A stretch of 64,000 nucleotides of DNA from Neochlamydia sp. S13. Lineage in GTDB: Bacteria; Chlamydiota; Chlamydiia; Chlamydiales; Parachlamydiaceae. The position numbers and the translations under genes are program-made. The DNA is taken from the NCBI RefSeq assembly GCF_000648235.2, contig NZ_AP017977.1:1240001-1304000 (forward strand). The letters are read 5' to 3'. The notes beneath the pieces were generated by a model. The model was not told the DNA's origin, ran no database searches, and saw nothing but the letters and a program-made list of their open reading frames with translations. Numbering within the stretch: the stretch's first letter is position 1; each line of letters opens with the position of its first letter. Below, one piece after another: positions 1 to 64,000 of this stretch.

Positions 1-801
1 TACTTGAAAATCAGTTTGAAATTGGCTACGAATTTGCCTCAGCAAGATGAGCAAAGGTGTGCCCTCTTGAAGCAAAGCTACAGCTATACGTAAAGCAGTA
101 GAGGCATCTCGGCGAAAGAGCGCTTCACCTAGTTGCCAAATCGTTTCCGTATTTACAGGAATGCAAACCGCGTCTACATCTTCTAAGGAGATCTGGCGCT
201 TTTCGCCCACATAACAGACTAATTTTTCTATCTCTTGGCTTATAATTGCCTGTTCGGTACCCATCTGTTTTAAAAGCGCCTGACTAGCAGAAGGGTTGAT
301 CTGTTTTCCATAGTGATTAATCGTTTGATCAATCCACTCTTTTAAAGACTTTTCTTTTTCCCATGGTTTTTCTTCCGCTATTTCTAAAATGATCCCTACC
401 CGTTCACTTTTCTTATAAAAATTCGTAGAGGCATTCAAGGAGGTTGCTGTTAAAACAAGGTAGACATTTTTATTAGGATTTTCGTAATAAGCCAGCAGCT
501 TTTCTGTTGCCGCTTTTAAAAGGCTTTCAGCATGGTGGATCACCACTACCCTTTTAGAAACAAAAGAGCCTAAAGAATGTAATTCAGCCATAACCTTGCT
601 TATGTCGACTTTTTCATCGCTGTAAATGCAAAGAGCCATTGGATTGGAGATCTGCTCTCCTAAAAGATGAGAAATAAGCCTTTCATAAGCTATTTTTCTG
701 TTAAACTCATCTTTACAAATAATCGTATAAACAGGTGCAAAGTGTACTGGCGCCGCGCTCTCTAGATGTTTTTCAAAAGCTTTTAAATGACTATATTTCA
801 T
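1..801 (-). CDS. holA: DNA polymerase III delta subunit, C-terminus cut by window edge
   Basis: Reading leftward from the ATG at 801 the frame stays open to the window edge, giving 267 residues of a protein usually about 330-350 long. The start MKYSHLKAFEKHL, the central stretch RVVVIHHAESLLKAATEK and the C-terminal part ETIWQLGEALFRRDASTAL match the HolA family. HolA is the clamp-loader subunit that opens the sliding clamp for replicative DNA polymerase in the cytoplasm. The family recognition is from sequence pattern only. The stop codon lies outside the window. No co-transcribed neighbour is visible: the next gene on this strand starts at 1566 and ends 189 bases upstream. Confidence 0.88.
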   Translation of the reverse strand, partial: MKYSHLKAFEKHLESAAPVHFAPVYTIICKDEFNRKIAYERLISHLLGEQISNPMALCIYSDEKVDISKVMAELHSLGSFVSKRVVVIHHAESLLKAATEKLLAYYENPNKNVYLVLTATSLNASTNFYKKSERVGIILEIAEEKPWEKEKSLKEWIDQTINHYGKQINPSASQALLKQMGTEQAIISQEIEKLVCYVGEKRQISLEDVDAVCIPVNTETIWQLGEALFRRDASTALRIAVALLQEGTPLLILLRQIRSQFQTDFQV

Positions 802-990
802 AAGAAAATTATTATAAAGAACTCGCCAGAAGAAGTCTACAAAGAGATGCCCATGGGAGTATGCAAGATATAAAAAGCAAGCTTGCCACCTTTAGCTTAA
901 CAAAATTGATTAGCTCTAATGGAAATAAACTTGTTAAGTAATTTTTAACTTCCCAGCTAAAAAAGCTGCAAACTTGCTCCTAATTTACAA

Positions 991-1566
991 TTATTCAAAT
1001 TTAGCTTCAGTCAAGATAGCTTCCCATGTTTTACGTGCATGCTCCAAATCTTCTGTATGGATTGTGCTGTAGCGAAGAACTGCAATTTCATTGCCTTTTT
1101 TAATGATGCGAATCCACTCATGTTGAGTATTATCAGGAGAATTTCCATTAATCCACCATTCACCTAAAAGACTATTTATTTTTTGCACACTCACTTTAGA
1201 TTCTACTTTTGCATTCGCATAACGTTTTTGTAGCTGCGTGATGAACTGAGAAAAATATTCGGCAGGGGTAATATTGATATCAGTCATTTCAGTAACAGAA
1301 AATAGCTCGGTTGCATTTTCTGGCTGCTCATTTTCTAGAATGTATTGTGTAATTTTCATTTGCTCTTGAGTATCCTCAGTCGCTAATTTCCATAGGCGTC
1401 CATCAGCTTTCAGGGAATATTGAATCTTTTCCTTACTTCTTTCTGTTTCTTTCGCTTGGGTGCCTGTATGGTGAGATTCTACTCTCGGCTCCTTCTTGCA
1501 AGCGATAAGGGAAAGCGCTAAAGTTAAAGGGAGCCATACAACTGTTACATATCTCATCATTTTCAT
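991..1566 (-). CDS. putative lipoprotein of unknown function
   Basis: 191 residues. The N-terminus MKMMRYVTVVWLPLTLALS is a signal peptide ending in a lipobox (LIAC), so Cys23 would be lipidated and the protein anchored to a membrane on the periplasmic side. Lys, Glu and Arg residues follow directly. The rest is soluble, mixed alpha/beta in character, with a segment near residues 90-110 (TDINITPAEYFSQFI) and a C-terminal helix. I recognise no domain. It stands alone between holA and the divergently placed trmO; the 62-bp gap to trmO must hold both promoters. Confidence 0.8.
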   Translation of the reverse strand: MKMMRYVTVVWLPLTLALSLIACKKEPRVESHHTGTQAKETERSKEKIQYSLKADGRLWKLATEDTQEQMKITQYILENEQPENATELFSVTEMTDINITPAEYFSQFITQLQKRYANAKVESKVSVQKINSLLGEWWINGNSPDNTQHEWIRIIKKGNEIAVLRYSTIHTEDLEHARKTWEAILTEAKFE

Positions 1567-1628
1567 TGGAATATCTCCTAGTATTAAGTAAAATTAGACT
1601 CTAATGATATATCCAAACTTAAGAATAT

Positions 1629-2426
1629 ATGCAATCACCATCCTTATCATGTAGCCCTATCGGTTATTTTTACACTTTAGAAAAGGAACGCTACTCCTTA
1701 CCCAAGCAAGCAGGCCTATTTAAAAATAATAAAGGAAAAATAATCTTAAACCGGCATCAAAATTTTGAACAGGCTTTGCACGATTTAGAGGGCTTTAATA
1801 AGATATGGGTCATTTTCTGGTTTCATCGTAATCACCATTGGAAGCCAAAAGTTTTAACGCCCCACGGCCCTCCTAAGCGTGGGCTTTTTGCTACTCGCTC
1901 TCCTCATCGGCCTAATCCTCTAGGGTTAAGCTGCTTGGAAATTACGGGTGTAAGCCAACTTGAGATAGATGTCATTAACCATGATTTGCTAGATGGCACG
2001 CCTATTTTTGACATCAAACCTTATATTGAATATGTAGATGCTTAGACAGATACCCAACAAGGGTGGCTAGAGTCTTGCAAGAAGAGAAGCTCTTATCCAA
2101 TTATCTGGGAGGAAGAAGCCCTTGCACAAGTAAGCTACCTCAACAACCTCTGCAGCTTTAACTTTCAAGAGGAAATTAATTTTAGATTGGCAACCCATCC
2201 CTACCCCTCCTCAAATAATCGTATTCATCGCTGTAAAGATAATGATTATCTACTCGCTTATAAAGCATGGAGGTTCTTTTTTAAAATCATCTTACCTTCT
2301 ATCCACGTTATAAAAATTAGTACAGGCTATGATAGGGAAACGATCAAGGGAGAGAAGAAATCTGTCTGGAATGATGTAGATATCCATCGAGAATTTCTAA
2401 AAAAATTTAATTTAAGTGGACTTTAA
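1629..2426 (+). pseudogene. trmO: tRNA (N6-threonylcarbamoyladenosine37-N6)-methyltransferase TrmO, interrupted by an in-frame TAG
   Basis: Residues 1-138 are a TsaA/TrmO (YaeB, UPF0066) domain: SPIGYF near the start, then HGPPKRGLFATRSPHRPNPLGLS, the family signature around the SAM-binding site (the quoted stretch covers about residues 78-99 in two parts, HGPPKRG and FATRSPHRPNPLGLS). An amber codon at 2043-2045 follows IEYVDA. The same frame then stays open to 2426 and still reads like the TrmO C-terminal part, including a THPYPSS stretch at about residue 188 and DYLLAYKAWRFFFKI, comparable to the family's DPRP region. The unbroken length of 265 codons fits TrmO (about 235 residues). The enzyme methylates t6A37 of tRNA-Thr. 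The TAG may have arisen from CAG. Either the gene is dead, the N-terminal domain works alone as some archaeal TsaA proteins do, or the stop is suppressed. Confidence 0.75.
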
Positions 2427-2494
2427 TTTCTTTTTACTTGGAGCTTAATTCTTAATCCCTTAACATCTGGATGGAAAATGGTTGAGTAAGAAGT

Positions 2495-3679
2495 ATGGCA
2501 GTATTAGAATTTAAGCAAGAAACGCATTTATTCCCTTCAAAAGGGCATCGGAAGCGCTCTACAGAGCCTTCTTCTGCCACCTTGCCATCCTTTGAGGAAA
2601 CCTATAAAACTTCTTATAGCCATGGCCTAGAAAATATTTATGCTTTAGAAAATGTTGATATCAAGTCCATAAGACGTATAGAAACGCTTTCTCCAAAAGC
2701 CCCTCCTCCCTTAAAAAGCAAAAAAGAATTGTTCACATATGAGGAAGATGAATTAGACCTAGGAGAGGAGTTTAGAGGCTGGATACCCTCTTTCACCACA
2801 AAAGTTCCCATCCAAGTTTTAGAATTATCTAAATATATTGAAAAAGCTCTTCTAGAAAACGGCAAAAAAACTATCGGGGATCTAACGAAAGCTTCTATAG
2901 AGGACTTTGTTTTTTTACGTGGAATAGGTCAAGGACATCTTGAAGAAATTAATCGAAAGTTAAACAGTTATCTAGAAAGTCGCTCGCTTGGCAAATGCAA
3001 AAAAGTAGATTTTTTAGTTTGGCTGCAAAGCTTGGTCGCTACGCAAGAACGAAAAAAAGCTTATGCACTTTTAGAACCCTACAATCTCACGGAGCTTTTT
3101 GTCCTCTCCCCTAGCGAAAAAGTAGAATTGCGTCAATTGAGTTTAGAAAAAAAGCAAGAGTGGATCCAAGAAGTGGTAAATAAAATGGCTACTCCTCTGC
3201 AAAAGCAGAGAGTCCTCGAGAATATGCAGCTGGTTTTTAATGTATTTTTTAAACCCTGGATTCGCCGCCGTGGGGGCATAGCCACTCGCCATGAACTTAT
3301 CGAGCGCATGCAACGTATCAGCGCCAACAAAGCGATGGGTATAAGCGTAGTTAACTTTCTGCAAACCCACTTTTTTGATCGTAAAGATTGTATTTCTTTA
3401 TTTTTACAAGAAATTGAGGAAGAAATCTATGCTTGCGATAACCACAGCATTCAGGAATATAAGGAAATAATATCTAAGGCTTTCTCTTATTTTTATAAGC
3501 CCTCTATTCACTATCGATTACCCGAGCTAATTACCTTGGTAGAAAAAGAATTGGCAAAAACGTGGATAGGATACCAAGAGGGTTACGTGGAAAAGATTAT
3601 ACGCTTATCTCCCACTTTTTGTATTATTAGAGGCTCCTCGGGACAGTTGGAAGTTCATTGCCAAAAATTTTCTCTATAA
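2495..3679 (+). CDS. unknown protein with an RNA polymerase alpha-CTD-like helix-hairpin-helix segment
   Basis: 394 residues, starting at the ATG of MAVLEFKQ. Residues about 104-160 contain KTIGDLTKASIEDFVFLRGI followed by GQGHLEEINRKL, which has the pattern of the RNA polymerase alpha C-terminal domain (two helices, a GIG turn and a closing helix). This fold binds DNA or protein. The N-terminal 95 residues are Pro/Ser/Glu-rich and probably disordered. The C-terminal 200 residues are helical and charged, ending in a small beta-rich piece (FCIIRGSSGQLEVHC). I do not recognise the whole protein. A regulatory or nucleic-acid-binding role is inference from the one domain. Confidence 0.7.
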   Translation: MAVLEFKQETHLFPSKGHRKRSTEPSSATLPSFEETYKTSYSHGLENIYALENVDIKSIRRIETLSPKAPPPLKSKKELFTYEEDELDLGEEFRGWIPSFTTKVPIQVLELSKYIEKALLENGKKTIGDLTKASIEDFVFLRGIGQGHLEEINRKLNSYLESRSLGKCKKVDFLVWLQSLVATQERKKAYALLEPYNLTELFVLSPSEKVELRQLSLEKKQEWIQEVVNKMATPLQKQRVLENMQLVFNVFFKPWIRRRGGIATRHELIERMQRISANKAMGISVVNFLQTHFFDRKDCISLFLQEIEEEIYACDNHSIQEYKEIISKAFSYFYKPSIHYRLPELITLVEKELAKTWIGYQEGYVEKIIRLSPTFCIIRGSSGQLEVHCQKFSL

Positions 3680-4276
3680 AAAGATTATCTTAAAATTATT
3701 GACAGAAGCTTTTTACTTAATATCTTTAAAAAGTTTTTCCTTTTATCCCTCCTGGTTTGCCTTTTCTTCTTATGTTTTATTGCTGAAATTTACCTACACA
3801 TAAATTCAACATAACAACTATTCCTTTAAATGCTTAAGCGCCTTTCAAAAGGTCCCCTCTAGCAATAAAAATGATTATTATGCCTTGATGAGAAAGAAAG
3901 TGGTTAAAGAATTTACCAGGGACAAACAATCGACCGAATGGACATCTCGGAAAGCAGCTAATCATAATAGTGATTATTTATGCTTGTTGATTTTTCAAGC
4001 TGCATAGGTATAAGATTAGTTAAAAGAAAAACAGATTTTTATATAAGCTAATAGGCTTTTGAGCGGCTCTTTATACAATCAACTGCTATATAAAAGCCTC
4101 TTCTTAAATAGAGAGATAGCTTTCAGAGGTTGTGTATGCAGGCCCAGTTTTTTTAAGCGCATAATTTATTGCTTAAAACAAAACTTTTACTTAAGATTTT
4201 TGCTAAAATTAGAGCAATCATTCATGCATTTAACATTATTATGTTTAGCTTCCATCCCTAAGAGAAAGGATTATTT
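3680..4276. other. intergenic region without a supported gene
   Basis: About 600 AT-rich bases between two rightward genes. A short frame starting at a TTG (4059) runs into the next gene but has no family resemblance and no good ribosome binding site. The bases around 4055-4130 weakly resemble a small inverted-repeat element seen at 44021-44083. AAGGAT about 8 bases upstream of the ATG at 4277 is the probable ribosome binding site of the next gene. Confidence 0.5.
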
Positions 4277-6361
4277 ATGGCTCTAACATACGAGCAAGTT
4301 GAAATCAGTGGCAATGAAGAGAATTTGTGCTACAAAAAGCATGCTTATTCTCTCCAACCAACAGTAATTACCAATTGGAAGGGTAAAGAGGTTCGCCTAG
4401 CCATTTTAAAAGATAAAAGCAAAGCATTTAATCCACTTAAACGCTTGATTTGCTTAATCTATGGTGTGCTGCTAAAAGTATGTTTTCAAAATATTGCTGC
4501 TCGTGTTTGGCTTGAGAAAGGCCTTAAAGGAAAAAACGTGATTGTCGTTATTTCTCCTGCAAATAGTTTACTCTCTGGTAATAAAATTTCGATAAAGGGC
4601 AAAAATGTTTTAAATCCCAAAAATTTAGTCCTTCCCCTTTCCCCTAAAGAAAATGCTAGGCTACAGGTCCAGGGTTTAAAGAAAAACCCACCCATCAGGT
4701 ATCCAGTATCACCTACCTCCAAAAACATTTTAAGATCCCCTAAGAACCTTAAAGAAAAGATAAATATTAATGATCTTCTTAAATTTTCTACCTATGTTTC
4801 TAGAAAATCTTTTGAGGAGCTGGATTTTGAAACATTTGAAAGAATGGAAGTGGAAATAGAAAGAATAAGTAGAATACAGGCTAGCCTATCTCCTGAAAAC
4901 CCTTTAGCAGTCCAACTGGCAGATGCATTAAGTAAGTTAAGCAGCCAGAATAAAGTTGTGGAGCTTATTTTCGAATTTACCAGCCTTGAGCATCAGCTTT
5001 CTAGTTTAGCTTTAAATAATAAATTTGAAGAAATGAACTCTTCCATATTAAAAACTAAAGAGAATGTCTACACTAATAAAATGGAAGGGAAGCAAAACCT
5101 TATTCTGGCTAGATTTCAGCATTATTTATATCATAAAGGCATCCCTTCTGAAAAGCTTAAAGATAAAAACTTTTTAAAAACCGAACTACAAGCTTACCGT
5201 AAAGAGATTTTTTCTACTAATCAAGCCTTGCATAGCAAAATGAAAGGAAAGAAAATTCAATGGATAACAAGCTCTCGATCTGCCGCTCTACCTTTAATGC
5301 AAAGGATCGCCCAAGTAGCTGATAAAACGGGAAAGCAGATTTTTAAAGCACCCACCTTAGTCTCCACTAGTATTCTACTACATTATAAACTTGCTCCTCT
5401 CACAGGCGAGCTTGGGTTAGGAATATCTCCGGTAGCAGTGAATAAGGAAAATTTATCAGGAATGGCTATGAATGGCTTTGAAACCTGCTGGGCTTACGCG
5501 CAAAAATCCCGCTCTTTATTTGATACCCAAAAAGAAATAGAGAAAATTCTGAATTTTGATCCTATGCTTGGATTAAGTACCAATCGTTTAAAAATAGCTG
5601 TATTAAGATTAATATTGATGAACCAGCATCCTACTCGATGGCCTAGGTTAAAGCACCATATTCGAACAAAAATTTTAGCAAAAGCTTTACAAGCAGAAAC
5701 TATCTTCCAAAAATCCCCTTTAGAAGAAGGATGGGAAGCAAAAGGAAAATTAATTGGGAGTCCTTTCCCAAAACGTGGCAGAAAAATTAATGAGAAAGAA
5801 ATCTTAACCAAAGGACAAATTGTAGTAATTCCTCGATCTTCTGGGGAGAGAAAACTAGGAATGGTTTGCGAGGTCACAGCTCAAGAAGATAGCTACAATT
5901 ATACCATCTTAGTCGAAATAGAAGGTGGGGGAAAAAGAATCTATAAACCCAGAAAAATAAGGATCCCTAAGGAAGAAGATTTAATAGAAATCTTTAAAGG
6001 ATTGCCTAAACTAAATAGCATTCAAACAATAACTTTAAAGAACTTGTTAAGAAGCCAAGTACAAGAAATACGAAAGATTCTTAAACTGTTTAATCAAGTA
6101 AAACCTTTAGAGTTATCCCCTAGTCAGGCATCACTAATTAAAAATTCATTTCCTCTAATATGGGCTTCCAGCACGATTGACTCCAAAAATTATCAGCTAG
6201 ATGTTAAAGGAGAAAGCCTAGTTACTGGTCATGCTGAACTTGGCAAAGATATACAATTTGCGTTTACAGATGAGAAACATGTCGATGTATTAAAGCAGGC
6301 TGTAGAGCCTTATGGTGTTACCGTTCTTACTGTACAAGAAGGGCGATACTTAGTTGAATAG
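4277..6361 (+). CDS. large protein of unknown function
   Basis: 694 residues, basic, Lys-rich, no signal peptide. A short hydrophobic stretch (RLICLIYGVLLKVCF) lies near residues 56-70. Residues about 515-575 (KGQIVVIPRSSGERKLGMV and the following beta-rich segment) look like an SH3/KOW-type small barrel; this is an inference from the pattern of short strands and Gly turns. The long middle part is helical with no repeats. I do not recognise the family. The TAG stop overlaps the first base of a decayed hicA remnant. The reading frame appears intact and base use resembles its neighbours. Confidence 0.65.
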   Translation: MALTYEQVEISGNEENLCYKKHAYSLQPTVITNWKGKEVRLAILKDKSKAFNPLKRLICLIYGVLLKVCFQNIAARVWLEKGLKGKNVIVVISPANSLLSGNKISIKGKNVLNPKNLVLPLSPKENARLQVQGLKKNPPIRYPVSPTSKNILRSPKNLKEKININDLLKFSTYVSRKSFEELDFETFERMEVEIERISRIQASLSPENPLAVQLADALSKLSSQNKVVELIFEFTSLEHQLSSLALNNKFEEMNSSILKTKENVYTNKMEGKQNLILARFQHYLYHKGIPSEKLKDKNFLKTELQAYRKEIFSTNQALHSKMKGKKIQWITSSRSAALPLMQRIAQVADKTGKQIFKAPTLVSTSILLHYKLAPLTGELGLGISPVAVNKENLSGMAMNGFETCWAYAQKSRSLFDTQKEIEKILNFDPMLGLSTNRLKIAVLRLILMNQHPTRWPRLKHHIRTKILAKALQAETIFQKSPLEEGWEAKGKLIGSPFPKRGRKINEKEILTKGQIVVIPRSSGERKLGMVCEVTAQEDSYNYTILVEIEGGGKRIYKPRKIRIPKEEDLIEIFKGLPKLNSIQTITLKNLLRSQVQEIRKILKLFNQVKPLELSPSQASLIKNSFPLIWASSTIDSKNYQLDVKGESLVTGHAELGKDIQFAFTDEKHVDVLKQAVEPYGVTVLTVQEGRYLVE

Positions 6362-6549
6362 GTAAAACTAGAGAAGCTCTATTACGCCCTGCTGAGGTAA
6401 AGATTACCGAGGGAGAAGGATCGCACATACGATTTGTATTAAATGGCATACGGGCTACTTTCCACCGTCCTTATCCTAAAAAAGAGACTGATAAAAGCGC
6501 TCTAGTTTCGATGCGGCGTTTCTTAGAAAATGCAGGAGTAAAACCATGA
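6361..6549 (+). pseudogene. hicA: HicA-type toxin remnant, no start codon and internally deleted
   Basis: The frame ending at the TGA at 6547-6549 reads GKTREALLRPAEVKI, then TEGEGSHIRFVLNGIRATF, HRPYPKKETDK and RFLENAGVKP. This matches the HicA mRNA-interferase subgroup whose members start with a KTLEAIF..PV segment and contain G(S/H)H, FHRPHP and RxFLExAGVxP. Compared with that pattern, about 20 residues between the LLRPA and VKITEG segments are missing. A stop (TGA) lies just upstream of the first readable codon, so there is no start. The catalytic region GSHIRF is still readable. The stop overlaps the hicB start as ATGA, the usual arrangement for this module. Confidence 0.72.
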
Positions 6550-6864
6550 TGAAATATAAAGGATATACGAGCCATGTCGTGTATGATGATGAAGCCAAAA
6601 TTTTTCACGGAGAAGTTCTGGGAATAAGAGACGTCATTACATTTCAGGGAAAAACAGTTGATGAACTAGAGCAGGCTTTCAAAGACTCTGTGCAGGATTA
6701 TCTTGCTTTTTGTGCAAAAAGAAAAGAAGAACCTGAGAAGCATTTCTCCGGAAATTTTAATTTACACCCCTCACCAGAAACATGCAAAGCTTAGCGTCCA
6801 AGCTAAATTAAATCATATGAGCTTAAACAGCTATATTAGCACGGTCTTAAAAACATCTTTATAA
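6546..6864 (+). pseudogene. hicB: HicB-type antitoxin, frameshifted near its C-terminus
   Basis: The first 82 codons (6546-6791) give a HicB partial-RNase-H fold: KYKGYTSHVVYDDEAKIFHG, then GIRDVITFQGKTVDELEQAF and DYLAFCAKRKEEPEKHFSG. HicB proteins normally continue into a ribbon-helix-helix DNA-binding tail. Here the frame stops at TAG 6792-6794. The next frame from 6790 reads LSVQAKLNHMSLNSYISTVL and ends at TAA 6862-6864, which is that tail. Joining KA to LSVQ restores the domain, so two bases were probably lost (AAAGCTCTTAGC to AAAGCTTAGC). With the toxin already broken, loss of the antitoxin's DNA-binding part would be tolerated. Confidence 0.75.
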
Positions 6865-6961
6865 GATTCAATAATCAAGTAATGGAAATGCTTCCCAGTC
6901 CTCGCTCATTTTCTTTTTCATAATTTTTAGCCCTCTCATTAGCAAGCTTCTCGGGTCAAGT

Positions 6962-7999
6962 TCAACTCTTTTTAACTTTATCCCAAGCTTGATTATAAAG
7001 TTCGCCATCTTTACCTAAATATCTCAGTACCTCGGATTTATCTAATATTGCTTGAGGAGGAAAAAGAGAGGGGTTTTCCTGCAGTTCTTTAGGTAAAAGA
7101 GCATAAGCAGCTTGGTTGGGTGAAGGAAAACAGGTGAATTGCATATTTTCTGCAGCTACCGCTCCTTCCAATAAGAAATTAATAAAAGCATGTGCTAGGC
7201 TAGGATTAGGAGCGTGTTGCGGAACAACAGCATAATCAAGTGAAATAATAGAGCCTTCTTGAGGGATAAAGAATCCTACGTGGCTATTTTCCCTCATGAC
7301 TTGGAGCATATCACCATTGTATCCTTGCGCCACAATATATTCAGCACTAGCGATTCCATGTTTATTCTGTTCACTCTCAAATTTAGCTAAATTTTTCTTC
7401 CATACAAGCAGCTGATCAACCGCTTGATTAATCTCTGCTTTATTAATACTGTTGGCGCTAAAGCCTAAATATTTTAGGGCTGCTCCTATGGTTTCCCGCA
7501 TATCATTAAGCATCGTCATGCGTCCACGCATATCTAATCGGCCAAATATTCCCCAACTTTGATCTTCCACTTTAATTTTATCTTTGCGATAAGCAATCCC
7601 ACTGTAGCTCATCGCAAAAGGTACTCCATAGATGACACTGCCCCCCTCAAACTTTTCAGGCGTATAATGAGGGGTAAGATTTTTTAAATAGGAAAGTGAG
7701 GTGATAGGGATAGGATTCAACATTTTTTGCTGCAGCATCAGCTCATAGGTATAGCCACTAGGAAAGATCACATCATAACCTGTAACGCCTAACTTTAATC
7801 TGGCGTACATGGACTCATTGCTATCAAAAGTATCGTATACTACCCGGCAATTATGCTCCCGCTCAAATTTTTCAATAAGCTCAGGTTTAATGTAATCCGC
7901 CCAAATATACAAATGCAGTTCATTCTCAGGGGTGCTGCAAGTGGTAACAAGGATGGCTAAATAGACAAAAGCGATCATAAAAAACAGCCACTTTCTCAT
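6962..7999 (-). CDS. potD: spermidine/putrescine ABC transporter, periplasmic binding protein
   Basis: 345 residues with an N-terminal hydrophobic signal (LFFMIAFVYLAILVTTC). Cys21 may be a lipidation site, but Thr at -1 is not a good lipobox. HLYIWADYIKPELIEKFE and VVYDTFDSNESMYARL are the classic PotD/PotF opening; YDVIFPSGYTYELM and GVPFAMSYSGIAYRKDKI follow. It captures polyamine in the periplasm and delivers it to PotBC. It is the last gene of a leftward operon, one base after potC. The ORF is intact and of normal length. Confidence 0.93.
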   Translation of the reverse strand: MRKWLFFMIAFVYLAILVTTCSTPENELHLYIWADYIKPELIEKFEREHNCRVVYDTFDSNESMYARLKLGVTGYDVIFPSGYTYELMLQQKMLNPIPITSLSYLKNLTPHYTPEKFEGGSVIYGVPFAMSYSGIAYRKDKIKVEDQSWGIFGRLDMRGRMTMLNDMRETIGAALKYLGFSANSINKAEINQAVDQLLVWKKNLAKFESEQNKHGIASAEYIVAQGYNGDMLQVMRENSHVGFFIPQEGSIISLDYAVVPQHAPNPSLAHAFINFLLEGAVAAENMQFTCFPSPNQAAYALLPKELQENPSLFPPQAILDKSEVLRYLGKDGELYNQAWDKVKKS

Positions 8000-8000
8000 A

Positions 8001-8765
8001 CTACTCCTCTGACAAATGTTGTGTCAGCCAAATAATTATAAAAGTAAAGATCAGTAAAATTACCGATAATGCATTAATCACAGGGGTGGATCCATATTTT
8101 ATCATACTATAGATGTAGATAGGTAGAGTGGTTGTCCCTTGGCCTACCACAAAGAAAGTAATGACAAAATCATCTATAGAAAGGGTAAAAGCTAACATGG
8201 CGCCTGCCGCAATGCCTGGAGCAAGCAAAGGAATAAGAACTTTGCGAAGTACCGTCCAACTGCTAGCTCCTAGATCTTGGGCTGCTTCAATAATGGAAAA
8301 GTCAAAATTTTGCAGGCGAGCTAATATCACCATCGTCACATAACTAAGACAAAAGGTTGTATGCGTGATAAATACCGTAAACAAGCCTAGTTTAATATTT
8401 AAAGCCATAAACAATAATAGCAAGCTCATCCCAGTCAAAATATCTGGGATAACTAAAGGCACATAGACTAAACCATAGTGGGCTTTTTGAAAACGCGTTT
8501 TATAGCGATAAAGGGCTAGAGCCGCTGTCGTCCCTAAGATTGAAGAGGCAAAAGTAGCGCTTAAGGCTACAATTAACGAGTTGCGAAAAGATTGCCACAA
8601 GGCTCGCTCGCGTAAAAGACGTTCATACCATTTCCAGGTAAATCCCGCCCATTCTCCCCCAAAACGCGAATCATTAAAAGAATTAATAAAAAGCACAATA
8701 ATGGGAAGATAAAGAAAAATCAGAACGATAATAGTAATGATAAAAGGGAACCGGCTTTTTTTCAT
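8001..8765 (-). CDS. potC: spermidine/putrescine ABC transporter permease PotC
   Basis: 254 residues with six predicted membrane segments, starting with FIITIIVLIFLYLPIIVLF. The cytoplasmic EAA loop is present as EAAQDLGASSWTVLRKVLIP, which docks to the ATPase. Length and order match PotC. The start overlaps the potB stop by four bases (ATGA), and potD follows after one base, so the genes are translationally coupled. Confidence 0.93.
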   Translation of the reverse strand: MKKSRFPFIITIIVLIFLYLPIIVLFINSFNDSRFGGEWAGFTWKWYERLLRERALWQSFRNSLIVALSATFASSILGTTAALALYRYKTRFQKAHYGLVYVPLVIPDILTGMSLLLLFMALNIKLGLFTVFITHTTFCLSYVTMVILARLQNFDFSIIEAAQDLGASSWTVLRKVLIPLLAPGIAAGAMLAFTLSIDDFVITFFVVGQGTTTLPIYIYSMIKYGSTPVINALSVILLIFTFIIIWLTQHLSEE

Positions 8766-9652
8766 TCTTTTGCTCGCCCTTCAAAGCTTAATTTCTTCGC
8801 TTTACTTTGTATAAGGGTAAAAATACTCATGGGCAGTAAGATAATGATAGAGAGTAACGCCGATAAGCCACTTGCTAAAGGTAGATTGCGATCTATAAAA
8901 GTACGTTGAGCGATCTTATTACCTATCATTTCACTTTGCGTCCCTCCTACAAGATCAGGAATCACATAAGCGCCAATAGCAGGAATAAATACCATTAATG
9001 TAGCTGTTCCCAAGCCTTTTCGAATAGAGGGCAGAAAAACCTTTACGAAAGCATAGAGCCTAGTAGAACCTAAATCTGCTGCAGCTTCCAGCAATTGAAA
9101 ATTAAATTTTGAAGCTGAAGCATAGATGGGTAAGACAGCAAACGGCAGATAGGTATAGACCATCACTAATAGCACCGTCCCGGAATTATAAAGAAGAGAT
9201 ACGGAAGGATCTGCAAGATGTAATTGCACTAAAAAATTTTTAAAAAAGCCTTCAGGATGCAATAAAGCTTTCCAGGCAAAAATACGTACGAGAAAGCTGC
9301 TCCAAAAAGGAACAATGATTAGTAATAGAATAAGCTGGCGTGTTCTTGTAGAAGCACGAGCAAGCTGATAGCCAACCGGTAGCGCACAAGCAAGGCAAAA
9401 AACTGTGGTTAGCACACTCAGCCAAACAGTTCGCCATATTAATAATAAATAGCTAGCATCCAGCAAAGTATAAATATTCTCTAAGGTCCACCCTTGCCCT
9501 ATGCCTCCAAAAGGATCACTAGGCTTAAAGGCAAAAGTAAAGATTACAAGCGTAGGAATAAAAAAGAAAATAATGAGCCATATAAAAGAGGGTATGGTTA
9601 GAGCAAGCTCTTCTAGCTTAGCCTTCTTCATCTTATTCGCCCTGCTTTTCAA
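8762..9652 (-). CDS. potB: spermidine/putrescine ABC transporter permease PotB
   Basis: 296 residues, six membrane segments, with the EAA loop EAAADLGSTRLYAFVKVFLP at about residues 190-210. TLVIFTFAFKPSDPFGGIG near the N-terminus and the PotB-like C-terminus fit the family. The first 20 bases lie inside the end of potA. With PotC it forms the membrane channel. The start used gives a 19-residue charged leader; the later ATG of MKKAKLEE (residue 8) is an alternative. Confidence 0.92.
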   Translation of the reverse strand: MKSRANKMKKAKLEELALTIPSFIWLIIFFFIPTLVIFTFAFKPSDPFGGIGQGWTLENIYTLLDASYLLLIWRTVWLSVLTTVFCLACALPVGYQLARASTRTRQLILLLIIVPFWSSFLVRIFAWKALLHPEGFFKNFLVQLHLADPSVSLLYNSGTVLLVMVYTYLPFAVLPIYASASKFNFQLLEAAADLGSTRLYAFVKVFLPSIRKGLGTATLMVFIPAIGAYVIPDLVGGTQSEMIGNKIAQRTFIDRNLPLASGLSALLSIIILLPMSIFTLIQSKAKKLSFEGRAKE

Positions 9653-10769
9653 TGGAAACTTGGGGATTGTATCTCTCTAAAATAAAGCCATCATCTGCAT
9701 GCCACCATATCCACACTTTATCATTCCAACGAATAGGATGCTCATCAAGTAAAAAGCGGCGGTGTTGCTGAGTAACAGCAATGCGATGACCTTCAACTCT
9801 TACCCAAAAGTTTGTGTGCGCTCCCTTATATACCACGTCTTCAACCACTCCGGGTACCTGATTGTGACGAGGATGATGAGGAGGCTGTTCGCGGGAAATA
9901 TGCATTTTCTCCGGGCGCACACTCAGATGGACAAGATCTCCCACATTAAGCTGTTTGTCATTAAAGCAAAGAACATTGGGAAAATTATCTAACGTTAAAA
10001 GACTATAGTCATGCGAAACTTTTTCAGCTACATGGCCGTCCAAAAAATTAGTATCGCCAATAAAAGCTGCCACAAAGCTGCTTTTAGGAGCTTCATAGAG
10101 TTCAATAGGAGTTCCTATTTGCTCAAGGCTACCTTGCCGCAAAACAGCAATACGATCGCTTACGGCCATCGCTTCAGTCTGATCATGGGTAATAAATAAA
10201 AAGGTAATACCTACCTCATCATGAATCAAATCTAATTCGAGTAGCATTTTTTGACGCAACTTAAGATCTAATGCTGCCAGAGGTTCGTCTAGCAATAAGA
10301 CGCGTGGTTTATTAATTAAAGCTCTTGCTATAGCTACCCGTTGCTTTTGACCTCCACTAATCTGGTCAGGCATCTTATAGGCTAATTCTTTAAGCTGAAT
10401 CAAATGCAGCATGCGGTCTACCTCAAAATCGATTTCCTTTTGAGACTTTTTAGCGACACGTAGACCAAAAGCAATATTTTCCCAAATATTAAGATGAGGG
10501 AAAAGCGCATAATTTTGAAAGACAGTATTAACAGGACGTTGATGAGGAGGAATATGGGTAATATCTTGCCCATCTAAAAGAATCTTTCCTTGGGTTGGAC
10601 GCTCAAAACCTGCTACAATACGCAGCAAAGAAGTTTTACCACAGCCACTAGGACCTAAGAGAGAGAAAAACTCTCCTTTCTTGATTGAAAAAGTAACATC
10701 TTGAAGGGCTTTTACATTACCAAATTCTTTGGATATACCTATAAACTCTAAGGAATCTGTCATTAACAA
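9633..10769 (-). CDS. potA: spermidine/putrescine ABC transporter ATPase
   Basis: 378 residues. Walker A GPSGCGKTS at about 39-47, Q-loop QNYALFPH, signature SGGQKQRVA, Walker B LLLDEP and the switch His in FITHDQTE are all present, followed by the TOBE domain (SVRPEKMHI). It powers PotBC. It is the first gene of potA-potB-potC-potD. No promoter consensus stands out in the 150 bases upstream. An intracellular bacterium would use this to take up host polyamines. The start is the second Met option: MLMTDSLEF could begin at residue 1 or 3. Confidence 0.94.
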   Translation of the reverse strand: MLMTDSLEFIGISKEFGNVKALQDVTFSIKKGEFFSLLGPSGCGKTSLLRIVAGFERPTQGKILLDGQDITHIPPHQRPVNTVFQNYALFPHLNIWENIAFGLRVAKKSQKEIDFEVDRMLHLIQLKELAYKMPDQISGGQKQRVAIARALINKPRVLLLDEPLAALDLKLRQKMLLELDLIHDEVGITFLFITHDQTEAMAVSDRIAVLRQGSLEQIGTPIELYEAPKSSFVAAFIGDTNFLDGHVAEKVSHDYSLLTLDNFPNVLCFNDKQLNVGDLVHLSVRPEKMHISREQPPHHPRHNQVPGVVEDVVYKGAHTNFWVRVEGHRIAVTQQHRRFLLDEHPIRWNDKVWIWWHADDGFILERYNPQVSIEKQGE

Positions 10770-10922
10770 GCCTTATCTTAATTAAATGTTCTTTTTACCC
10801 AGCAGGTAGCATGATAGCAAAGACTAGGCAATACATCAAGAAATTACACAGGAAATTAATCAGAAGACTTGGATAAAAAATAAAGAGGAATCGGCAATCA
10901 TTCAAATTAACTTTTAAACAAT

Positions 10923-12395
10923 TTACTTAACAAGTAAGGATTCTAAAGCTTTCTTTTCTAAAATTTCTAAAGCAACTTTTTCATCAATTTTTTCAGGAAA
11001 CCAAAGCTTAAACTGCTTGACGGCCTGTCTAATAAACATCTGATATCCATATACAATGCGGCAGCCTCTCTTGATGGCGCTTTTTAAAAAATCAGTGTCT
11101 TTAGGATTGGAAGTAATATCCATAACAAGCGCTTCTTTGCTAAGATTGCTAGGAGCTATAGGAAAGGCGTGCGATGTGCAGTTAATTAAGATGTCATAGC
11201 CAGCTTGAAAATATGCCTGCATCATTTCCAAGCTTCCCGCTTGGCCGCCAAAATCATAAGCTAGCTGCTTAGCTTTTTGGATAGTACGGTTTAAAATGAT
11301 GAGTGCCGCTCCTTTGCGCCGTGCTTCAAAAGCAATCGCGCGGGCAGCACCTCCAGCTCCTAAAAGAATAATTTTCTTATCCTTAACGGCTCCCCACGTT
11401 TCTATACTTTCTAAAGAACCCTTGCCATCCGTATTGTAGCCTATCCATTGCCCGTCTTTTAATAGCAAAGTATTTACAGCCCCAATCGCGAGAGCTTCCT
11501 CATCCACCTGATCTAAAAAGCCTATAATTTCTCTTTTAAGCGGCATGGTGACACTTAACCCTTGAAATCCTAATTTTTTCATGAGATTCAAACAAACTTT
11601 AAGATCTTGGGGTTTTACTCGCATTTTTACATAAACTGCATTTAAATTAAGAGCTTGCATAAGAGCATTATGAGTGAGATGGCCTATGCTAGCTGATACA
11701 GGATCTCCGATTAGGCCGTATAGCGCCGTTTGAGGGTTTAAAGCTTTATAGCCATAGATTTCCCTCAGCTGCTGGGCAGGTAGCTGGCCTGGTGCTGCCT
11801 TACGCTTCTCATCCAAGCTAGCATAAGTTATTGGGCTTCCAACAACTGGAGCTAAAATTCGACTTATTTGCCCATCTTCTCCCATGCTAATGGAAATGAT
11901 GTTTTGCTGATTTTTAGCCTCTTGCATCTGTTTTAATATATCAGCAGTACAAAAGGAATGAGTAGCGATTTTGTAGATTCCATTTTTTATGACAGGCAAT
12001 TTATCCAAAATATCTTTCAGATTTGCAGGAGTATCTTTAAAATGGTGAGAAGAGATAATCAATTTAATGCCCGGCTGGTCCTGGCTTATTTGCTTTATAA
12101 AAGCGTGAGGCACATCTGCTTCAATGTCTAAATAGGCAGGCTTACAAGCAGCCAAGCATTTAATTTCTTGTAAACGGGTTTTTTCATCGTAAGGATAATG
12201 ACCTCCCTGCGATTTAGAACGCAGAGTGAAAATCATCGGTAAAGGAAATTCCTTTAATAAACTCTTAAGGGTAGTAGGCTCGCGATGAATAAAGTAATCT
12301 AAACGCAGCTCAATTAAGTCAGCATGCAAGCTGGCTTGCTGAATTTGCAAGCGTGCTTCTTCTAGGGTCGGTCCTAAAATGACTATGCAAATCAC
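10923..12395 (-). CDS. aroDE: bifunctional 3-dehydroquinate dehydratase / shikimate dehydrogenase
   Basis: 490 residues. Residues 1-215 are a type I dehydroquinase: DLIELRLDYF, KLIISSHHFKDTP with the active His pair, and YKIATHS with the Schiff-base Lys. Residues 230-490 are shikimate dehydrogenase: LIGDPVSASIGHLTHNAL, GLSVTMPLKREI with the catalytic Lys, GAVNTLL, GYNTDGKGS and the NADP-binding LLGAGGAARAIAFEA. The protein does steps three and four of the shikimate pathway. The same fusion is known in chlamydiae. The first four bases overlap the end of aroC. Confidence 0.95.
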   Translation of the reverse strand: MICIVILGPTLEEARLQIQQASLHADLIELRLDYFIHREPTTLKSLLKEFPLPMIFTLRSKSQGGHYPYDEKTRLQEIKCLAACKPAYLDIEADVPHAFIKQISQDQPGIKLIISSHHFKDTPANLKDILDKLPVIKNGIYKIATHSFCTADILKQMQEAKNQQNIISISMGEDGQISRILAPVVGSPITYASLDEKRKAAPGQLPAQQLREIYGYKALNPQTALYGLIGDPVSASIGHLTHNALMQALNLNAVYVKMRVKPQDLKVCLNLMKKLGFQGLSVTMPLKREIIGFLDQVDEEALAIGAVNTLLLKDGQWIGYNTDGKGSLESIETWGAVKDKKIILLGAGGAARAIAFEARRKGAALIILNRTIQKAKQLAYDFGGQAGSLEMMQAYFQAGYDILINCTSHAFPIAPSNLSKEALVMDITSNPKDTDFLKSAIKRGCRIVYGYQMFIRQAVKQFKLWFPEKIDEKVALEILEKKALESLLVK

Positions 12396-13480
12396 TCTAA
12401 CCTCGATAAACGATTCATAAGAAGAGCGTCAGCTAATACAAGTGCTGCCATAGCTTCCACTACCGGCACGGCTCGAATAGCGACACAAGGATCGTGACGC
12501 GAACCTGCCGGCAGCTTAAATGTAGCCGCCTCCCCTAGCCTATTAACAGTTGCCATCTCTTTCATCACACTTGAGGGAGGCTTAAATACCACACGTGCTA
12601 TTAAAGGCATTCCAGTAGAAATCCCTCCCAATGTTCCACCGGCATGATTAGTAGCAGTGGTAATTTTTTCTTGGTGCTGCTGAAAGGAATCATTATGGGT
12701 AGAACCTGGCATCTTCACTGCTTGGAAGCCAGCGCCAATTTCAAAACCCTTGGTAGCAGGCAAGCTCATCATCGCCTTAGCCAAATTAGCTTCCAGCTTC
12801 TCATAAATAGGATCTCCTAATCCTACAGGAAGGTTATGAGCAATTAATTCAACTATCCCTCCTAAAGAATCCCCCTCTTCTTTAGCTTGCATGATAGCCT
12901 TTTGCATAGACTTAGCAGCTTTTGCATCCGGGCAGTAAATAGGGCTTTTATAAACATTATCGAAAAGATCAGCTGAAAAAGAAACTTTCGCGGCTATATT
13001 AGCCACTTGCAAAAGATAAGCTATAACCTGAATATCGTAATGCCTTAATAATTTTTTAGCCACCGCTCCTGCTGCCACTCGGCAGGCTGTTTCTCTTGCT
13101 GATGAACGCCCTCCTCCTCGATAGTCAAAAAGGCCATATTTTTCCAAATAGGTGAAATTAGCATGGCCGGGTCTTAAAAGGTTCTGGATAGGCTCATATT
13201 TGCTAGAGTCTACATCTCTGTTTTTAATAAAAATAGAAATAGGAGTGCCCGTGGTTTTACCCTCAAAAACACCTGATAAGATTTGACATCGATCGCTCTC
13301 TTGACGAGGCGAAGTGTATATATTATGCCCAGGAGCACGTAAAGCCAATGCTTGGTTGATGTCTTCTTCTTGCAACAGTAAACCTGCTGGACAACCGTCG
13401 ATAACTACGCCGATGGCGGGCCCATGGGATTCACCCCATGTGGTAATCCTAAAAATATTTCCCATTGAATTACTGGCCAT
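12392..13480 (-). CDS. aroC: chorismate synthase
   Basis: 362 residues starting MASNSMGNIFRITTWGESHG, the family's N-terminal signature. GRSSARETACRVAAGAVAKK and FKLPAGSRHDPCVAIRAVPV, which include FMN-binding and catalytic regions, are intact. It converts EPSP to chorismate, the last shikimate step, using reduced FMN. The start lies 11 bases inside aroK, and the stop overlaps the aroDE start. As I recall, in Chlamydia trachomatis aroB lies between aroC and aroDE. Here the two genes overlap, leaving no room for aroB. Confidence 0.95.
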   Translation of the reverse strand: MASNSMGNIFRITTWGESHGPAIGVVIDGCPAGLLLQEEDINQALALRAPGHNIYTSPRQESDRCQILSGVFEGKTTGTPISIFIKNRDVDSSKYEPIQNLLRPGHANFTYLEKYGLFDYRGGGRSSARETACRVAAGAVAKKLLRHYDIQVIAYLLQVANIAAKVSFSADLFDNVYKSPIYCPDAKAAKSMQKAIMQAKEEGDSLGGIVELIAHNLPVGLGDPIYEKLEANLAKAMMSLPATKGFEIGAGFQAVKMPGSTHNDSFQQHQEKITTATNHAGGTLGGISTGMPLIARVVFKPPSSVMKEMATVNRLGEAATFKLPAGSRHDPCVAIRAVPVVEAMAALVLADALLMNRLSRLE

Positions 13481-13997
13481 GATAACTCTCGTAAATAATT
13501 GCTACAATTTGAGAGGCACTTAGGGAACCTGTTTCAATGATTTGGTCAGCATATAATTCGTAAAAAGGAGAGCGCCTTCTTACTAGCTTCTGAAAAGCTT
13601 CCAAAGGCTTTTCTTCATTCTCCAGATAGGAAGGAAGTGAATGATCTAATAATCGTTTTTCTAAAAGTGCCAAAGAAGTTTTTATATAAATGATTTTACC
13701 TATTTTTTTAAGAATCCTTACATTATCTAACTTTTCTAAAGCTCCTCCACCTAGAGAAATAACCGAATGAGTATAACCTTGCAAGGATAAAACAGCTTCT
13801 TGCTCATACGCACGAAATTGAGTCTCCCCTTCCCTCTTAAAGATCTCACGGCAAGAAACTTCAATATTTTTTTCATTTTTATAGCATTTCTCAACTAACA
13901 TATCGGTATCGATGAATGGCCAACCGAATTTACAGGCTACTTGCTTACCTAACGTTGTTTTTCCAGTTAGTGGCGGTCCTGCTAAAATAATATTCAT
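13470..13997 (-). CDS. aroK: shikimate kinase
   Basis: 175 residues. The P-loop GPPLTGKTTLGKQ at about 7-19, the substrate-binding PFIDTDMLVEK, the REGETQFRAYEQEAV stretch and SLGGGALEKLDNV are the standard order of shikimate kinase. It phosphorylates shikimate with ATP. It lies 66 bases after aroA and overlaps aroC by 11 bases. Confidence 0.93.
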   Translation of the reverse strand: MNIILAGPPLTGKTTLGKQVACKFGWPFIDTDMLVEKCYKNEKNIEVSCREIFKREGETQFRAYEQEAVLSLQGYTHSVISLGGGALEKLDNVRILKKIGKIIYIKTSLALLEKRLLDHSLPSYLENEEKPLEAFQKLVRRRSPFYELYADQIIETGSLSASQIVAIIYESYHGQ

Positions 13998-14063
13998 GTT
14001 AGAATTTCCTTATCCATACGATAAAAGATTAGTCGGTAAAAACATTTTCCTTAAAAGCTACTT

Positions 14064-15350
14064 TTAAACTTCCTCTATATGAGCACCTAAGCGCTTAAAA
14101 TCTTGAACAAAAGTTGGGTATGTTTTTTCAATACAATTAGAAGGATAAATAGCTGTTTCACCTTTTGCGCCCATTCCCGCTACCGCTAAGGCCATCGCCA
14201 TCCGATGATCTTTATGAGAAAAAACAGAGGCTCCCTTTAATGGATTTCCTGTAATACAGAGGCCCGAGTGAGACTCCTGAATAAGAGCTCCCATTTTATT
14301 TAATTCTGTAGCTATACAAGCTATGCGATCACATTCTTTCTGACGCGCCACCGCTGCGTTGATAATCGAGGTTTGACCTTCCGCATAGCAAGCCACAACA
14401 GCAAGGATAGGAAGAGCATCTATGCAATCATTGATATCTACAGTAATACCTTTTAAAGATGCTCTTGGATAGACATGTATGCTGTGGGCCTGCTCATCAA
14501 TCTCTATGCCAGCACCCATTTGTTTAAAAATATTGACAATAGCTTTATCCCCTTGCAGATCGTGCATAGAAAGGTTATTAAGCACAACTTCCGACCGGGT
14601 AACGATAGCAGCAGCTATAGGAAAAGCAGCAGAGCTCCAATCTCCTGGTACTGCATATTCAAAGCCATCATAACTACCTATTCCCTGAACTTTAAAATTT
14701 TTATAGCGATGGTTTTCATAAGGCACTTTTAATCTTTTGAGCCAATCCAAAGTTAAATCAATCCAAGGTTTTTCACCAGTCTGATGCACCTCTAGCTCTA
14801 AAGTACCTTTTAAAAAAATAGCAGCCATTAGCAAAGAAGAGATATTTTGAGAGTCAGAACCATCTTCTATAACACCCTGCCCTGGCCTTAAAGGTCCTTT
14901 TATAATCACAGGCGCAAATCCATCTCCTCGCGTGGAGATCGCTTGTACTCCCAATTGCTTTAAAGTTTTAAGAAGGACATGCATAGGACGTTGATGCCGG
15001 ATTGATTCATCACCCGTAATGACTATAGGGTGACTCCCTAAAGCAGCAATGGCAGAAATAAAACGTAAGACTATACCAGAATTATGGGCATTAATCACAT
15101 TTTCTGCTCCCCAAATGTTTCCTCCGATACCTTCAATCTGTAGATGATCGCCTTGAGCAGTAATTTTAGCTCCCAGATAACGGCAAGCTTCCATCATGGC
15201 CAGGCAGTCGGGAGAATTTAAATAATGGTAGACAAGAGAAACATTTTTTCCTAAAGATCCTAATAAAATGGCTCGGTGTGTTTGTGACTTAGAAGAAGGA
15301 ATTTGAATTTCCCCTGAAAGAGATGAAGGCCTTACTACTAATGTTTTCAT
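14064..15350 (-). CDS. aroA: 3-phosphoshikimate 1-carboxyvinyltransferase (EPSP synthase)
   Basis: 428 residues. IPSSKSQTHRAILLGSLG near residue 20 holds the substrate-binding Lys and Ser. NAHNSGIVLRFISAIAAL takes the place of the N-(S/A)GT motif; a Ser-Gly-Ile replaces Ala-Gly-Thr, and the active-site change could matter for glyphosate or PEP binding (inference). DGSDSQNISSLLMAAIFL and KECDRIACIATEL are also family signatures, as is the C-terminal DHRMAMALAVAGM. It joins PEP to shikimate-3-phosphate. It is the first gene of the leftward aro cluster. Confidence 0.95.
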   Translation of the reverse strand: MKTLVVRPSSLSGEIQIPSSKSQTHRAILLGSLGKNVSLVYHYLNSPDCLAMMEACRYLGAKITAQGDHLQIEGIGGNIWGAENVINAHNSGIVLRFISAIAALGSHPIVITGDESIRHQRPMHVLLKTLKQLGVQAISTRGDGFAPVIIKGPLRPGQGVIEDGSDSQNISSLLMAAIFLKGTLELEVHQTGEKPWIDLTLDWLKRLKVPYENHRYKNFKVQGIGSYDGFEYAVPGDWSSAAFPIAAAIVTRSEVVLNNLSMHDLQGDKAIVNIFKQMGAGIEIDEQAHSIHVYPRASLKGITVDINDCIDALPILAVVACYAEGQTSIINAAVARQKECDRIACIATELNKMGALIQESHSGLCITGNPLKGASVFSHKDHRMAMALAVAGMGAKGETAIYPSNCIEKTYPTFVQDFKRLGAHIEEV

Positions 15351-15586
15351 AAAAAATTTCTCGTTCCCCTTGGCTGTCTAACCTTACTTTCTTCTCTACA
15401 GACGGCAGGATAGCTTAGGCAAACAACTGAAGTCAAATTCTCTTTCTTAATTATCGTTCTTATGTTTGGATCAGATTAGGTGACTTTTTGTAACATGTAT
15501 GGATAACTGGCAAAATTGCCAATAACTTTGTTTATTTATAATTATTATTTAGCTATATCCAACTTCTAAAGTAGGAGACTAACTGC

Positions 15587-16579
15587 ATGGCAAAAAAATA
15601 TGCAATTGGGATGGATATTGGAGGCACTAAGATTGAAATAGGCTTGGTCGATCGTTATGGCACTATTCATCACAAAAAAAGAATTTCCACCCAAGCTAAT
15701 CGCCAGCAAGAAGTGATTGAACAGGAGATCATCCAAACGATTCAAGAATTTCATGATTTGGGGAAAAATTTTATCTGCGGGATTGGAATTGGTGTACCGG
15801 GGCAGGTCAGCGCTAAGGATGGTTCCATCGTTTTTGCTCCCAATTTAAATTGGCATAACATTTCTTTAAAGAAAAAGATTGAAGAGGTAACTTCCTTGCC
15901 TGTAACTATTACCAATGATGGACGTGCAGCTACCTGGGGAGAGTGGTTAAATGGCGCAGGAAAAGGCAGCAATAATATTGTGTGTGTATTTGTTGGCACA
16001 GGAATTGGCGGCGGTATCGTCAATGAAGGCAAAGTTATGTCTGGCTACACTAACTGTGCGGGCGAGTTAGGTCATACAATTATTCAAATGAATGGTCCAC
16101 TTTGCACCTGTGGAAGCCATGGATGTTTCGAGGCGATGGCCTCAGGATGGACGATAGCCAAAAAAGCCAAAGAATGGGCCTACAATAATCCTTCCCAAGG
16201 AAAAGCTTTATTAAATCTTACCAATGGAGATATTTCCACGATCTCAGCAAAGCTTGTCATTCAAGCCTATAAGGAAGGTGATATCCTAGCAGGCCAAATT
16301 CTAAATGAAGTCATGGAGGCTTTAACGATTGGCTGTAGCAACATGATTAATATTTTTAATCCTGAGAGGTTAATTTTAGGAGGCGGTATTATTCATGGGT
16401 TACCCGAAGCAGTGGATTATATAAAAAAGAGAGTTAAAAATTATGCGCTAAAAGCAGCCACTTCCACGCTTGAAATTTTACCCGCCATCTTCACTGAAGA
16501 CGCCGGCACTATAGGTGCTGGAGCTTTAGCCTGGCATCAGCATTTGAACTCTTCCAAAAATAAAGAAACTCTGATTTAA
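15587..16579 (+). CDS. glk: ROK-family glucokinase
   Basis: 330 residues. GMDIGGTKIEIGLVDRYG is the ATP-binding phosphate-1 motif. FVGTGIGGGIV and the ROK zinc motif CTCGSHGCFEAMASG at about residues 175-190 follow, then LILGGGIIHG. It should phosphorylate glucose, or a related sugar, in the cytoplasm. Classical Chlamydia species lack a hexokinase, whereas amoeba-associated chlamydiae are reported to carry one, so this fits the assigned host group. GTAGGAGAC about 8 bases upstream of the ATG serves as ribosome binding site. It stands alone and divergent from aroA. Confidence 0.88.
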   Translation: MAKKYAIGMDIGGTKIEIGLVDRYGTIHHKKRISTQANRQQEVIEQEIIQTIQEFHDLGKNFICGIGIGVPGQVSAKDGSIVFAPNLNWHNISLKKKIEEVTSLPVTITNDGRAATWGEWLNGAGKGSNNIVCVFVGTGIGGGIVNEGKVMSGYTNCAGELGHTIIQMNGPLCTCGSHGCFEAMASGWTIAKKAKEWAYNNPSQGKALLNLTNGDISTISAKLVIQAYKEGDILAGQILNEVMEALTIGCSNMINIFNPERLILGGGIIHGLPEAVDYIKKRVKNYALKAATSTLEILPAIFTEDAGTIGAGALAWHQHLNSSKNKETLI

Positions 16580-17245
16580 CACTCTTAAAGTCTGGTTTTT
16601 ATTGGATTTAGCCCTACAAGAAATTTTTTATACTGTGCGAGTTTTTGTATATGAAATGGAGCAGGCAAACTTAAGAGGGGCTGCACAAATGTTGGCAAAA
16701 ATCGAAAATATTTTCCAGTGCTTGAAAAGAATGAGTAGCACGTTTTCTCGATGCATAAATAAAGGCAGGTTAGACCGATAGGACTAAGAAATTACCCCTT
16801 CTCAAATGAGTATCCATCACCTCCTATCTAAAAACACGCGGGGGGTTACTTCCAAGAAATTTACCAACAGGTGTTTTTTTCTTATCTAACGACAACTTAC
16901 AAAAGAAGTTAAAAGATAAGGCTTCTAGCAGGATAAAATGCTCATCAAATTGCTTAAAATAAAGAGAGGCTAAGGATATTACATACCTATACATAAGAAA
17001 ATAAGTAAAAAATAAGGGTGGGAAAATTATTCGCTCTTGTATTGGGTAATTAACAATTAAAAAAGTTTTTAAATTGCCAAGTTAATGCCTAATAGAAGTT
17101 TAAAGTATAAGAACCTGAATAGCTACCTTCTAGCCAAGAAAGCTTGCTTCTTAAGAGTTGCCCTTCGCAAGCAGAAATCCATTCACAATTAAAACCTTTA
17201 AATTGTAAGATTACGTAGAACGTCTGATAAAATGGGAGTCTATTT
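16580..17245. other. intergenic region with no recognised content
   Basis: About 665 bases between glk and htpX. I found no convincing reading frame, tRNA or strong hairpin terminator. GGGAGTCTATTT immediately upstream of 17246 is the probable ribosome binding site for htpX. Confidence 0.5.
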
Positions 17246-18157
17246 ATGGCCTTAGCTAAACGTATTATTCTTTTCCTCGTTGTTAACTTTCTAGTTGTCG
17301 CCTTCATTTCATTCATTACCTACTTTTTTAATCTACAACCTTTCTTGATGAAAAAAGGGATCAATTTACCTTCTTTAGCCATTTTCTGCTTATTATGGGG
17401 AATGGGAGGAGCGGTTATTTCTCTACTCTTGTCCAAGGTAATGGCCAAATGGATGGTCGGATTAGAAATGATCGATCCAGATACCCCCGACTTACAAAAA
17501 CGTGCGGTACTTGAAACAGTCTATCAGCTAGCAAGAAAAGCAGGATTACCTAAAATGCCAGAAGTAGGTATTTATTATTCCCCTGAACTTAATGCCTTTG
17601 CCACAGGGCCTTCTCGTTCTAATTCCTTAGTAGCCGTTTCTTCAGGTTTAATAGAGCGTATGGAAAAAAATGAAGTGGACGCGGTCATCGGTCATGAAAT
17701 TACTCATATAGCTAACGGTGATATGGTAACCATGACCTTATTACAAGGGGTTATTAATGCTTTTGTAATGTTCCTTGCAAGAATAGTAGCTTATGGTATT
17801 AGCAAAACTTTCTCTAAAGAACGGGATGAAGAACCTTCTCCTTTTATGTACCAAATGATCGTTTTTGGCTTAGAAATTGTTTTTATGATTTTAGGCAGCC
17901 TAGTAGTCGCAAGCTTTTCTCGCTATCGCGAATATAGAGCGGATGCAGGAAGTGCACGCTTAGTAGGCGCTTCTTCTATGATTGCTGCATTACAAGCTTT
18001 GAAAAGCAACTTTGAAGTTAAAGACCCTAATCAAAATCAACAAGCGATCAACGCTTTTAAAATCTCAGGGACAAAAAAAGGGCTCATGCAATGGTTTGCT
18101 TCCCACCCTCCTTTAGATGATCGTATTGCCCGCTTGCAGCAGCTTTATCGATTTTAA
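17246..18157 (+). CDS. htpX: membrane metalloprotease HtpX
   Basis: 303 residues. Two N-terminal membrane segments (residues about 6-28 and 42-64) are followed by the zinc site HEITHIANGDM at about 150-160. Two more membrane segments follow, with the downstream Glu in RYREYRADAGSA, then the C-terminal SHPPLDDRIARL. HtpX degrades misfolded membrane proteins alongside FtsH, which is also in this window. The length fits the family. No neighbour is co-transcribed. Confidence 0.95.
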   Translation: MALAKRIILFLVVNFLVVAFISFITYFFNLQPFLMKKGINLPSLAIFCLLWGMGGAVISLLLSKVMAKWMVGLEMIDPDTPDLQKRAVLETVYQLARKAGLPKMPEVGIYYSPELNAFATGPSRSNSLVAVSSGLIERMEKNEVDAVIGHEITHIANGDMVTMTLLQGVINAFVMFLARIVAYGISKTFSKERDEEPSPFMYQMIVFGLEIVFMILGSLVVASFSRYREYRADAGSARLVGASSMIAALQALKSNFEVKDPNQNQQAINAFKISGTKKGLMQWFASHPPLDDRIARLQQLYRF

Positions 18158-18186
18158 AATGTTAAGCTAAACAAAATAAATAGAGA

Positions 18187-18210
18187 GAGATTGCGATCTT
18201 CTGCAATCTC
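18187..18210. terminator. possible stem-loop between convergent genes
   Basis: GAGATTGC at 18187-18194 pairs perfectly with GCAATCTC at 18203-18210 around an 8-base loop, 30 bases after htpX. There is no clear T-run, so its use as an intrinsic terminator is uncertain. Confidence 0.4.
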
Positions 18211-18299
18211 CTCTACATGAAAAGTTTCGTGCTTGGTTTCTTTTTTAGATAAAGGTTAAGCTGTCACCGGGAATGAGGCTTCTTTGAAAAGGAAAGTAA

Positions 18300-21200
18300 T
18301 TAGGTGAGAGCTTTATTGCTATATTCGGCCGCCTGCTCAAAATTACCTTGATCGTTGTAAATTTGCCACAGAGTTTTATAATTTCTTGCTATAATGGGAT
18401 GATTTTCTTCAAAAAGGTTAAAGGCGATGGTAAGAGCTTTTTTACTATACTTAGCCGCTTGCTCTAAATGGCCTTGCTTATAATAAATGGATCCTAAGTT
18501 GCTGCAATAAATTGCCACATTAGAATGATTTTCACCCACAAGCTTAAGGTCAATGGCAAGGGCTTTGCAGGTATACTCAGCAGCTTGTCCTAAATTACAT
18601 TCTTCTTGGTAAATTAGTCCTAAGAGGTTGTAATCTATGGCCACGTTGGAATGAGTTTCACGAAACAGCTCAAGATCAATGGCAAGCGCTTTATTGGCAT
18701 ATTCTCTTGCCTTTTCCAAATCTTTTTCTAAGCAGATTTCTCCTGCTTTAGCATAAGCTATTGCCACATCTTGAATAAAATCTAAATTACCGCAAATTGT
18801 AGCGGTACTGGGATGATTTTCACTAAAAATCCTAAGATTAACAATAAGAGCTTTCTTAAAACACCTAGCTGCCAGTTCAAAACATTTTTTAGCTGCATAG
18901 AGTTCTCCCAGATTATTATAGTACCTTGCCACATTAAGATAATTTTCATCATAAAGCTTAAGTGTAATAGCGAGTGCTTTCTCGGTATTTTCAATAGCCT
19001 GCTCAACATTTCCTTGTGTACGGTAAATTATTCCTAGGTTGCTATGAGCTATTGCTACATCAAGGTGATTTTCACCAAAAATCTTAACATTAATAGCGAG
19101 TGCTCTCTTAGCATTCTCAGCAGCTTGTTCTAACTCGCCTTGTTCTAAGTAGATTTTTCCTAAGTTATTATAACACATTGCTGCCTTAGAAGAATTTTCC
19201 GTAAATAATTTAAGATTAATAGCTAGAGCTTTTTTAGCATACTTAGCTGCCTGCTCTAAATTTCCTTGCTTGTAATAGATTTCCTCCAAGGTCTGGTAAA
19301 AGCTTGCCCTAGTAAGATGATGCATACCAAAAAGCTTATTGCTAATGGAGAGGCCTTTATTGACATATTCAGTCGCCAGTTCAAAATTCCCCTGATCTCG
19401 ATAGATAGCTCCTAAGTTGTGATAGCGTATGGCCATAGAGGGGTGATTTTTTCCAAAAAGCCTACGTTCAATGGCAAGGGCTTTCTTAATATATTTTAAT
19501 GCTTGTTCCAAATCCTGTTGTTCGTGATAAATTAGCCCCAGGTTGTTGTAAATTATTGCGATTTTCGGATGATTTTCACCAAAAAACTTAAAGTCAATTT
19601 CGAACGCTTTCCTGATATACTCGGCCGCCAGCATTAAATCTGGTTGATCCTTGTAAATCATTCCCAAGTTGTTGTAATTTGCTGCTATAGTAGGATGGTT
19701 TTCACCAAAAAGATTAAGGCTAATAGTGAGTGCTTTTTTGGCGTACTCAGCAGCCTTGTCTAGATTGCCTTGATCTCTGTAGATTTGTCCCAAATTACTG
19801 TAAATCGTCGCGGTAGTAGAATGGTTTTTGCCAAAAATCTTAAGGCCAATAGTAAGAGCTTTATTGCTATACTCAGCCGCCTTGGCTAAATTGCCCTGGT
19901 GGTGATGAATTTGGCCCAGATTATTGTAATCTGTGATCAGGTGGGGATAATTTTCGCCATAAATCCTAAGATCAATAGCAACTGCTTTTTCAATACACTC
20001 AGCTGCTTTTTTTAAATTTCCTTGTTCGAGATAAAGTGTTCCCAGGTTATTGTAAATTATTGCGGCCGTGAAATGAGTCTCGTTAAAAAAAATAAGGTCA
20101 ATCGCAAGTGCTTTTTTAATATATTTAGCCGCTTTGCCTAATTTTCCTTGATAACTATAGATCATTCCAAGAGCATTTAAAATTTCTAAGTTATATGTAT
20201 CTGTTTTTATGACTGATTTATAATACTTTTTTGCCTCTTTTTGTTGGAAAAGCCTAAAAGCTATATCACCTTCTGCCTGCGGCGAGTTGTCCTCCAAATT
20301 AGAAGATTTAAGTGTATCTTCATTGCCTGCTAAAAAATCTTGCATAGCCTGATAAAAAGGAATAAAAATTCGGTAGATTTTTTTTATCTTTTCTATGGCT
20401 TTATGATCTAAAGCAAATTGCTTCTTAATAAGCTCTGGATTATCGAAGCCAAAGGGTTTGATCAAGGGATTCATCATCTCCTGTTGTGCTTGATAGTGGG
20501 AATAGGTCTTAAGACGCATAAATAGCGCTATACTCATCCAATCATTTAATTTATCAGTGGCATCTGCCGTTATAATTCCTAATCTATTTAGCTGCTCAAT
20601 TCTAGTAAAAGTGTTAGAAGCCTCTACTTTTTTGAGAAGGGCTAGCCGGTCCAAAGCCAAATGAGGAAAACGGTATAGGTCATTTTTAACTTTAAATAGC
20701 ATGCCTTGTCTGCCCGTCTCATGCATTCCTGGATTGAAAGCTTCTATATCAACTAGCACAAGGTGTTGCTTGGCTAAGTACTGGCGAAGGGTTAATCCTT
20801 TTTGATAAGGCTTCTCAAGCTCATGCTGAACATTTTTCCTATATTGCTTAGTTAGCTCCTCACTTCCTAGCAAATGGGTAAAATTCAGAAGCTCCATCGG
20901 AAGATGAGGCTCTTTTTCATGCCACCATTGGCCCTCCTCGTCTTTAGCAATATATTGGGCCATCTTTCCAGGAGTTTGGATAAGCTCAAATGTTTTACCA
21001 TTGCCGAAAGGGGTTTTACAGCCTTTATCTTTTACCCCTGCCCCATCGAAGGCAAAGCCTCGTGGTGTAGCACCATCAAAAAAATCTATGGTTTGCAAGC
21101 AGGGGATATTTAAAGCAGGAAGGATGGTTTCGCCTAAATTAATAACTTTCAAGTGAATTAGAGTTGTAAGATTCCTGAAATACTTCTTATTTGCTTCGTT

Positions 21201-22001
21201 ATCTTCTTTTATAAGAATGCCAAATTCTAGATCGGAATAAGGAGTCATCTCTTCCCTAGCTAAGGAACCAAAGCCTATCACGGCATATTCGCAATGTGCC
21301 GGGCCTAAAACATCAAGAGCCTGGTTAACTAATAAGCTAAAAAAAGCCTTTATATCCTGAGCGATCTTGCCGTAAAGCTCTTTCACTTCTTGGAAAGAAG
21401 GAGTTTCTGGAAGAGATTGAATCATTTCCTCTATTTCTTCTCTAAAAATTTTTAATGCTTGGCAATTGCTCTTAAATTCTTTTCTTATTCTATTATTATC
21501 TAAAACTTTTCCCTGACACACGTTGATAAGTAAATGTTGAGCTTTCAAAAGCTTTTCTTCAAAAAATTTCTTTTTGTCATCAGAAACAATTTGTAACGCA
21601 TAGTTGTAAAGCCCTGCGGCTTGAAGCAATGTTTCGGATGTACCTTTCTCCAGATAAATATCTCCTAGTTTTTCTATGCAATATGCTTCTTGGACTAGCT
21701 TTTCTGCGCAAACTTTTTCACGCATAGGGTTGTTCTTTTGAATAGCGAGTTTTAAACCTATCGTATAGATGTTTTCTGCTAATGGACTGCTTTCAATTAA
21801 CTGCTTCCATTCTCTACATATGAGTTTGGCTTGGCACAAATCTTGGAACCCTAATTCCTTAAATATTTTTAAGCTAATTTCTCTATAGGCATTAGTCTCT
21901 CTTATACAAAAAGAAGGTTCTTCTTTTTTCTCAAATGCGGGAAATATTAAGGGATGTATACGAAGAGAGTCTGATGAAAGCTGATTCATATGGTTATCCA
22001 T
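18300..22001 (-). CDS. F-box + nucleotidyltransferase + TPR fusion protein, copy 1 (intact)
   Basis: 1233 residues, no signal peptide. Residues about 40-72 look like an F-box (EISLKIFKELGFQDLCQAKL, then ICREWKQLI). Residues about 235-262 carry a DNA polymerase beta-type nucleotidyltransferase motif: GFGSLAREEMTPYSDLEFG, with Gly245-Ser246 and the Asp257/Glu259 metal pair. This is the pattern of GlnD and DUF294 proteins. A helical region resembling their C-terminal half runs to about 500. From about 600 on there are roughly fifteen 42-residue kinesin-light-chain/NPHP3-type TPRs (NNLGxIYxxQGNLxxAAEY, then a KKALAIxxKLFGENHP step). F-box proteins recruit eukaryotic ubiquitin ligases, so a host-directed effector is a reasonable inference, but secretion is not visible. 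A second, broken copy lies at 23802-29716. Confidence 0.8.
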   Translation of the reverse strand: MDNHMNQLSSDSLRIHPLIFPAFEKKEEPSFCIRETNAYREISLKIFKELGFQDLCQAKLICREWKQLIESSPLAENIYTIGLKLAIQKNNPMREKVCAEKLVQEAYCIEKLGDIYLEKGTSETLLQAAGLYNYALQIVSDDKKKFFEEKLLKAQHLLINVCQGKVLDNNRIRKEFKSNCQALKIFREEIEEMIQSLPETPSFQEVKELYGKIAQDIKAFFSLLVNQALDVLGPAHCEYAVIGFGSLAREEMTPYSDLEFGILIKEDNEANKKYFRNLTTLIHLKVINLGETILPALNIPCLQTIDFFDGATPRGFAFDGAGVKDKGCKTPFGNGKTFELIQTPGKMAQYIAKDEEGQWWHEKEPHLPMELLNFTHLLGSEELTKQYRKNVQHELEKPYQKGLTLRQYLAKQHLVLVDIEAFNPGMHETGRQGMLFKVKNDLYRFPHLALDRLALLKKVEASNTFTRIEQLNRLGIITADATDKLNDWMSIALFMRLKTYSHYQAQQEMMNPLIKPFGFDNPELIKKQFALDHKAIEKIKKIYRIFIPFYQAMQDFLAGNEDTLKSSNLEDNSPQAEGDIAFRLFQQKEAKKYYKSVIKTDTYNLEILNALGMIYSYQGKLGKAAKYIKKALAIDLIFFNETHFTAAIIYNNLGTLYLEQGNLKKAAECIEKAVAIDLRIYGENYPHLITDYNNLGQIHHHQGNLAKAAEYSNKALTIGLKIFGKNHSTTATIYSNLGQIYRDQGNLDKAAEYAKKALTISLNLFGENHPTIAANYNNLGMIYKDQPDLMLAAEYIRKAFEIDFKFFGENHPKIAIIYNNLGLIYHEQQDLEQALKYIKKALAIERRLFGKNHPSMAIRYHNLGAIYRDQGNFELATEYVNKGLSISNKLFGMHHLTRASFYQTLEEIYYKQGNLEQAAKYAKKALAINLKLFTENSSKAAMCYNNLGKIYLEQGELEQAAENAKRALAINVKIFGENHLDVAIAHSNLGIIYRTQGNVEQAIENTEKALAITLKLYDENYLNVARYYNNLGELYAAKKCFELAARCFKKALIVNLRIFSENHPSTATICGNLDFIQDVAIAYAKAGEICLEKDLEKAREYANKALAIDLELFRETHSNVAIDYNLLGLIYQEECNLGQAAEYTCKALAIDLKLVGENHSNVAIYCSNLGSIYYKQGHLEQAAKYSKKALTIAFNLFEENHPIIARNYKTLWQIYNDQGNFEQAAEYSNKALT

Positions 22002-22161
22002 TTTTTAGCTAGTTATAATTTTTGGCCAAAGTATGCTTCCAGCTGAATGGTAAAAATAAAATTGTTTTTTCTAAACAATACGGAAAATTTATAAAAACGC
22101 CAATAAAAAATTTGATGAGAATAATCATTTATTAAAACCATAGAAAGTGGCATGAAAGCCT
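22002..22161. repeat. duplicated upstream region of the F-box/TPR gene, copy 1
   Basis: These 160 bases upstream of copy 1 are nearly the same as 29717-29875 upstream of copy 2: both run from TTTTTAGCTAGTTATAAT to CATGAAAGCCT. The match stops exactly at 22161, where the ISKra4-type element begins. The shared region presumably holds the leftward promoter of both genes. Confidence 0.8.
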
Positions 22162-23577
22162 GGGTGTAATTAAAAGTGTTGGCAAGATAAGGAAGGATTA
22201 ATACATACTGAAAGTATAGCAAAAGGAGGTTGCATATGCTTAACGAAGAAGAAGTTAATAATGTAGTAAATCGCTTAAAGAATCATCCCAGCTTATTAGA
22301 ATCCATTAGAGAATTATTAGATATTACCGAAGGAATTAAAGGGATAGAAGTGGCGGATGATGCTGAATTTGCTCTTATTCCCGAATTTAGGGGTTTAGGG
22401 AAAAAATGCCTTGAGGATTGAGCAGAGCATCAAGTAAATGAACAAGAAGCTAAGGCTCGGGAAATGAAATTAAGACAGCATTCCAAAAAAACTAAGTTGG
22501 CATACAACATTTGGGATAGTAGGTATGGAAGAAAGATGCTCCCTACAAGCAGGAAAATTGATTAGACCCCTTTCCTTTTCTTCCAAGGTTAGATGCAAAG
22601 GCTATTCTTTACCATTAGAGCGAGCAATAACCGACTTTGGAGCAGATATTGCTTTTGGAAAAGTAGGAGAAAAGATGAAAGAGCATTATGGAATTGAAGG
22701 TTCTTCTTCCATGGTTAGATTGATTACCCAAAAGCATGCAAGCAAAATAGCTAAGCTAAAAAAGAAGCGGTTAGTCAAGAAGCAATCATTATTAGTGAAA
22801 CAGATGGGAGTATGGTACCCATTGTGGAGATAGATGAGGCCGACAAACAAGCAAAAAAAGATGCAAGAAAAGCACGGAAAGTATGTTGGAAAGAAGCCAA
22901 ACTAAGTTTGGCAAGAGGCAAGGACAGAGCCAACCGCTTTTATGCTGGTAGTATTGGAACGGCAGAATAAGCAGGTCAACAGATGCTAGAGTGTGCTTTA
23001 ATAGCGGGCCTGAAAGAAGGCAGCTATGTGCATGCTATATGTGCATGCCATAAGTGATAGCGCTCCGTGGATAGCTGAACAAATAAAACTAAACTTTTGC
23101 AATCGAAGCGGCCATTTAATTGATTTTTATCATCTGTGTGGATATTTATCCGAGGCCGCCATTTGGTGCAATATTTTTGAGCCAAAAAAGTGGTTAGAAG
23201 AAAGTAAAGAGAAGTTAAAAGCTGGTAAAAGCCGAGAGGTTTTCAAAGAGATTGAAAACAAGTTCAGGGCGCTAGATCATCCCGAGCAGGAAAATGGCTT
23301 AGTGAGATGTTATAGATATATGGAAAAAGACTGGATATGATGAATTATAAAAGCGCTTTAGATAAAGGCTTACCGATTGGGTCAGGCGAGATAGAAAGTA
23401 GTCTTAAGGCAGTGGTACAAAAAAGGCTGAAGATAGCGGAAGCTTTGTGGAAGACAGAAAATGCTAATGCGATGCTGAACTTAAGAATAGGTAGATTAAA
23501 TAGCTATTGGGAAGCTTACTGGAATTCTTACAAAGCTGCTGCTTAAAAAAAGGTTGCCAACACTTTTGTTTACACCC
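22162..23577 (+). mobile_element. ISKra4-type insertion sequence, inactive
   Basis: Terminal inverted repeats of 24 bases lie at 22162-22185 and 23554-23577; both begin GGGTGTAA and end AAAAGTGTTGGCAA, with three mismatches. The 1416-bp interior holds a broken transposase. There is no target duplication: the left flank ends GAAAGCCT and the right flank starts GTTGGCAC. The homology between the two F-box gene copies also ends at the left border, so a deletion or rearrangement probably happened at this element. Confidence 0.8.
22230..23546 (+). pseudogene. ISKra4-family transposase, several frameshifts and stops
   Basis: The first piece (22230-22421) is the family's N-terminal helix region, ending GLGKKCLED with a TGA where a Trp would fit (LEDWAEHQ). 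After a frameshift near 22500 the piece from 22525 has GYSLPLERAITDFGADIAFG and KEHYGIEGSSSMVRLITQKH, the typical ISKra4 core. A second shift near 22780 opens the frame EAIIISETDGSMVPIVEIDE. Two further lesions follow (TAA at about 22968, and a shift near 23040). The last two pieces (23026-23340 and 23337-23546) hold DFYHLCGYLSEAA and GLPIGSGEIESSLKAVVQKR, the C-terminal signature. The first piece starts at a good AAAGGAGG ribosome binding site. Confidence 0.8.
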
Positions 23578-23968
23578 GTTGGCACGCTCACTTGTTATCC
23601 TGGATTATTTAAATTTTTAAATAAAGGTTTCCTATCATCTAAGATTTTAGTTAAACAGCCTGTAAATTTATAATCTACTTTTCGGAAGTAAGAAAACGAT
23701 TATACTGCGAAAAGGACGCGTAAGAGTAAGCATTATCTGTAATAGATAGGACTTAAAAATACATGTTAGGCAATTTTTAGCTCTCAAAATTAACATCCAT
23801 ATTAATATATTCCAGCAGCCTTATTTAATTTACCTTGCTCTGGATAAATCATTCTCAAGTTATTGTGATCTCTTGCTACGTTAGAATGACTTTCGCCAAA
23901 AATATCAAGGTCAATAGCAAGAGCTTTATTGAAATACTCTACCGCCTTAGCTATATTACCTTGCTTAG

Positions 23969-25161
23969 CTTTGTACAGGACAAAAATTGAAAAAGCCCGT
24001 CTAAAAATTTATACTGTTATCTTTTACGAGGAGAAAACAGATGAAAGAAATAGACGAGCTAAGAGAAGTTTTAAGTCAAACTTTAGGTTGGAACCGAGCA
24101 AGACTTACATGCTTTTGCCAAATTGTTCTAGCTCTTTTTAGGGTTAGAAGCGTTAATCTTACTCAACTAGCCACAGCATTTCAAGGAAAAGCAAAACTAG
24201 ACTCCCACTACAAAAGATTACAGCGCTTTTTCCGAGAACTAAAATTTGACATGTTGGATGCTTTTAAAATCATTTTACAAATATTTCCTATTAAAAGGAA
24301 AGTATGGCTGATTATAGATAGAACAAATTGGCAGGTAGGCAGCAAAAACATTAATATTTTAACCTTAGCGATGGCCTATGAAGGAACAGCTATTCCTTTG
24401 GCCTGGTTTGTGATGAATAAAGCTGGTAATTCCTGTACTGATGAACGCATTAAACTTTTAGAAAAAGTTATCAGGCAATTAGGCCCATCAAAGATTGCAG
24501 GTCTTATTGGCGATAGAGAATTTATAGGGAGTCAATGGTTTGATTATCTGATAAAAAGTGAGATTCCTTTTTATATGCGTATTAAGGAAGACACTTTAGT
24601 AAAAGGAGCAAGAAATGGCTATGCAGTTTCTCTTAGAGACTTGTTTCGTCATCTAAAAGAGGGTAAAAAAAAGTGTTAGGTCAACCTTTACAGATGCTTG
24701 GCCATTCCTTTTATGTGGCTGCAAGCCGTCTAAAAGATGAGCTTTTAATCGTGGTCACTAATAAAAATCCAAAAAAAGCTGTAAGCATTTACAAAACTAG
24801 ATGGGAAATAGAAACCTTATTTGCATGTCTAAAAACACGAGGCTTTTGTTTGGAAGATACGCATTTAACATATCCTGACAGAATTGAGAAACTTATCTTT
24901 GCCTTAAGTATTGCTTTTTGTTGGGCGTATAAACTAGGTAATATAGCTGCAAACGTAGTCCCTATTAGCATTAAGAAGCATGGCAGAAAAGCCAAAAGTT
25001 TGTTTCGCTGTGGATTGGATAAAATAAGGAAAATCTTATTGGGAACACCTAGGTGTTTTAACCTTTTTCTTTGGTTGCTAAAACTTTTTGACCCATTGTT
25101 ATCTTCAAGCATACCTAAGAGGGTTTTTTTATGAAAAAATTATTTTTTGTCCTGTACAGAG
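23969..25161 (+). mobile_element. IS4-family insertion sequence with 9-bp target duplication
   Basis: The 1193-bp element has inverted ends CTTTGTACAGGACAAAAA (left) and CTCTGTACAGGACAAAAA (right, reversed). The 9-base direct repeat CTTGCTTAG flanks it at 23960-23968 and 25162-25170. It sits in the TPR part of gene copy 2, and precise removal restores the TPR frame. Confidence 0.88.
24041..25134 (+). CDS. IS4-family DDE transposase, two frames joined at an A8 run
   Basis: Frame one (24041-24679, 212 residues) has KVWLIIDRTNWQVGSKNINI, with the first catalytic Asp, and IAGLIGDREFIGSQWFDYLI, with the second Asp. It ends KEGKKKC. Frame two, shifted by -1, continues as LGQPLQMLGHSFYVAASRLK and contains IYKTRWEIETLFACLKTRGF with the catalytic Glu (YREK-like motif of IS4). 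The two frames meet at eight adenines (24665-24672), so a -1 ribosomal slip would yield a complete transposase of about 364 residues. A mutation is the other explanation. The element's ends and target duplication are clean, which suggests recent movement. Confidence 0.82.
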
Positions 25162-28100
25162 CTTGCTTAGTATAAATTTGCCCTAAGCTATTGTAACAAA
25201 TTGCCATTGTGGGATGATTTTCGCCCACAAGCTTAAGGTTAATATCGAAAGCTTTCTGGCTATATTCAAGAGCTTCCCTTAGATTATCCTGTGCTTTGTA
25301 GATTTGCCCCAAATTGTTGTAAATTGCTGCAACATATCGATGATTTTCACCAAAAAGCTTCACGCTAATGGTAAGGGCTTTCTTGACATATTTAGTCGCT
25401 TTTTCCCAATTGTATTGGTTATGATAGATCGTTCCTAAGTTGTTGTAAATTGCTGCTACATGTGGATGATTTTTACCGAAAACTTTAAGGTCAATAGCGA
25501 GAGCTCGGTTTATATACTCAGCCGCCGATTCTAACATACCTTGCTCTTTGTAGATTTTCCCCACGTTATTATAAATTATTGCCACTGTAGGATGATTTTC
25601 TCCCAAAGCCTTACGGGTAACAATAAGCGCTTTTTCAAAGCACTCTACTGCCTGCTCTAAATTGTCTTGTTCTCTGTAAATTTTTCCTAGAATGATATAT
25701 TGTTTTGCTATAGTGGGATTATTTTCCCCAAAAAGCTTAAGGTCAATGACAAGGGATTTTTTGACATACTCGGCAGCCATATCTAAATTGCCTTGATCTT
25801 CGTAGAGAGCTCCTAAGTTGTGGTAAATAATGGCCACATAAGGATGAGTTTCACCAAATAGCTCAAGGTTAATAGCCAGAGCTTTCTTGAGATACTCAGC
25901 CGCCTGCTTTAGATTGCTTTGTCCACGGTAGATTGTTCCCAAGTTGTTGTAATTTTCCGCTATATGGGAATGACTTTCGCCAAATAACTTAATATTGATA
26001 CTTAAAGCTTTCTTGATATAATCAGCTGCCTGATTTAAATTGCCTTGTGTATAGTAAATTGCTCCCAAGTTGTTGTAATTTTCTGCTGTAATGGGGTAGT
26101 TTTCACCAAATAGCTTGAGGTTGATTGTCAGAGCTTTGTTGCTATAATCAACAGCCTGTTTTAAGTCTCCTTGTTCATCGCAAATTATTCCCAGGTTGTT
26201 GTAAAATTTTGCTATGCTCGGATGATTTTTACCAAAAAGCTTACGGTTAATAACCAGAGCTTTGCGCGTGCACTCAGCCGCCTGCCCTAGATTACCTTGC
26301 TTATGGTAGATTGTTCCCAAGTTATTGTAATTTTCCGCTATATGAGAATGGCTTTCCCCAAACAACTTAAGGTTAATAACTAGCGCTTTTTTAGCATACT
26401 CGGCTGCCTTATCTAAATTGCCTTGATCATCATAGATTGCTCCTAGGTTATTGTAGGATTTTGCTATGCTCAGATGACTTTCCCCAAAAAGCTTACGGTT
26501 AATAATGAGCGCTTTTTTAGCATACTCGATCGCCTGTTTTAAATATCCTTGTAGATCAGTCCCAAGCTATTGTAACATATTGCTACTTCGGGATGGTTTT
26601 CCCCTAAAAGCTTAAGCTTAATGGCGAGAGCTAGGTTAGTATACTTAGCCGCAAGTTTTAAATTTCCTTGTTCTCTGTAGATCGTTCCCAAGGTATTAAA
26701 AATTGTTGCTATACGGGACTGATTATTTTCAAAATGCTTAGAATTAATAGTGAGTACTCTTTTTGTATGCTCAGCCGTCTGTTCTAACATGCACTGTTTT
26801 TGATCGATGCCTCTAAGGTTATAATAAATTGCTATCAAAAAGGAATAATTTTCATCCAAAAGATCAAGGCTAATTTGGAGAGCCTTTTCAGCGTAATTAG
26901 CCGCTTTATCTAGGTTCCCGCTAGCCTCATAAATGCTGCCAAGAAAACCTAAAATATAAGGGTCGCTTGGATTTGCTTTTCTTGCTAATTTAAAACATTT
27001 TTTTGCTTCTTCTTTTTGAAAAAGCCTGAGGGCTATGCTACCTTGAGTTTCTAACGAGTTATCCTCCAAATCAGAAGAATTAAGGCTATCTTCAGTGCCT
27101 GTTAAAAACTCCTCAATAGTTTGATAGAAAGGAATAAAAGTGCGATAAATCTTTTTTATTTTTTCTAATGTTCCCAGATCTAGCGCAAATTGTTTCTTGA
27201 TTAATTCAGGATTTTCAAATCCAAATGGCTTAATTAGAGGATTCATCATCTCTTGTTGTGCTTGATAATGTGAATAGGTTTTAAGGCGCATAAATAGCGC
27301 TATACTCATCCATTCACTTAACTTTACAGCAGCGTTATTTTTTATAATTCCTAGCTTGTTTAGCTCATCAATCCTAGTAAAAGTGTTAGAAGCCTCTACT
27401 TTTTTGAGAAGGGCTAGCCGGTCTAAAGCTAAATGAGGAAACCGATAAAGATCATTTTTAACTTTAAAGAGCATGCCCTGTCTACTTAAATCGCCCATTT
27501 TCGGATCAAAAGCTTTCATATCAGCTAGTAAAAGATGCAGCTTAGCTAAGTATTGCCGAAGGTTGAGCCCTTCGTGATAAGTAATGATCAGCTTTTCTTG
27601 AAGTTTTTCACCATACTGCCTAGTTAAGCCAGGATTACCTATTAAATGAACAAAGGTTAAAAGCTCCATCGGAAGATGAGGCTCTTTTTCATGCCACCAA
27701 TGGCCTTCTTCATTTTTAGCAATATATTGAGCCATCTTTTCAGGAGTCTGGATAAGCTCAAATGTTTTGCTATTGCCGAAAGGGGTTTTACAGCCTTTCC
27801 CTTCTACTCCTGCCCCATCGAAGGCAAAGCCTCGTGGTGTAATACCATCGAAAAAATCTATGGCTTTTAAGCAAGGAATGTTTAAAGCAGGAAGAATGGT
27901 TTCTCCTAAATTGATGACTTTCAAGTGAATTAGATTTGTAAGATTCCTAAAATACTTCTTATTTGCGTCGTTATCTTCTTTTATAAGAATGCCAAATTCT
28001 AGATCGGAATAAGGAGTCATCTCTTCCCTAGCTAAGGAACCAAAGCCTATCATGGCATATTCACAAGGGGCAGGGCCTAAGACATTAAGCGCCTGGTTAA

Positions 28101-28648
28101 CTAGTAAGCTAAAAAAAGCCTTTATATCCAGAGCGATCTTACCGTAAAGCTCTTTCACTTCTTGAAAAGAAGGAGTTTCTGACAGAAGTTGAATTTTTCC
28201 CTCTATTTCCTCTCTAAACTTTTTTAATGCTTGGCTATTGCCCTTAAATTCTTTTCTTATTCTATTATTATCTAAAACTTTTCCCTGACACACGTTGATA
28301 AGTAAATGTTGAGCTTTCAAAAGCTTTTCTTCAAAAAATTTCTTTCTGTCATCAGAAACAATTTGTAACGCATAATTGTAAAGCCCTGCAGCTTGAAGTA
28401 ATGTTTCGGATGTACCTTTTTCCTGATAAATATCTCCTAGTTTTTCTATACAATATACTTCTTGGACTAGCTTTTCTGCGCAAACTTTTTCGCGCATAGG
28501 GTTATTCTTTTGAATAGCGAGTTTTAAACCTATCTTGAAGATGTCTTCCGCTAAAGTACTGCTTTCAATTAACTGCTTCCATTCTCTACATATGAGTTTG
28601 GCTTGGCACAAATCTTGGAACCCTAATTCCTTAAATATTTTTAAGCTA

Positions 28649-29574
28649 TAGTTATTTGAATTTTATTTTTCTAAGGATGTATGTATAATCAATTGGCATG
28701 GTATATTCACACGATTTAAGAAAAAAAGCTTTGAATTATATAGAGAATGGCGGCTCAATGGCCACAGCTAGTGAGGTGTTTGGTGTAACAGTTCGCACGT
28801 TAACCAACTGGATTAAGCGAAAAAAACAAGGTTGTCTAGCTCCTAAAAAAAGACGACAGAGCCCCAGTAAAATAGATAGTGAAAAGCTAAAATTATATAT
28901 AAAACAAAATCCTGATGCCTACCTTAGGGAAATAGCTGAGGCATTCGGAGTGACGATAACTGCAGTTTTTTATGCCTGTAAAAGACTGAAAATCACTTTA
29001 AAAAAAAGACACCTTTCTACAAGGAAAGGGATGAGAATAAGCGAGAAGAATTTAGACAAAAGCTAGAAAACATTCCGGAAGAAAATAGGATTTACATAGA
29101 TGAGAGCGGGATAAATGCCTACTTACAGCGCCAGCATGCAAGAGCACCTATAGGAGAAAAGATTTATGGTGCTATAGCAGGTCGTTCATTTGCTAGAGAA
29201 AGCTTTATAGCAGCTAAATGCAAGTCTAAAATTTTAGCTCCTTTTTGTTATACAGGTACTTGTAATTCTCTTCTGTTTAACATTTGGCTAGAAAAAATAT
29301 TGATACCTGAACTTAAAGCAGGACAAGTTCTGATAATGGATAATGCTACCTTCCATAAATCGCAAGCCACTGATGAACTTATTAAAAAGGCAGGGTGTGA
29401 GATTTTATTTTTACCGCCTTATTCTCCAGATCTAAACCCTATTGAAACCTTTTGGGCTAATTTTAAAAAGATTGTGGCAGCAAACTTAAGTAAGTTTTCG
29501 ACTCTTGCTCAAACCATTGATTACTCTTTTTTAAGTATATGTTAATGACTAGAAATTTAAAATTTAAACCACTA
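28649..29574 (+). mobile_element. IS630-family insertion sequence with TA target duplication
   Basis: The 926-bp element has imperfect inverted ends TAGTTATTTGAATTTTAT and TAGTGGTTTAAATTTTAA. TA flanks it at 28647-28648 and 29575-29576, as expected for IS630/Tc1 elements. Intact copy 1 has a single TA at the matching place (AAGCTAATTTCTCT), which fixes the insertion point. Confidence 0.9.
28698..29545 (+). CDS. IS630-family transposase, two frames joined at an A8 run
   Basis: Frame one (28698-29066, 122 residues) is the helix-turn-helix half: VYSHDLRKKALNYIENGG and TVRTLTNWIKRKKQG. Frame two, -1, opens at a TTTAAAAAAAAG run near 29000 (KKKTPFYKERDENKREEF) and runs to 29545 with the DDE residues: RIYIDESGINAY, LIMDNATFHKSQATDELI and PPYSPDLNPIETFWANFKK. 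A -1 slip on the A8 run gives one complete protein of about 282 residues. Programmed frameshifting is known in parts of this family. No other damage is visible. Confidence 0.85.
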
Positions 29575-29716
29575 TAATTTCTCTATACATAGTAGTGCCT
29601 CTTGTAGAATAGCTAGCATGTTCTTCTTTTTTCTCAAATGCAGGAAATATTAAGGGGTATATATAAAGAGAATCTGAGGAAAGCTGATTCATATGGTTAT
29701 CCATTTTTTAGCTAGT

Positions 29717-29875
29717 TATAATTTTTGACCAAAGTATGCTTGCAGCTAAATGGCAAAAATAAAATTGTTTTTTCTAAACAATACGAAAAATTTATAAAAA
29801 CTCCATTAAAAATTTAATAAGAATAATCATTTATTGAAACTGTAGAAAAACAGCATGAAAGCCTCTCCCTATAGA
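29717..29875. repeat. duplicated upstream region of the F-box/TPR gene, copy 2
   Basis: Nearly identical to 22002-22161. It shows that the duplication that made the two genes included about 160 bases of upstream DNA, and that the original start of copy 2 is at 29716 despite the IS630 insertion. Confidence 0.8.
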
Positions 29876-30647
29876 GTTTATTTGGTATTTTGGCAGCTTT
29901 TATCCTATGATTGCAGATTCAATCAATTGTCCTTCTTGCTCATTTTTAGATCTCTTAGATGCGCGTATACTTGTCACATCCGAGTGAGGATTTAGTTAAA
30001 AATCCTATGATTTAATTTAATTTTAGGATGGCAAAAGAATGAGTAGGCTGCGATAAAAACGCCTGCAGGTAGGCATTATTTTGATAGAATATTTTTACAA
30101 TCTTTTTTGAATTCAAAACCCTGTGCGTAAGAATATAGGTTAGACAATTTATAGCTCACAGAGCTAACACCGATAATCTAACTCGTGCCCCTCAGCTCAG
30201 ATAATGCTTAAAACAGGCAATAAACGCTTAAAGTTATCAAAAGACGATGAAAACTTGCCTTCTATTTCACCCTCAATAGCCATCAACGATGATTTATACA
30301 TCGTTATGTCTATGACTGTATTAGGGAGAGAATTTGAGGTATACCTGGAAGGGCTCTTTCTAAGCTATTAAGAGAAACACTTAGCTTTGTATGATCGTTC
30401 CATAACAGGGAAGAAAAAGAATCTTCATTATCATTGGCTCGTAATTCTACAGATTAAGCCTCCAACCACCCAGTGATTTCTTTAGAAATTACTATAAAAT
30501 CTTAAAGATACTCCCCTCATACACATCATAAATTTGAATAATTTGCTAATGTAAACCATAGAAGAAAACAGGCATGGAGAGGGAGAGAGAAGGCAATATA
30601 TGCTTACCTTTAACATAGGAGGAATTTATAACTTATCTTCTTAGAAA
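29876..30647. other. intergenic region with a possible decayed reading frame
   Basis: No intact gene. On the minus strand, about 30200-30470, short open stretches read like protein (ELRANDNEDSFSSLLWNDHT, then LERALPGIPQILSLI) but have no start and are broken by stops. This may be a gene relic; I recognise no family. Confidence 0.35.
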
Positions 30648-32429
30648 TTAAGCCCAGGCATTCGTTTTTACTCTTCTAGGGATGAGAGGAGGAATAAGCC
30701 TTGTGGCTATTTCTACTTGATGTTCTGCCCCCCATTTGCGTAATTTAATACTAGGTAGGATCTCTTCAGCTTGCTTTTCCACAACTTTTAGCTCTTCCTT
30801 AGTAGATGAGGGTAGAGGCTCTGCTAAATTAACAAGAACCTCGACAGATTTATTTAGGATTTCCTCATTCTGCTCTTGCATCTTTTGCTGGAGGCGCAAC
30901 AGATCGAAACGTGCCTGCTCTTTTTTGATAATCTCTCTTTCTAGAATAAGCTGTTTGGCGTAATCTCTTATCTCTTGTTGATGTTGGTCATATAGCCTAT
31001 TTCTATATTCTTGGATAGCCTTCTCTGTAATGCTTCTCATGCGCCTTACAAAATCGCGAGTACTTTCTTGAATGATAAAGGCTTTCACTTTTTGAGGATC
31101 AATCTCCCTTTTAGTCGCTACATTTGCAGTTTGGGAAGAAATCTCAGCATTTTGCTTAGAGTGAGTGATAGGTAGATTTTCCTGTTCTTGCTCAACTTTG
31201 TTATCTTGTTCTTGCGCAAAGATAGTTAAATTGTTAACAGCTAAAATATAAGTGGCATACTGGGTAAATTTTTGCTTAAAAACTTCTAACTCTTCAGGAC
31301 TAAGTTCAACAGCTTTTCCATCAACAAACTTGTGGAAAGTATTTTCCCGTAGAAATTTATCTATAAAGCTACGATGTTCTTTATGACTCAACTTATTTTG
31401 GCTAAGGAACTTTTCTGCTGCCTCCTTAGCACCTACATATTGATCATCTACCTTAACAAACTTATCGGCTAAATGGGAATGTAGATCGGGAAGTAGGCCT
31501 TTAAGCTCTTGTATAGCTTTTAGGTCTGCTTTTCTATTATGCTTTTCTGTAGCAGGAACACTTGCATTTGAAAGGTTTTTCTTTGAAATATTTACAAGAT
31601 TACTAGCATCTAGGGTACCCATATTTTTTATTATTTCTTTACTTTCTTCTGCTTGTAATCTAACTGAAGTAGAAATCTTTAACTGAGGTACGTGAGTAAT
31701 GTCTTCTGTTACCTCCACTAGCTCATTGGCATGGATGTCTTCTATTGTTTTTTCTACAATTGCTTGTTTACCAACATTTTTAGCTTCTTGATGTTCTGCC
31801 ACTTCTGTCTCTTCATTTACTGTGACTTCTTCGATATGTGATTTTACTTCTTCGGCTTTTACTTTTACTTCTTCCCCATTCACTTTTACTTTTTCGACAT
31901 TTACATTTACTTTTTCCTTAATGAAAGTTTCCTTTTCCTGGCTAACTGTTTTTATTTCTTCAACACCAGTTTTCTCTTTTTCCTCTACATCTACCCTGAT
32001 TTCTTGTTGAAAAATTGTTTCTGATTCCATTTCCTCTATTTCATTAACCTCATTAAAATCAAAGGAGGCTTCTTCGAATTCTTCAATAGTATTAGAAGCC
32101 AATTCAAGAACCTTAGTAATTTGTACCGCTTTTGCTTCTGCTACAAAATCTCTTTTCGATTCGGAGGATTGATTAAAGCTAAGAGATAAATTCTCTTGGA
32201 CCTTAATTACATCGTTATCATAAGCAATTGATTGTACGCCTTCTATAGCGTTGAGATAATTTTGCCTTTTAGTCTCTTCAGTGATAGCACTGCTCTGTAG
32301 AAGAGTATCTTTTCCCACTTTATTGCTTTCTAATTTGTTTTTATCCAACTGAGATAAGCTAGAATAGGATTGAGAGGAGAAATGATTGAAGTAAGATCCT
32401 TGATGATTGGTAAAATTCATACTACTCAT
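30648..32429 (-). CDS. 593-residue Glu/Val/Lys-rich coiled-coil protein of unknown function
   Basis: No signal peptide or membrane segment. The first 90 residues are Ser/Asn/Gln-rich. Residues about 140-245 are an acidic low-complexity stretch of short Val-Lys-Val-Glu repeats (EKVNVNVEKVKVNGEEVKVK). Residues 383-408 (FKQKFTQYATYILAVNN, then LTIFAQEQ) match the N-terminal module of the neighbouring tandem paralogues (FKEAFTQYAQYTAAVNN). Residues about 450-530 form a long charged coiled coil, and the basic tail ends RLIPPLIPRRVKTNAWA. It is transcribed away from the array at 32680, from a shared 250-bp region. An effector or structural role is inference. Confidence 0.7.
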   Translation of the reverse strand: MSSMNFTNHQGSYFNHFSSQSYSSLSQLDKNKLESNKVGKDTLLQSSAITEETKRQNYLNAIEGVQSIAYDNDVIKVQENLSLSFNQSSESKRDFVAEAKAVQITKVLELASNTIEEFEEASFDFNEVNEIEEMESETIFQQEIRVDVEEKEKTGVEEIKTVSQEKETFIKEKVNVNVEKVKVNGEEVKVKAEEVKSHIEEVTVNEETEVAEHQEAKNVGKQAIVEKTIEDIHANELVEVTEDITHVPQLKISTSVRLQAEESKEIIKNMGTLDASNLVNISKKNLSNASVPATEKHNRKADLKAIQELKGLLPDLHSHLADKFVKVDDQYVGAKEAAEKFLSQNKLSHKEHRSFIDKFLRENTFHKFVDGKAVELSPEELEVFKQKFTQYATYILAVNNLTIFAQEQDNKVEQEQENLPITHSKQNAEISSQTANVATKREIDPQKVKAFIIQESTRDFVRRMRSITEKAIQEYRNRLYDQHQQEIRDYAKQLILEREIIKKEQARFDLLRLQQKMQEQNEEILNKSVEVLVNLAEPLPSSTKEELKVVEKQAEEILPSIKLRKWGAEHQVEIATRLIPPLIPRRVKTNAWA

Positions 32430-32679
32430 ACAGGTCTCCTAGGAATAATCTTTACTATTTTTATTATACTTTAGGCTTATTTTGATAAGCAACAAATAAT
32501 ATTATTTTTTTGAAAAACAAGGAAATTATTATACATCTATGATTACAAGAAAAGTGGAGAGGTTTTTTTAAATTCCTTTTTTAAATTTTTCTTAAAAATT
32601 CAATAAAGAATTTGTAAGAAATATGGAGAGTTACTATAGTCTTTCTTTGAATCGCTAAACTTTAAACCAAGGAAATTTT

Positions 32680-33510
32680 ATGACTCCCATATCTACTTCT
32701 TCAGCAGAATATAAACAATTTAAAGAAGCATTCACGCAGTATGCTCAATATACTGCCGCGGTTAACAATTTAAGAATTTTTGCTGAAGAACAAGCCACTC
32801 AAAATCTCAGACAATTTGTGGAGGAAAATAAAGAAAGTTATAAAGCCCATCTACAAGAAGAAGCTAAGCAAATCGCAGAAAAAAAAGCAGAGTTAGCCGC
32901 TAAGAGAGTAGATATAGTTGCTAGAAAAGAAGAGTTAGGTGCTAGAAAAGAAGAGTTAGCTGCTAGAAAAGAAGAGTTAGCTGCTAGAGACGACGAGTTA
33001 AGTGTTAAAATAGGACAGTTAAGTGTTAGAGAAGAGCAATTAAGTGCTAACCTACAGCAGTTAGCTACAATACGAATAGAGGCTGAAGCCAAGATTGCAC
33101 AAGCACAAGCTACATTAAAATTTGGATATGTAAAATTATTTTATAGTGTTTTTGGATTGCCCGCGCCTTTGCAAAGTGAAGCTGATAAAATCGATCAAAT
33201 AGCAGCTACTTATTTTCCTAATGGGGAGATTGGAAATATCAATGGACAAGCAACCCTTTTTTCTATCAGCCCGATTGAGAAATATTTAAGTGAATCAAGA
33301 AGTACTATTAGCAAACTTAATCTAACTGCTATTCGCATTATTCATGATCCTAAAAACCTTGTAGAATTTTTACAAAAGCCTGATTGCCCCATCAAATTTA
33401 TTGGGGTGGATGCTCGTCTAAAAGATAGTCTGGAACAGCAAATTGATGAAATTTGCCCTAAAGAAGGTCGTACATTCAAAATAGTATATGTACAGCCGCC
33501 TAAGAAATAG
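32680..33510 (+). CDS. tandem coiled-coil paralogue 1 (subtype A)
   Basis: 276 residues. The N-terminal module MTPISTSSAEYKQFKEAF, then TQYAQYTAAVNNLRIF, is shared by all five paralogues and the divergent 593-residue gene. A coiled coil follows, built of heptads of the KEELAAR type; eight heptads lie between AEKKAEL and the closing LQQL. The C-terminal domain of about 125 residues (FYSVFGLPAPLQSEADKI, TYFPNGEIGNINGQATLFSI, DPKNLVEFLQKPDCPIKFIG, ending VYVQPPKK) is alpha/beta and unrecognised. A good AAGGAAATTTT ribosome binding site precedes the ATG. An intrinsic terminator follows. Confidence 0.78.
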   Translation: MTPISTSSAEYKQFKEAFTQYAQYTAAVNNLRIFAEEQATQNLRQFVEENKESYKAHLQEEAKQIAEKKAELAAKRVDIVARKEELGARKEELAARKEELAARDDELSVKIGQLSVREEQLSANLQQLATIRIEAEAKIAQAQATLKFGYVKLFYSVFGLPAPLQSEADKIDQIAATYFPNGEIGNINGQATLFSISPIEKYLSESRSTISKLNLTAIRIIHDPKNLVEFLQKPDCPIKFIGVDARLKDSLEQQIDEICPKEGRTFKIVYVQPPKK

Positions 33511-33523
33511 ATTTTTTAGTTAA

Positions 33524-33555
33524 TACCCCTTCCTAGCAAACTTAAGGAAGGGGTA
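33524..33555 (+). terminator. intrinsic terminator after paralogue 1
   Basis: TACCCCTTCCT (33524-33534) pairs perfectly with AGGAAGGGGTA (33545-33555) around a 10-base loop, 14 bases after the stop. The same hairpin follows paralogue 4. Confidence 0.8.
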
Positions 33556-33877
33556 TATTACCTCTTTCCTCATCCTTCATATAGCAAGGCGATCAAGTTA
33601 AAGTCCTTGGTGATTAGTACAATCCAAATATTCACACGCGTCCCCTAAGATGAATACTTTAAGCCTATTTTGATAAGCAATCAATAATACACTGTAAAGC
33701 GACATTTTTTTGAAAAGTGTTAATACTCTTAAACATTAATAAGCTTGAAGGGGGCTAGAAATGTTTCTATTAAGGTTTTCTTAATATTTGGTAAAGGTTC
33801 AATAAACATGTGTAAGAAATATAGAGAGCTATTATAGTCATTCTTTGAATCGCAAAACTTTAAACCAAGGAAATTTT

Positions 33878-34732
33878 ATGACCCCCATATCTACTTCTTC
33901 AGCAGAATATAAACAATTTAAAGAAGCATTTACGCAATATGCTCAATATACCGCAGCAGTTAACAATTTAAGGATTTTTGTTGAAGAAAACAAAGAAAGT
34001 TATAAAGCACATCTACAAGAAGAAGCTAAGCAAATCGCAGAAAAAAAAGCAGAGTTAGCCGCTGAAAGAGTAGATATAGTTGCTAGGAAAGAAGGGCTAG
34101 CTGCTAAAAAAGGAGAGTTAGCTGCTAAAAGAGTAGATATAGTTGCTAGGAAAGAAGAGTTAGCTGCTAAAAAAGGAGAGTTAGCTGCTAAAAAAGGAGA
34201 GTTAGCTGCTAGAAAAGAACAATTGAATACTAGAGAAGCAGAGTTAGGCGCTACACTAGAACAGTTAGCTAACATGCGAATAGATGCGGAGATTAAGCTT
34301 GCTCAGGCAGAAGCAAAAATAGAAAGAGGAAGAGCATTATCCAAATTGGCAGATGTAAGGGTTTTTTGCACTGCTTTAGGCTTACCCCAACCTCAAGAAA
34401 ATGATTTAGAAAGAATCAATCAAATCGCTTCAACTTATTTTCCCAATGGAGAAATTGGTGATATTAATGGGCAAATAACTCTTTTTTCTATGAGTCCTAT
34501 TGAAAAATTTATTGCAGAAACAGGAAGCACTACCAACAAGCTTAATTTTACTCCTATCCGTATTGTTCATGATCCTAAAAACCTGGTAGAATTTTTACAA
34601 AAGCCTGGTTGCCCTATCAAATTTTTAGGCTTTGACGCTCGTATTAAAGATACCTTGGAACAACAACTAGATGCAGTTTGCCCTAGAGAAGGCCGAACAT
34701 TTAAAATAATGTATGTAGCACCCAAGAAATAA
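33878..34732 (+). CDS. tandem coiled-coil paralogue 2 (subtype B)
   Basis: 284 residues from the ATG of MTPISTSS. The frame also opens 33 bases earlier at a TTG, but the ATG at the conserved AAGGAAATTTT site is used in all copies. The coiled coil has ten heptads before the closing LEQL, the most in the array, with the pair RVDIVAR/KEELAAK repeated twice. The C-terminal domain is subtype B: VFCTALGLPQPQENDLERIN, MSPIEKFIAETGSTTNKLNF, ending MYVAPKK. It lacks the ATQNLRQF insert present in subtype A copies. Function unknown. Confidence 0.78.
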   Translation: MTPISTSSAEYKQFKEAFTQYAQYTAAVNNLRIFVEENKESYKAHLQEEAKQIAEKKAELAAERVDIVARKEGLAAKKGELAAKRVDIVARKEELAAKKGELAAKKGELAARKEQLNTREAELGATLEQLANMRIDAEIKLAQAEAKIERGRALSKLADVRVFCTALGLPQPQENDLERINQIASTYFPNGEIGDINGQITLFSMSPIEKFIAETGSTTNKLNFTPIRIVHDPKNLVEFLQKPGCPIKFLGFDARIKDTLEQQLDAVCPREGRTFKIMYVAPKK

Positions 34733-34765
34733 TTTTTTCATTTATATTTTCTCTTAAGAAGATAA

Positions 34766-34798
34766 GGAGGAGGTAGGAGTATTTTTCCTTTCTCCTCC
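34766..34798 (+). terminator. intrinsic terminator after paralogue 2
   Basis: GGAGGAGGTAGGA (34766-34778) pairs with TCCTTTCTCCTCC (34786-34798), 11 of 13 positions, around GTATTTT. Subtype B genes share this hairpin. Confidence 0.72.
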
Positions 34799-35099
34799 CA
34801 TCTTTACCACCACGCGATCAAGTTAAAATTCTTGGAGACTAATAAAATCCAAATATTCTCATACGTCCCCTAAGATAAACACTTTAAGCCTATTTTGATA
34901 AGCAATCAATAATATACTGTAGAGTGACATTTTTTGAAAATGTTAATACTCTTAAACATTAACAAGATTGAAGTGGTTAAAAATGTTTCTATTAAGGGTT
35001 TCTCAATATTTGGTAAAGGTTCAATAAACATGTGTAAAAAATATAGAGAGTTATTATAGTCATTCTTTGAATTGCCAAACTTTAAACCAAGGAAATTTT

Positions 35100-35870
35100 A
35101 TGACTCCCATATCTCCTTCTTCAGCAGAATATAAACAATTCAAAGAAGCATTTACGCAATATGCTCAATATACCGCGGCAGTTAACAATTTAAGAATTTT
35201 TGTTGAAGAAAATAAAGAAAGTTATAAAGCACATCTACAAGAAGAAGCTAAGCAAATCGCAGAAAAAAAAGCAGAGTTAGCCGCTAAGAGGGTAGATATA
35301 GCTGCTAGAAAAGAAGAGTTAGCAGCTAGAAAAGAAGACATAGCTGCTAGAAGAGAACAGTTGAAGGCTACAGCAGAACAATTAGATAAAGAACGTGAAG
35401 ATGCGGAAATAAAGCTTGCTCAGGCAGAAGCAAAAGTAGAAAGAGGTAGAGCATTACAAGAAAAAGGAAGAGCATTATCCAAATTGGCAGATGTAAGAGT
35501 TTTTTGCACTGCTTTAGGCTTACCCCAACCTCAAGAAAATGATTTAGAAAGAATCAATCAAATCGCTTCGGATTATTTTCCTAATGGAGAAATTGGTGAT
35601 ATTAATGGACAAATAACTCTTTTTTCTATGAGCCCTATTGAAAAATTTATTGCAGAAACAGGAAGCACTACCAACAAGCTTAATTTTACTCCTATCCGTA
35701 TTGTTCATGATCCTAAAAACCTGGTAGAATTTTTACAAAAGCCTGATTGCCGTATCAAATTTTTAGGCTTTGACGCTCGTATTAAAGATACCTTGGAACA
35801 GCAACTAGATGCAGTTTGCCCTAAAGAAGGTCGAACATTTAAAATAATGTATGTAGCACCCAAGAAATAA
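35100..35870 (+). CDS. tandem coiled-coil paralogue 3 (subtype B)
   Basis: 256 residues from the ATG of MTPISPSS. Only five heptads lie before AEQL. The segment AKVERGRALQEKGRALSKLA has an internal GRAL duplication that is also in paralogue 5 but not in paralogue 2. The C-terminal domain is subtype B and almost the same as in paralogues 2 and 5. The upstream 280 bases match those of paralogues 2, 4 and 5, so all are probably driven by the same promoter type. Confidence 0.78.
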   Translation: MTPISPSSAEYKQFKEAFTQYAQYTAAVNNLRIFVEENKESYKAHLQEEAKQIAEKKAELAAKRVDIAARKEELAARKEDIAARREQLKATAEQLDKEREDAEIKLAQAEAKVERGRALQEKGRALSKLADVRVFCTALGLPQPQENDLERINQIASDYFPNGEIGDINGQITLFSMSPIEKFIAETGSTTNKLNFTPIRIVHDPKNLVEFLQKPDCRIKFLGFDARIKDTLEQQLDAVCPKEGRTFKIMYVAPKK

Positions 35871-35904
35871 TATTTTTTAATTAGTATTTTCTCTTAAGAA
35901 GTTA

Positions 35905-35939
35905 GGGAGGAGGCAGGAGTATTTTTTCTTTCTCCTCCC
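35905..35939 (+). terminator. intrinsic terminator after paralogue 3
   Basis: GGGAGGAGGCAGGAG pairs with TTTCTCCTCCC around a T-rich loop. It is the subtype B hairpin. Confidence 0.68.
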
Positions 35940-36245
35940 ATCTTCACAAACACGCCATCAAGTTAAAGTTCTTGGAGATTAATAAAATTCAAATATTCAT
36001 CCCCGTCCCTTGTTATAAACATTTTAAGCCTATTTTGATAAGCAATGGATAATACACTGGGTAGAGTGACATTTTTTTGAAAAGTGTTAATAATCTTAAA
36101 CATTCACAAGCTTGGAAGGGGTTAAAAATGTTTCTATTAAGGTTTTCTTAATATGGGGTAAAGATTCTATAATAAATTTGTAAGAAATATAAAGAGTTAT
36201 TATAGTCTTTCTTTGAATCGCTAAACTTTAAAACAAGGAAATTTT

Positions 36246-37034
36246 ATGACCCCCATATCCACTTCTTCATCAGAATATAAACAATTTAAAGAATCATTTA
36301 CCCAGTATGCTCAATATACGGCGGCAGTTAACAATTTAAAAACTTTTGTTGAAGAACAAGCTACTCAAAATCTCAGACAATTTGTTGAAGAAAACAAAGA
36401 AAGTTATAAAACACATCTCCAAGAAGAAGCTAAGCAAATTGCAGAAAAAAAAGCAGCATTGGCCGCTAGAATGGTAGATATATCTGCTAGAAAAGAACAG
36501 TTAGCTGCTAGGAAAGGAGAGTTAGCTGCTAGAAAAGAACAATTGAATACTAGAGAAGAAGAGTTAGACGCTACACTGGAGCAGTTAGCTAAAACACGAA
36601 TAGAGGCTGAAGCCAAGATTGCGCAGGCACAAACTGCCTTAAAATCGGAATACGTAAAAGTATTTTATAGTGTTTTTGGATTGCCCGCGCCTTCGCAAAG
36701 TGAAACTGATAAAATCGATCAAATAGCAGCTACTTATTTTCCTAATGGTGAGATTGGAAATATTAATGGACAAGCAACCCTTTTTTCTATCAGCCCAATT
36801 GAGAAATATTTAAGTGAATCAAGAAGTACTATTAGCAAACTTAATCTTACTGCTATTCGCATTATCCATGATCCTAAAAACCTTGTAGAATTTCTACAAA
36901 AGCCTGGTTGCCCCATCAAATTTATTGGAGTCGATGCCCGCCTTAAAGATAGCCTAGAGCAGCAAATTGATGAAATTTGCCCTAAAGAAGGCCGTACATT
37001 CAAAATAGTATATGTACAGCCGCCGAAGAAATAG
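36246..37034 (+). CDS. tandem coiled-coil paralogue 4 (subtype A)
   Basis: 262 residues. N-terminal module MTPISTSSSEYKQFKESF with the ATQNLRQFVEENKESYK insert shared only with paralogue 1. Six heptads lie before LEQL; one of them (KEQLNTR) matches paralogue 2 rather than paralogue 1, which suggests recombination inside the coiled coil. The C-terminal domain is subtype A (FYSVFGLPAPSQSETDKIDQ, ending VYVQPPKK) and very close to paralogue 1. The hairpin of paralogue 1 also follows this gene. Confidence 0.78.
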   Translation: MTPISTSSSEYKQFKESFTQYAQYTAAVNNLKTFVEEQATQNLRQFVEENKESYKTHLQEEAKQIAEKKAALAARMVDISARKEQLAARKGELAARKEQLNTREEELDATLEQLAKTRIEAEAKIAQAQTALKSEYVKVFYSVFGLPAPSQSETDKIDQIAATYFPNGEIGNINGQATLFSISPIEKYLSESRSTISKLNLTAIRIIHDPKNLVEFLQKPGCPIKFIGVDARLKDSLEQQIDEICPKEGRTFKIVYVQPPKK

Positions 37035-37047
37035 ATTCTTTAGTTAA

Positions 37048-37079
37048 TACCCCTTCCTAGTAAACTTAAGGAAGGGGTG
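37048..37079 (+). terminator. intrinsic terminator after paralogue 4
   Basis: TACCCCTTCCT (37048-37058) pairs with AGGAAGGGGTG (37069-37079). It is the same hairpin as after paralogue 1, with one G-T pair. Confidence 0.78.
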
Positions 37080-38090
37080 TATTACCTCTTTCCTCATCCT
37101 TCATATAGCAAGGCGATCAAGTTAAAGTCCTTGGTGATCAGTACAATCCAAATATTCACACACGTCCCCTAAGATAAATACTTTAAGCCTATTTTGATAA
37201 GCAATCAATAATACACTGTAGAGTGACATTTTTTTGAAAAGTGTTAATACTCTTAAACATTAACAAGCTTGAAGGCGGTAAAAATTTTTCTATTAAGGTT
37301 TTCTTAATATTTGGTAAAGATTCAATAAACATGTGTAAGAAATATAGAGAGTTACTATAGTCTTTCTTTGAATCGCTAAACTTTAAACCAAGGAAATTTT
37401 ATGACTCCCATATCTACTTCTTCAGCAGAATATAAACAATTTAAAGAAGCATTTACGCAATATGCTCAATATACCGCGGCAGTTAACAATTTAAGAATTT
37501 TTGTTGAAGAAAATAAAGAAAGTTATAAAGTGTCATCCGTCATGGTTAGTGACCCAGGGTCGGCAGTTTTAGTGACCCACCCCCTCGTCACCTTTAGTGA
37601 CCCACCCTAGCTACCAAATATTTTTTCTTTATTTCTCTTAAACTGCATAAATCTTCATGGGACAATCTTTTTTTACCTTGTCTCGAAAAGGAGATTTTAT
37701 GCCAAGGAAGAGAAATATGATAGAATTACAACAAGTCATTTTTCGACTAAAATTAAAGCAAAGCATTCGCTCTATTAATCGCGATACCGGTATTCATCGT
37801 ACGATTATCCGTAATCTCAATAAAGTTGCAAACAACAGCGGGTGGCTATCTAACGATAGATCTATCCCTTCTGAGAATGAAATTCACCAGGCTCTCGTCG
37901 CTTTTAATTTAAAAAAATCTTCAAAATCGCATGACTTAGATCCTTTTAAACCTTTAATTAAAGACTGGTTAGCAAAAGACCATAGTTTTGTGGTCATTCA
38001 TAAGCTTATTCAAGAGCACATCACGTGCAGTGAATCAACTGTACGAAGATTCATTCATCAACACTTTCCTAAACAAATTCAACCTATAAT

Positions 38091-39004
38091 AGACCTCTTT
38101 CGAAACTGGAATAAAATGTAAATTTTAGTAAAATGGTGACTCAACATTTAAAGGAGGCACCATGAAATTTGATAAGATAGAGAAATTAGATGATGAACGC
38201 TTTCGCAGATTGACAGGGGTAAAGCGTAATACCTTTGATAAGATGGTGCAAATTTTACAGCAAGCTGATATGGCCAAGAAGAGTAAAGGCGGGCGTAAAT
38301 ATAAACTACGTTTAGAAGATATGCTGTTAATGACCTTGGAATATATACGAGAATATAGAACCTATTTCCATATTAGCCAAAGTTATGGAATCAGTGAAAG
38401 CTCAGCTTATAAAGCGGTGAAATGGATTGAAGATACGCTAATCAAGCATCCAGATTTTGCTTTACCGGGACGTAAAGAGCTTTTGAAAAGCGATACAGAA
38501 TATGAGGTTATTTTGGTTGATGCTACAGAAACGCCTATTGAGCGCCCTAAAAAAAACAAAAGCGCTATTATTCAGGGAAAAAGAAAAAACATACCCTAAA
38601 GACCCAAGTTGTAGTCGATAAGAAGAGTAAAAAAGTAATATGTACCTCATATGGCAATGGCAAAAAGCATGATTTTAGGCTATTCAAAGAATCCCAAGTT
38701 AAAATCAATCCACAAATAAAAGTATTAACCGATTCAGGTTATCAAGGATTAAAAAAGCTGCATATTCACACCCAGATGCCCAAGAAAAAAAGTAAGAAGA
38801 AGCCTTTAACTAAAGAGGATAAAAGAACAAATCAAAGTTTATCCAGAGAAAGAGTTGCCAATGAAAACGTCATTGGCCTCCTTAAGCGATTTAAAATTAT
38901 AGCAGATCGCTACAGAAATAGACGTAAAAGATTTGCCCTTCGCTTCAACTTAATTGCAGCAATCTATAACTGGGAATTAAATGAGTGAGTTTCGAAAGAG
39001 GTCT
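38091..39004 (+). mobile_element. IS5-family insertion sequence inside istA, 3-bp target duplication
   Basis: 914 bp with perfect 17-base inverted ends (AGACCTCTTTCGAAACT), flanked by AAT at 38088-38090 and 39005-39007. Excision restores istA. Confidence 0.9.
38162..38988 (+). CDS. IS5-family DDE transposase, two frames joined at an A8 run
   Basis: Frame one (38162-38599) has the helix-turn-helix part (YFHISQSYGISESSAYKAVK) and the first catalytic Asp in EVILVDATETPIERPKK. At CCTAAAAAAAAC (around 38550) a -1 shift leads into KKQKRYYSGKKKKHTLKTQV, the normal IS5 sequence. It continues to 38988 with VLTDSGYQGLKKLH (second Asp) and SRERVANENVIGLLKRFKI (Glu). Frameshifted IS5 transposases are known. 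The product would be about 275 residues. Ribosome binding site AAAGGAGGCACC lies before the ATG. Confidence 0.85.
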
Positions 39005-40269
39005 AATGATCAGACAGCATATTCCCGGTGAATGTGCGGAAGTAGATTTTGGTTATCTAGGTTTATGTTTTGACCCTGACAGTGGTAAAAATCGTCGCGC
39101 TTGGGTCTTTTCTTTAAGGCTTCGCCACTCACGCAAAGCCTATCGTGAAGTTGTTTTTGATCAGAGCACTAAAACGTTTTTAGCCTGTCATATCCATGCT
39201 TTTGAATGGCTAGGTGGAGTACCTACAAAAATTGTTATCGATAATCTAAAAGCTGGGGTAACAAAAGCTTCTTTGCATGAACCTTTACTCAACAGATCTT
39301 ATCAGCAATTAGCAGAACACTATGCATTCATCATCAGCCCTTGCCTTCCTTACAAGCCTCAACATAAAGGTGGGGTAGAAAACGACATCAAATACATCAA
39401 GAGAAATTTCCTTTCCTTTTTCTTAGAAAGTCAAGCACAAAAAGGCATCGAAGTGCCTTCTAAAGGTGATTTTCAGAAAGCTCTTGACCAATGGAATTGC
39501 GAGGTTTCTGAAAAACGCAAAATTGGGGGTGTTGATCGTACCCCTCAAGATCTTTTTGAAGAAGAAAAGGAGCATTTAAAATCCCTTCCAAGTTGCCGTT
39601 GGGATGCTTTGGAATGGTATTGTACAATGGTAGGAAAAGACTGGAGAGTGCGCTTTGATAAAGTTTGGTATTCGGTTCCTTATGCTTTTATAGGCAAAGA
39701 AGTACAAGTTTGTGCTAGTCAAAGCTCTCTTAAAATTTTCCATGCAGGCCAAGAAATTGCTATGCATTTACGTTCATATAAGCTTAATGATTACGTCAGG
39801 GCAAATTTACATGCCCCTTTGCAGCAAGAAGAAGTGCTTAATGCCACCCGAGGCGGATTACTAGCTCAAGCAGAAACCATAGGCCCTTTTACCTTAAAGT
39901 TAAGTGAAGAGCTTCTTAATGATCCTTCTCACGATAAATTAAGGCCAGTTAGATTAATTTTAAAGTTTGCCTTACGCTATAGCCCTGATAGATTAGAGAA
40001 AGCCTGCCAGCGAGCTCTTATCTACGGTACTATTTCTTATACCAGCATAAAAGCGATCTTAGAAAAAGCTTTAGATCAAAAGCCCTTTGAAGAGCAATCT
40101 ACCCAATTAGATAAACCGCAAAAGTATTTTAAATTCGCTAGAGACCCACAATATTTTACCCAAGGAGCTATGTATGGATGAAATGATTTTGCTTAAATCA
40201 AAACTTAACAAGCTTAAATTGCCTAAATTGTTGGAAACGCTTCAGGAACGTTTAAAACAGGCTATAAAA

Positions 40270-40497
40270 GAAAAATGGTCTTATTCGCAGTTTTTGGACA
40301 TATTGCTTACGGATGAAATGGATCGTCGTAATCAAAGTCAGTTTGCAAAAAAGCTCGTGAAAAGCCATCTACAAGTCAATAAGACATTAGAAACTTTTGA
40401 TTTTTCATTTAACACAAAGATTTATGAGCCTATCCTTAAAGAATTAGCGACATGTCATTTTGTAGAGAATAAAGAATGCGTGCTAATCATCGGCCCC
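40270..40497 (+). repeat. left copy of the 228-bp target duplication of the IS1634-like element
   Basis: Identical to 42438-42665, from GAAAAATGGTC to CGGCCCC. Both copies are istB coding sequence. IS1634-family elements are known for long, variable target duplications. Confidence 0.9.
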
Positions 40498-42437
40498 CTG
40501 ACTTCAACACTTTTTTGCGTAAGTATCTGATTATGAAAATCCCCAAAATTTCTATAGGCACTACATTGGAAAGAAAGTAAAGATAAGGAGCTAATTTAAG
40601 GCTTATGAAATTTAGGCTTAGAGGAAATGAGCTTGTAAGGGGTTGTGGAATATTTTAACCCCATGACTTGATAAATCTTTAAGCCATGGTTACTAGCTTT
40701 TGAGGGGATCACGTAGCGCTGTCCATTTTTATCTTTCAAAATGCTGGATTGAATTCTAATTAGCTCTTGACGAATAGCTTCAGGTGACATTTTCTCATAT
40801 TGTAAGGCTACCCGATATTCAAGATGCCTTACGCAACAAAAGGCTATAAAAGATAGGGCAAGATGAGCTTTTACTCTCTCAGGCGTCCAATGAAATATAG
40901 GTCTGACTTTAAGATCATGTTTAGTGATTCGGAAAGATTCTTCTACTTGCCAAAGACCGCGGTAGTGTTCTAACAGCTCGTGGGGTGATAAGTGTTTGGC
41001 ATTGGTAATTATTCCATGCAGCCCATCCCACTGAGCCTCTTCTTGTAGTTTTTTCTCATTTAAAGATATTTGTGACTGCCCTTTAAAATTTAAATATTTC
41101 TTGTAACCGTAATTTGAAATAAATGCTTGGCACTTTTTGCTTTTCTTTAGCTTCTCTATTAACTTGTTAAGAGCTTTTTCTCGATCATAAGCATCTTTTT
41201 TCGCTCTAGAGGCATTATGGGTAACAATTAGACGATGATCCTCATCTAAGTAAATAGCAGTAAGGCGTGTTTGACCATTTTCAGGATAGGTTGCATAAGC
41301 ATTTAAATCTAAAATCTTCTTCTTAATCTCTGTTTTTTGATTTTTTAGGCGTGCTCCAATAATATACTCATATTTTGCTTGCTCAAGTGCTAAAAGATTA
41401 GCGCTATTTAAAATGCCACTATCGCCTACAAATATCACTTTATCTAGCTGATAGTTGGCTTTAACCTTTTCTAAAATAGGCATAAGAGTATGCCCTTCAT
41501 AGGTTGATCCTGGAAAAGCCTGGTATCCAATAGGCATGCCTTGTTTAGTTACCATTAAGGAAATTAAGACTTGAGGCTGATTGAATTTAAGGTCTTTGCT
41601 ATAACCATTTTGCTTAAATTCATCTTCTTGGAAAGACTCAAAATAAAGGGTATTAGCGTCAAAAAAAATCAGATCGATTTTTTGTCCAAATAATTCTTTG
41701 GCTGTATTGTAAGCACAATCCTGTATAGCTTGCTGAGCCTGTTGATTTAAACAATCCATCATCCTATAAACACCTTGCAAGTTGATTTGTATCCCAAAGT
41801 CTTGCTCTAATTGCCTAACAGAAGCTCTTTTGCTAACAGGATTAGCAATGCGGGCCATGACAATGTGTTTTAATATTTCTGCACTTGAAGTGTTTTTAAG
41901 AATATTTCCAAAACCTAGCTCTTCATAGATTTTTCCATAAATCTCATGAATGCCCACGATAGCACGCTGTTCTTCTTCTAGGTTTTTAAGGTTAACGTTT
42001 AGCTCCTCATCGTTTAGCTTTGACATGTTTTTTGATTTAATCGCTTGCTGAGCCATTTCTTCAGGACCAAAAAGAGTGGGATCGTGTTGGTGTTCTATCT
42101 TGCTCTTGATATGTTCCGCTAGCTCAACCATTTTTTTAAGTTCTTGCTCGTCCATAGCAATCCCGACATAGCGGACGATTCTTTGTTTAACTTTTTCTCC
42201 ATCGCGCACCGATTCAACAATCTGCACAGATTTTCTGGGGCTATTAGGTGTGGTTTTTACTCTGACAAACATAAAAATAAGCTATAAGTTTTCTTGCAAT
42301 ATAAAAGATTTCTAAAAATAAAGCAAGATAAATGTTTTACTAGGCACTACAAACTAGAAAACAGAAAAATCAGGAGTGTTCTCCTAGGAAAATTTGAAAA
42401 GCTTTATCACTTTTTGAGGTTAAAATGTTGAAGTCAG
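40498..42437 (-). mobile_element. IS1634-family insertion sequence inside istB
   Basis: 1940 bp with inverted ends CTGACTTCAACA. It is flanked by 228-bp direct repeats (40270-40497 and 42438-42665) and carries one intact transposase gene on the minus strand. Confidence 0.88.
40596..42272 (-). CDS. IS1634-family transposase
   Basis: 558 residues, apparently intact. The N-terminus MFVRVKTTPNSPRKSVQIVE and VKQRIVRYVGIAMDEQEL is typical of IS1634/IS4-superfamily transposases. DLIFFDANTLYFES carries the first Asp and DKVIFVGDSGILNSANLLAL the second; HYRGLWQVEESFRITKHDLK is the Y-(2)-R-(3)-E-(6)-K motif with the catalytic Glu. Of the transposases in this window this one alone has a single open frame, so it may still be able to move itself. 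Confidence 0.9.
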   Translation of the reverse strand: MFVRVKTTPNSPRKSVQIVESVRDGEKVKQRIVRYVGIAMDEQELKKMVELAEHIKSKIEHQHDPTLFGPEEMAQQAIKSKNMSKLNDEELNVNLKNLEEEQRAIVGIHEIYGKIYEELGFGNILKNTSSAEILKHIVMARIANPVSKRASVRQLEQDFGIQINLQGVYRMMDCLNQQAQQAIQDCAYNTAKELFGQKIDLIFFDANTLYFESFQEDEFKQNGYSKDLKFNQPQVLISLMVTKQGMPIGYQAFPGSTYEGHTLMPILEKVKANYQLDKVIFVGDSGILNSANLLALEQAKYEYIIGARLKNQKTEIKKKILDLNAYATYPENGQTRLTAIYLDEDHRLIVTHNASRAKKDAYDREKALNKLIEKLKKSKKCQAFISNYGYKKYLNFKGQSQISLNEKKLQEEAQWDGLHGIITNAKHLSPHELLEHYRGLWQVEESFRITKHDLKVRPIFHWTPERVKAHLALSFIAFCCVRHLEYRVALQYEKMSPEAIRQELIRIQSSILKDKNGQRYVIPSKASNHGLKIYQVMGLKYSTTPYKLISSKPKFHKP

Positions 42438-42665
42438 GAAAAATGGTCTTATTCGCAGTTTTTGGACATATTGCTTACGGATGAAATGGATCGTCGTAAT
42501 CAAAGTCAGTTTGCAAAAAAGCTCGTGAAAAGCCATCTACAAGTCAATAAGACATTAGAAACTTTTGATTTTTCATTTAACACAAAGATTTATGAGCCTA
42601 TCCTTAAAGAATTAGCGACATGTCATTTTGTAGAGAATAAAGAATGCGTGCTAATCATCGGCCCC
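42438..42665 (+). repeat. right copy of the 228-bp target duplication of the IS1634-like element
   Basis: Exact match to 40270-40497. The lack of differences suggests a recent insertion. Confidence 0.9.
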
Positions 42666-43861
42666 AGTGGAGTAGGAAAGAGCCATCTTGCCCAATCGAT
42701 AGGCCATGAAGCTATTAGAAAAGGCTATGAGGTGCTTTTCTATAGAACATACCAGCTTTTTTATTGGATATCTATCGGCCATGGAGATGGGAGCTATAGA
42801 AAAAGACTACAGCAGGTCATTAAAGTGCCTTTATTAATTTTAGATGATTTTGGGTTACAATCGCTTAGTGAAGCCAGTCAAATGGATCTTTATGAAGTGA
42901 TTTGTGAAAGATATGAGAAGGCTGCCACGATTATTACCAGCAATAGAGAATTTGGAGAGTGGCAGGAAATATTCGCCAATCCATTAATAGGTAGTGCAGC
43001 ACTAGATCGTTTGATTCACAGAGCCACAAAGCTTGTGATTGAAGGAAAAAGTTATCGTATGGAACAATTCCATAAAAGATCAAAACAAAATAAAGAAACC
43101 GAGAAGTAAAGAAAAAATCCAAGCTAGGGTGGGTCACTAAAGGTGACGAGGGGGTGGGTCACTAAAACTGCCGACCCTGGGTCACCAACCATGACGGATG
43201 ACATAAAGCACATCTACAAGAAGAAGCTAAGCAAATCGCAGAAAAAAAAGCAGAGTTAACCGCTAAAAGGGTAGATATAGCTGCTAGAAAAGAAGAGTTA
43301 GCTGCTAGAAGAGAACAGTTGAAGGCTACATCAGAACAATTAGATAAAGAACGTGAGGATGCGGAGATAAAGCTTGCTCAAGCAGAAGCAAAAATAGAAA
43401 GAGGAAGAGCTTTACAAGAGAAAGGAAGAGCATTATCCAAATTGGCAGATGTAAGGGTCTTTTGCACGGCTTTAGGCTTACCACAACCTCAAGAAAATGA
43501 TTTAGAAAGAATTAATCAAATCGCTTCAACTTATTTTCCCCATGGAGAAATTGGTGATATTAATGGGCAAATAACTCTTTTTTCTATGAGTCCTATTGAA
43601 AAATTTATTGCAGAAACAGGAAGCACTACCAACAAGCTTAATTTTACTCCTATCCGTATTGTTCATGATCCTAAAAACCTGGTAGAATTTTTACAAAAGC
43701 CTGGTTGCCGTATCAAATTTTTAGGCTTTGACGCTCGTATTAAAGATACCTTGGAACAGCAATTAGATGCAGTTTGCCCTAAAGAAGGTCGAACATTTAA
43801 AATAATGTATGTAGCACCCAAGAAATAATATTTTTTAATTAGTATCTTCTCTTAAGAACCT

Positions 43862-43897
43862 AAGGAGGAGTCCGGATTATTTTTCCTTTCTCCTCCC
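43862..43897 (+). terminator. intrinsic terminator after paralogue 5
   Basis: AAGGAGGAG (43863-43870 region) pairs with CTCCTCCCTT across a T-rich loop. It is the subtype B hairpin with a few changes. Confidence 0.6.
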
Positions 43898-43975
43898 TTC
43901 TTCACCAACACGCCATCAAGCTAAAGTTCTTAGAGATTAATAAAATTCAAATATTTATCTACGTCTCCTGTGATA

Positions 43976-44018
43976 AACACTTTAAGCCTATTTTGATAAG
44001 CAATCAATAATACACTTT
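43976..44018 (+). repeat. sixth copy of the array's unit-boundary sequence
   Basis: The block ACTTTAAGCCTATTTTG followed by ATAAGCAATCAATAATACAC occurs at the head of every unit (about 32468, 33656, 34879, 36017 and 37179). Here it occurs again but no gene follows: it breaks off at 44018. A sixth gene was lost, or this is the original end of the array. Confidence 0.7.
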
Positions 44019-44020
44019 TG

Positions 44021-44083
44021 GACAGCTTCTTATGCAATTATATGCTTAATAAAAACCTCTTTTTAAGGAGATAAGGAGCTGTC
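44021..44083. repeat. small inverted-repeat element
   Basis: GACAGCTTCTTAT (44021-44033) pairs with ATAAGGAGCTGTC (44071-44083) with one mismatch across a 37-base AT-rich middle. It sits exactly where the array's repeat is broken. It could be a miniature transposon or a hairpin terminator. Confidence 0.45.
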
Positions 44084-44137
44084 AAAAACATCTCATTCTA
44101 GTCTTACCCAATACAATTAGGATCAAGTTTTTAATTA

Positions 44138-44756
44138 ATCGGGTCGCCCAAGGGAACTTCCCCCTTAGGCTCCCACAGACACGTACGTGAAACTCTCGCT
44201 TCATACGGCTCCTATTGTTCTTCAAGCTTTCCAGCCTTTTCCCCACCCCCATAAGTTCCTCGTATTTCTACTTGACTTATTGAGGTGGATTGAACAATTC
44301 AACCCCTTCGCTCCCCCTTCATTACAAAGGCTTCCTCACTACTACGAGTTGATCTGCCCCTCATACATGCTTCGATATTTCCCACTTTGTGTTCTTCACT
44401 TATATAGTTTTCTCTTAACATCATCTATGAGGTTCCCACGTTCCATACAAAAGCCTAGACTAAGTTCACGCTATCTTTATGCCGGACGCCATTTAGGCAG
44501 TAAACAGGTTGCCCCTAAATTTATCCTGGAAGAGCTTTTAACCCCCAGTTTTGACATCATCTTTACGCTTTCGACACTTGGACCGATAGTTCACTTTCGT
44601 TCGTCTCCTTAGCCCTCACCTGATATGTTTATCACACCTTTTCCTTAACGCTCACTACCTTGGCTTTTGACCAAAGCAGCTTAAGGTGGTTTGAAATCTC
44701 TTCCTGCAAAGCGACTTCGAGGAGCCATTTTCCTCATCTTTCGTATAGTTACGCAC
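44138..44756 (-). ncRNA. group II intron without its reverse transcriptase gene
   Basis: Read leftward, the intron begins GTGCG at 44756 and ends CGACCCGAT at 44138. Domain I landmarks recognised from bacterial group II introns include AAGGTAGTGAGCGTTAAGGA, ATAAACATATCAGGTGAGGG and GGCATAAAGATAGCGTGAAC. Domain V is at 44178-44211, exactly 34 bases, starting GAGCCGTATGAAG with the catalytic AGC. Its lower stem closes with GTGTC rather than GGTTC, which leaves two mismatches opposite the AGC. A large maturase frame would normally sit between ATGAAGG (near 44320) and domain V, but only about 100 bases are there. It is therefore an ORF-less derivative, possibly inactive. The 5' border is two bases after the stop of the neighbouring gene. 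Confidence 0.82.
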
Positions 44757-44758
44757 AT

Positions 44759-45910
44759 CTATAATGTGCTCGTGGCACACAAAAGCTTTGCTTTCAAATA
44801 CCTAATTCGGACATAAGCACTTCTACACCATAAGGAAATAAATTTACTTACAGTTTTCAAAGGATAGAAGATAAACCTCTTAAAAAAGACTTTCAAGCGA
44901 GAATTTTTTTTGATGTTTTTTAAGCTATGAGAATCTTTAGGCTGTGCTTGAACGCCTATTTTTTTTCTAGTTATTTGATTGAAATTACTAATCTTTTTTT
45001 CTTGTGACCTACTACTACTTTCAAGGTGCAGGCATTTCTCGTAAGAAATATTATTTTCTTCCCCCTGCTTCGTATGATACAAAACTATTTGACAGCCCCA
45101 TTCTTCTATACTTGGCTCTCCCTTAAGGTTATGTTTTACCTCATCCGTATGGAAAATTGTGAAGCCTGCATAGCCCCATTCACTAATTTTTTTATTAATT
45201 AAGATTCTTAATTCATTCAGTTGTTGATAAATTTTTTCTTCGTTAGAGGTTTTAAACCTACTAGGAAGCATTGACGGAAATAGAGAAGATGAAGAGGATT
45301 GATTTCTAAAACCAATTAATGTAGCCATTTTGTTGATAGGAATACCGTAATACTCCCCTGTCTTCATACAAATACTTATGGATGCATAGCCATGGAGTTC
45401 TTTAAAACGTTCAAAATATCCAATTAAGCCAAATAATGGCACCTGAGGCTCATTGTATTCAATATCGCCAGATAAATAAGTTTTATTAGAAGGAATTGTA
45501 CTAATTTTATGGAGTTTATCTATGTCTCTTTGTAATAGAACACTAGCGCCTAGAGGCATCTTGATACAAAGCTCATCAAACTCAGCTTCCATCTCCTGGA
45601 GAGATCTTTGTTTAGTGAGATCAGGATGGTTAGCTACTACATGTCTAACGTGAAGTAAAGCATTTTCTGCTTTTTTTACTAGTTCGCTATATTCAATGGC
45701 TGTAATATCATCCCTTACCTTTATAGCGATCTGATGATAATGATTAAAAAGAGCAAAATTTTCTTCAAAGACCTTCATTGCTGTAGCATGAGTTGGCTGG
45801 ACTAAAGCTCTATTGTCTGCTTGTACGGCAGAAATGGATAGAGAGTTATCTTTAGGAGAAAGCTGATCAAGATTATTCTTAAGGCATCTATTATCCGGGT
45901 TTACATTCAT
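44759..45910 (-). CDS. unknown protein, family also found at 50210-51787
   Basis: 383 residues, no signal peptide. Residues about 65-205 match the C-terminal half of the 525-residue protein at 50210: IKMPLGASVLLQRDIDKLHK against IPLGNSIVLRKDIEMMRTIS, then a (Y/N)EPQ motif, a Y-x-S-I-(C/R) strand and TLIG. The first 40 residues are polar. The C-terminal 60 residues are very basic with short hydrophobic stretches (FFKRFIFYPLKTVSKFISLW), possibly a membrane- or nucleic-acid-binding tail. No known domain is recognised. A group II intron lies immediately downstream. Confidence 0.7.
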   Translation of the reverse strand: MNVNPDNRCLKNNLDQLSPKDNSLSISAVQADNRALVQPTHATAMKVFEENFALFNHYHQIAIKVRDDITAIEYSELVKKAENALLHVRHVVANHPDLTKQRSLQEMEAEFDELCIKMPLGASVLLQRDIDKLHKISTIPSNKTYLSGDIEYNEPQVPLFGLIGYFERFKELHGYASISICMKTGEYYGIPINKMATLIGFRNQSSSSSLFPSMLPSRFKTSNEEKIYQQLNELRILINKKISEWGYAGFTIFHTDEVKHNLKGEPSIEEWGCQIVLYHTKQGEENNISYEKCLHLESSSRSQEKKISNFNQITRKKIGVQAQPKDSHSLKNIKKNSRLKVFFKRFIFYPLKTVSKFISLWCRSAYVRIRYLKAKLLCATSTL

Positions 45911-46312
45911 CTTAATTCTCCTAGTAAGCCTTTTTTAAAATACCATTTATAAAAATAAATATATATGTTATATATTTTCATACTAGCGCAAAATAATTTA
46001 ATTGTCGTTTAGCTTTAAATGAGGTCTAATAATATGGTTTATAATTATATAATATCAAAAATTTAAATTAAAAACAAAAATATTTCTCAGTTAATAGCAA
46101 GTGCACTGAATAAAGATTTTAACATTATTTGCTGGATCATCTTAAGTTGTGCTTATCTAAAAACAAGAAGGCATCTGAGTGCTACAGTAGCAATTAAACA
46201 CACCTTCTTCCTTGCCTTTGATAAATCTGTCCTAGACAGCACTTGACCTGATAACCAGTAGGTAACTGGTAGATACTATTTCTGTTAATTGTAACTTATC
46301 TAATATCTTTTC
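45911..46312. other. AT-rich intergenic region
   Basis: About 400 bases without a convincing gene. It must hold the promoter of the leftward 383-residue gene. Confidence 0.5.
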
Positions 46313-47351
46313 TTACGCCAGAGGTTTTGCATCTAAGAATGTTTGTAAAGGCGTCTTGCCAAGACAATACTTTCCTGTATGTGTTCTCTCATTATTATAC
46401 TCATTCATCCATTTATCTACATCCTCTTGTAGTTCTTCAACATTTTTAAACACTTTCTTCCTAAAAGCTATGGCATAAAATTCTTTTTTGGATGGCCTGA
46501 TAGAATTTTTCGCAGATTCCATTGGTTTAAAGGATGTCTGGCGTTAGTGCGAGAATGGCTAATATTTTCGATAGCCAAATAAAGCTCATACTCATGATTC
46601 TCTCTTGCTCCACAGTACTCTGTACATGATCGGTCAATATTCTTAAAACGCGAACATCTTGCTTTTTAAACCAAGGAATGACTTGGTCATTTAAGCATAT
46701 CTGCGCTACCAATGCATTTTTCCTATCGTATAGCTTGACGAAAGCTACCTTAAAATAGGAGTCCAATCACGGTATGTTGATAAATGCGTCTAAACACCAT
46801 AATAGTGCCTACGTAATAATTATTTTGAAATAATAAATAGCCTAAATGCTCAGCTACAATTTCGCCATGCGCTTCGTTTTCTTCCCTAGCTTTTTCAAGA
46901 GCTTTTAGTTGGTCCTCTGTTAATATTATTTATTCTTAAAGCCATCTTAAGCTTCCAATGCATTGAGACGCTTTTGAAAGGTCTTAAAGATTATATCTTT
47001 AGCAAAACAGAACGCACATCTCCCGTCGAAATAAAAACTTCTTGTTTCTTCAAGCTTGTTACATACTTTTAATTGTCCATAAGCAGGCTTTTGAAGAGAA
47101 AAATTCACAACAAATTTTTCAATAGACTCGTCCACTCTGTTTTTTTATATAGGGTTGCTTGCGGGTCATATCTTGAAGAGCTGCCTCTCCACCTTTTTCA
47201 TAAAATTCTTTAAATCTATAAAAGCTATTCTAAAATATTCCATCATTTTACATGCATAGAATATATTTCCTAATGTTTCTGCTAGCTTTGAAACCCCGAG
47301 TGTATTTTTTATAACTTTTTGATGAGTTGCTAAATTTGGCATTTTTTGCAC
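46313..47351 (-). pseudogene. IS481-type transposase, heavily decayed
   Basis: Four fragments in different frames follow the order of an IS481 transposase. 47351-47166 has the N-terminal NLATHQKVIKNTLGVSKLAE. 47135-46947 has LQKPAYGQLKVCNKLEE and FQKRLNALEA. About 46920-46770 has ALEKAREENEAHGEIVAEHL and NNYYVGTIMVFRRIYQ in a frame with no start. 46766-46527 has SYFKVAFVKLYDRKNALVAQ and RILTDHVQST, where LTDRGTEY would be expected, so part of the DDE core is gone. 46522-46313 has KWMNEYNNERTHTGKYCLGK and TPLQTFLDAK. I see no clear terminal repeats. Confidence 0.78.
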
Positions 47352-47859
47352 TCTTTGCTGCTCTTGGAGCCGCTCACTTCAACTTCCGTCCTATTACTTT
47401 AAATGGCGACAGGGCTTCAAGCTTCTCAGCTTTTAACACTTCTTTCCTTTATCTTTATCACAAATGTCAGATTACGTCCTAATCTATTACACTTTAAGGA
47501 TAGTTTTTGACCATCTGTTTCTTCTATTGCTCTTTCCAATTAGTGGTTTGGCGTGGCTTTTAAACAATATTTTGTGCCATTCAACTTTAAATTATCTACA
47601 AGAATCATCTACCTAGCAAAAAATGGAAATTAATAAGTGAATATCTTTTTCAATCATTTTAACCTTACAACTTTGTTTTTTTTGTAGGTAAAAAATGCTT
47701 TTAAGCCATCTGGAGGCCTTTTCTCAGCTATTTCCTTATCCGATAACTCGCATCGATTAATTTATAGATCTTTTTTCCTAGCAAGATTGTGTCTTAGAAA
47801 AAAATCAATCGCAGCTTTTTCTCATTGCCCAATAATGCTTTTAACTTTATAGAAAATGA

Positions 47860-47888
47860 TTGACAGGTTGCGGAAAAAATCTTATATA
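47860..47888 (+). promoter_or_regulatory. near-consensus sigma70-type promoter in repeat copy 1
   Basis: TTGACA (47860-47865), a 17-base spacer and TATATA (47883-47888). The -35 box and spacing are ideal. No gene follows directly; the next promoter lies 178 bases on. Confidence 0.6.
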
Positions 47889-48037
47889 GCTAATGTTTTG
47901 GATTGTAATAAAAATTTTAACTATTAGATCAAAACAAGGTAAAAGGCACCTAAGATTAAGACTATTGTGTCTTAGAAAAAAATCAATCGCAGCTTTTTCT
48001 CATTGCCCAATAATGCTTTTAGCTTTATGGAAAATGA

Positions 48038-48066
48038 TTGACAGGTTGTGAAAAAAATCTTATATA
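48038..48066 (+). promoter_or_regulatory. near-consensus sigma70-type promoter in repeat copy 2
   Basis: TTGACA (48038-48043), a 17-base spacer and TATATA (48061-48066). A transcript would start near 48073 and run toward 48917, possibly as a small RNA or a long leader. Confidence 0.6.
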
Positions 48067-48916
48067 GCTAATGTTTTGGATTGTAATAAAAATTTTAACT
48101 GTTAGATCAAAACAAGGTAAAAAGCGCCTAAGATTAAGACTGGAGATAGTTTTTACTTCTTACCTCAATAAGCGACAGCAAAGTAAGCATTTAGTCTAAT
48201 ATATAAAAATAGGCTTGCAAAGCCAAAACCTTATGTAGCTACCATGAATTTCAAAGAGGTAAATACTTAAAAATATATAAAGCATAAACAAACAGAAGCT
48301 TATTACTGGATCAGGAAAGGTACATGAATTTCTTAGCAGTGTTGTTTTTCGAACTATTTCGCATCACCTAAGCTTGCTTTTCCTTCCAGGGGCTTCTTAA
48401 TAATAATTACCCAAATTCTTTAAATGCAAATTAGCAAATAAAGTTAAAGCAGCATAAATACCTTTTTATGGAAAGAGGATTAAGAAAGAGAAAAACTATC
48501 ATTCCACGAACAAATGGGCATAAAGCTTAAAGAGCTGTAAGAGCAACATTTTTTACAGTTATTAAAGAGGGATAATGTTGTAGAGCTGTAGGAATGTTCC
48601 TGAAATTGAAAAAGGTTATGAAAAAGTTATAGAAAATATGCAAGATTTGTTGGAATTATTCCTTTCGGTAGTGGTATTAAATAAAAAAGAATAAGGCATA
48701 ACAAAAGAACTGTAAAATTTATTTGTCTAAGGTCTGGGATGCTAATATTTTATATTTCAAATAATGATTTATTTATACGCGGCACAAAGAAAACTAAAGT
48801 AATCCGAAAAGTGTTACAAGGCAGGAAAACATATGAGTTTTTAAGTAAATATAGTTGGTTATTTATCAAAAAAAATAAATATTAGTTCACTATTCAGACG
48901 ATTAAAAAGGAAAAAT

Positions 48917-49414
48917 ATGACTGCAAGTGGTTTAAATGGGGGAACCCTAGAGGGTTTATCTGATTATAGAGTCAATGACTTAATAAGAGAACAAATTCCA
49001 GATAACACTTTTACAAGTGTAACTGTCAAAACAGTAACGCATAAATTTTTTGGATCTGAAACAGAGGTGATCTCTAGAAAGATAACCTTGGAAAGATCAA
49101 ACCTATCAGTAGGCTGGGAAGTAGCAAGAGCCTTTTTTCTTCAACTTTTTAATGAAGCAGGAGCTAGATCACGTTACCGTGATAACCCGCGTGCTATAAA
49201 CGGAAACTTAGTAGCATCGTTTTTAGCACTTGATCCTACTTTGGATGATGACGACCAGGCGCGTGCAGAGGAAGAATTAAAAGTTGTTTATGCTAGATGT
49301 ATGACCATCACGCTTTATATTTCGAATGATTGTAACTCTGTAGATAGTGACTCTTTGAAAGAGCATAAAGCACTAATAGGTGCTCGTAATATAGCTAAAT
49401 GTATCTTATCTTAA
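48917..49414 (+). CDS. small unknown protein, paralogue of the next gene
   Basis: 165 residues. SGLNGGTLEGLSDYRVNDLI then REQIPDNTFTSVTVKT, ISRKITLERSNLSVGWEVAR and LKVVYARCMTITLYISNDCN align throughout with the 179-residue protein at 49536. Soluble, acidic, no signal peptide. The family is unknown to me. The pair probably arose by tandem duplication. Confidence 0.72.
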   Translation: MTASGLNGGTLEGLSDYRVNDLIREQIPDNTFTSVTVKTVTHKFFGSETEVISRKITLERSNLSVGWEVARAFFLQLFNEAGARSRYRDNPRAINGNLVASFLALDPTLDDDDQARAEEELKVVYARCMTITLYISNDCNSVDSDSLKEHKALIGARNIAKCILS

Positions 49415-49535
49415 TAGTAAGATATTTAGATAAAAGCGTATTCAGTAAAAACATAATCTTTTATAAGAAAAAATAAAACAAATTAAAGACAATCATCCTA
49501 CATACAATTATATATACAAATTAAAAGGAGTTAAA

Positions 49536-50075
49536 ATGGAGCCAGAATTTCGTATAAACGGAGGAAATCTTGCCAACCTACCTGACTATAAAGTAGCCGA
49601 TCTAATTAGTGAAAATATTCCCGCCGAAACTTATGCCAGTATTCACGTTAAAAGTTTAATGTATCGTTTTCCTTTAACTGAAGAAGATATTAAAGCTCGC
49701 AAGGTTTTCTTAGAGGTTTCTCGTCTCTCAACAACATGGCAATCTTTTAGAGTTTTTTTAGAGAAAATGCTGGGAGTGCGTGTTGATAATAATGTCCAAA
49801 TGGATGAGGGCCTAATAGCGGGCCAACTCTTGGGAAATTATTCGGATGATGCAGAATTACGAGATGCAGGCATTGAAGAAGTTAAAAGAGCTTATGCAGA
49901 GTGTATGAATGTTGAATTGATAATATCAGAGGATTGTAATTTTTGCGAAATAAACCTACAGCAGCAAAAATTTTATATTATGGCTAAAAAAGTAGGAAAT
50001 GTAGCTAATTTTGTTATTAAAACAAGTTTAAAAGTAGGCCCTATGGTCCCCAGAGTATTTTCTTTGTTTAAATAA
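49536..50075 (+). CDS. small unknown protein, paralogue of the previous gene
   Basis: 179 residues. The shared pattern with 48917-49414 is NGG(N/T)L..L.DY(K/R)V.DLI, then (E/Q).IP..T(Y/F).S, RK(V/I)(F/T)LE.S.LS..W, and a C-terminal YA.CM...L.IS.DCN. It differs by a C-terminal extension with a mildly hydrophobic segment (VGNVANFVIKTSLKVGPMVP). AAAAGGAGTTAAA precedes the ATG. Function unknown. Confidence 0.72.
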   Translation: MEPEFRINGGNLANLPDYKVADLISENIPAETYASIHVKSLMYRFPLTEEDIKARKVFLEVSRLSTTWQSFRVFLEKMLGVRVDNNVQMDEGLIAGQLLGNYSDDAELRDAGIEEVKRAYAECMNVELIISEDCNFCEINLQQQKFYIMAKKVGNVANFVIKTSLKVGPMVPRVFSLFK

Positions 50076-50209
50076 CAATAAGTTAAAATTGGCTTAAAAG
50101 GAAGTTTTTAGAGTAAAAAAACAGGAAAAACTTACAGCTTGAATAAATTTATCCTTAGAAAGATTTTTACTCTCCTCAAACTAGGTCCCTAAATTAAAGG
50201 AGTTAAATA

Positions 50210-51787
50210 ATGAGTCCGGAAATAAATATAAATTGTCCTTATGTAACTTTGCCATTTAATATGGATATGCAGCCAAGCCAAGAATCAGAGTCAGAGGAAG
50301 CAAATGAAGCGTTAGAATTATGCTTAGATAATGAAGATGTTATTTCACTCGAAAGCTATCAAAAAATGCTACCTGCAAAATTAGATAACCATTTTAATGA
50401 GCAATTAAACGAATTTATTGAATGTGATAAAGCTGCTCAAGCTATCTTAAAAAATAATGCTGACAGCTCAGATTATTCACGTTGCGTGGCTGAAGCCGAA
50501 AAAAAGTTTGAAAATATAAAAAATATTATTAAAGCTTTAAGCAGTTTGCAACAGCCTACAGAAGTTTACGAATTGCAGTATAACGAACTAACAGGATCGC
50601 TTCAAAATATGCATTCTTCCATTCCGCAAGGCAATAGTATTGTTTTAAGAAAAGACAGGGAAAGGGATTCAGATTCACATGCAAATCATTCTCATAGAGT
50701 TATGCCATCTCATACCAGTTTGCCTTTAATGCAGCAAAGCCAAGAATTAGAACTGGAAGGAATTAAAAAAACATTAAAATTATGCTTAGATAATAAAGAT
50801 GTTATTCCACTCGAAAGCTATCAAAAAATGCAACCTGCAGAATTAGATAGCCATTTTAATGAGCAATTAAACGAATTTATTGAATGTGATAAAGCTGCTC
50901 AAGCTATCTTAAAAAATAATGCTGATAGCTTGGAGTATTCACAATGTGTGAGCGAAGCCGAAAAAAAGTTTGAAAATATAAAAAATATTATTAAAGCTTT
51001 AAGCAGTTTGCAACAGCCTACACAAGTTTACGAATTGCAGTATAACGAACTAACAGGATCGCTTCAAAATATGCATTCTTCTATTCCTCTAGGCAATAGT
51101 ATTGTTTTAAGAAAAGACATAGAAATGATGCGAACCATTTCTTCAGTACCTCAAGAAAAAACATATCATTCCCCCTCTCATGGAACTTTTTATGAACCAC
51201 AAATTAGCCCAGCAGCTCTAGGAGGATGGTTTCATAAACATCTCATTGAGAATAGCTATGAAGGAGTTAGTATAATCCGTAAAATCGATTGCATATACAA
51301 TCATCAGCTACATACAATGTGTACTCTCATAGGACTTAAAAAGAAAAAATATAAAAGAGATGTGGAATGGACTCAAAAGCTTTCTTCTTCTCAACAAAGT
51401 ATTAAAGGATCTACTTTAAAGGTAGATAAGCAGGAGATAGAGCACCCCTCTCATCGTTTTCCCAGTAGGGTGAAAAAGAAAATTAAAGAAAATGGTGCAA
51501 AAATGCCTGGAGGAGGGGTTCTTGAAAGTATTGCACATTATCTAGCTTCGAACTGGTCAGTAGAGTTTTTTAATCCTAGTAAAGAGAAAAGTTTGGAAGA
51601 AATCAGGACTTTACAAAAGAATGTTCTCGATAAAATTTGTGAGGACTTACCAGAAATGTTAGGCCCATGGAATTATGAAAAATGGGAAGTCGGTACTTCA
51701 AAAGATCTTATAGAAAATTATGAAGTGTCTCCTAGCTTAGCAAAAGAAGCTGATTATGTTATATTATTCCATAAAAAATGTGAGTAA
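50210..51787 (+). CDS. 525-residue unknown protein with an internal duplication
   Basis: Residues about 29-145 and 184-300 are near-copies of each other: LDNEDVISLESYQKMLPAKL against LDNKDVIPLESYQKMQPAEL, then HFNEQLNEFIECDKAAQAIL and NNADS and the ending SIVLRKD in both. After the second copy comes a unique region (TISSVPQEKTYHSPSHG, EPQISPAALGGWFHKHL) homologous to the protein at 44759-45910. The C-terminal 150 residues are basic, then acidic. No signal peptide. An AAAGGAGTTAAAT ribosome binding site precedes the ATG. Function unknown. Confidence 0.75.
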   Translation: MSPEININCPYVTLPFNMDMQPSQESESEEANEALELCLDNEDVISLESYQKMLPAKLDNHFNEQLNEFIECDKAAQAILKNNADSSDYSRCVAEAEKKFENIKNIIKALSSLQQPTEVYELQYNELTGSLQNMHSSIPQGNSIVLRKDRERDSDSHANHSHRVMPSHTSLPLMQQSQELELEGIKKTLKLCLDNKDVIPLESYQKMQPAELDSHFNEQLNEFIECDKAAQAILKNNADSLEYSQCVSEAEKKFENIKNIIKALSSLQQPTQVYELQYNELTGSLQNMHSSIPLGNSIVLRKDIEMMRTISSVPQEKTYHSPSHGTFYEPQISPAALGGWFHKHLIENSYEGVSIIRKIDCIYNHQLHTMCTLIGLKKKKYKRDVEWTQKLSSSQQSIKGSTLKVDKQEIEHPSHRFPSRVKKKIKENGAKMPGGGVLESIAHYLASNWSVEFFNPSKEKSLEEIRTLQKNVLDKICEDLPEMLGPWNYEKWEVGTSKDLIENYEVSPSLAKEADYVILFHKKCE

Positions 51788-51844
51788 CCGCTTGCATGGA
51801 AAAATGTTTCTATAAATAGCATGAACTCAAAATAATAAATTCGA

Positions 51845-51890
51845 CCCTTTGGTTAAGGAAGGAATAATAAACATCCTTTAACCAAAGGGG
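51845..51890 (+). terminator. strong intrinsic terminator
   Basis: CCCTTTGGTTAAGGA (51845-51859) pairs with TCCTTTAACCAAAGGG (51874-51889) and is followed by TTT. It lies about 60 bases after the 525-residue gene. Confidence 0.8.
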
Positions 51891-51929
51891 TTTACTTAAA
51901 TGGTCGCCGAAAACAAAGAGTTTTAGATG

Positions 51930-52245
51930 CAGTGATTTAAATTTTATATTTTTTTATCAATATATACTTAAAAAAGAGTAATCAATAGTGCGAGCAAGAG
52001 TAGAAAACTTGCTTAAGTTTGCTGCTACAATTTTCTTAAAATTAGCTCAAAAGGTTTAAATAGGGTTCAAATCGGTAGAATAGGGCGGTAAAAATAGAAT
52101 CTCACACCCTGCCTTTTTGATAAGCTTATAAGTGGTTTGCGATTTATGGAAGGTAGTATTATCCATCCGGCATTCCGCAAGTTAACTTCTCTCGTCTTCT
52201 AATTTATGCCAAGGAGGTTTAAAACCAGTAAAACGGCCATCCTTT
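51930..52245 (-). pseudogene. decayed IS630-type transposase remnant
   Basis: Read leftward, the bases match the 3' third of the IS630 element at 28649-29574. DNTTFHKSQTTYKLIKKAG, then a broken form of LPPYSPDLNPIETF and LLKFAANLSKFSTLA are readable with several stops. It ends with the same terminal sequence (AAATTTAAATCACTG at about 51931). The 5' part fades into unrecognisable sequence near 52245. Confidence 0.72.
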
Positions 52246-52650
52246 TAGAGTTTAAAATAAGAGTTAATTCTTTTATGCTTTCATGTATAGAGCCTAAGGC
52301 AAAATATAATCCGTGAATTATCAATAACTTAACCCTTCCCCTGTAATCATAATCACCCTGGAATCTGAAAAGACCACCTGGACTATCATCATCCCTTGGG
52401 TAATTTTGTCACTCATAGAAAAACTAATTTTAAGATGATCAAGACCCGTGCACTATACTTTTCCATCGTGTATGTCCTCACTTTCTTTGCTTTAAAAAGA
52501 ACAGGATTAGCATTTTCTAAAAAAACTTAAGGTAATTTCCAGTATCAATAAAAATAATATCAGGGAATCGCTATAACCTGCGGAATGTGGGATACAAGGA
52601 TGTCTAGGACTATATTAAGGAGAAAATAGGGTTTCGTGGCACCTTCTTAT
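52246..52650. other. intergenic region, possibly more transposon debris
   Basis: About 400 bases with no intact gene. It may be the decayed 5' part of the IS630 remnant, but I could not match it with confidence. Confidence 0.4.
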
Positions 52651-53532
52651 CTATAACTTCCGCAAGGCTGCCATACCGATTGAATGACGTTCACAGGTGG
52701 AAGGAGTATGGTCAAACTGCAGGCCGCCCTCAGCATCCCAGCTCCCCACTTGCACTTGATCGCCATAAAAATTTTCTTGACAGCGTGTATACGTATAATA
52801 GGTCCAAGGCTTATCGCTAAATAGACCTGTCTTAAAATTAAAATGCTGAGCCAGAATACATACAGCTGCCTGTAGAGCTGAAGGAACTGTGTAAGGAGAT
52901 TGAGTTTCTTTAGCAAGATCAGCGACAAGGCCCAGTTGGACCTCATACTTTTTCTTTCTGCTTCCTGGCAGGACATCTTTTGTCATGAGCACCCACTGCG
53001 ATTTCTCAAGAGGCTTATCTCCTAATTCGTTAACAATTAGACGAGGAATTAGCCCATAGCCTGTTTGACTATCGGGAAAATATCGCTTTGCCACTGCACC
53101 TAGAGTACTTAGGGTAAGATGTTGACCACTAAGCGTTTTAGGAATTCTTACAAGCACATGGGTATCAATGACCCTTTTTCCTGGAAAAGCTAAGCAGGGA
53201 CTTTTTAGAATTTTAAAGATATCGTTAGGTAGAGAAAAAAACTCTTCTTTAAGATCTTCACCTTTCACACTCTCTTTTCCAAAGCAGATAGCCCATTTTT
53301 TGTTACTAAAAGCGATGTCTTGATAAACAACTTTCTTTTGGACAAGAGGATCGCTGGCCAATTGTTTCCATTCTTTGCTTACTAAGCTGCTGGCTTCAAG
53401 AGAAGTAAAATTTAAATAGGAAAAAATTTCTAAAAGAAGCTCTCGAGGGAGTTCATTCATAGAAGCTATGACACTAGCCTCTTGATAGATAAATGTTCGA
53501 TCGCCCGTAGGCTCGATTGGCAAAGACATCAT
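52651..53532 (-). CDS. F-box domain protein
   Basis: 293 residues. Residues about 25-62 form an F-box (MNELPRELLLEIFSYLNFTS, then SSLVSKEWKQLASD) clearer than the one in the TPR genes. The rest (VRIPKTLSGQHLTLSTLGAV, SQWVLMTKDVLPGSRKKKYE, TYTRCQENFYGDQVQVG, GGLQFDH, IGMAALRKL) belongs to a family I recall as widely expanded in Parachlamydiaceae. F-box proteins bind Skp1 of eukaryotic SCF ubiquitin ligases, so a host-targeted effector is likely (inference). No Sec signal is present. The gene is alone, downstream of adk on the same strand. Confidence 0.8.
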   Translation of the reverse strand: MMSLPIEPTGDRTFIYQEASVIASMNELPRELLLEIFSYLNFTSLEASSLVSKEWKQLASDPLVQKKVVYQDIAFSNKKWAICFGKESVKGEDLKEEFFSLPNDIFKILKSPCLAFPGKRVIDTHVLVRIPKTLSGQHLTLSTLGAVAKRYFPDSQTGYGLIPRLIVNELGDKPLEKSQWVLMTKDVLPGSRKKKYEVQLGLVADLAKETQSPYTVPSALQAAVCILAQHFNFKTGLFSDKPWTYYTYTRCQENFYGDQVQVGSWDAEGGLQFDHTPSTCERHSIGMAALRKL

Positions 53533-53664
53533 TATCCTTTAAAAAAGTGTGATATGATCCTAAATCATTAAGTTTAAAAGTTTGTCCCTTAGCAATTTTA
53601 GTAGTCTTTAATGCAAGCGACTATCCCTGCAAAGCAAGAGAGCCATTTCAAAACTTTAAGAAGC

Positions 53665-54342
53665 TTAAGAAGCTTTAGTATAGGGGCTGAAAGCCTCTAT
53701 ATGGCTTTTAAGTTCTGCAAAGACTTTCTCGGGTAGGTTCTCGCCATTAATGCTGATTATTCCGTAACGCTGAGAATAAAACTCCTCTAAAGGCATGGTT
53801 TGCTCATTATAAACCTTTAAGCGCTCTTTAACGACTTCCAATCTATCATCTTCCCTTTGATAAAGAGCCTCTTGTCCGCATTTATCGCAGATGCCTGACC
53901 GTAGAGGAGCGGAAAAGAAGCTATTATAAATGGCTCCGCATTGTTTACAGATTAGGCGACCTACTGCACGTTTTATAATCATTTCGTGGTCTACAGCAAG
54001 CTTGAAAACGATAACATTTACATCTTTTAATAAAGTTGCACTTACTCTTTCAGCTTGTGCTAAAGTACGGGGTACACCGTCTAACAAATAGCCTCTGCTG
54101 CAATCGGGCAATTCAACTCTATCATTGACCATTTCTAATACCAGATCATCTGGAACAAGGTGGCCGGCATTTATATATTCTTTGGCTTTCAGACCTAACA
54201 CTGTATTCTTCTTAATATGCTCTCTGAATAAATCCCCAGTAGAAATTTGAGGAATAGACAATGTTTGACTAAGTAATTTAGTTTGCGTACCTTTTCCAGA
54301 GCCAGGGGGTCCCAGCAAAATGACAATTAATTTCTTTTCCAT
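53665..54342 (-). CDS. adk: adenylate kinase with zinc-type LID
   Basis: 225 residues from MEKKLIVILLGPPG. The P-loop GPPGSGKGTQTK lies at about 10-21; ISTGDLFREHI, LDGVPRTLAQAE and the LID cysteines CKQCGAIYN and CDKCGQEAL (four Cys, zinc-binding type) follow. It interconverts ATP + AMP and 2 ADP. Earlier in-frame ATGs exist up to 54360, but GGAA sits well placed before the one at 54342, and the family starts there. Confidence 0.93.
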   Translation of the reverse strand: MEKKLIVILLGPPGSGKGTQTKLLSQTLSIPQISTGDLFREHIKKNTVLGLKAKEYINAGHLVPDDLVLEMVNDRVELPDCSRGYLLDGVPRTLAQAERVSATLLKDVNVIVFKLAVDHEMIIKRAVGRLICKQCGAIYNSFFSAPLRSGICDKCGQEALYQREDDRLEVVKERLKVYNEQTMPLEEFYSQRYGIISINGENLPEKVFAELKSHIEAFSPYTKAS

Positions 54343-54372
54343 AATCATTTCCATTTTCATTTAAAAGAAAAA

Positions 54373-54417
54373 AAGAATAACCGATGAGAGTTTTTAAAGT
54401 CTTCATCGGTTATTCTT
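54373..54417. terminator. bidirectional intrinsic terminator between ftsH and adk
   Basis: AAGAATAACCGATGA (54373-54387) pairs perfectly with TCATCGGTTATTCTT (54403-54417), with a T-run beyond and an A-run before. It ends ftsH transcription on the minus strand, so adk is likely transcribed from its own promoter. Confidence 0.88.
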
Positions 54418-54426
54418 TTTTTTGCT

Positions 54427-57192
54427 TTATCCAATTATTTTGGATGCAAAAGAAGGTTCACTAGAAGTTTTACCGGTTGCAGCTAAAGGCTCATCTGCCG
54501 GAGGGGGAGGTGGAGGTGTTAAGCTACTTTTTTTATGCAGCTCATCTGCAATTTTAAGTTTCTTACGTTTTTCTTCCATCGACCATTTGCCATTAATGAT
54601 ATTATTAATATCTTCAGCGTCTAAGGTCTCAAACTCCATGAGCATTTGAGTCATCAACTCAACTTCATGGCGCTTGTCGCGGATAATCTGTCTGGCCGTT
54701 TCAAGGGCAGCATCCAAAATTTTTCTCACCTCTTCATCAATGGCTTGTGCCGTACTCTCGGAATATTTTTTTTCATGATAACCTTGCATGCCTAAATATT
54801 GGCCACTTTCAGACCTTTCATCATAGGCTACAGCCCCCAGCTTATCGCTCATTCCCCATTCGCATACCATGCTACGGGCAATATGTGTAGCTTGATCAAT
54901 ATCTTGTTTAGCTCCACTAGAAATATCACTTACAAAAATTTCTTCGGCCACACGACCACCCATTAATACCGAGAGCTGATCGATCAGCTCTCTCTTCCAA
55001 TAACTCAGCCGATTTTTCTTAGGAAGGAACATGGTAGAACCTAAAGAAAGGCCACGAGGTATAATGGTCACCTTATCCACAGGGTCAGCATTTTTAACTA
55101 CCAGGCCAATAATAGCATGGCCTGATTCATGATAAGCTGTGGTAAGCTTTTCATTTTCGTCAATTTCTAAGCTTCGTCTTTCTTTACCATATAAAACCTT
55201 ATCTCGAGCTTCTACTACTTCACTTGAAGTTACTGCTGAACGGCCTTTGCGAGCGGCAGCAAGCGCAGCTTCATTCAATAAGTTAGCTAAATCAGCACCT
55301 GAAGAGCCTGGTGTGCTGCGCGCCACGCTCATTAAATCCACAGAAGGATCCATTTTAATTTTGCGCGCATGAACTTTAAGAATATCATAACGCCCTTTAA
55401 CATCAGGTAAGCTAATAATCACGCGGCGATCAAAACGACCAGGACGTAGTAAAGCTTTATCTAGTACATCCGGACGATTAGTAGCAGCCATTAAAATTAC
55501 GCCTTCATTCGTATCAAAACCATCCATTTCGACTAAAAGCTGGTTCAAAGTTTGCTCACGTTCATCATGACCTCCTCCAATACCGGCACCACGATGGCGT
55601 CCTACAGCGTCGATCTCATCGATAAATACAATACAAGGCGCGTTCTTTTTCGCTTGATCAAATAGATCGCGAATACGGCTAGCTCCGACGCCTACAAACA
55701 TTTCCACAAAGTCTGAACCTGAGATGGAAAAGAAGGGGCGATCAGCTTCACCGGCCACCGCTTTAGCTACCAAGGTTTTACCTGTACCTGGAGGGCCAAT
55801 GCATAATACGCCTTTCGGAATTTTTCCACCTAAAGCAGTAAATTTCCCTGGACTTTTTAGAAATTCTACAATCTCTTGGAGCTCTTCAATAGCTTCATCT
55901 ACTCCTGCCACATCCTTGAAAGTAATTTTATTAGTACTTTTATTCATTAACTTAGCGGGAGACTTACCAAAGTTTAAGGCACTATTGCCCATGCCTCTCA
56001 TCTGACGTGAAAAAACAAAATAGAGGACTAGCATGACTAACAAGACAGGTAGAAGAGTAAAAAAGTAGCTAAGATAATTAGGAGAAGGCTCTTCACTCTT
56101 AAAGGTTTTTTCCAGTACTACATTAAGCGGCTGATCGGGAGCTTTAAAATAACCTCCTCGATTGCTTTGGAAATTATCCCATTCTTCTTTAGCATTGATA
56201 AACCATTGATGGTAGACTTCAGGATCTTGTTTTTCTAAAGTCCTGGTGGAAACCTCTTGGTTATTAAAAAACCAGATGACATTAGTAACCGCTTGACGAG
56301 CTTTGTCTAGCTGAATCTGATTATCTTCTAAAGCTGATGTTACCCTAGATAGTTCGTCTAAAACTTGTCTATAATTCCTTACACTCCTTAACTGGGCTAA
56401 GCGCATTCCATTTTGAGGGGTGTTTAATTCATTAAGGATTTCCTCTAAATTTTTTACAGCTTCTTTGTAAAGGGTAAGTCGCTCTTCGGGCTTGAGAATA
56501 GAACTTTTAGCATTGGATACCTGGCTATCTAGTTTCTTTAAAACTTGTTTAATAGATTCACTGCCAATTCCTAGCAAAGAAGACCGGAAATTTTGAATTA
56601 AACCCGATAAAGCATTCCCATATTGATTTAAAGCTTGCTCTTCTAAAGAGCCTGAAAAATTAGCTAATTGTTTTTTTAATTCAAGGAAACTAGTCACTCC
56701 ACTCGTTTTATTAACTTCATGAATTACAATAGCAGCATTGGGTTGAGCTGGACTATAAAACTGATCGACTACCACATATCCATGGGCTGGTATAGGCAAT
56801 CCACTCAACTGCAAAAACAACCCTGTAGCCTCTATAATTTTTTCCCGTTGTCCATTTAAATCTTTGAGAATGCGTTCTTTTTCGCTTGTTAATTCATGAT
56901 TGGTATTGAGAAGGTCAATAAATTTGAAACGATTTTTACCTTCTTCAGTTTGACGTTCCCGAAACCTACCGCTAAATGTCACTAAATTGTCATTTAGAGC
57001 GATTTTACGGCTATCCTCTGGTTGAATAAGCTGAAGGTTGACCAAATGCTCAAGCTGATAACTAAAAGAGACTTTAGCATGCTTTGTTTCAATAAAATTT
57101 TGAACCATCAAAGCGAACAGAAAGGCTGCCATTAGAAACCAAATGAAATTATTGGAAAAACCTTTTCTGTCCTGTTTTTTATCTTCATCCAT
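54427..57192 (-). CDS. ftsH: ATP-dependent zinc metalloprotease FtsH, long chlamydial form
   Basis: 921 residues from [11 protein letters not shown]; an in-frame TTG eight codons upstream is less likely because AAGG is well spaced before the ATG. One membrane segment lies at about 17-35 and a second at about 376-396. Between them is a periplasmic region of some 340 residues with coiled-coil character, far longer than in E. coli. The AAA+ core has Walker A GPPGTGKT at about 466-473, Walker [17 protein letters not shown] and [21 protein letters not shown]. The zinc site is HESGHA, with the third ligand in [16 protein letters not shown] Pro-rich tail ends SKIIG. It degrades membrane and regulatory proteins. 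Confidence 0.95.
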
Positions 57193-57585
57193 GATTAACC
57201 TTATGCACCTTAGCAAGTAATGTGTTTAGAAATTGCTAGCTTAAAAAAATTAAACCAGAAATTATTTTAAAAGTAATTTTTTTGGGTTAAAAACCATTGT
57301 ATCAGATAGGCTATTCGCCATCAAGTAAGTTCTCAAAGAGCCAAATCTATAGCAAATAAAAGATTTAGGGCTTTTTTTTGCCACCCGTTTCTACTTCATT
57401 CTACTCTATAAAATTATATATAATAAATCCCATTAAATAACTTAAAGCCGTATTTTCTCAGCAGAGAATTTTGGACGATTCTTTAAGAAGGTCACCCTTG
57501 AGTATGTTCATCTTAAAGCTCTCTTTAAATGTCTACCTACTTTTTATTAAAAATAGAGGCTTAAAAGAATTTTACTAAGTTTGGT
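57193..57585. other. intergenic region upstream of ftsH
   Basis: About 390 AT-rich bases between tilS and ftsH on the same strand. No gene seen; it presumably holds the ftsH promoter. Confidence 0.5.
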
Positions 57586-58911
57586 TCAATCAGAAGGTTG
57601 GTAACAAAGGGTGACCGTCCAGCATTTAAAGGACTTTAGATAGGCATCGACCAATCGGCGGGTAGCCAAAAATTCATAGATAATTTTATCATCAGCCCAC
57701 AAAGTAGGAAAAGCATAGCGCATGAATGCTGGTATTTTAGCATTTGTCCACCATTTATCCAATGAAGAATTGCCTCTTTTAAAGCTGTATTTCCCCGAGG
57801 GAATTTGAATAGATAAACGACCCCTCCAAGCCTCCTGCCATCCTGTAATAGGCATAGGGGAATCTAAAGATTCAGTCACTTCAATGGTCCAGTCCCCTGC
57901 CGAATATTTTCCGACCCTATCAAAAGAAAGATCTTCTTTAAAATCTAATAAAGGCTTGCTCATTACAAATAAGCGTTCTCGATCAATATAAACCCAAGTA
58001 TCTTTAGCTAAAAGCTGGCAATTGGCCGCCTTGCTATGGATCTTTTTGCAAGCCTCTTCTATTAGATGACGCGAAAGTTTTAATCCTTCGCTTTCACAAA
58101 CTTTCCTAATCAAATATCTCATTTCAAAATCTGTACACTTCCCATGCGGTTGGAAATTTAAACTGGAACCAAAAGGCCCCTTAATTATATCCTTGAGGTA
58201 ACCTTGCAAGTGATTATCTAAATATTTTTTTAATTCCTGTGCTTCATAGCCTAAGCGGCAAAGACTTTCCTCTATTTTCTTCCCAAATGTGCTAGCTAGA
58301 TGCGGAATAATCGTTTTGCGGAAGCGCGCCCGCAAAAATTTTTCATCTTCATTAGTTTTATCCTCAAAAAACTTATAATTTTTACAAACCAGCCATTGTT
58401 TGATTTGAGATTTTGAGCAAGTTAAAAAAGGTCTCCACAGCTTTAACGTCTGATAATCTGTTACGGGAGCCATCCCCCCTAAATAAGGTAAACTGCCTCC
58501 TTCCAAAACTTTTTTCAAGACCGTTTCTGCTTGATCATTTAAATGGTGCCCTAAGATAACAGCTTGATAACCATGCTGATTACATAAATTCTTAAAGAAA
58601 GCTAAACGTTCGTGACGGCAAGCTTCTTCCATATTGCCAAAAAGCTGGGCGATATTTAAATTCTTTAAATAAATAGGCACATGCATTGAAGCGGCTAAAT
58701 GCTGCAGTTGACGGGCTTCTTCTTTACTTTCTGCCCGCCAGCCATGATCTACATGGGCAGCAGCAAAGTTTAAAGCTTTTAGATTTCTATATTTTATAAG
58801 AAGATAGAAAAGAGCAAGAGAGTCCGATCCTCCTGATAATCCCAAAAGTACGGGCTGCTGATGGTTAGCGTAAATGTTTAAAAAATTAAATAGCGTTTCT
58901 TCTAAATTCAT
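57586..58911 (-). CDS. tilS: tRNA(Ile)-lysidine synthetase
   Basis: 441 residues. The PP-loop GLSGGSDSLALFYLL at about 24-38 binds ATP. AAHVDHGWRAESKEEARQLQ and AVILGHHLNDQAETVLKKVL are family motifs. FEDKTNEDEKFLRARFRKTI recognises the tRNA-binding part, and a C-terminal domain follows (WTNAKIPAFMRYAFPTLWAD). TilS changes C34 of tRNA-Ile(CAU) to lysidine so it reads AUA. In Chlamydia, as I recall, tilS also lies next to ftsH. Confidence 0.93.
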   Translation of the reverse strand: MNLEETLFNFLNIYANHQQPVLLGLSGGSDSLALFYLLIKYRNLKALNFAAAHVDHGWRAESKEEARQLQHLAASMHVPIYLKNLNIAQLFGNMEEACRHERLAFFKNLCNQHGYQAVILGHHLNDQAETVLKKVLEGGSLPYLGGMAPVTDYQTLKLWRPFLTCSKSQIKQWLVCKNYKFFEDKTNEDEKFLRARFRKTIIPHLASTFGKKIEESLCRLGYEAQELKKYLDNHLQGYLKDIIKGPFGSSLNFQPHGKCTDFEMRYLIRKVCESEGLKLSRHLIEEACKKIHSKAANCQLLAKDTWVYIDRERLFVMSKPLLDFKEDLSFDRVGKYSAGDWTIEVTESLDSPMPITGWQEAWRGRLSIQIPSGKYSFKRGNSSLDKWWTNAKIPAFMRYAFPTLWADDKIIYEFLATRRLVDAYLKSFKCWTVTLCYQPSD

Positions 58912-58915
58912 TTAT

Positions 58916-59254
58916 CTAGAAATTGTAAAATTGATAAAAAAAATAGAGACAAAGAAATAGCAAAACAATTAACCAATAAATAAAAAAAGGAGGCTGGGGT
59001 TTTTCCAGTAACAAAGTAGAATCTTCGAGAACTTGCGGTTTATTAAGTTTAAATTTATCTTTAAGCTCTTCCGAATGATGGTCCTCAAACAAGACTTTTA
59101 ATTCTGGAACTTGGCGTGCTGGTAGCCAGTCTTGCCATTCTATTTTCCGCACCCATGTGTCTGGGGTCAAGCGGGGATGAATTTTTAGCTCGGCAATACT
59201 AAAAGGTCCTTCTTTTTGATTGTCAATCTTAATAAACCACTCTTTCTTGTCCAT
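58916..59254 (-). CDS. GYF_2 (DUF4339)-domain protein with C-terminal membrane anchor
   Basis: 112 residues. EWFIKIDNQKEGPFSIAELK, then TPDTWVRKIEWQDWLPARQV, is the GYF_2 pattern (W-(F/Y)...GP-(F/Y)...L...T-W-V...W). One membrane segment, FFIYWLIVLLFLCLYFFYQF, lies at about 89-108, so the domain faces the cytoplasm. It is four bases upstream of tilS on the same strand and probably co-transcribed. The domain binds partners; the target is unknown. Confidence 0.8.
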   Translation of the reverse strand: MDKKEWFIKIDNQKEGPFSIAELKIHPRLTPDTWVRKIEWQDWLPARQVPELKVLFEDHHSEELKDKFKLNKPQVLEDSTLLLEKPQPPFFIYWLIVLLFLCLYFFYQFYNF

Positions 59255-59542
59255 AAGCTCTCTTTAGTTTACGTTTTTATATCGCAGGCAAAAAAAGGAT
59301 TCGATGTCTGTGATTAAAAACTCATTTAATACGTTCATTCAATGATATCCACATTAAAGAAAGCTTTTAACTATTTAAACTTTAGCTAGTCACCTACTTC
59401 AGCTCTTGATTGATCAACTTGCATCAATCATTCAATCTTCCTCTAATATTATTAAGCTCTCGTGCCCATCCACACAATCCTGATTGAGACAAATGATTGA
59501 TTCATTGTATGCTATTTTTTAGCTAATCTTTAGAGTTAAATA

Positions 59543-60691
59543 ATGCCTATAATCTGGCGCTACTTGTTAAAGCAGTATATAAAAGTTTTTTTTCTTTGCC
59601 TACTGTCTTTTATTTTCATTCTTCTAATTACTCGGCTAGATGAGATAGCTCACTTTGCTGCCTTAGGATCTGAGGGATGGATTATCTTATGGTTTATTTT
59701 ACACCAAATTCCCTATTTACTTCCCGTAGCTATTCCTATCTCCTGTTTAATTTCAGCCATCATTTTAATGCAGCGTTTGTCTCAATCTCATGAAATGACA
59801 GCCTTTCGGGCATGCGGCCTTTCTTTGCGGGAGGTGCTGGCTCCTTTGTTAATAGCAAGCTTCTTTATAGCAGCCCTAAACTTTTATATTGTTTCCGAAT
59901 TGGCTACTCAATCCCATTTACAGACGGGTCTTACGAAAATGGAGCTACGCACTATTAACCCCCTCCTCCTTCTTCATAACAAACACTTAATGCGCCTAAG
60001 AGGTATATTTTCAGACACTTTAGGTCAATCCCGTACGGGTGAATATGCGGGTGATAGCATTCTTGCTATCCCCGATAAACACAACTCTAGCATCCATTTA
60101 ATTTTAGCGAAAAACTTACAAGCAAGCCCAGTGACCTTCCAAGGTAGCCAGATGACATTAATCTCTCCTACACATGGCAATCACCTACCGCGCCATGATG
60201 CCTTACTGGTCGAAAATATTGGTGAAATGAAAACATCTATTAAAGATTTTGCCCAACTTCTTCAAAAAAAAGTTTGGACATTAAATAATGATCATTTACG
60301 TCTTGCTTTATTAAGAGCACGTATACAAGATTTGAATAAAGAAAAAAACCTGCGTGGACATAGCGATAATGATAGAGTAGGCTTAGATCTAGTTTCTCGT
60401 AACCTTAATCGAAGTTATGCGGAGCTGATCCGGCGTTTTTCCATATCTCTAGCAGCCTTCACCTTTACATTAATGGGTGCCTCCTTTGGGATGAGCATTA
60501 GTAGAAATCACCATAATCGAGGGCTTTTTTATGTGATAGGATTAGCAGCTTTATATATTGTAGCTTTTTTCTTCGCCAAAGGGGCAGAACATCAGCTAGT
60601 GCTCTCCACTCTATTCTATCTGCTCCCTCAATTGATTATTATTCTCGCCGCTTTAAACATGCTATCGCGTTTGTCCAAAGGAATCGAATAA
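59543..60691 (+). CDS. lptF: lipopolysaccharide export permease LptF (YjgP/YjgQ family)
   Basis: 382 residues with three N-terminal membrane segments (LKQYIKVFFLCLLSFIFILL; WFILHQIPYLLPVAIPISCL; about 95-120), a periplasmic jellyroll region and three C-terminal membrane segments. MTAFRACGLSLREVLAPLL is the family's coupling-helix motif. LptF and LptG form the membrane part of the LptB2FG transporter that moves lipopolysaccharide out of the inner membrane. The last base overlaps the lptG start. Paralogues in this family are hard to tell apart; the order suggests lptF first. Confidence 0.88.
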   Translation: MPIIWRYLLKQYIKVFFLCLLSFIFILLITRLDEIAHFAALGSEGWIILWFILHQIPYLLPVAIPISCLISAIILMQRLSQSHEMTAFRACGLSLREVLAPLLIASFFIAALNFYIVSELATQSHLQTGLTKMELRTINPLLLLHNKHLMRLRGIFSDTLGQSRTGEYAGDSILAIPDKHNSSIHLILAKNLQASPVTFQGSQMTLISPTHGNHLPRHDALLVENIGEMKTSIKDFAQLLQKKVWTLNNDHLRLALLRARIQDLNKEKNLRGHSDNDRVGLDLVSRNLNRSYAELIRRFSISLAAFTFTLMGASFGMSISRNHHNRGLFYVIGLAALYIVAFFFAKGAEHQLVLSTLFYLLPQLIIILAALNMLSRLSKGIE

Positions 60692-61767
60692 TGATTAAAA
60701 TCTGGCCCCGTTATTTTTTAAAAGAAACCATTAAATCTTTTTTTCTTTTTATCTTAACTTTTTATGGTCTTTATGTACTAATCGATTATTCTAGCCATGC
60801 CAGCAATTTCCATTATCATCACTTTTATTTTCAAGTTTACGAAATAGCCCTTTACTATGTCTGCGAATTTGCCCCAAGAATGGAAGTTTTCATTCCTTTT
60901 GGCTTGCTTTTAGCTACCATCCGTACTCTTACTAATTTAAATATCCATAATGAGTTGGTGGCGCTAATGGCTAGCGGTATCCCCCTTCGAACATTAATCA
61001 GACCTTTTATCTTTTTGGGAATGGCGATGGTTTTGCTGATCTATATAAACACCCAGTTTTGGATCCCTCTAGCCTTGCAGAAAATTAAGCAGATCGAGCA
61101 AACCCATCGTATCCACAAGCATAAAGGCCTTCTTCAGTTAGCAGTAAAAAACTTAAATTTAAAGGATAATAGCCATATTATCTTTCATGATTATAACTCT
61201 AATGAAAAAAAACTTGTGGACGCCTATTGGATTCGTGATATTAATGATATCTACCGGATTAAATACCTTTATCCCTATAATCAGCCTCCTGTAGGGCATT
61301 TTATCGATCATTTTAAACGCCAACCTACAGGCGAGCTTGTGATTATAGAAAGTTTCGACCTTCTCTCTTTTCCGGAAATGCGTTTTCACAAACGTGATCT
61401 TTTTCAAGGAATAACAAATCCGGAGGATGAATCTCTGTCTGAATTATGGAAGAAACTCCCGCCTTCTTTTAACATACAAAGCCAGAAAGAATCTCAAAGG
61501 GCCTCTGTTTTTTACCATAAAATGATTATACCTTGGTTATGCCTACTAGCGGTTATCGGTATTGCACCCTTCTGCGTGAGGTACTCACGCACTCTTTCTC
61601 CTTTTTTTATCTATACTTTAGGTATTTTTGGTTTAGTGGCCATCTATCTTCTCCTTAATGCTGCTCTTGTACTAGGAAAAAGGCAGGTTGTAGAACCCTG
61701 GCTAGCTACTCTCTTTCCATTTTTCATCTGCGCAAGCCTAGCTTCTTATAAATACTTAAAACTCTAA
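60691..61767 (+). CDS. lptG: lipopolysaccharide export permease LptG (YjgP/YjgQ family)
   Basis: 358 residues with the same six-segment layout. The coupling motif LVALMASGIPLRTLIRPFIF lies at about 90-109, a periplasmic region at 140-260, and three membrane segments close the protein. Its start overlaps the lptF stop by one base (TAATG), so the two are translated together. In C. trachomatis, as I recall, similar permeases lie next to tilS and ftsH. Confidence 0.88.
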   Translation: MIKIWPRYFLKETIKSFFLFILTFYGLYVLIDYSSHASNFHYHHFYFQVYEIALYYVCEFAPRMEVFIPFGLLLATIRTLTNLNIHNELVALMASGIPLRTLIRPFIFLGMAMVLLIYINTQFWIPLALQKIKQIEQTHRIHKHKGLLQLAVKNLNLKDNSHIIFHDYNSNEKKLVDAYWIRDINDIYRIKYLYPYNQPPVGHFIDHFKRQPTGELVIIESFDLLSFPEMRFHKRDLFQGITNPEDESLSELWKKLPPSFNIQSQKESQRASVFYHKMIIPWLCLLAVIGIAPFCVRYSRTLSPFFIYTLGIFGLVAIYLLLNAALVLGKRQVVEPWLATLFPFFICASLASYKYLKL

Positions 61768-61799
61768 ATTAAAAATCCCTCCTGTTGAGTAGAGAGACA

Positions 61800-62175
61800 T
61801 TTTCCAGAGGGCTGGGTAGGTAAGCTTTTTTGAAGCGTATAATAAGGAATATAAAATTTGAATCAATATTGTTAACACTCCGCCAGGCATGCCTGTACCT
61901 GTACCTATGGTGCACATGTTAGAGTTTGCCTGGAGTGTTTGGCGGATTCTCATACGCCTTTAAGCTACCCCTTATGCACCTCCATACTTTATAAAAGCAA
62001 CCCCTGACGTCGATTGGTAGCTTTAAGAGGATTGGGTATGCAGCCTAGCTTTATAAGCGTATTGCTTATAATTTCGCCTACAAATTTAGCCTGTTCAGGT
62101 TATTTATAGTTATCTAGCAAGCTTAGTACAGCACCAGATCAGGTGGCTTAAAGCGATATAAATGCTAATATAAAT
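61800..62175 (-). pseudogene. decayed lipoprotein copy and spacer, repeated at 63186-63560
   Basis: On the minus strand MCTIGTGTGMPGGVLTILIQ matches MRPIGTGIGMPDGVVTMLAL of the intact lipoprotein at 62176. Nearer 62175 are remnants of its N-terminal coding sequence (AKFVGEI-like bases at about 62070). There is no usable start or frame. The block is nearly the same as 63186-63560. It contains a perfect 12-base palindrome CAGGCATGCCTG. Confidence 0.6.
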
Positions 62176-62727
62176 TTATTTCTTATTTTTATCTTGAACC
62201 ATTTTCAAAGCTTCCTCAAACTTTTCTTTTTCTACTTTCATGTATTTGTTAGGATTTTCAGCACTAGTATACTTGTAATCGATGGAAGCATTTATTGAAG
62301 AGATCACACCATAGTTTGGATCAAAAATATCATTTCTAAATTTATCTTCCAAAAATATCCTAACTTCAACATCTTTAGCGCTGAATGGATAATTTTTTAA
62401 GTAAGGTCTAATTTTTTCATGAGTATTGATAATTTGAAGTATTTCTTGTACGCAATCTACAATGATTTTACGCCCTTCCTCTCGGCTTAAGGGACCTGTT
62501 TTTTCAAAACTTAAGGCTAGCATAGTCACCACTCCATCAGGCATGCCTATGCCTGTACCAATAGGACGCATATCATACTTTGAACGAAGCTTTTTGGAAG
62601 CTTTATCTAAAATTTCGCCTACAAATTTCGCCTGTTCAGGCTCTTCATAGCTATTCAATAAGCTCAATACGCAACCAGATAGCATGAACATTAAAATGAT
62701 AAGAATGGGAACATGAAATTTATTCAT
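62176..62727 (-). CDS. putative lipoprotein, founder of a decaying local family
   Basis: 183 residues. The signal peptide FHVPILIILMFMLSGC has a clear lipobox (LSGC), so Cys19 is lipidated. The mature part has KLRSKYDMRPIGTGIGMPDG, a helix region and the C-terminal YTSAENPNKYMKVEKEKFEE. No domain is recognised. A truncated relative lies at 63561-63797, and degraded pieces of a similar gene at 61800-62175 and 63186-63560. It follows the DUF687-like fragment by 12 bases. Confidence 0.75.
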   Translation of the reverse strand: MNKFHVPILIILMFMLSGCVLSLLNSYEEPEQAKFVGEILDKASKKLRSKYDMRPIGTGIGMPDGVVTMLALSFEKTGPLSREEGRKIIVDCVQEILQIINTHEKIRPYLKNYPFSAKDVEVRIFLEDKFRNDIFDPNYGVISSINASIDYKYTSAENPNKYMKVEKEKFEEALKMVQDKNKK

Positions 62728-62739
62728 AATTTTTTGTCG

Positions 62740-63189
62740 TTACCTTTTATCTTCAAGAAAAGAGTTAATATGGTCTATTTTTACTTTTTTGTACGTAGAG
62801 CTTTGGAAAGAGTGGTCATGAAAAGCGGCCCCTGGGCAAGAATTTAAGGTCACTGTGTCGCGTTTACTCCGTATTAATCCTCCCACATCAATATAAGGGA
62901 TAGGATCGCGCCAAGCTTGTGCTCGATAGTGATAAGCTTTTCTACAGGAGTCAGCATATATATAAGCTGCTGGAGCAATGGCTAACACAGTAATTTGCTT
63001 GCGTAGCTTTTCATCATAACTTAAAAGAGCATTTCTGACATTTATAGCCCCTTGGCTATGGCAAATTTGAAAATACTCTCCGCGTGGATATTCGTCAAAG
63101 AATTTATTCCATGTTTCATGATTAACGCGTACTGGAGGCGTAGCTCTATAACATAGACCTAAACCTGATTCAACACAATCGCTAATCAA
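62740..63189 (-). CDS. DUF687-like alpha/beta-hydrolase fragment, N-terminus missing
   Basis: 149 readable residues from a TTG at 63189. GEYFQICHSQGAINVRNALL holds a nucleophile elbow (C-H-S-Q-G in place of GxSxG); then KQITVLAIAPAAYIYADSCR, YIDVGGLIRSKRDTVTLNS and a possible catalytic His in AFHDHSFQSSTYK. The pattern resembles the C-terminal part of chlamydial DUF687 proteins, known only from chlamydiae as far as I recall. The sequence starts abruptly where the duplicated block (63186) begins, so the N-terminal part was probably cut off by the duplication. Confidence 0.6.
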   Translation of the reverse strand: MISDCVESGLGLCYRATPPVRVNHETWNKFFDEYPRGEYFQICHSQGAINVRNALLSYDEKLRKQITVLAIAPAAYIYADSCRKAYHYRAQAWRDPIPYIDVGGLIRSKRDTVTLNSCPGAAFHDHSFQSSTYKKVKIDHINSFLEDKR

Positions 63190-63560
63190 TTAGAGGGCTG
63201 AGTAGGCAGGCTTTTTTAAAGCGTATAATAAGAAATATAAAATTTGAATCAATATTGTTAACACTCCGCCAGGCATGCCTGTACCTGTACCTATGGTGCA
63301 CATGTTAGAGTTTGCCTGGAATGTTTGGCGGATTCTCATACGCCTTTAAGCTAACCCTTATGCACCTCCATACTTTATAAAAGCATCCCCTGAAGTCGAT
63401 TGGTAGCTTGAAAGGATTGGGTATGCAAGCCTACCTTTATAAGGTCAATTACTTAAAATTTAGCCTACCAGGCTAGCCGTTCAGCTTCTTTATAGCTATC
63501 TAGCAAGCTTAGTACAGCACCAGATAGACGGCTTAAAGCGATAAAATTGGGAATATAAAT
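63186..63560. repeat. second copy of the 61800-62175 block
   Basis: About 375 bases matching 61800-62175, including the IGTGTGMPGGVLTILIQ-coding bases and CAGGCATGCCTG. Each copy stands directly downstream of a lipoprotein coding end. Confidence 0.8.
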
Positions 63561-63797
63561 TTATTTCTTACTTTCATTTTGAACCATTTTCAATGCTTCC
63601 TCAAACTTTTCTTCCTCTATCTTCATGTATCTGTTGGGGTTTTCAGAAGCGGTAAACATATAGTCTATTTGGGCTTTTGTAGAAGAAAGAGCCCCGAAAT
63701 GTGGGTAATAAATATTGTAGCCTGAGGGGTCCTCCAGAAAAATTGCAATCTCAATATCATTAGGGGTAAAGGGATAATTTTTTAAGTAGTTTGACAT
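63561..63797 (-). pseudogene. lipoprotein paralogue truncated at its N-terminus by a transposon
   Basis: 78 residues matching residues about 106-183 of the lipoprotein at 62176: YLKNYPFTPNDIEIAIFLED against YLKNYPFSAKDVEVRIFLED, and ASENPNRYMKIEEEKFEEAL. The signal peptide and first half are absent. The sequence changes at about 63800, where an insertion sequence appears to begin. Confidence 0.7.
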
Positions 63798-63914
63798 GAT
63801 TTAAAGGGTGTTTCATGCTTGAACAATATTTTGAGAGCATTTTTTCTCCCAAATTGCTATAATTTGTTTACGCCTAAATCATTATAAAGCTCTTAATTTC
63901 TTGCAAAGTTGACT

Positions 63915-64000
63915 ATGAAACCAATCAAGTTAGATAACCAACAAGGTCGTCTTTTTAAATCCCGCTTTAGCGATGAACTTAACCCCAATCATCCTCTCAT
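63915..64000 (+). CDS. transposase N-terminus (IS5/IS1182-like), cut by window edge
   Basis: From the ATG at 63915: MKPIKLDNQQGRLFKSRFSD, then ELNPNHPL. The (L/F)F.SR...(E/Q)L(N/D)PNHPL pattern is the usual start of a class of IS5/IS1182-type transposases. Only 28 residues are visible. The element's left end is probably near 63803 (GGGTGTTTCATGCTTGAAC). Confidence 0.6.
   Translation, partial: MKPIKLDNQQGRLFKSRFSDELNPNHPL

What the first reader, a model, noticed from the sequence alone, without database searches (positions are those of the whole stretch)
32680..43828. Five tandem coiled-coil paralogues that differ by whole heptads
All five share the same N-terminal module and C-terminal domain, but the coiled coil between them has 8, 10, 5, 6 and 4 heptads, encoded by near-identical 21-base units. 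Each gain or loss keeps both the reading frame and the coiled-coil register. This looks like a locus set up to vary rod length by slippage or recombination, comparable to variable surface or effector arrays. The family is unknown to me.
Basis: partly seen in the sequence, partly recalled or inferred. Interest (0 to 1): 0.8.

Follow-up and report, generated by a model that had tools for sequence, protein, structure and literature searches.

The report
Recombining heptad-rod gene array in Parachlamydiaceae
An amoeba-dwelling relative of Chlamydia carries a row of near-duplicate genes for helical rod proteins of different length; the rods grow, shrink and are cut and re-joined by DNA recombination while both ends stay strictly conserved, and one of the five copies is broken by a mobile element.

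Summary
The array is real, but the "five genes" are four intact genes plus one broken one. The fifth copy is split by a 5.7 kb IS21-type element (5-bp target duplication TAAAG) that itself carries two further transposase genes. The relative unit counts are right: every copy, and both whole relatives in a sister species, holds a whole number of heptads (9 to 15 by one fixed rule). A 12-residue indel in the N-terminal module is the one change that is not a heptad.

The window is from Parachlamydiaceae. The tail domain occurs in 8 of 234 Chlamydiota genomes (a ninth hit is weak). Each gene is head-to-head with a fast-evolving partner gene wherever the context is readable. The tail matches no Pfam or NCBIfam model; its last 60 residues look like two 28-residue RI-like leucine-rich repeats. 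Copy 4 is a mosaic with its breakpoint inside the rod. An orthologous copy in the sister species differs by two heptads. Termini are under strong purifying selection, and no membrane segment is predicted.

So rod length varies over evolutionary time by unequal recombination or slippage. Nothing shows a fast, programmed or surface-antigen switch. The nearest known parallel is Mycoplasma pneumoniae RepMP1/DUF16. The function, host-directed binding, is inferred.

The parts
30648..32429 (-). Partner gene (593 aa), head-to-head with the array; acidic, Ser/Asn-rich N-terminus, own short 21-bp heptad array (31814-31916), and a segment homologous to the N module of the copies
   Evidence: orthologue in G001 82% identical; a divergent gene sits in the same place in all eight genomes
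32680..33510 (+). Copy 1 (276 aa, tail type A, 12 heptads)
32881..33132 (+). Heptad rod of copy 1 (12 units of 21 bp)
33878..34732 (+). Copy 2 (284 aa, tail type B, 15 heptads, with a 63-bp internal duplication)
34043..34357 (+). Heptad rod of copy 2 (15 units)
35100..35870 (+). Copy 3 (256 aa, tail type B, 11 heptads)
35265..35495 (+). Heptad rod of copy 3 (11 units)
36246..37034 (+). Copy 4 (262 aa, 10 heptads); mosaic: B-like 5' flank and rod, A-type tail and 3' flank
36447..36656 (+). Heptad rod of copy 4 (10 units)
36575..36593 (+). Recombination breakpoint in copy 4, within the rod
   Evidence: max chi-square 141.9 and 134.5, 0/5000 permutations each
37401..37530 (+). Copy 5, N-terminal fragment (43 codons), cut by the IS
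37526..37530 (.). Left target-site duplication TAAAG
   Evidence: read
37531..43203 (.). IS21-type element with long terminal inverted repeats (TGTCATCCGTCATGG...), carrying istA/istB pieces and two nested transposase genes
   Evidence: rve + Mu-transpos_C_2; IstB_IS21 E 1.7e-64
38162..38599 (+). Transposase ORF (HTH_Tnp_4) nested within the istA region
40596..42272 (-). Transposase (DDE_Tnp_1) nested in istB
43204..43208 (.). Right target-site duplication TAAAG
   Evidence: read
43204..43828 (+). Copy 5, remainder (10 heptads and a type B tail), without its own promoter or start region
43244..43453 (+). Heptad rod of the copy 5 remainder (10 units)
32612..32640 (+). Conserved promoter-like site TTGTAA-17-TATAGT upstream of copy 1; the same block precedes all five window copies and the two G001:C15 copies
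   Evidence: the scan alone is not above chance; the support is conservation
44759..45910 (-). Downstream gene (383 aa) whose homologue lies beside the same gene pair in G002
   Evidence: 30% identity over 273 aa, E 1.8e-39; synteny

Best explanation
This is a birth-and-death tandem family of soluble rod proteins restricted, as far as searched, to Parachlamydiaceae. Each protein has a conserved N-terminal helix module, an alpha-helical rod of 21-bp/heptad units, and a C-terminal domain ending in what looks like two 28-residue RI-like leucine-rich repeats. Copies arose by tandem duplication; the rod is the place where unequal recombination and slippage add or remove whole heptads and where one copy's front has been joined to another's tail. 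Selection keeps both ends nearly unchanged and tolerates only frame- and register-preserving length changes in the rod. Function (inferred): both ends bind partners and the rod is a spacer. The most likely setting is the host side of this obligate amoeba symbiont, as secreted proteins working with the head-to-head partner gene product. Shown: architecture, relatives, conserved gene pair, mosaicism, heptad differences between species, purifying selection, IS disruption. Inferred: LRR fold, secretion, partner binding, spacer role.
For: Relatives with the same tail in 8 Parachlamydiaceae genomes of five genera, one on the mobilizable plasmid pPNK of Ca. Protochlamydia naegleriophila. Head-to-head with a second gene wherever the contig allows. 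Exact heptad counts in all copies and orthologues. A separate 21-bp array of another heptad in the G005 homologue (6.1 copies, 93%) and another in its partner gene. Mosaic copy 4. Strong purifying selection. LRR: all 18 PDB profile hits are NLRP-family chains, best E 2.5e-4, and a 28-residue strand spacing recurs in the family; RI-like, NOD-type 28-residue LRRs are known in Protochlamydia (PMC2216083). No membrane segment.
Against: No secretion or host-target evidence could be obtained. The LRR match rests on sums over repeats (best single-domain E about 1), no Pfam LRR model hits, and AlphaFold2 gives a poor tail model (pLDDT 58, pTM 0.51) with no PDB fold match. The partner proteins are too divergent for their homology to be shown outside the sister-species pair by sequence alone.
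Confidence: 0.55

Rival explanations
1. Contingency locus: rod length is actively varied by slippage to change a surface or effector property within populations.
For: Perfect adjacent 21-bp units exist (two identical units in copies 1 and 2), and orthologues differ by 2 heptads between species.
Against: Arrays are imperfect overall (about 75% match); unit changes keep the frame, so there is no on/off switch; proteins lack membrane segments; termini are conserved by purifying selection. No within-clone data.
Confidence: 0.12
2. Neutral by-product: rods are loosely constrained spacers and the length differences have no function; copies persist only by duplication.
For: IS insertion in copy 5, degraded copies in G031 and G001, a dispersed G001 copy lacking the promoter block, and absence from G003 of the same genus.
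Against: Termini evolve under strong purifying selection and the copies keep a conserved promoter-like block. This argues against neutrality of the genes, but not of rod length itself.
Confidence: 0.25
3. Bacterial-side structural or regulatory proteins (for example a cytoskeletal or secretion-apparatus accessory) rather than host-directed proteins.
For: One homologue (G032) lies about 0.8 kb from a secretin-like gene (secretin identity from my reading of the sequence); soluble rods resemble bacterial coiled-coil proteins only generically (SMC/Rad50 hits).
Against: Patchy distribution, absence from most of the family, fast turnover, plasmid location and LRR-like tails are more typical of accessory host-interaction genes.
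Confidence: 0.2

Closest known systems
Mycoplasma pneumoniae RepMP1 / DUF16 gene family (PMC3472980)
   Same: Multigene family with a shared proximal module and a distal coil of 21-nt/7-aa tandem repeats; repeat number differs between strains by whole heptads; recombination has fused the front of one gene to the back of another.
   Different: No sequence relation found (no DUF16 hit). In DUF16 proteins the coil is the distal domain, whereas here a conserved LRR-like tail follows the rod. Here the genes are one tandem array head-to-head with a partner gene, and IS elements are involved.
Plasmodium vivax MSP3 family (PMC3662707, PMC7335089; abstracts only)
   Same: Head-to-tail multigene cluster of coiled-coil proteins with diverse repeat regions.
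   Different: Eukaryotic merozoite surface proteins described as polymorphic; here no surface signal and strong purifying selection on both ends.
Parachlamydiaceae NEX/PEX expansions and LGR proteins (PMC4209131, PMC2216083)
   Same: Lineage-specific tandem duplications in the same bacterial family; LGRs carry 28-residue RI-like, NOD-like LRRs; an F-box/TPR gene lies next to this array.
   Different: No F-box, BTB or RING domain found here and only about two LRR units; not recognised by Pfam LRR models.

Membership tests
RepMP1/DUF16 | Match to the DUF16 family | tested here: not met
   Pfam scan at E<=1
RepMP1/DUF16 | 21-nt tandem units coding heptads inside a helical rod | tested here: met
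RepMP1/DUF16 | Whole-heptad differences between strains of one species | not testable with these tools
   Only a sister species was available; copy 1 and its orthologue differ by 2 heptads
RI-like leucine-rich repeat | About 28-residue spacing of LxxLxL-like strands | tested here: met
   28/28 in copies 1 and 2 and G031; 26-31 in the others (by motifs chosen by eye)
RI-like leucine-rich repeat | Match to a curated LRR model | tested here: not met
   No Pfam LRR hit among 12 members
RI-like leucine-rich repeat | Horseshoe (beta-alpha) fold | tested here: inconclusive
   E100-104, H105-118, E127-131 in a low-confidence model; PDB profile hits only to NLRP chains; no significant Foldseek match
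Canonical coiled coil | Hydrophobic 3-4 (a/d) periodicity | tested here: inconclusive
   Window copies: 201-649 of 1000 shuffles reach the observed 3.5 power; G005 homologue: 1 of 1000
Phase-variable contingency locus | Repeat changes that switch expression or frame | tested here: not met
   21-bp units keep the frame
Type III secreted effector | Secretion into the host cell | not testable with these tools
   No secretion predictor or data; a Ser/Thr/Asn-rich start is only a lead
Chlamydial Inc or surface protein | Hydrophobic membrane segments | tested here: not met
   Highest 19-residue Kyte-Doolittle mean in window copies 0.98; in the family 1.69 (G031), still without a clear membrane helix

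The most novel reading that the evidence does not exclude
The array is a modular, length-adjustable bridge: a fixed N-terminal docking module (also present in the partner protein) is coupled by a heptad rod to exchangeable LRR-like tails, and the rod's repeats serve as the recombination joint at which spacer length and tail type are re-assorted without breaking frame or register.
Probability: 0.22. Interest if true: 0.7.

Novelty: new variant of a known kind. Interest (0 to 1): 0.42.

Why it matters
It shows, in an obligate intracellular lineage, how proteins can be remodelled from repeats alone: whole-heptad changes are invisible to frame and register, so a rod can act both as a spacer and as a safe recombination joint. 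It also defines an undescribed protein family with a conserved divergent partner gene, including one member on a mobilizable plasmid, that can be tested in amoeba symbionts.

Tried and rejected
Two genome-contig scans found no relatives; the genome search did. A degenerate DNA pattern for the heptad was badly framed, matching not even the window, and is discarded. Pfam and NCBIfam hits to ATG14, HAUS, SMC, Rad50 and others are coil-composition matches far below cut-off and were rejected. Foldseek hits for the tail model are not significant. Pairwise sequence comparison of the partner proteins across genera found no homology; only position and acidic, Ser/Asn-rich composition link them. Promoter and terminator scans are not above chance; only conservation of the upstream block is used. 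The G136 hit (E 0.0018) is treated as unproven. The idea that shared N modules reflect gene conversion alone was dropped: synonymous divergence is about 0.4 with no amino-acid change between copies 1 and 2, which points to selection.
Full report
WHERE IT IS. The window is G000:C1:1240001-1304000 of a 2.8 Mb, two-contig genome. Its family is Parachlamydiaceae: a genome placed in the same family (G106) carries a homologue on plasmid pPNK of Ca. Protochlamydia naegleriophila KNic, whose taxonomy line reads Parachlamydiaceae.

THE OBSERVATION. Four intact same-strand genes and one broken one form the array. The fifth copy is cut after 43 codons by an element with long inverted ends (TGTCATCCGTCATGG...) flanked by a 5-bp direct repeat TAAAG (37526-37530, 43204-43208). 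It contains rve/Mu-C and IstB_IS21 proteins, and thus is of IS21 type, with a DDE_Tnp_1 transposase nested in istB and an HTH_Tnp_4 ORF within the istA region. From the first KK unit to the start of the tail, the rods are 84, 105, 77, 70 and 70 residues, that is 12, 15, 11, 10 and 10 heptads. The two whole sister-species copies have 10 and 9. In 400 kb sampled from the rest of the genome only 6 arrays have an exact 21-bp period, two of them one array sequence that looks like a transposase repeat. The exception to "all changes are heptads" is a 12-residue insertion (AEEQATQNLRQF in copy 1, VEEQATQNLRQF in copy 4), also present in two G001 copies; it does not follow tail type.

HOW THE LENGTHS ARISE. 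Copy 2 holds a 63-bp duplication (three heptads, 90% match). Copy 1 and its orthologue in G001, next to the orthologous partner gene and 96% identical in the tail, differ by exactly two heptads. Copy 4 has 300 bp of 5' flank 86-88% identical to copies 2, 3 and 5 but only 69% to copy 1, while its tail and 3' flank are 95-96% identical to copy 1. A max chi-square test puts the breakpoint at 36575-36593, within the rod, with 0 of 5000 permutations reaching the observed value. Thus tandem duplication, heptad gain and loss, and front-to-tail joining inside the rod have all occurred. The rate is unknown.

SELECTION. Tail dN/dS is 0.06-0.18 among close paralogues and orthologues and about 0.2 between types A and B. 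The N module shows dN 0 at dS about 0.4 for copy 1 against copy 2 and for copy 2 against the G001 type B copy. The partner gene has dN/dS 0.20 overall. This is purifying selection at both ends, not antigenic diversification. A block with TTGTAA or GTGTAA, 17 bases and TATAGT followed by an AAGGA-like site is conserved upstream of all five window copies and of both G001:C15 copies; the dispersed G001 copy has lost it.

FAMILY AND NEIGHBOURHOOD. Profile searches find the tail in 8 of 234 Chlamydiota genomes at strong E-values, all in the same family, plus one weak hit. G003 of the same genus lacks it. In every genome whose contig is long enough, a divergent gene starts head-to-head with the tail gene. 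The partner proteins are unrecognisable by pairwise search across genera, but share acidic stretches and Ser/Asn-rich starts. In this genus the partner contains a stretch homologous to the N module (E about 1e-5), so the two products share a module. A separate 21-bp array of another heptad (IEESKNI) occupies the rod of the G005 homologue, and another array lies in its partner gene. The G001 partner is shorter by 14 residues in its own heptad stretch (aligned ends 246 against 232).

WHAT THE PARTS ARE. AlphaFold2 gives one helix over residues 9-143. Within the rod the seven-residue period is strong, but in the window copies only one Leu/Ile stripe plus Ala is present; a canonical a/d core is not shown, so a dimeric coiled coil remains an assumption. 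The tail matches no curated model. A profile of 12 members, searched against PDB sequences, hits 18 chains, all NLRP-family proteins and in their LRR regions where the alignments were inspected (best E 2.5e-4). Reading the family alignment, LxxLxL-like strands recur at 28 and 28 residues in copies 1 and 2 and G031, and at 26 to 31 in the others. RI-like, NOD-type 28-residue LRRs are known in Protochlamydia (PMC2216083). I take the last 60 residues as a small RI-like LRR cap, likely but unproven; the structural model is too poor to decide. No membrane segment is present.

FUNCTION. The most likely reading is a soluble two-ended binder with a spacer between, working with the partner protein, probably host-directed given the patchy distribution, plasmid carriage, turnover and LRR-like end. 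That last step is inference. A bacterial-side role is the main rival for location, and neutrality of rod length the main rival for the length variation.

COMPARISON. It works like M. pneumoniae RepMP1/DUF16 (PMC3472980), where 21-nt units change by whole heptads between strains and a recombination fused two genes, but it is not a member: no DUF16 match, and a conserved tail follows the rod. Tandem expansions are typical of Parachlamydiaceae (PMC4209131).

Noticed in passing
window 25115-29066: A TPR gene beside the array appears broken: its orthologue in G001 (L027:4342-8130) is one 1263-aa F-box/TPR protein with a DUF294 domain, whereas here it is split into shorter ORFs with an IS630-type transposase ORF at 28698-29066.
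   Followed up: partly
L057:12092-12857 and 14299-14941 (pPNK): Large 21-bp-based arrays with higher-order periods of 126, 147 and 189 bp lie near the family member on the Protochlamydia plasmid, where two hypothetical proteins of about 620-650 aa are annotated.
   Followed up: no
L027:1-459 and L028:1-672 (G001): A second G001 copy ends abnormally in its rod near a contig end, and a rod remnant with a type B tail begins near another contig end; a copy is probably disrupted by a mobile element there too.
   Followed up: no
L009:1411-1872 (G000:C1:129653): A separate 154-aa protein resembles the end of the N module plus the rod (E 2.9e-5) and ends without the tail domain.
   Followed up: no
L059:2695-2738 (G011): Two tandem tail-domain genes; one begins with a long Asn run coded by a perfect 44-bp trinucleotide (ATT/AAT) array, a better candidate for fast slippage than the 21-bp units.
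   Followed up: no
L030 (G031:C1:2431314) and L060 (G031:C1:1551721): Degraded tail-domain copies, one about 5 kb from the intact gene, showing loss of former copies.
   Followed up: no
window 47786-48141: Two 178-bp direct tandem copies, 96% identical, in a stretch where no ORF of 150 aa or more is listed.
   Followed up: no
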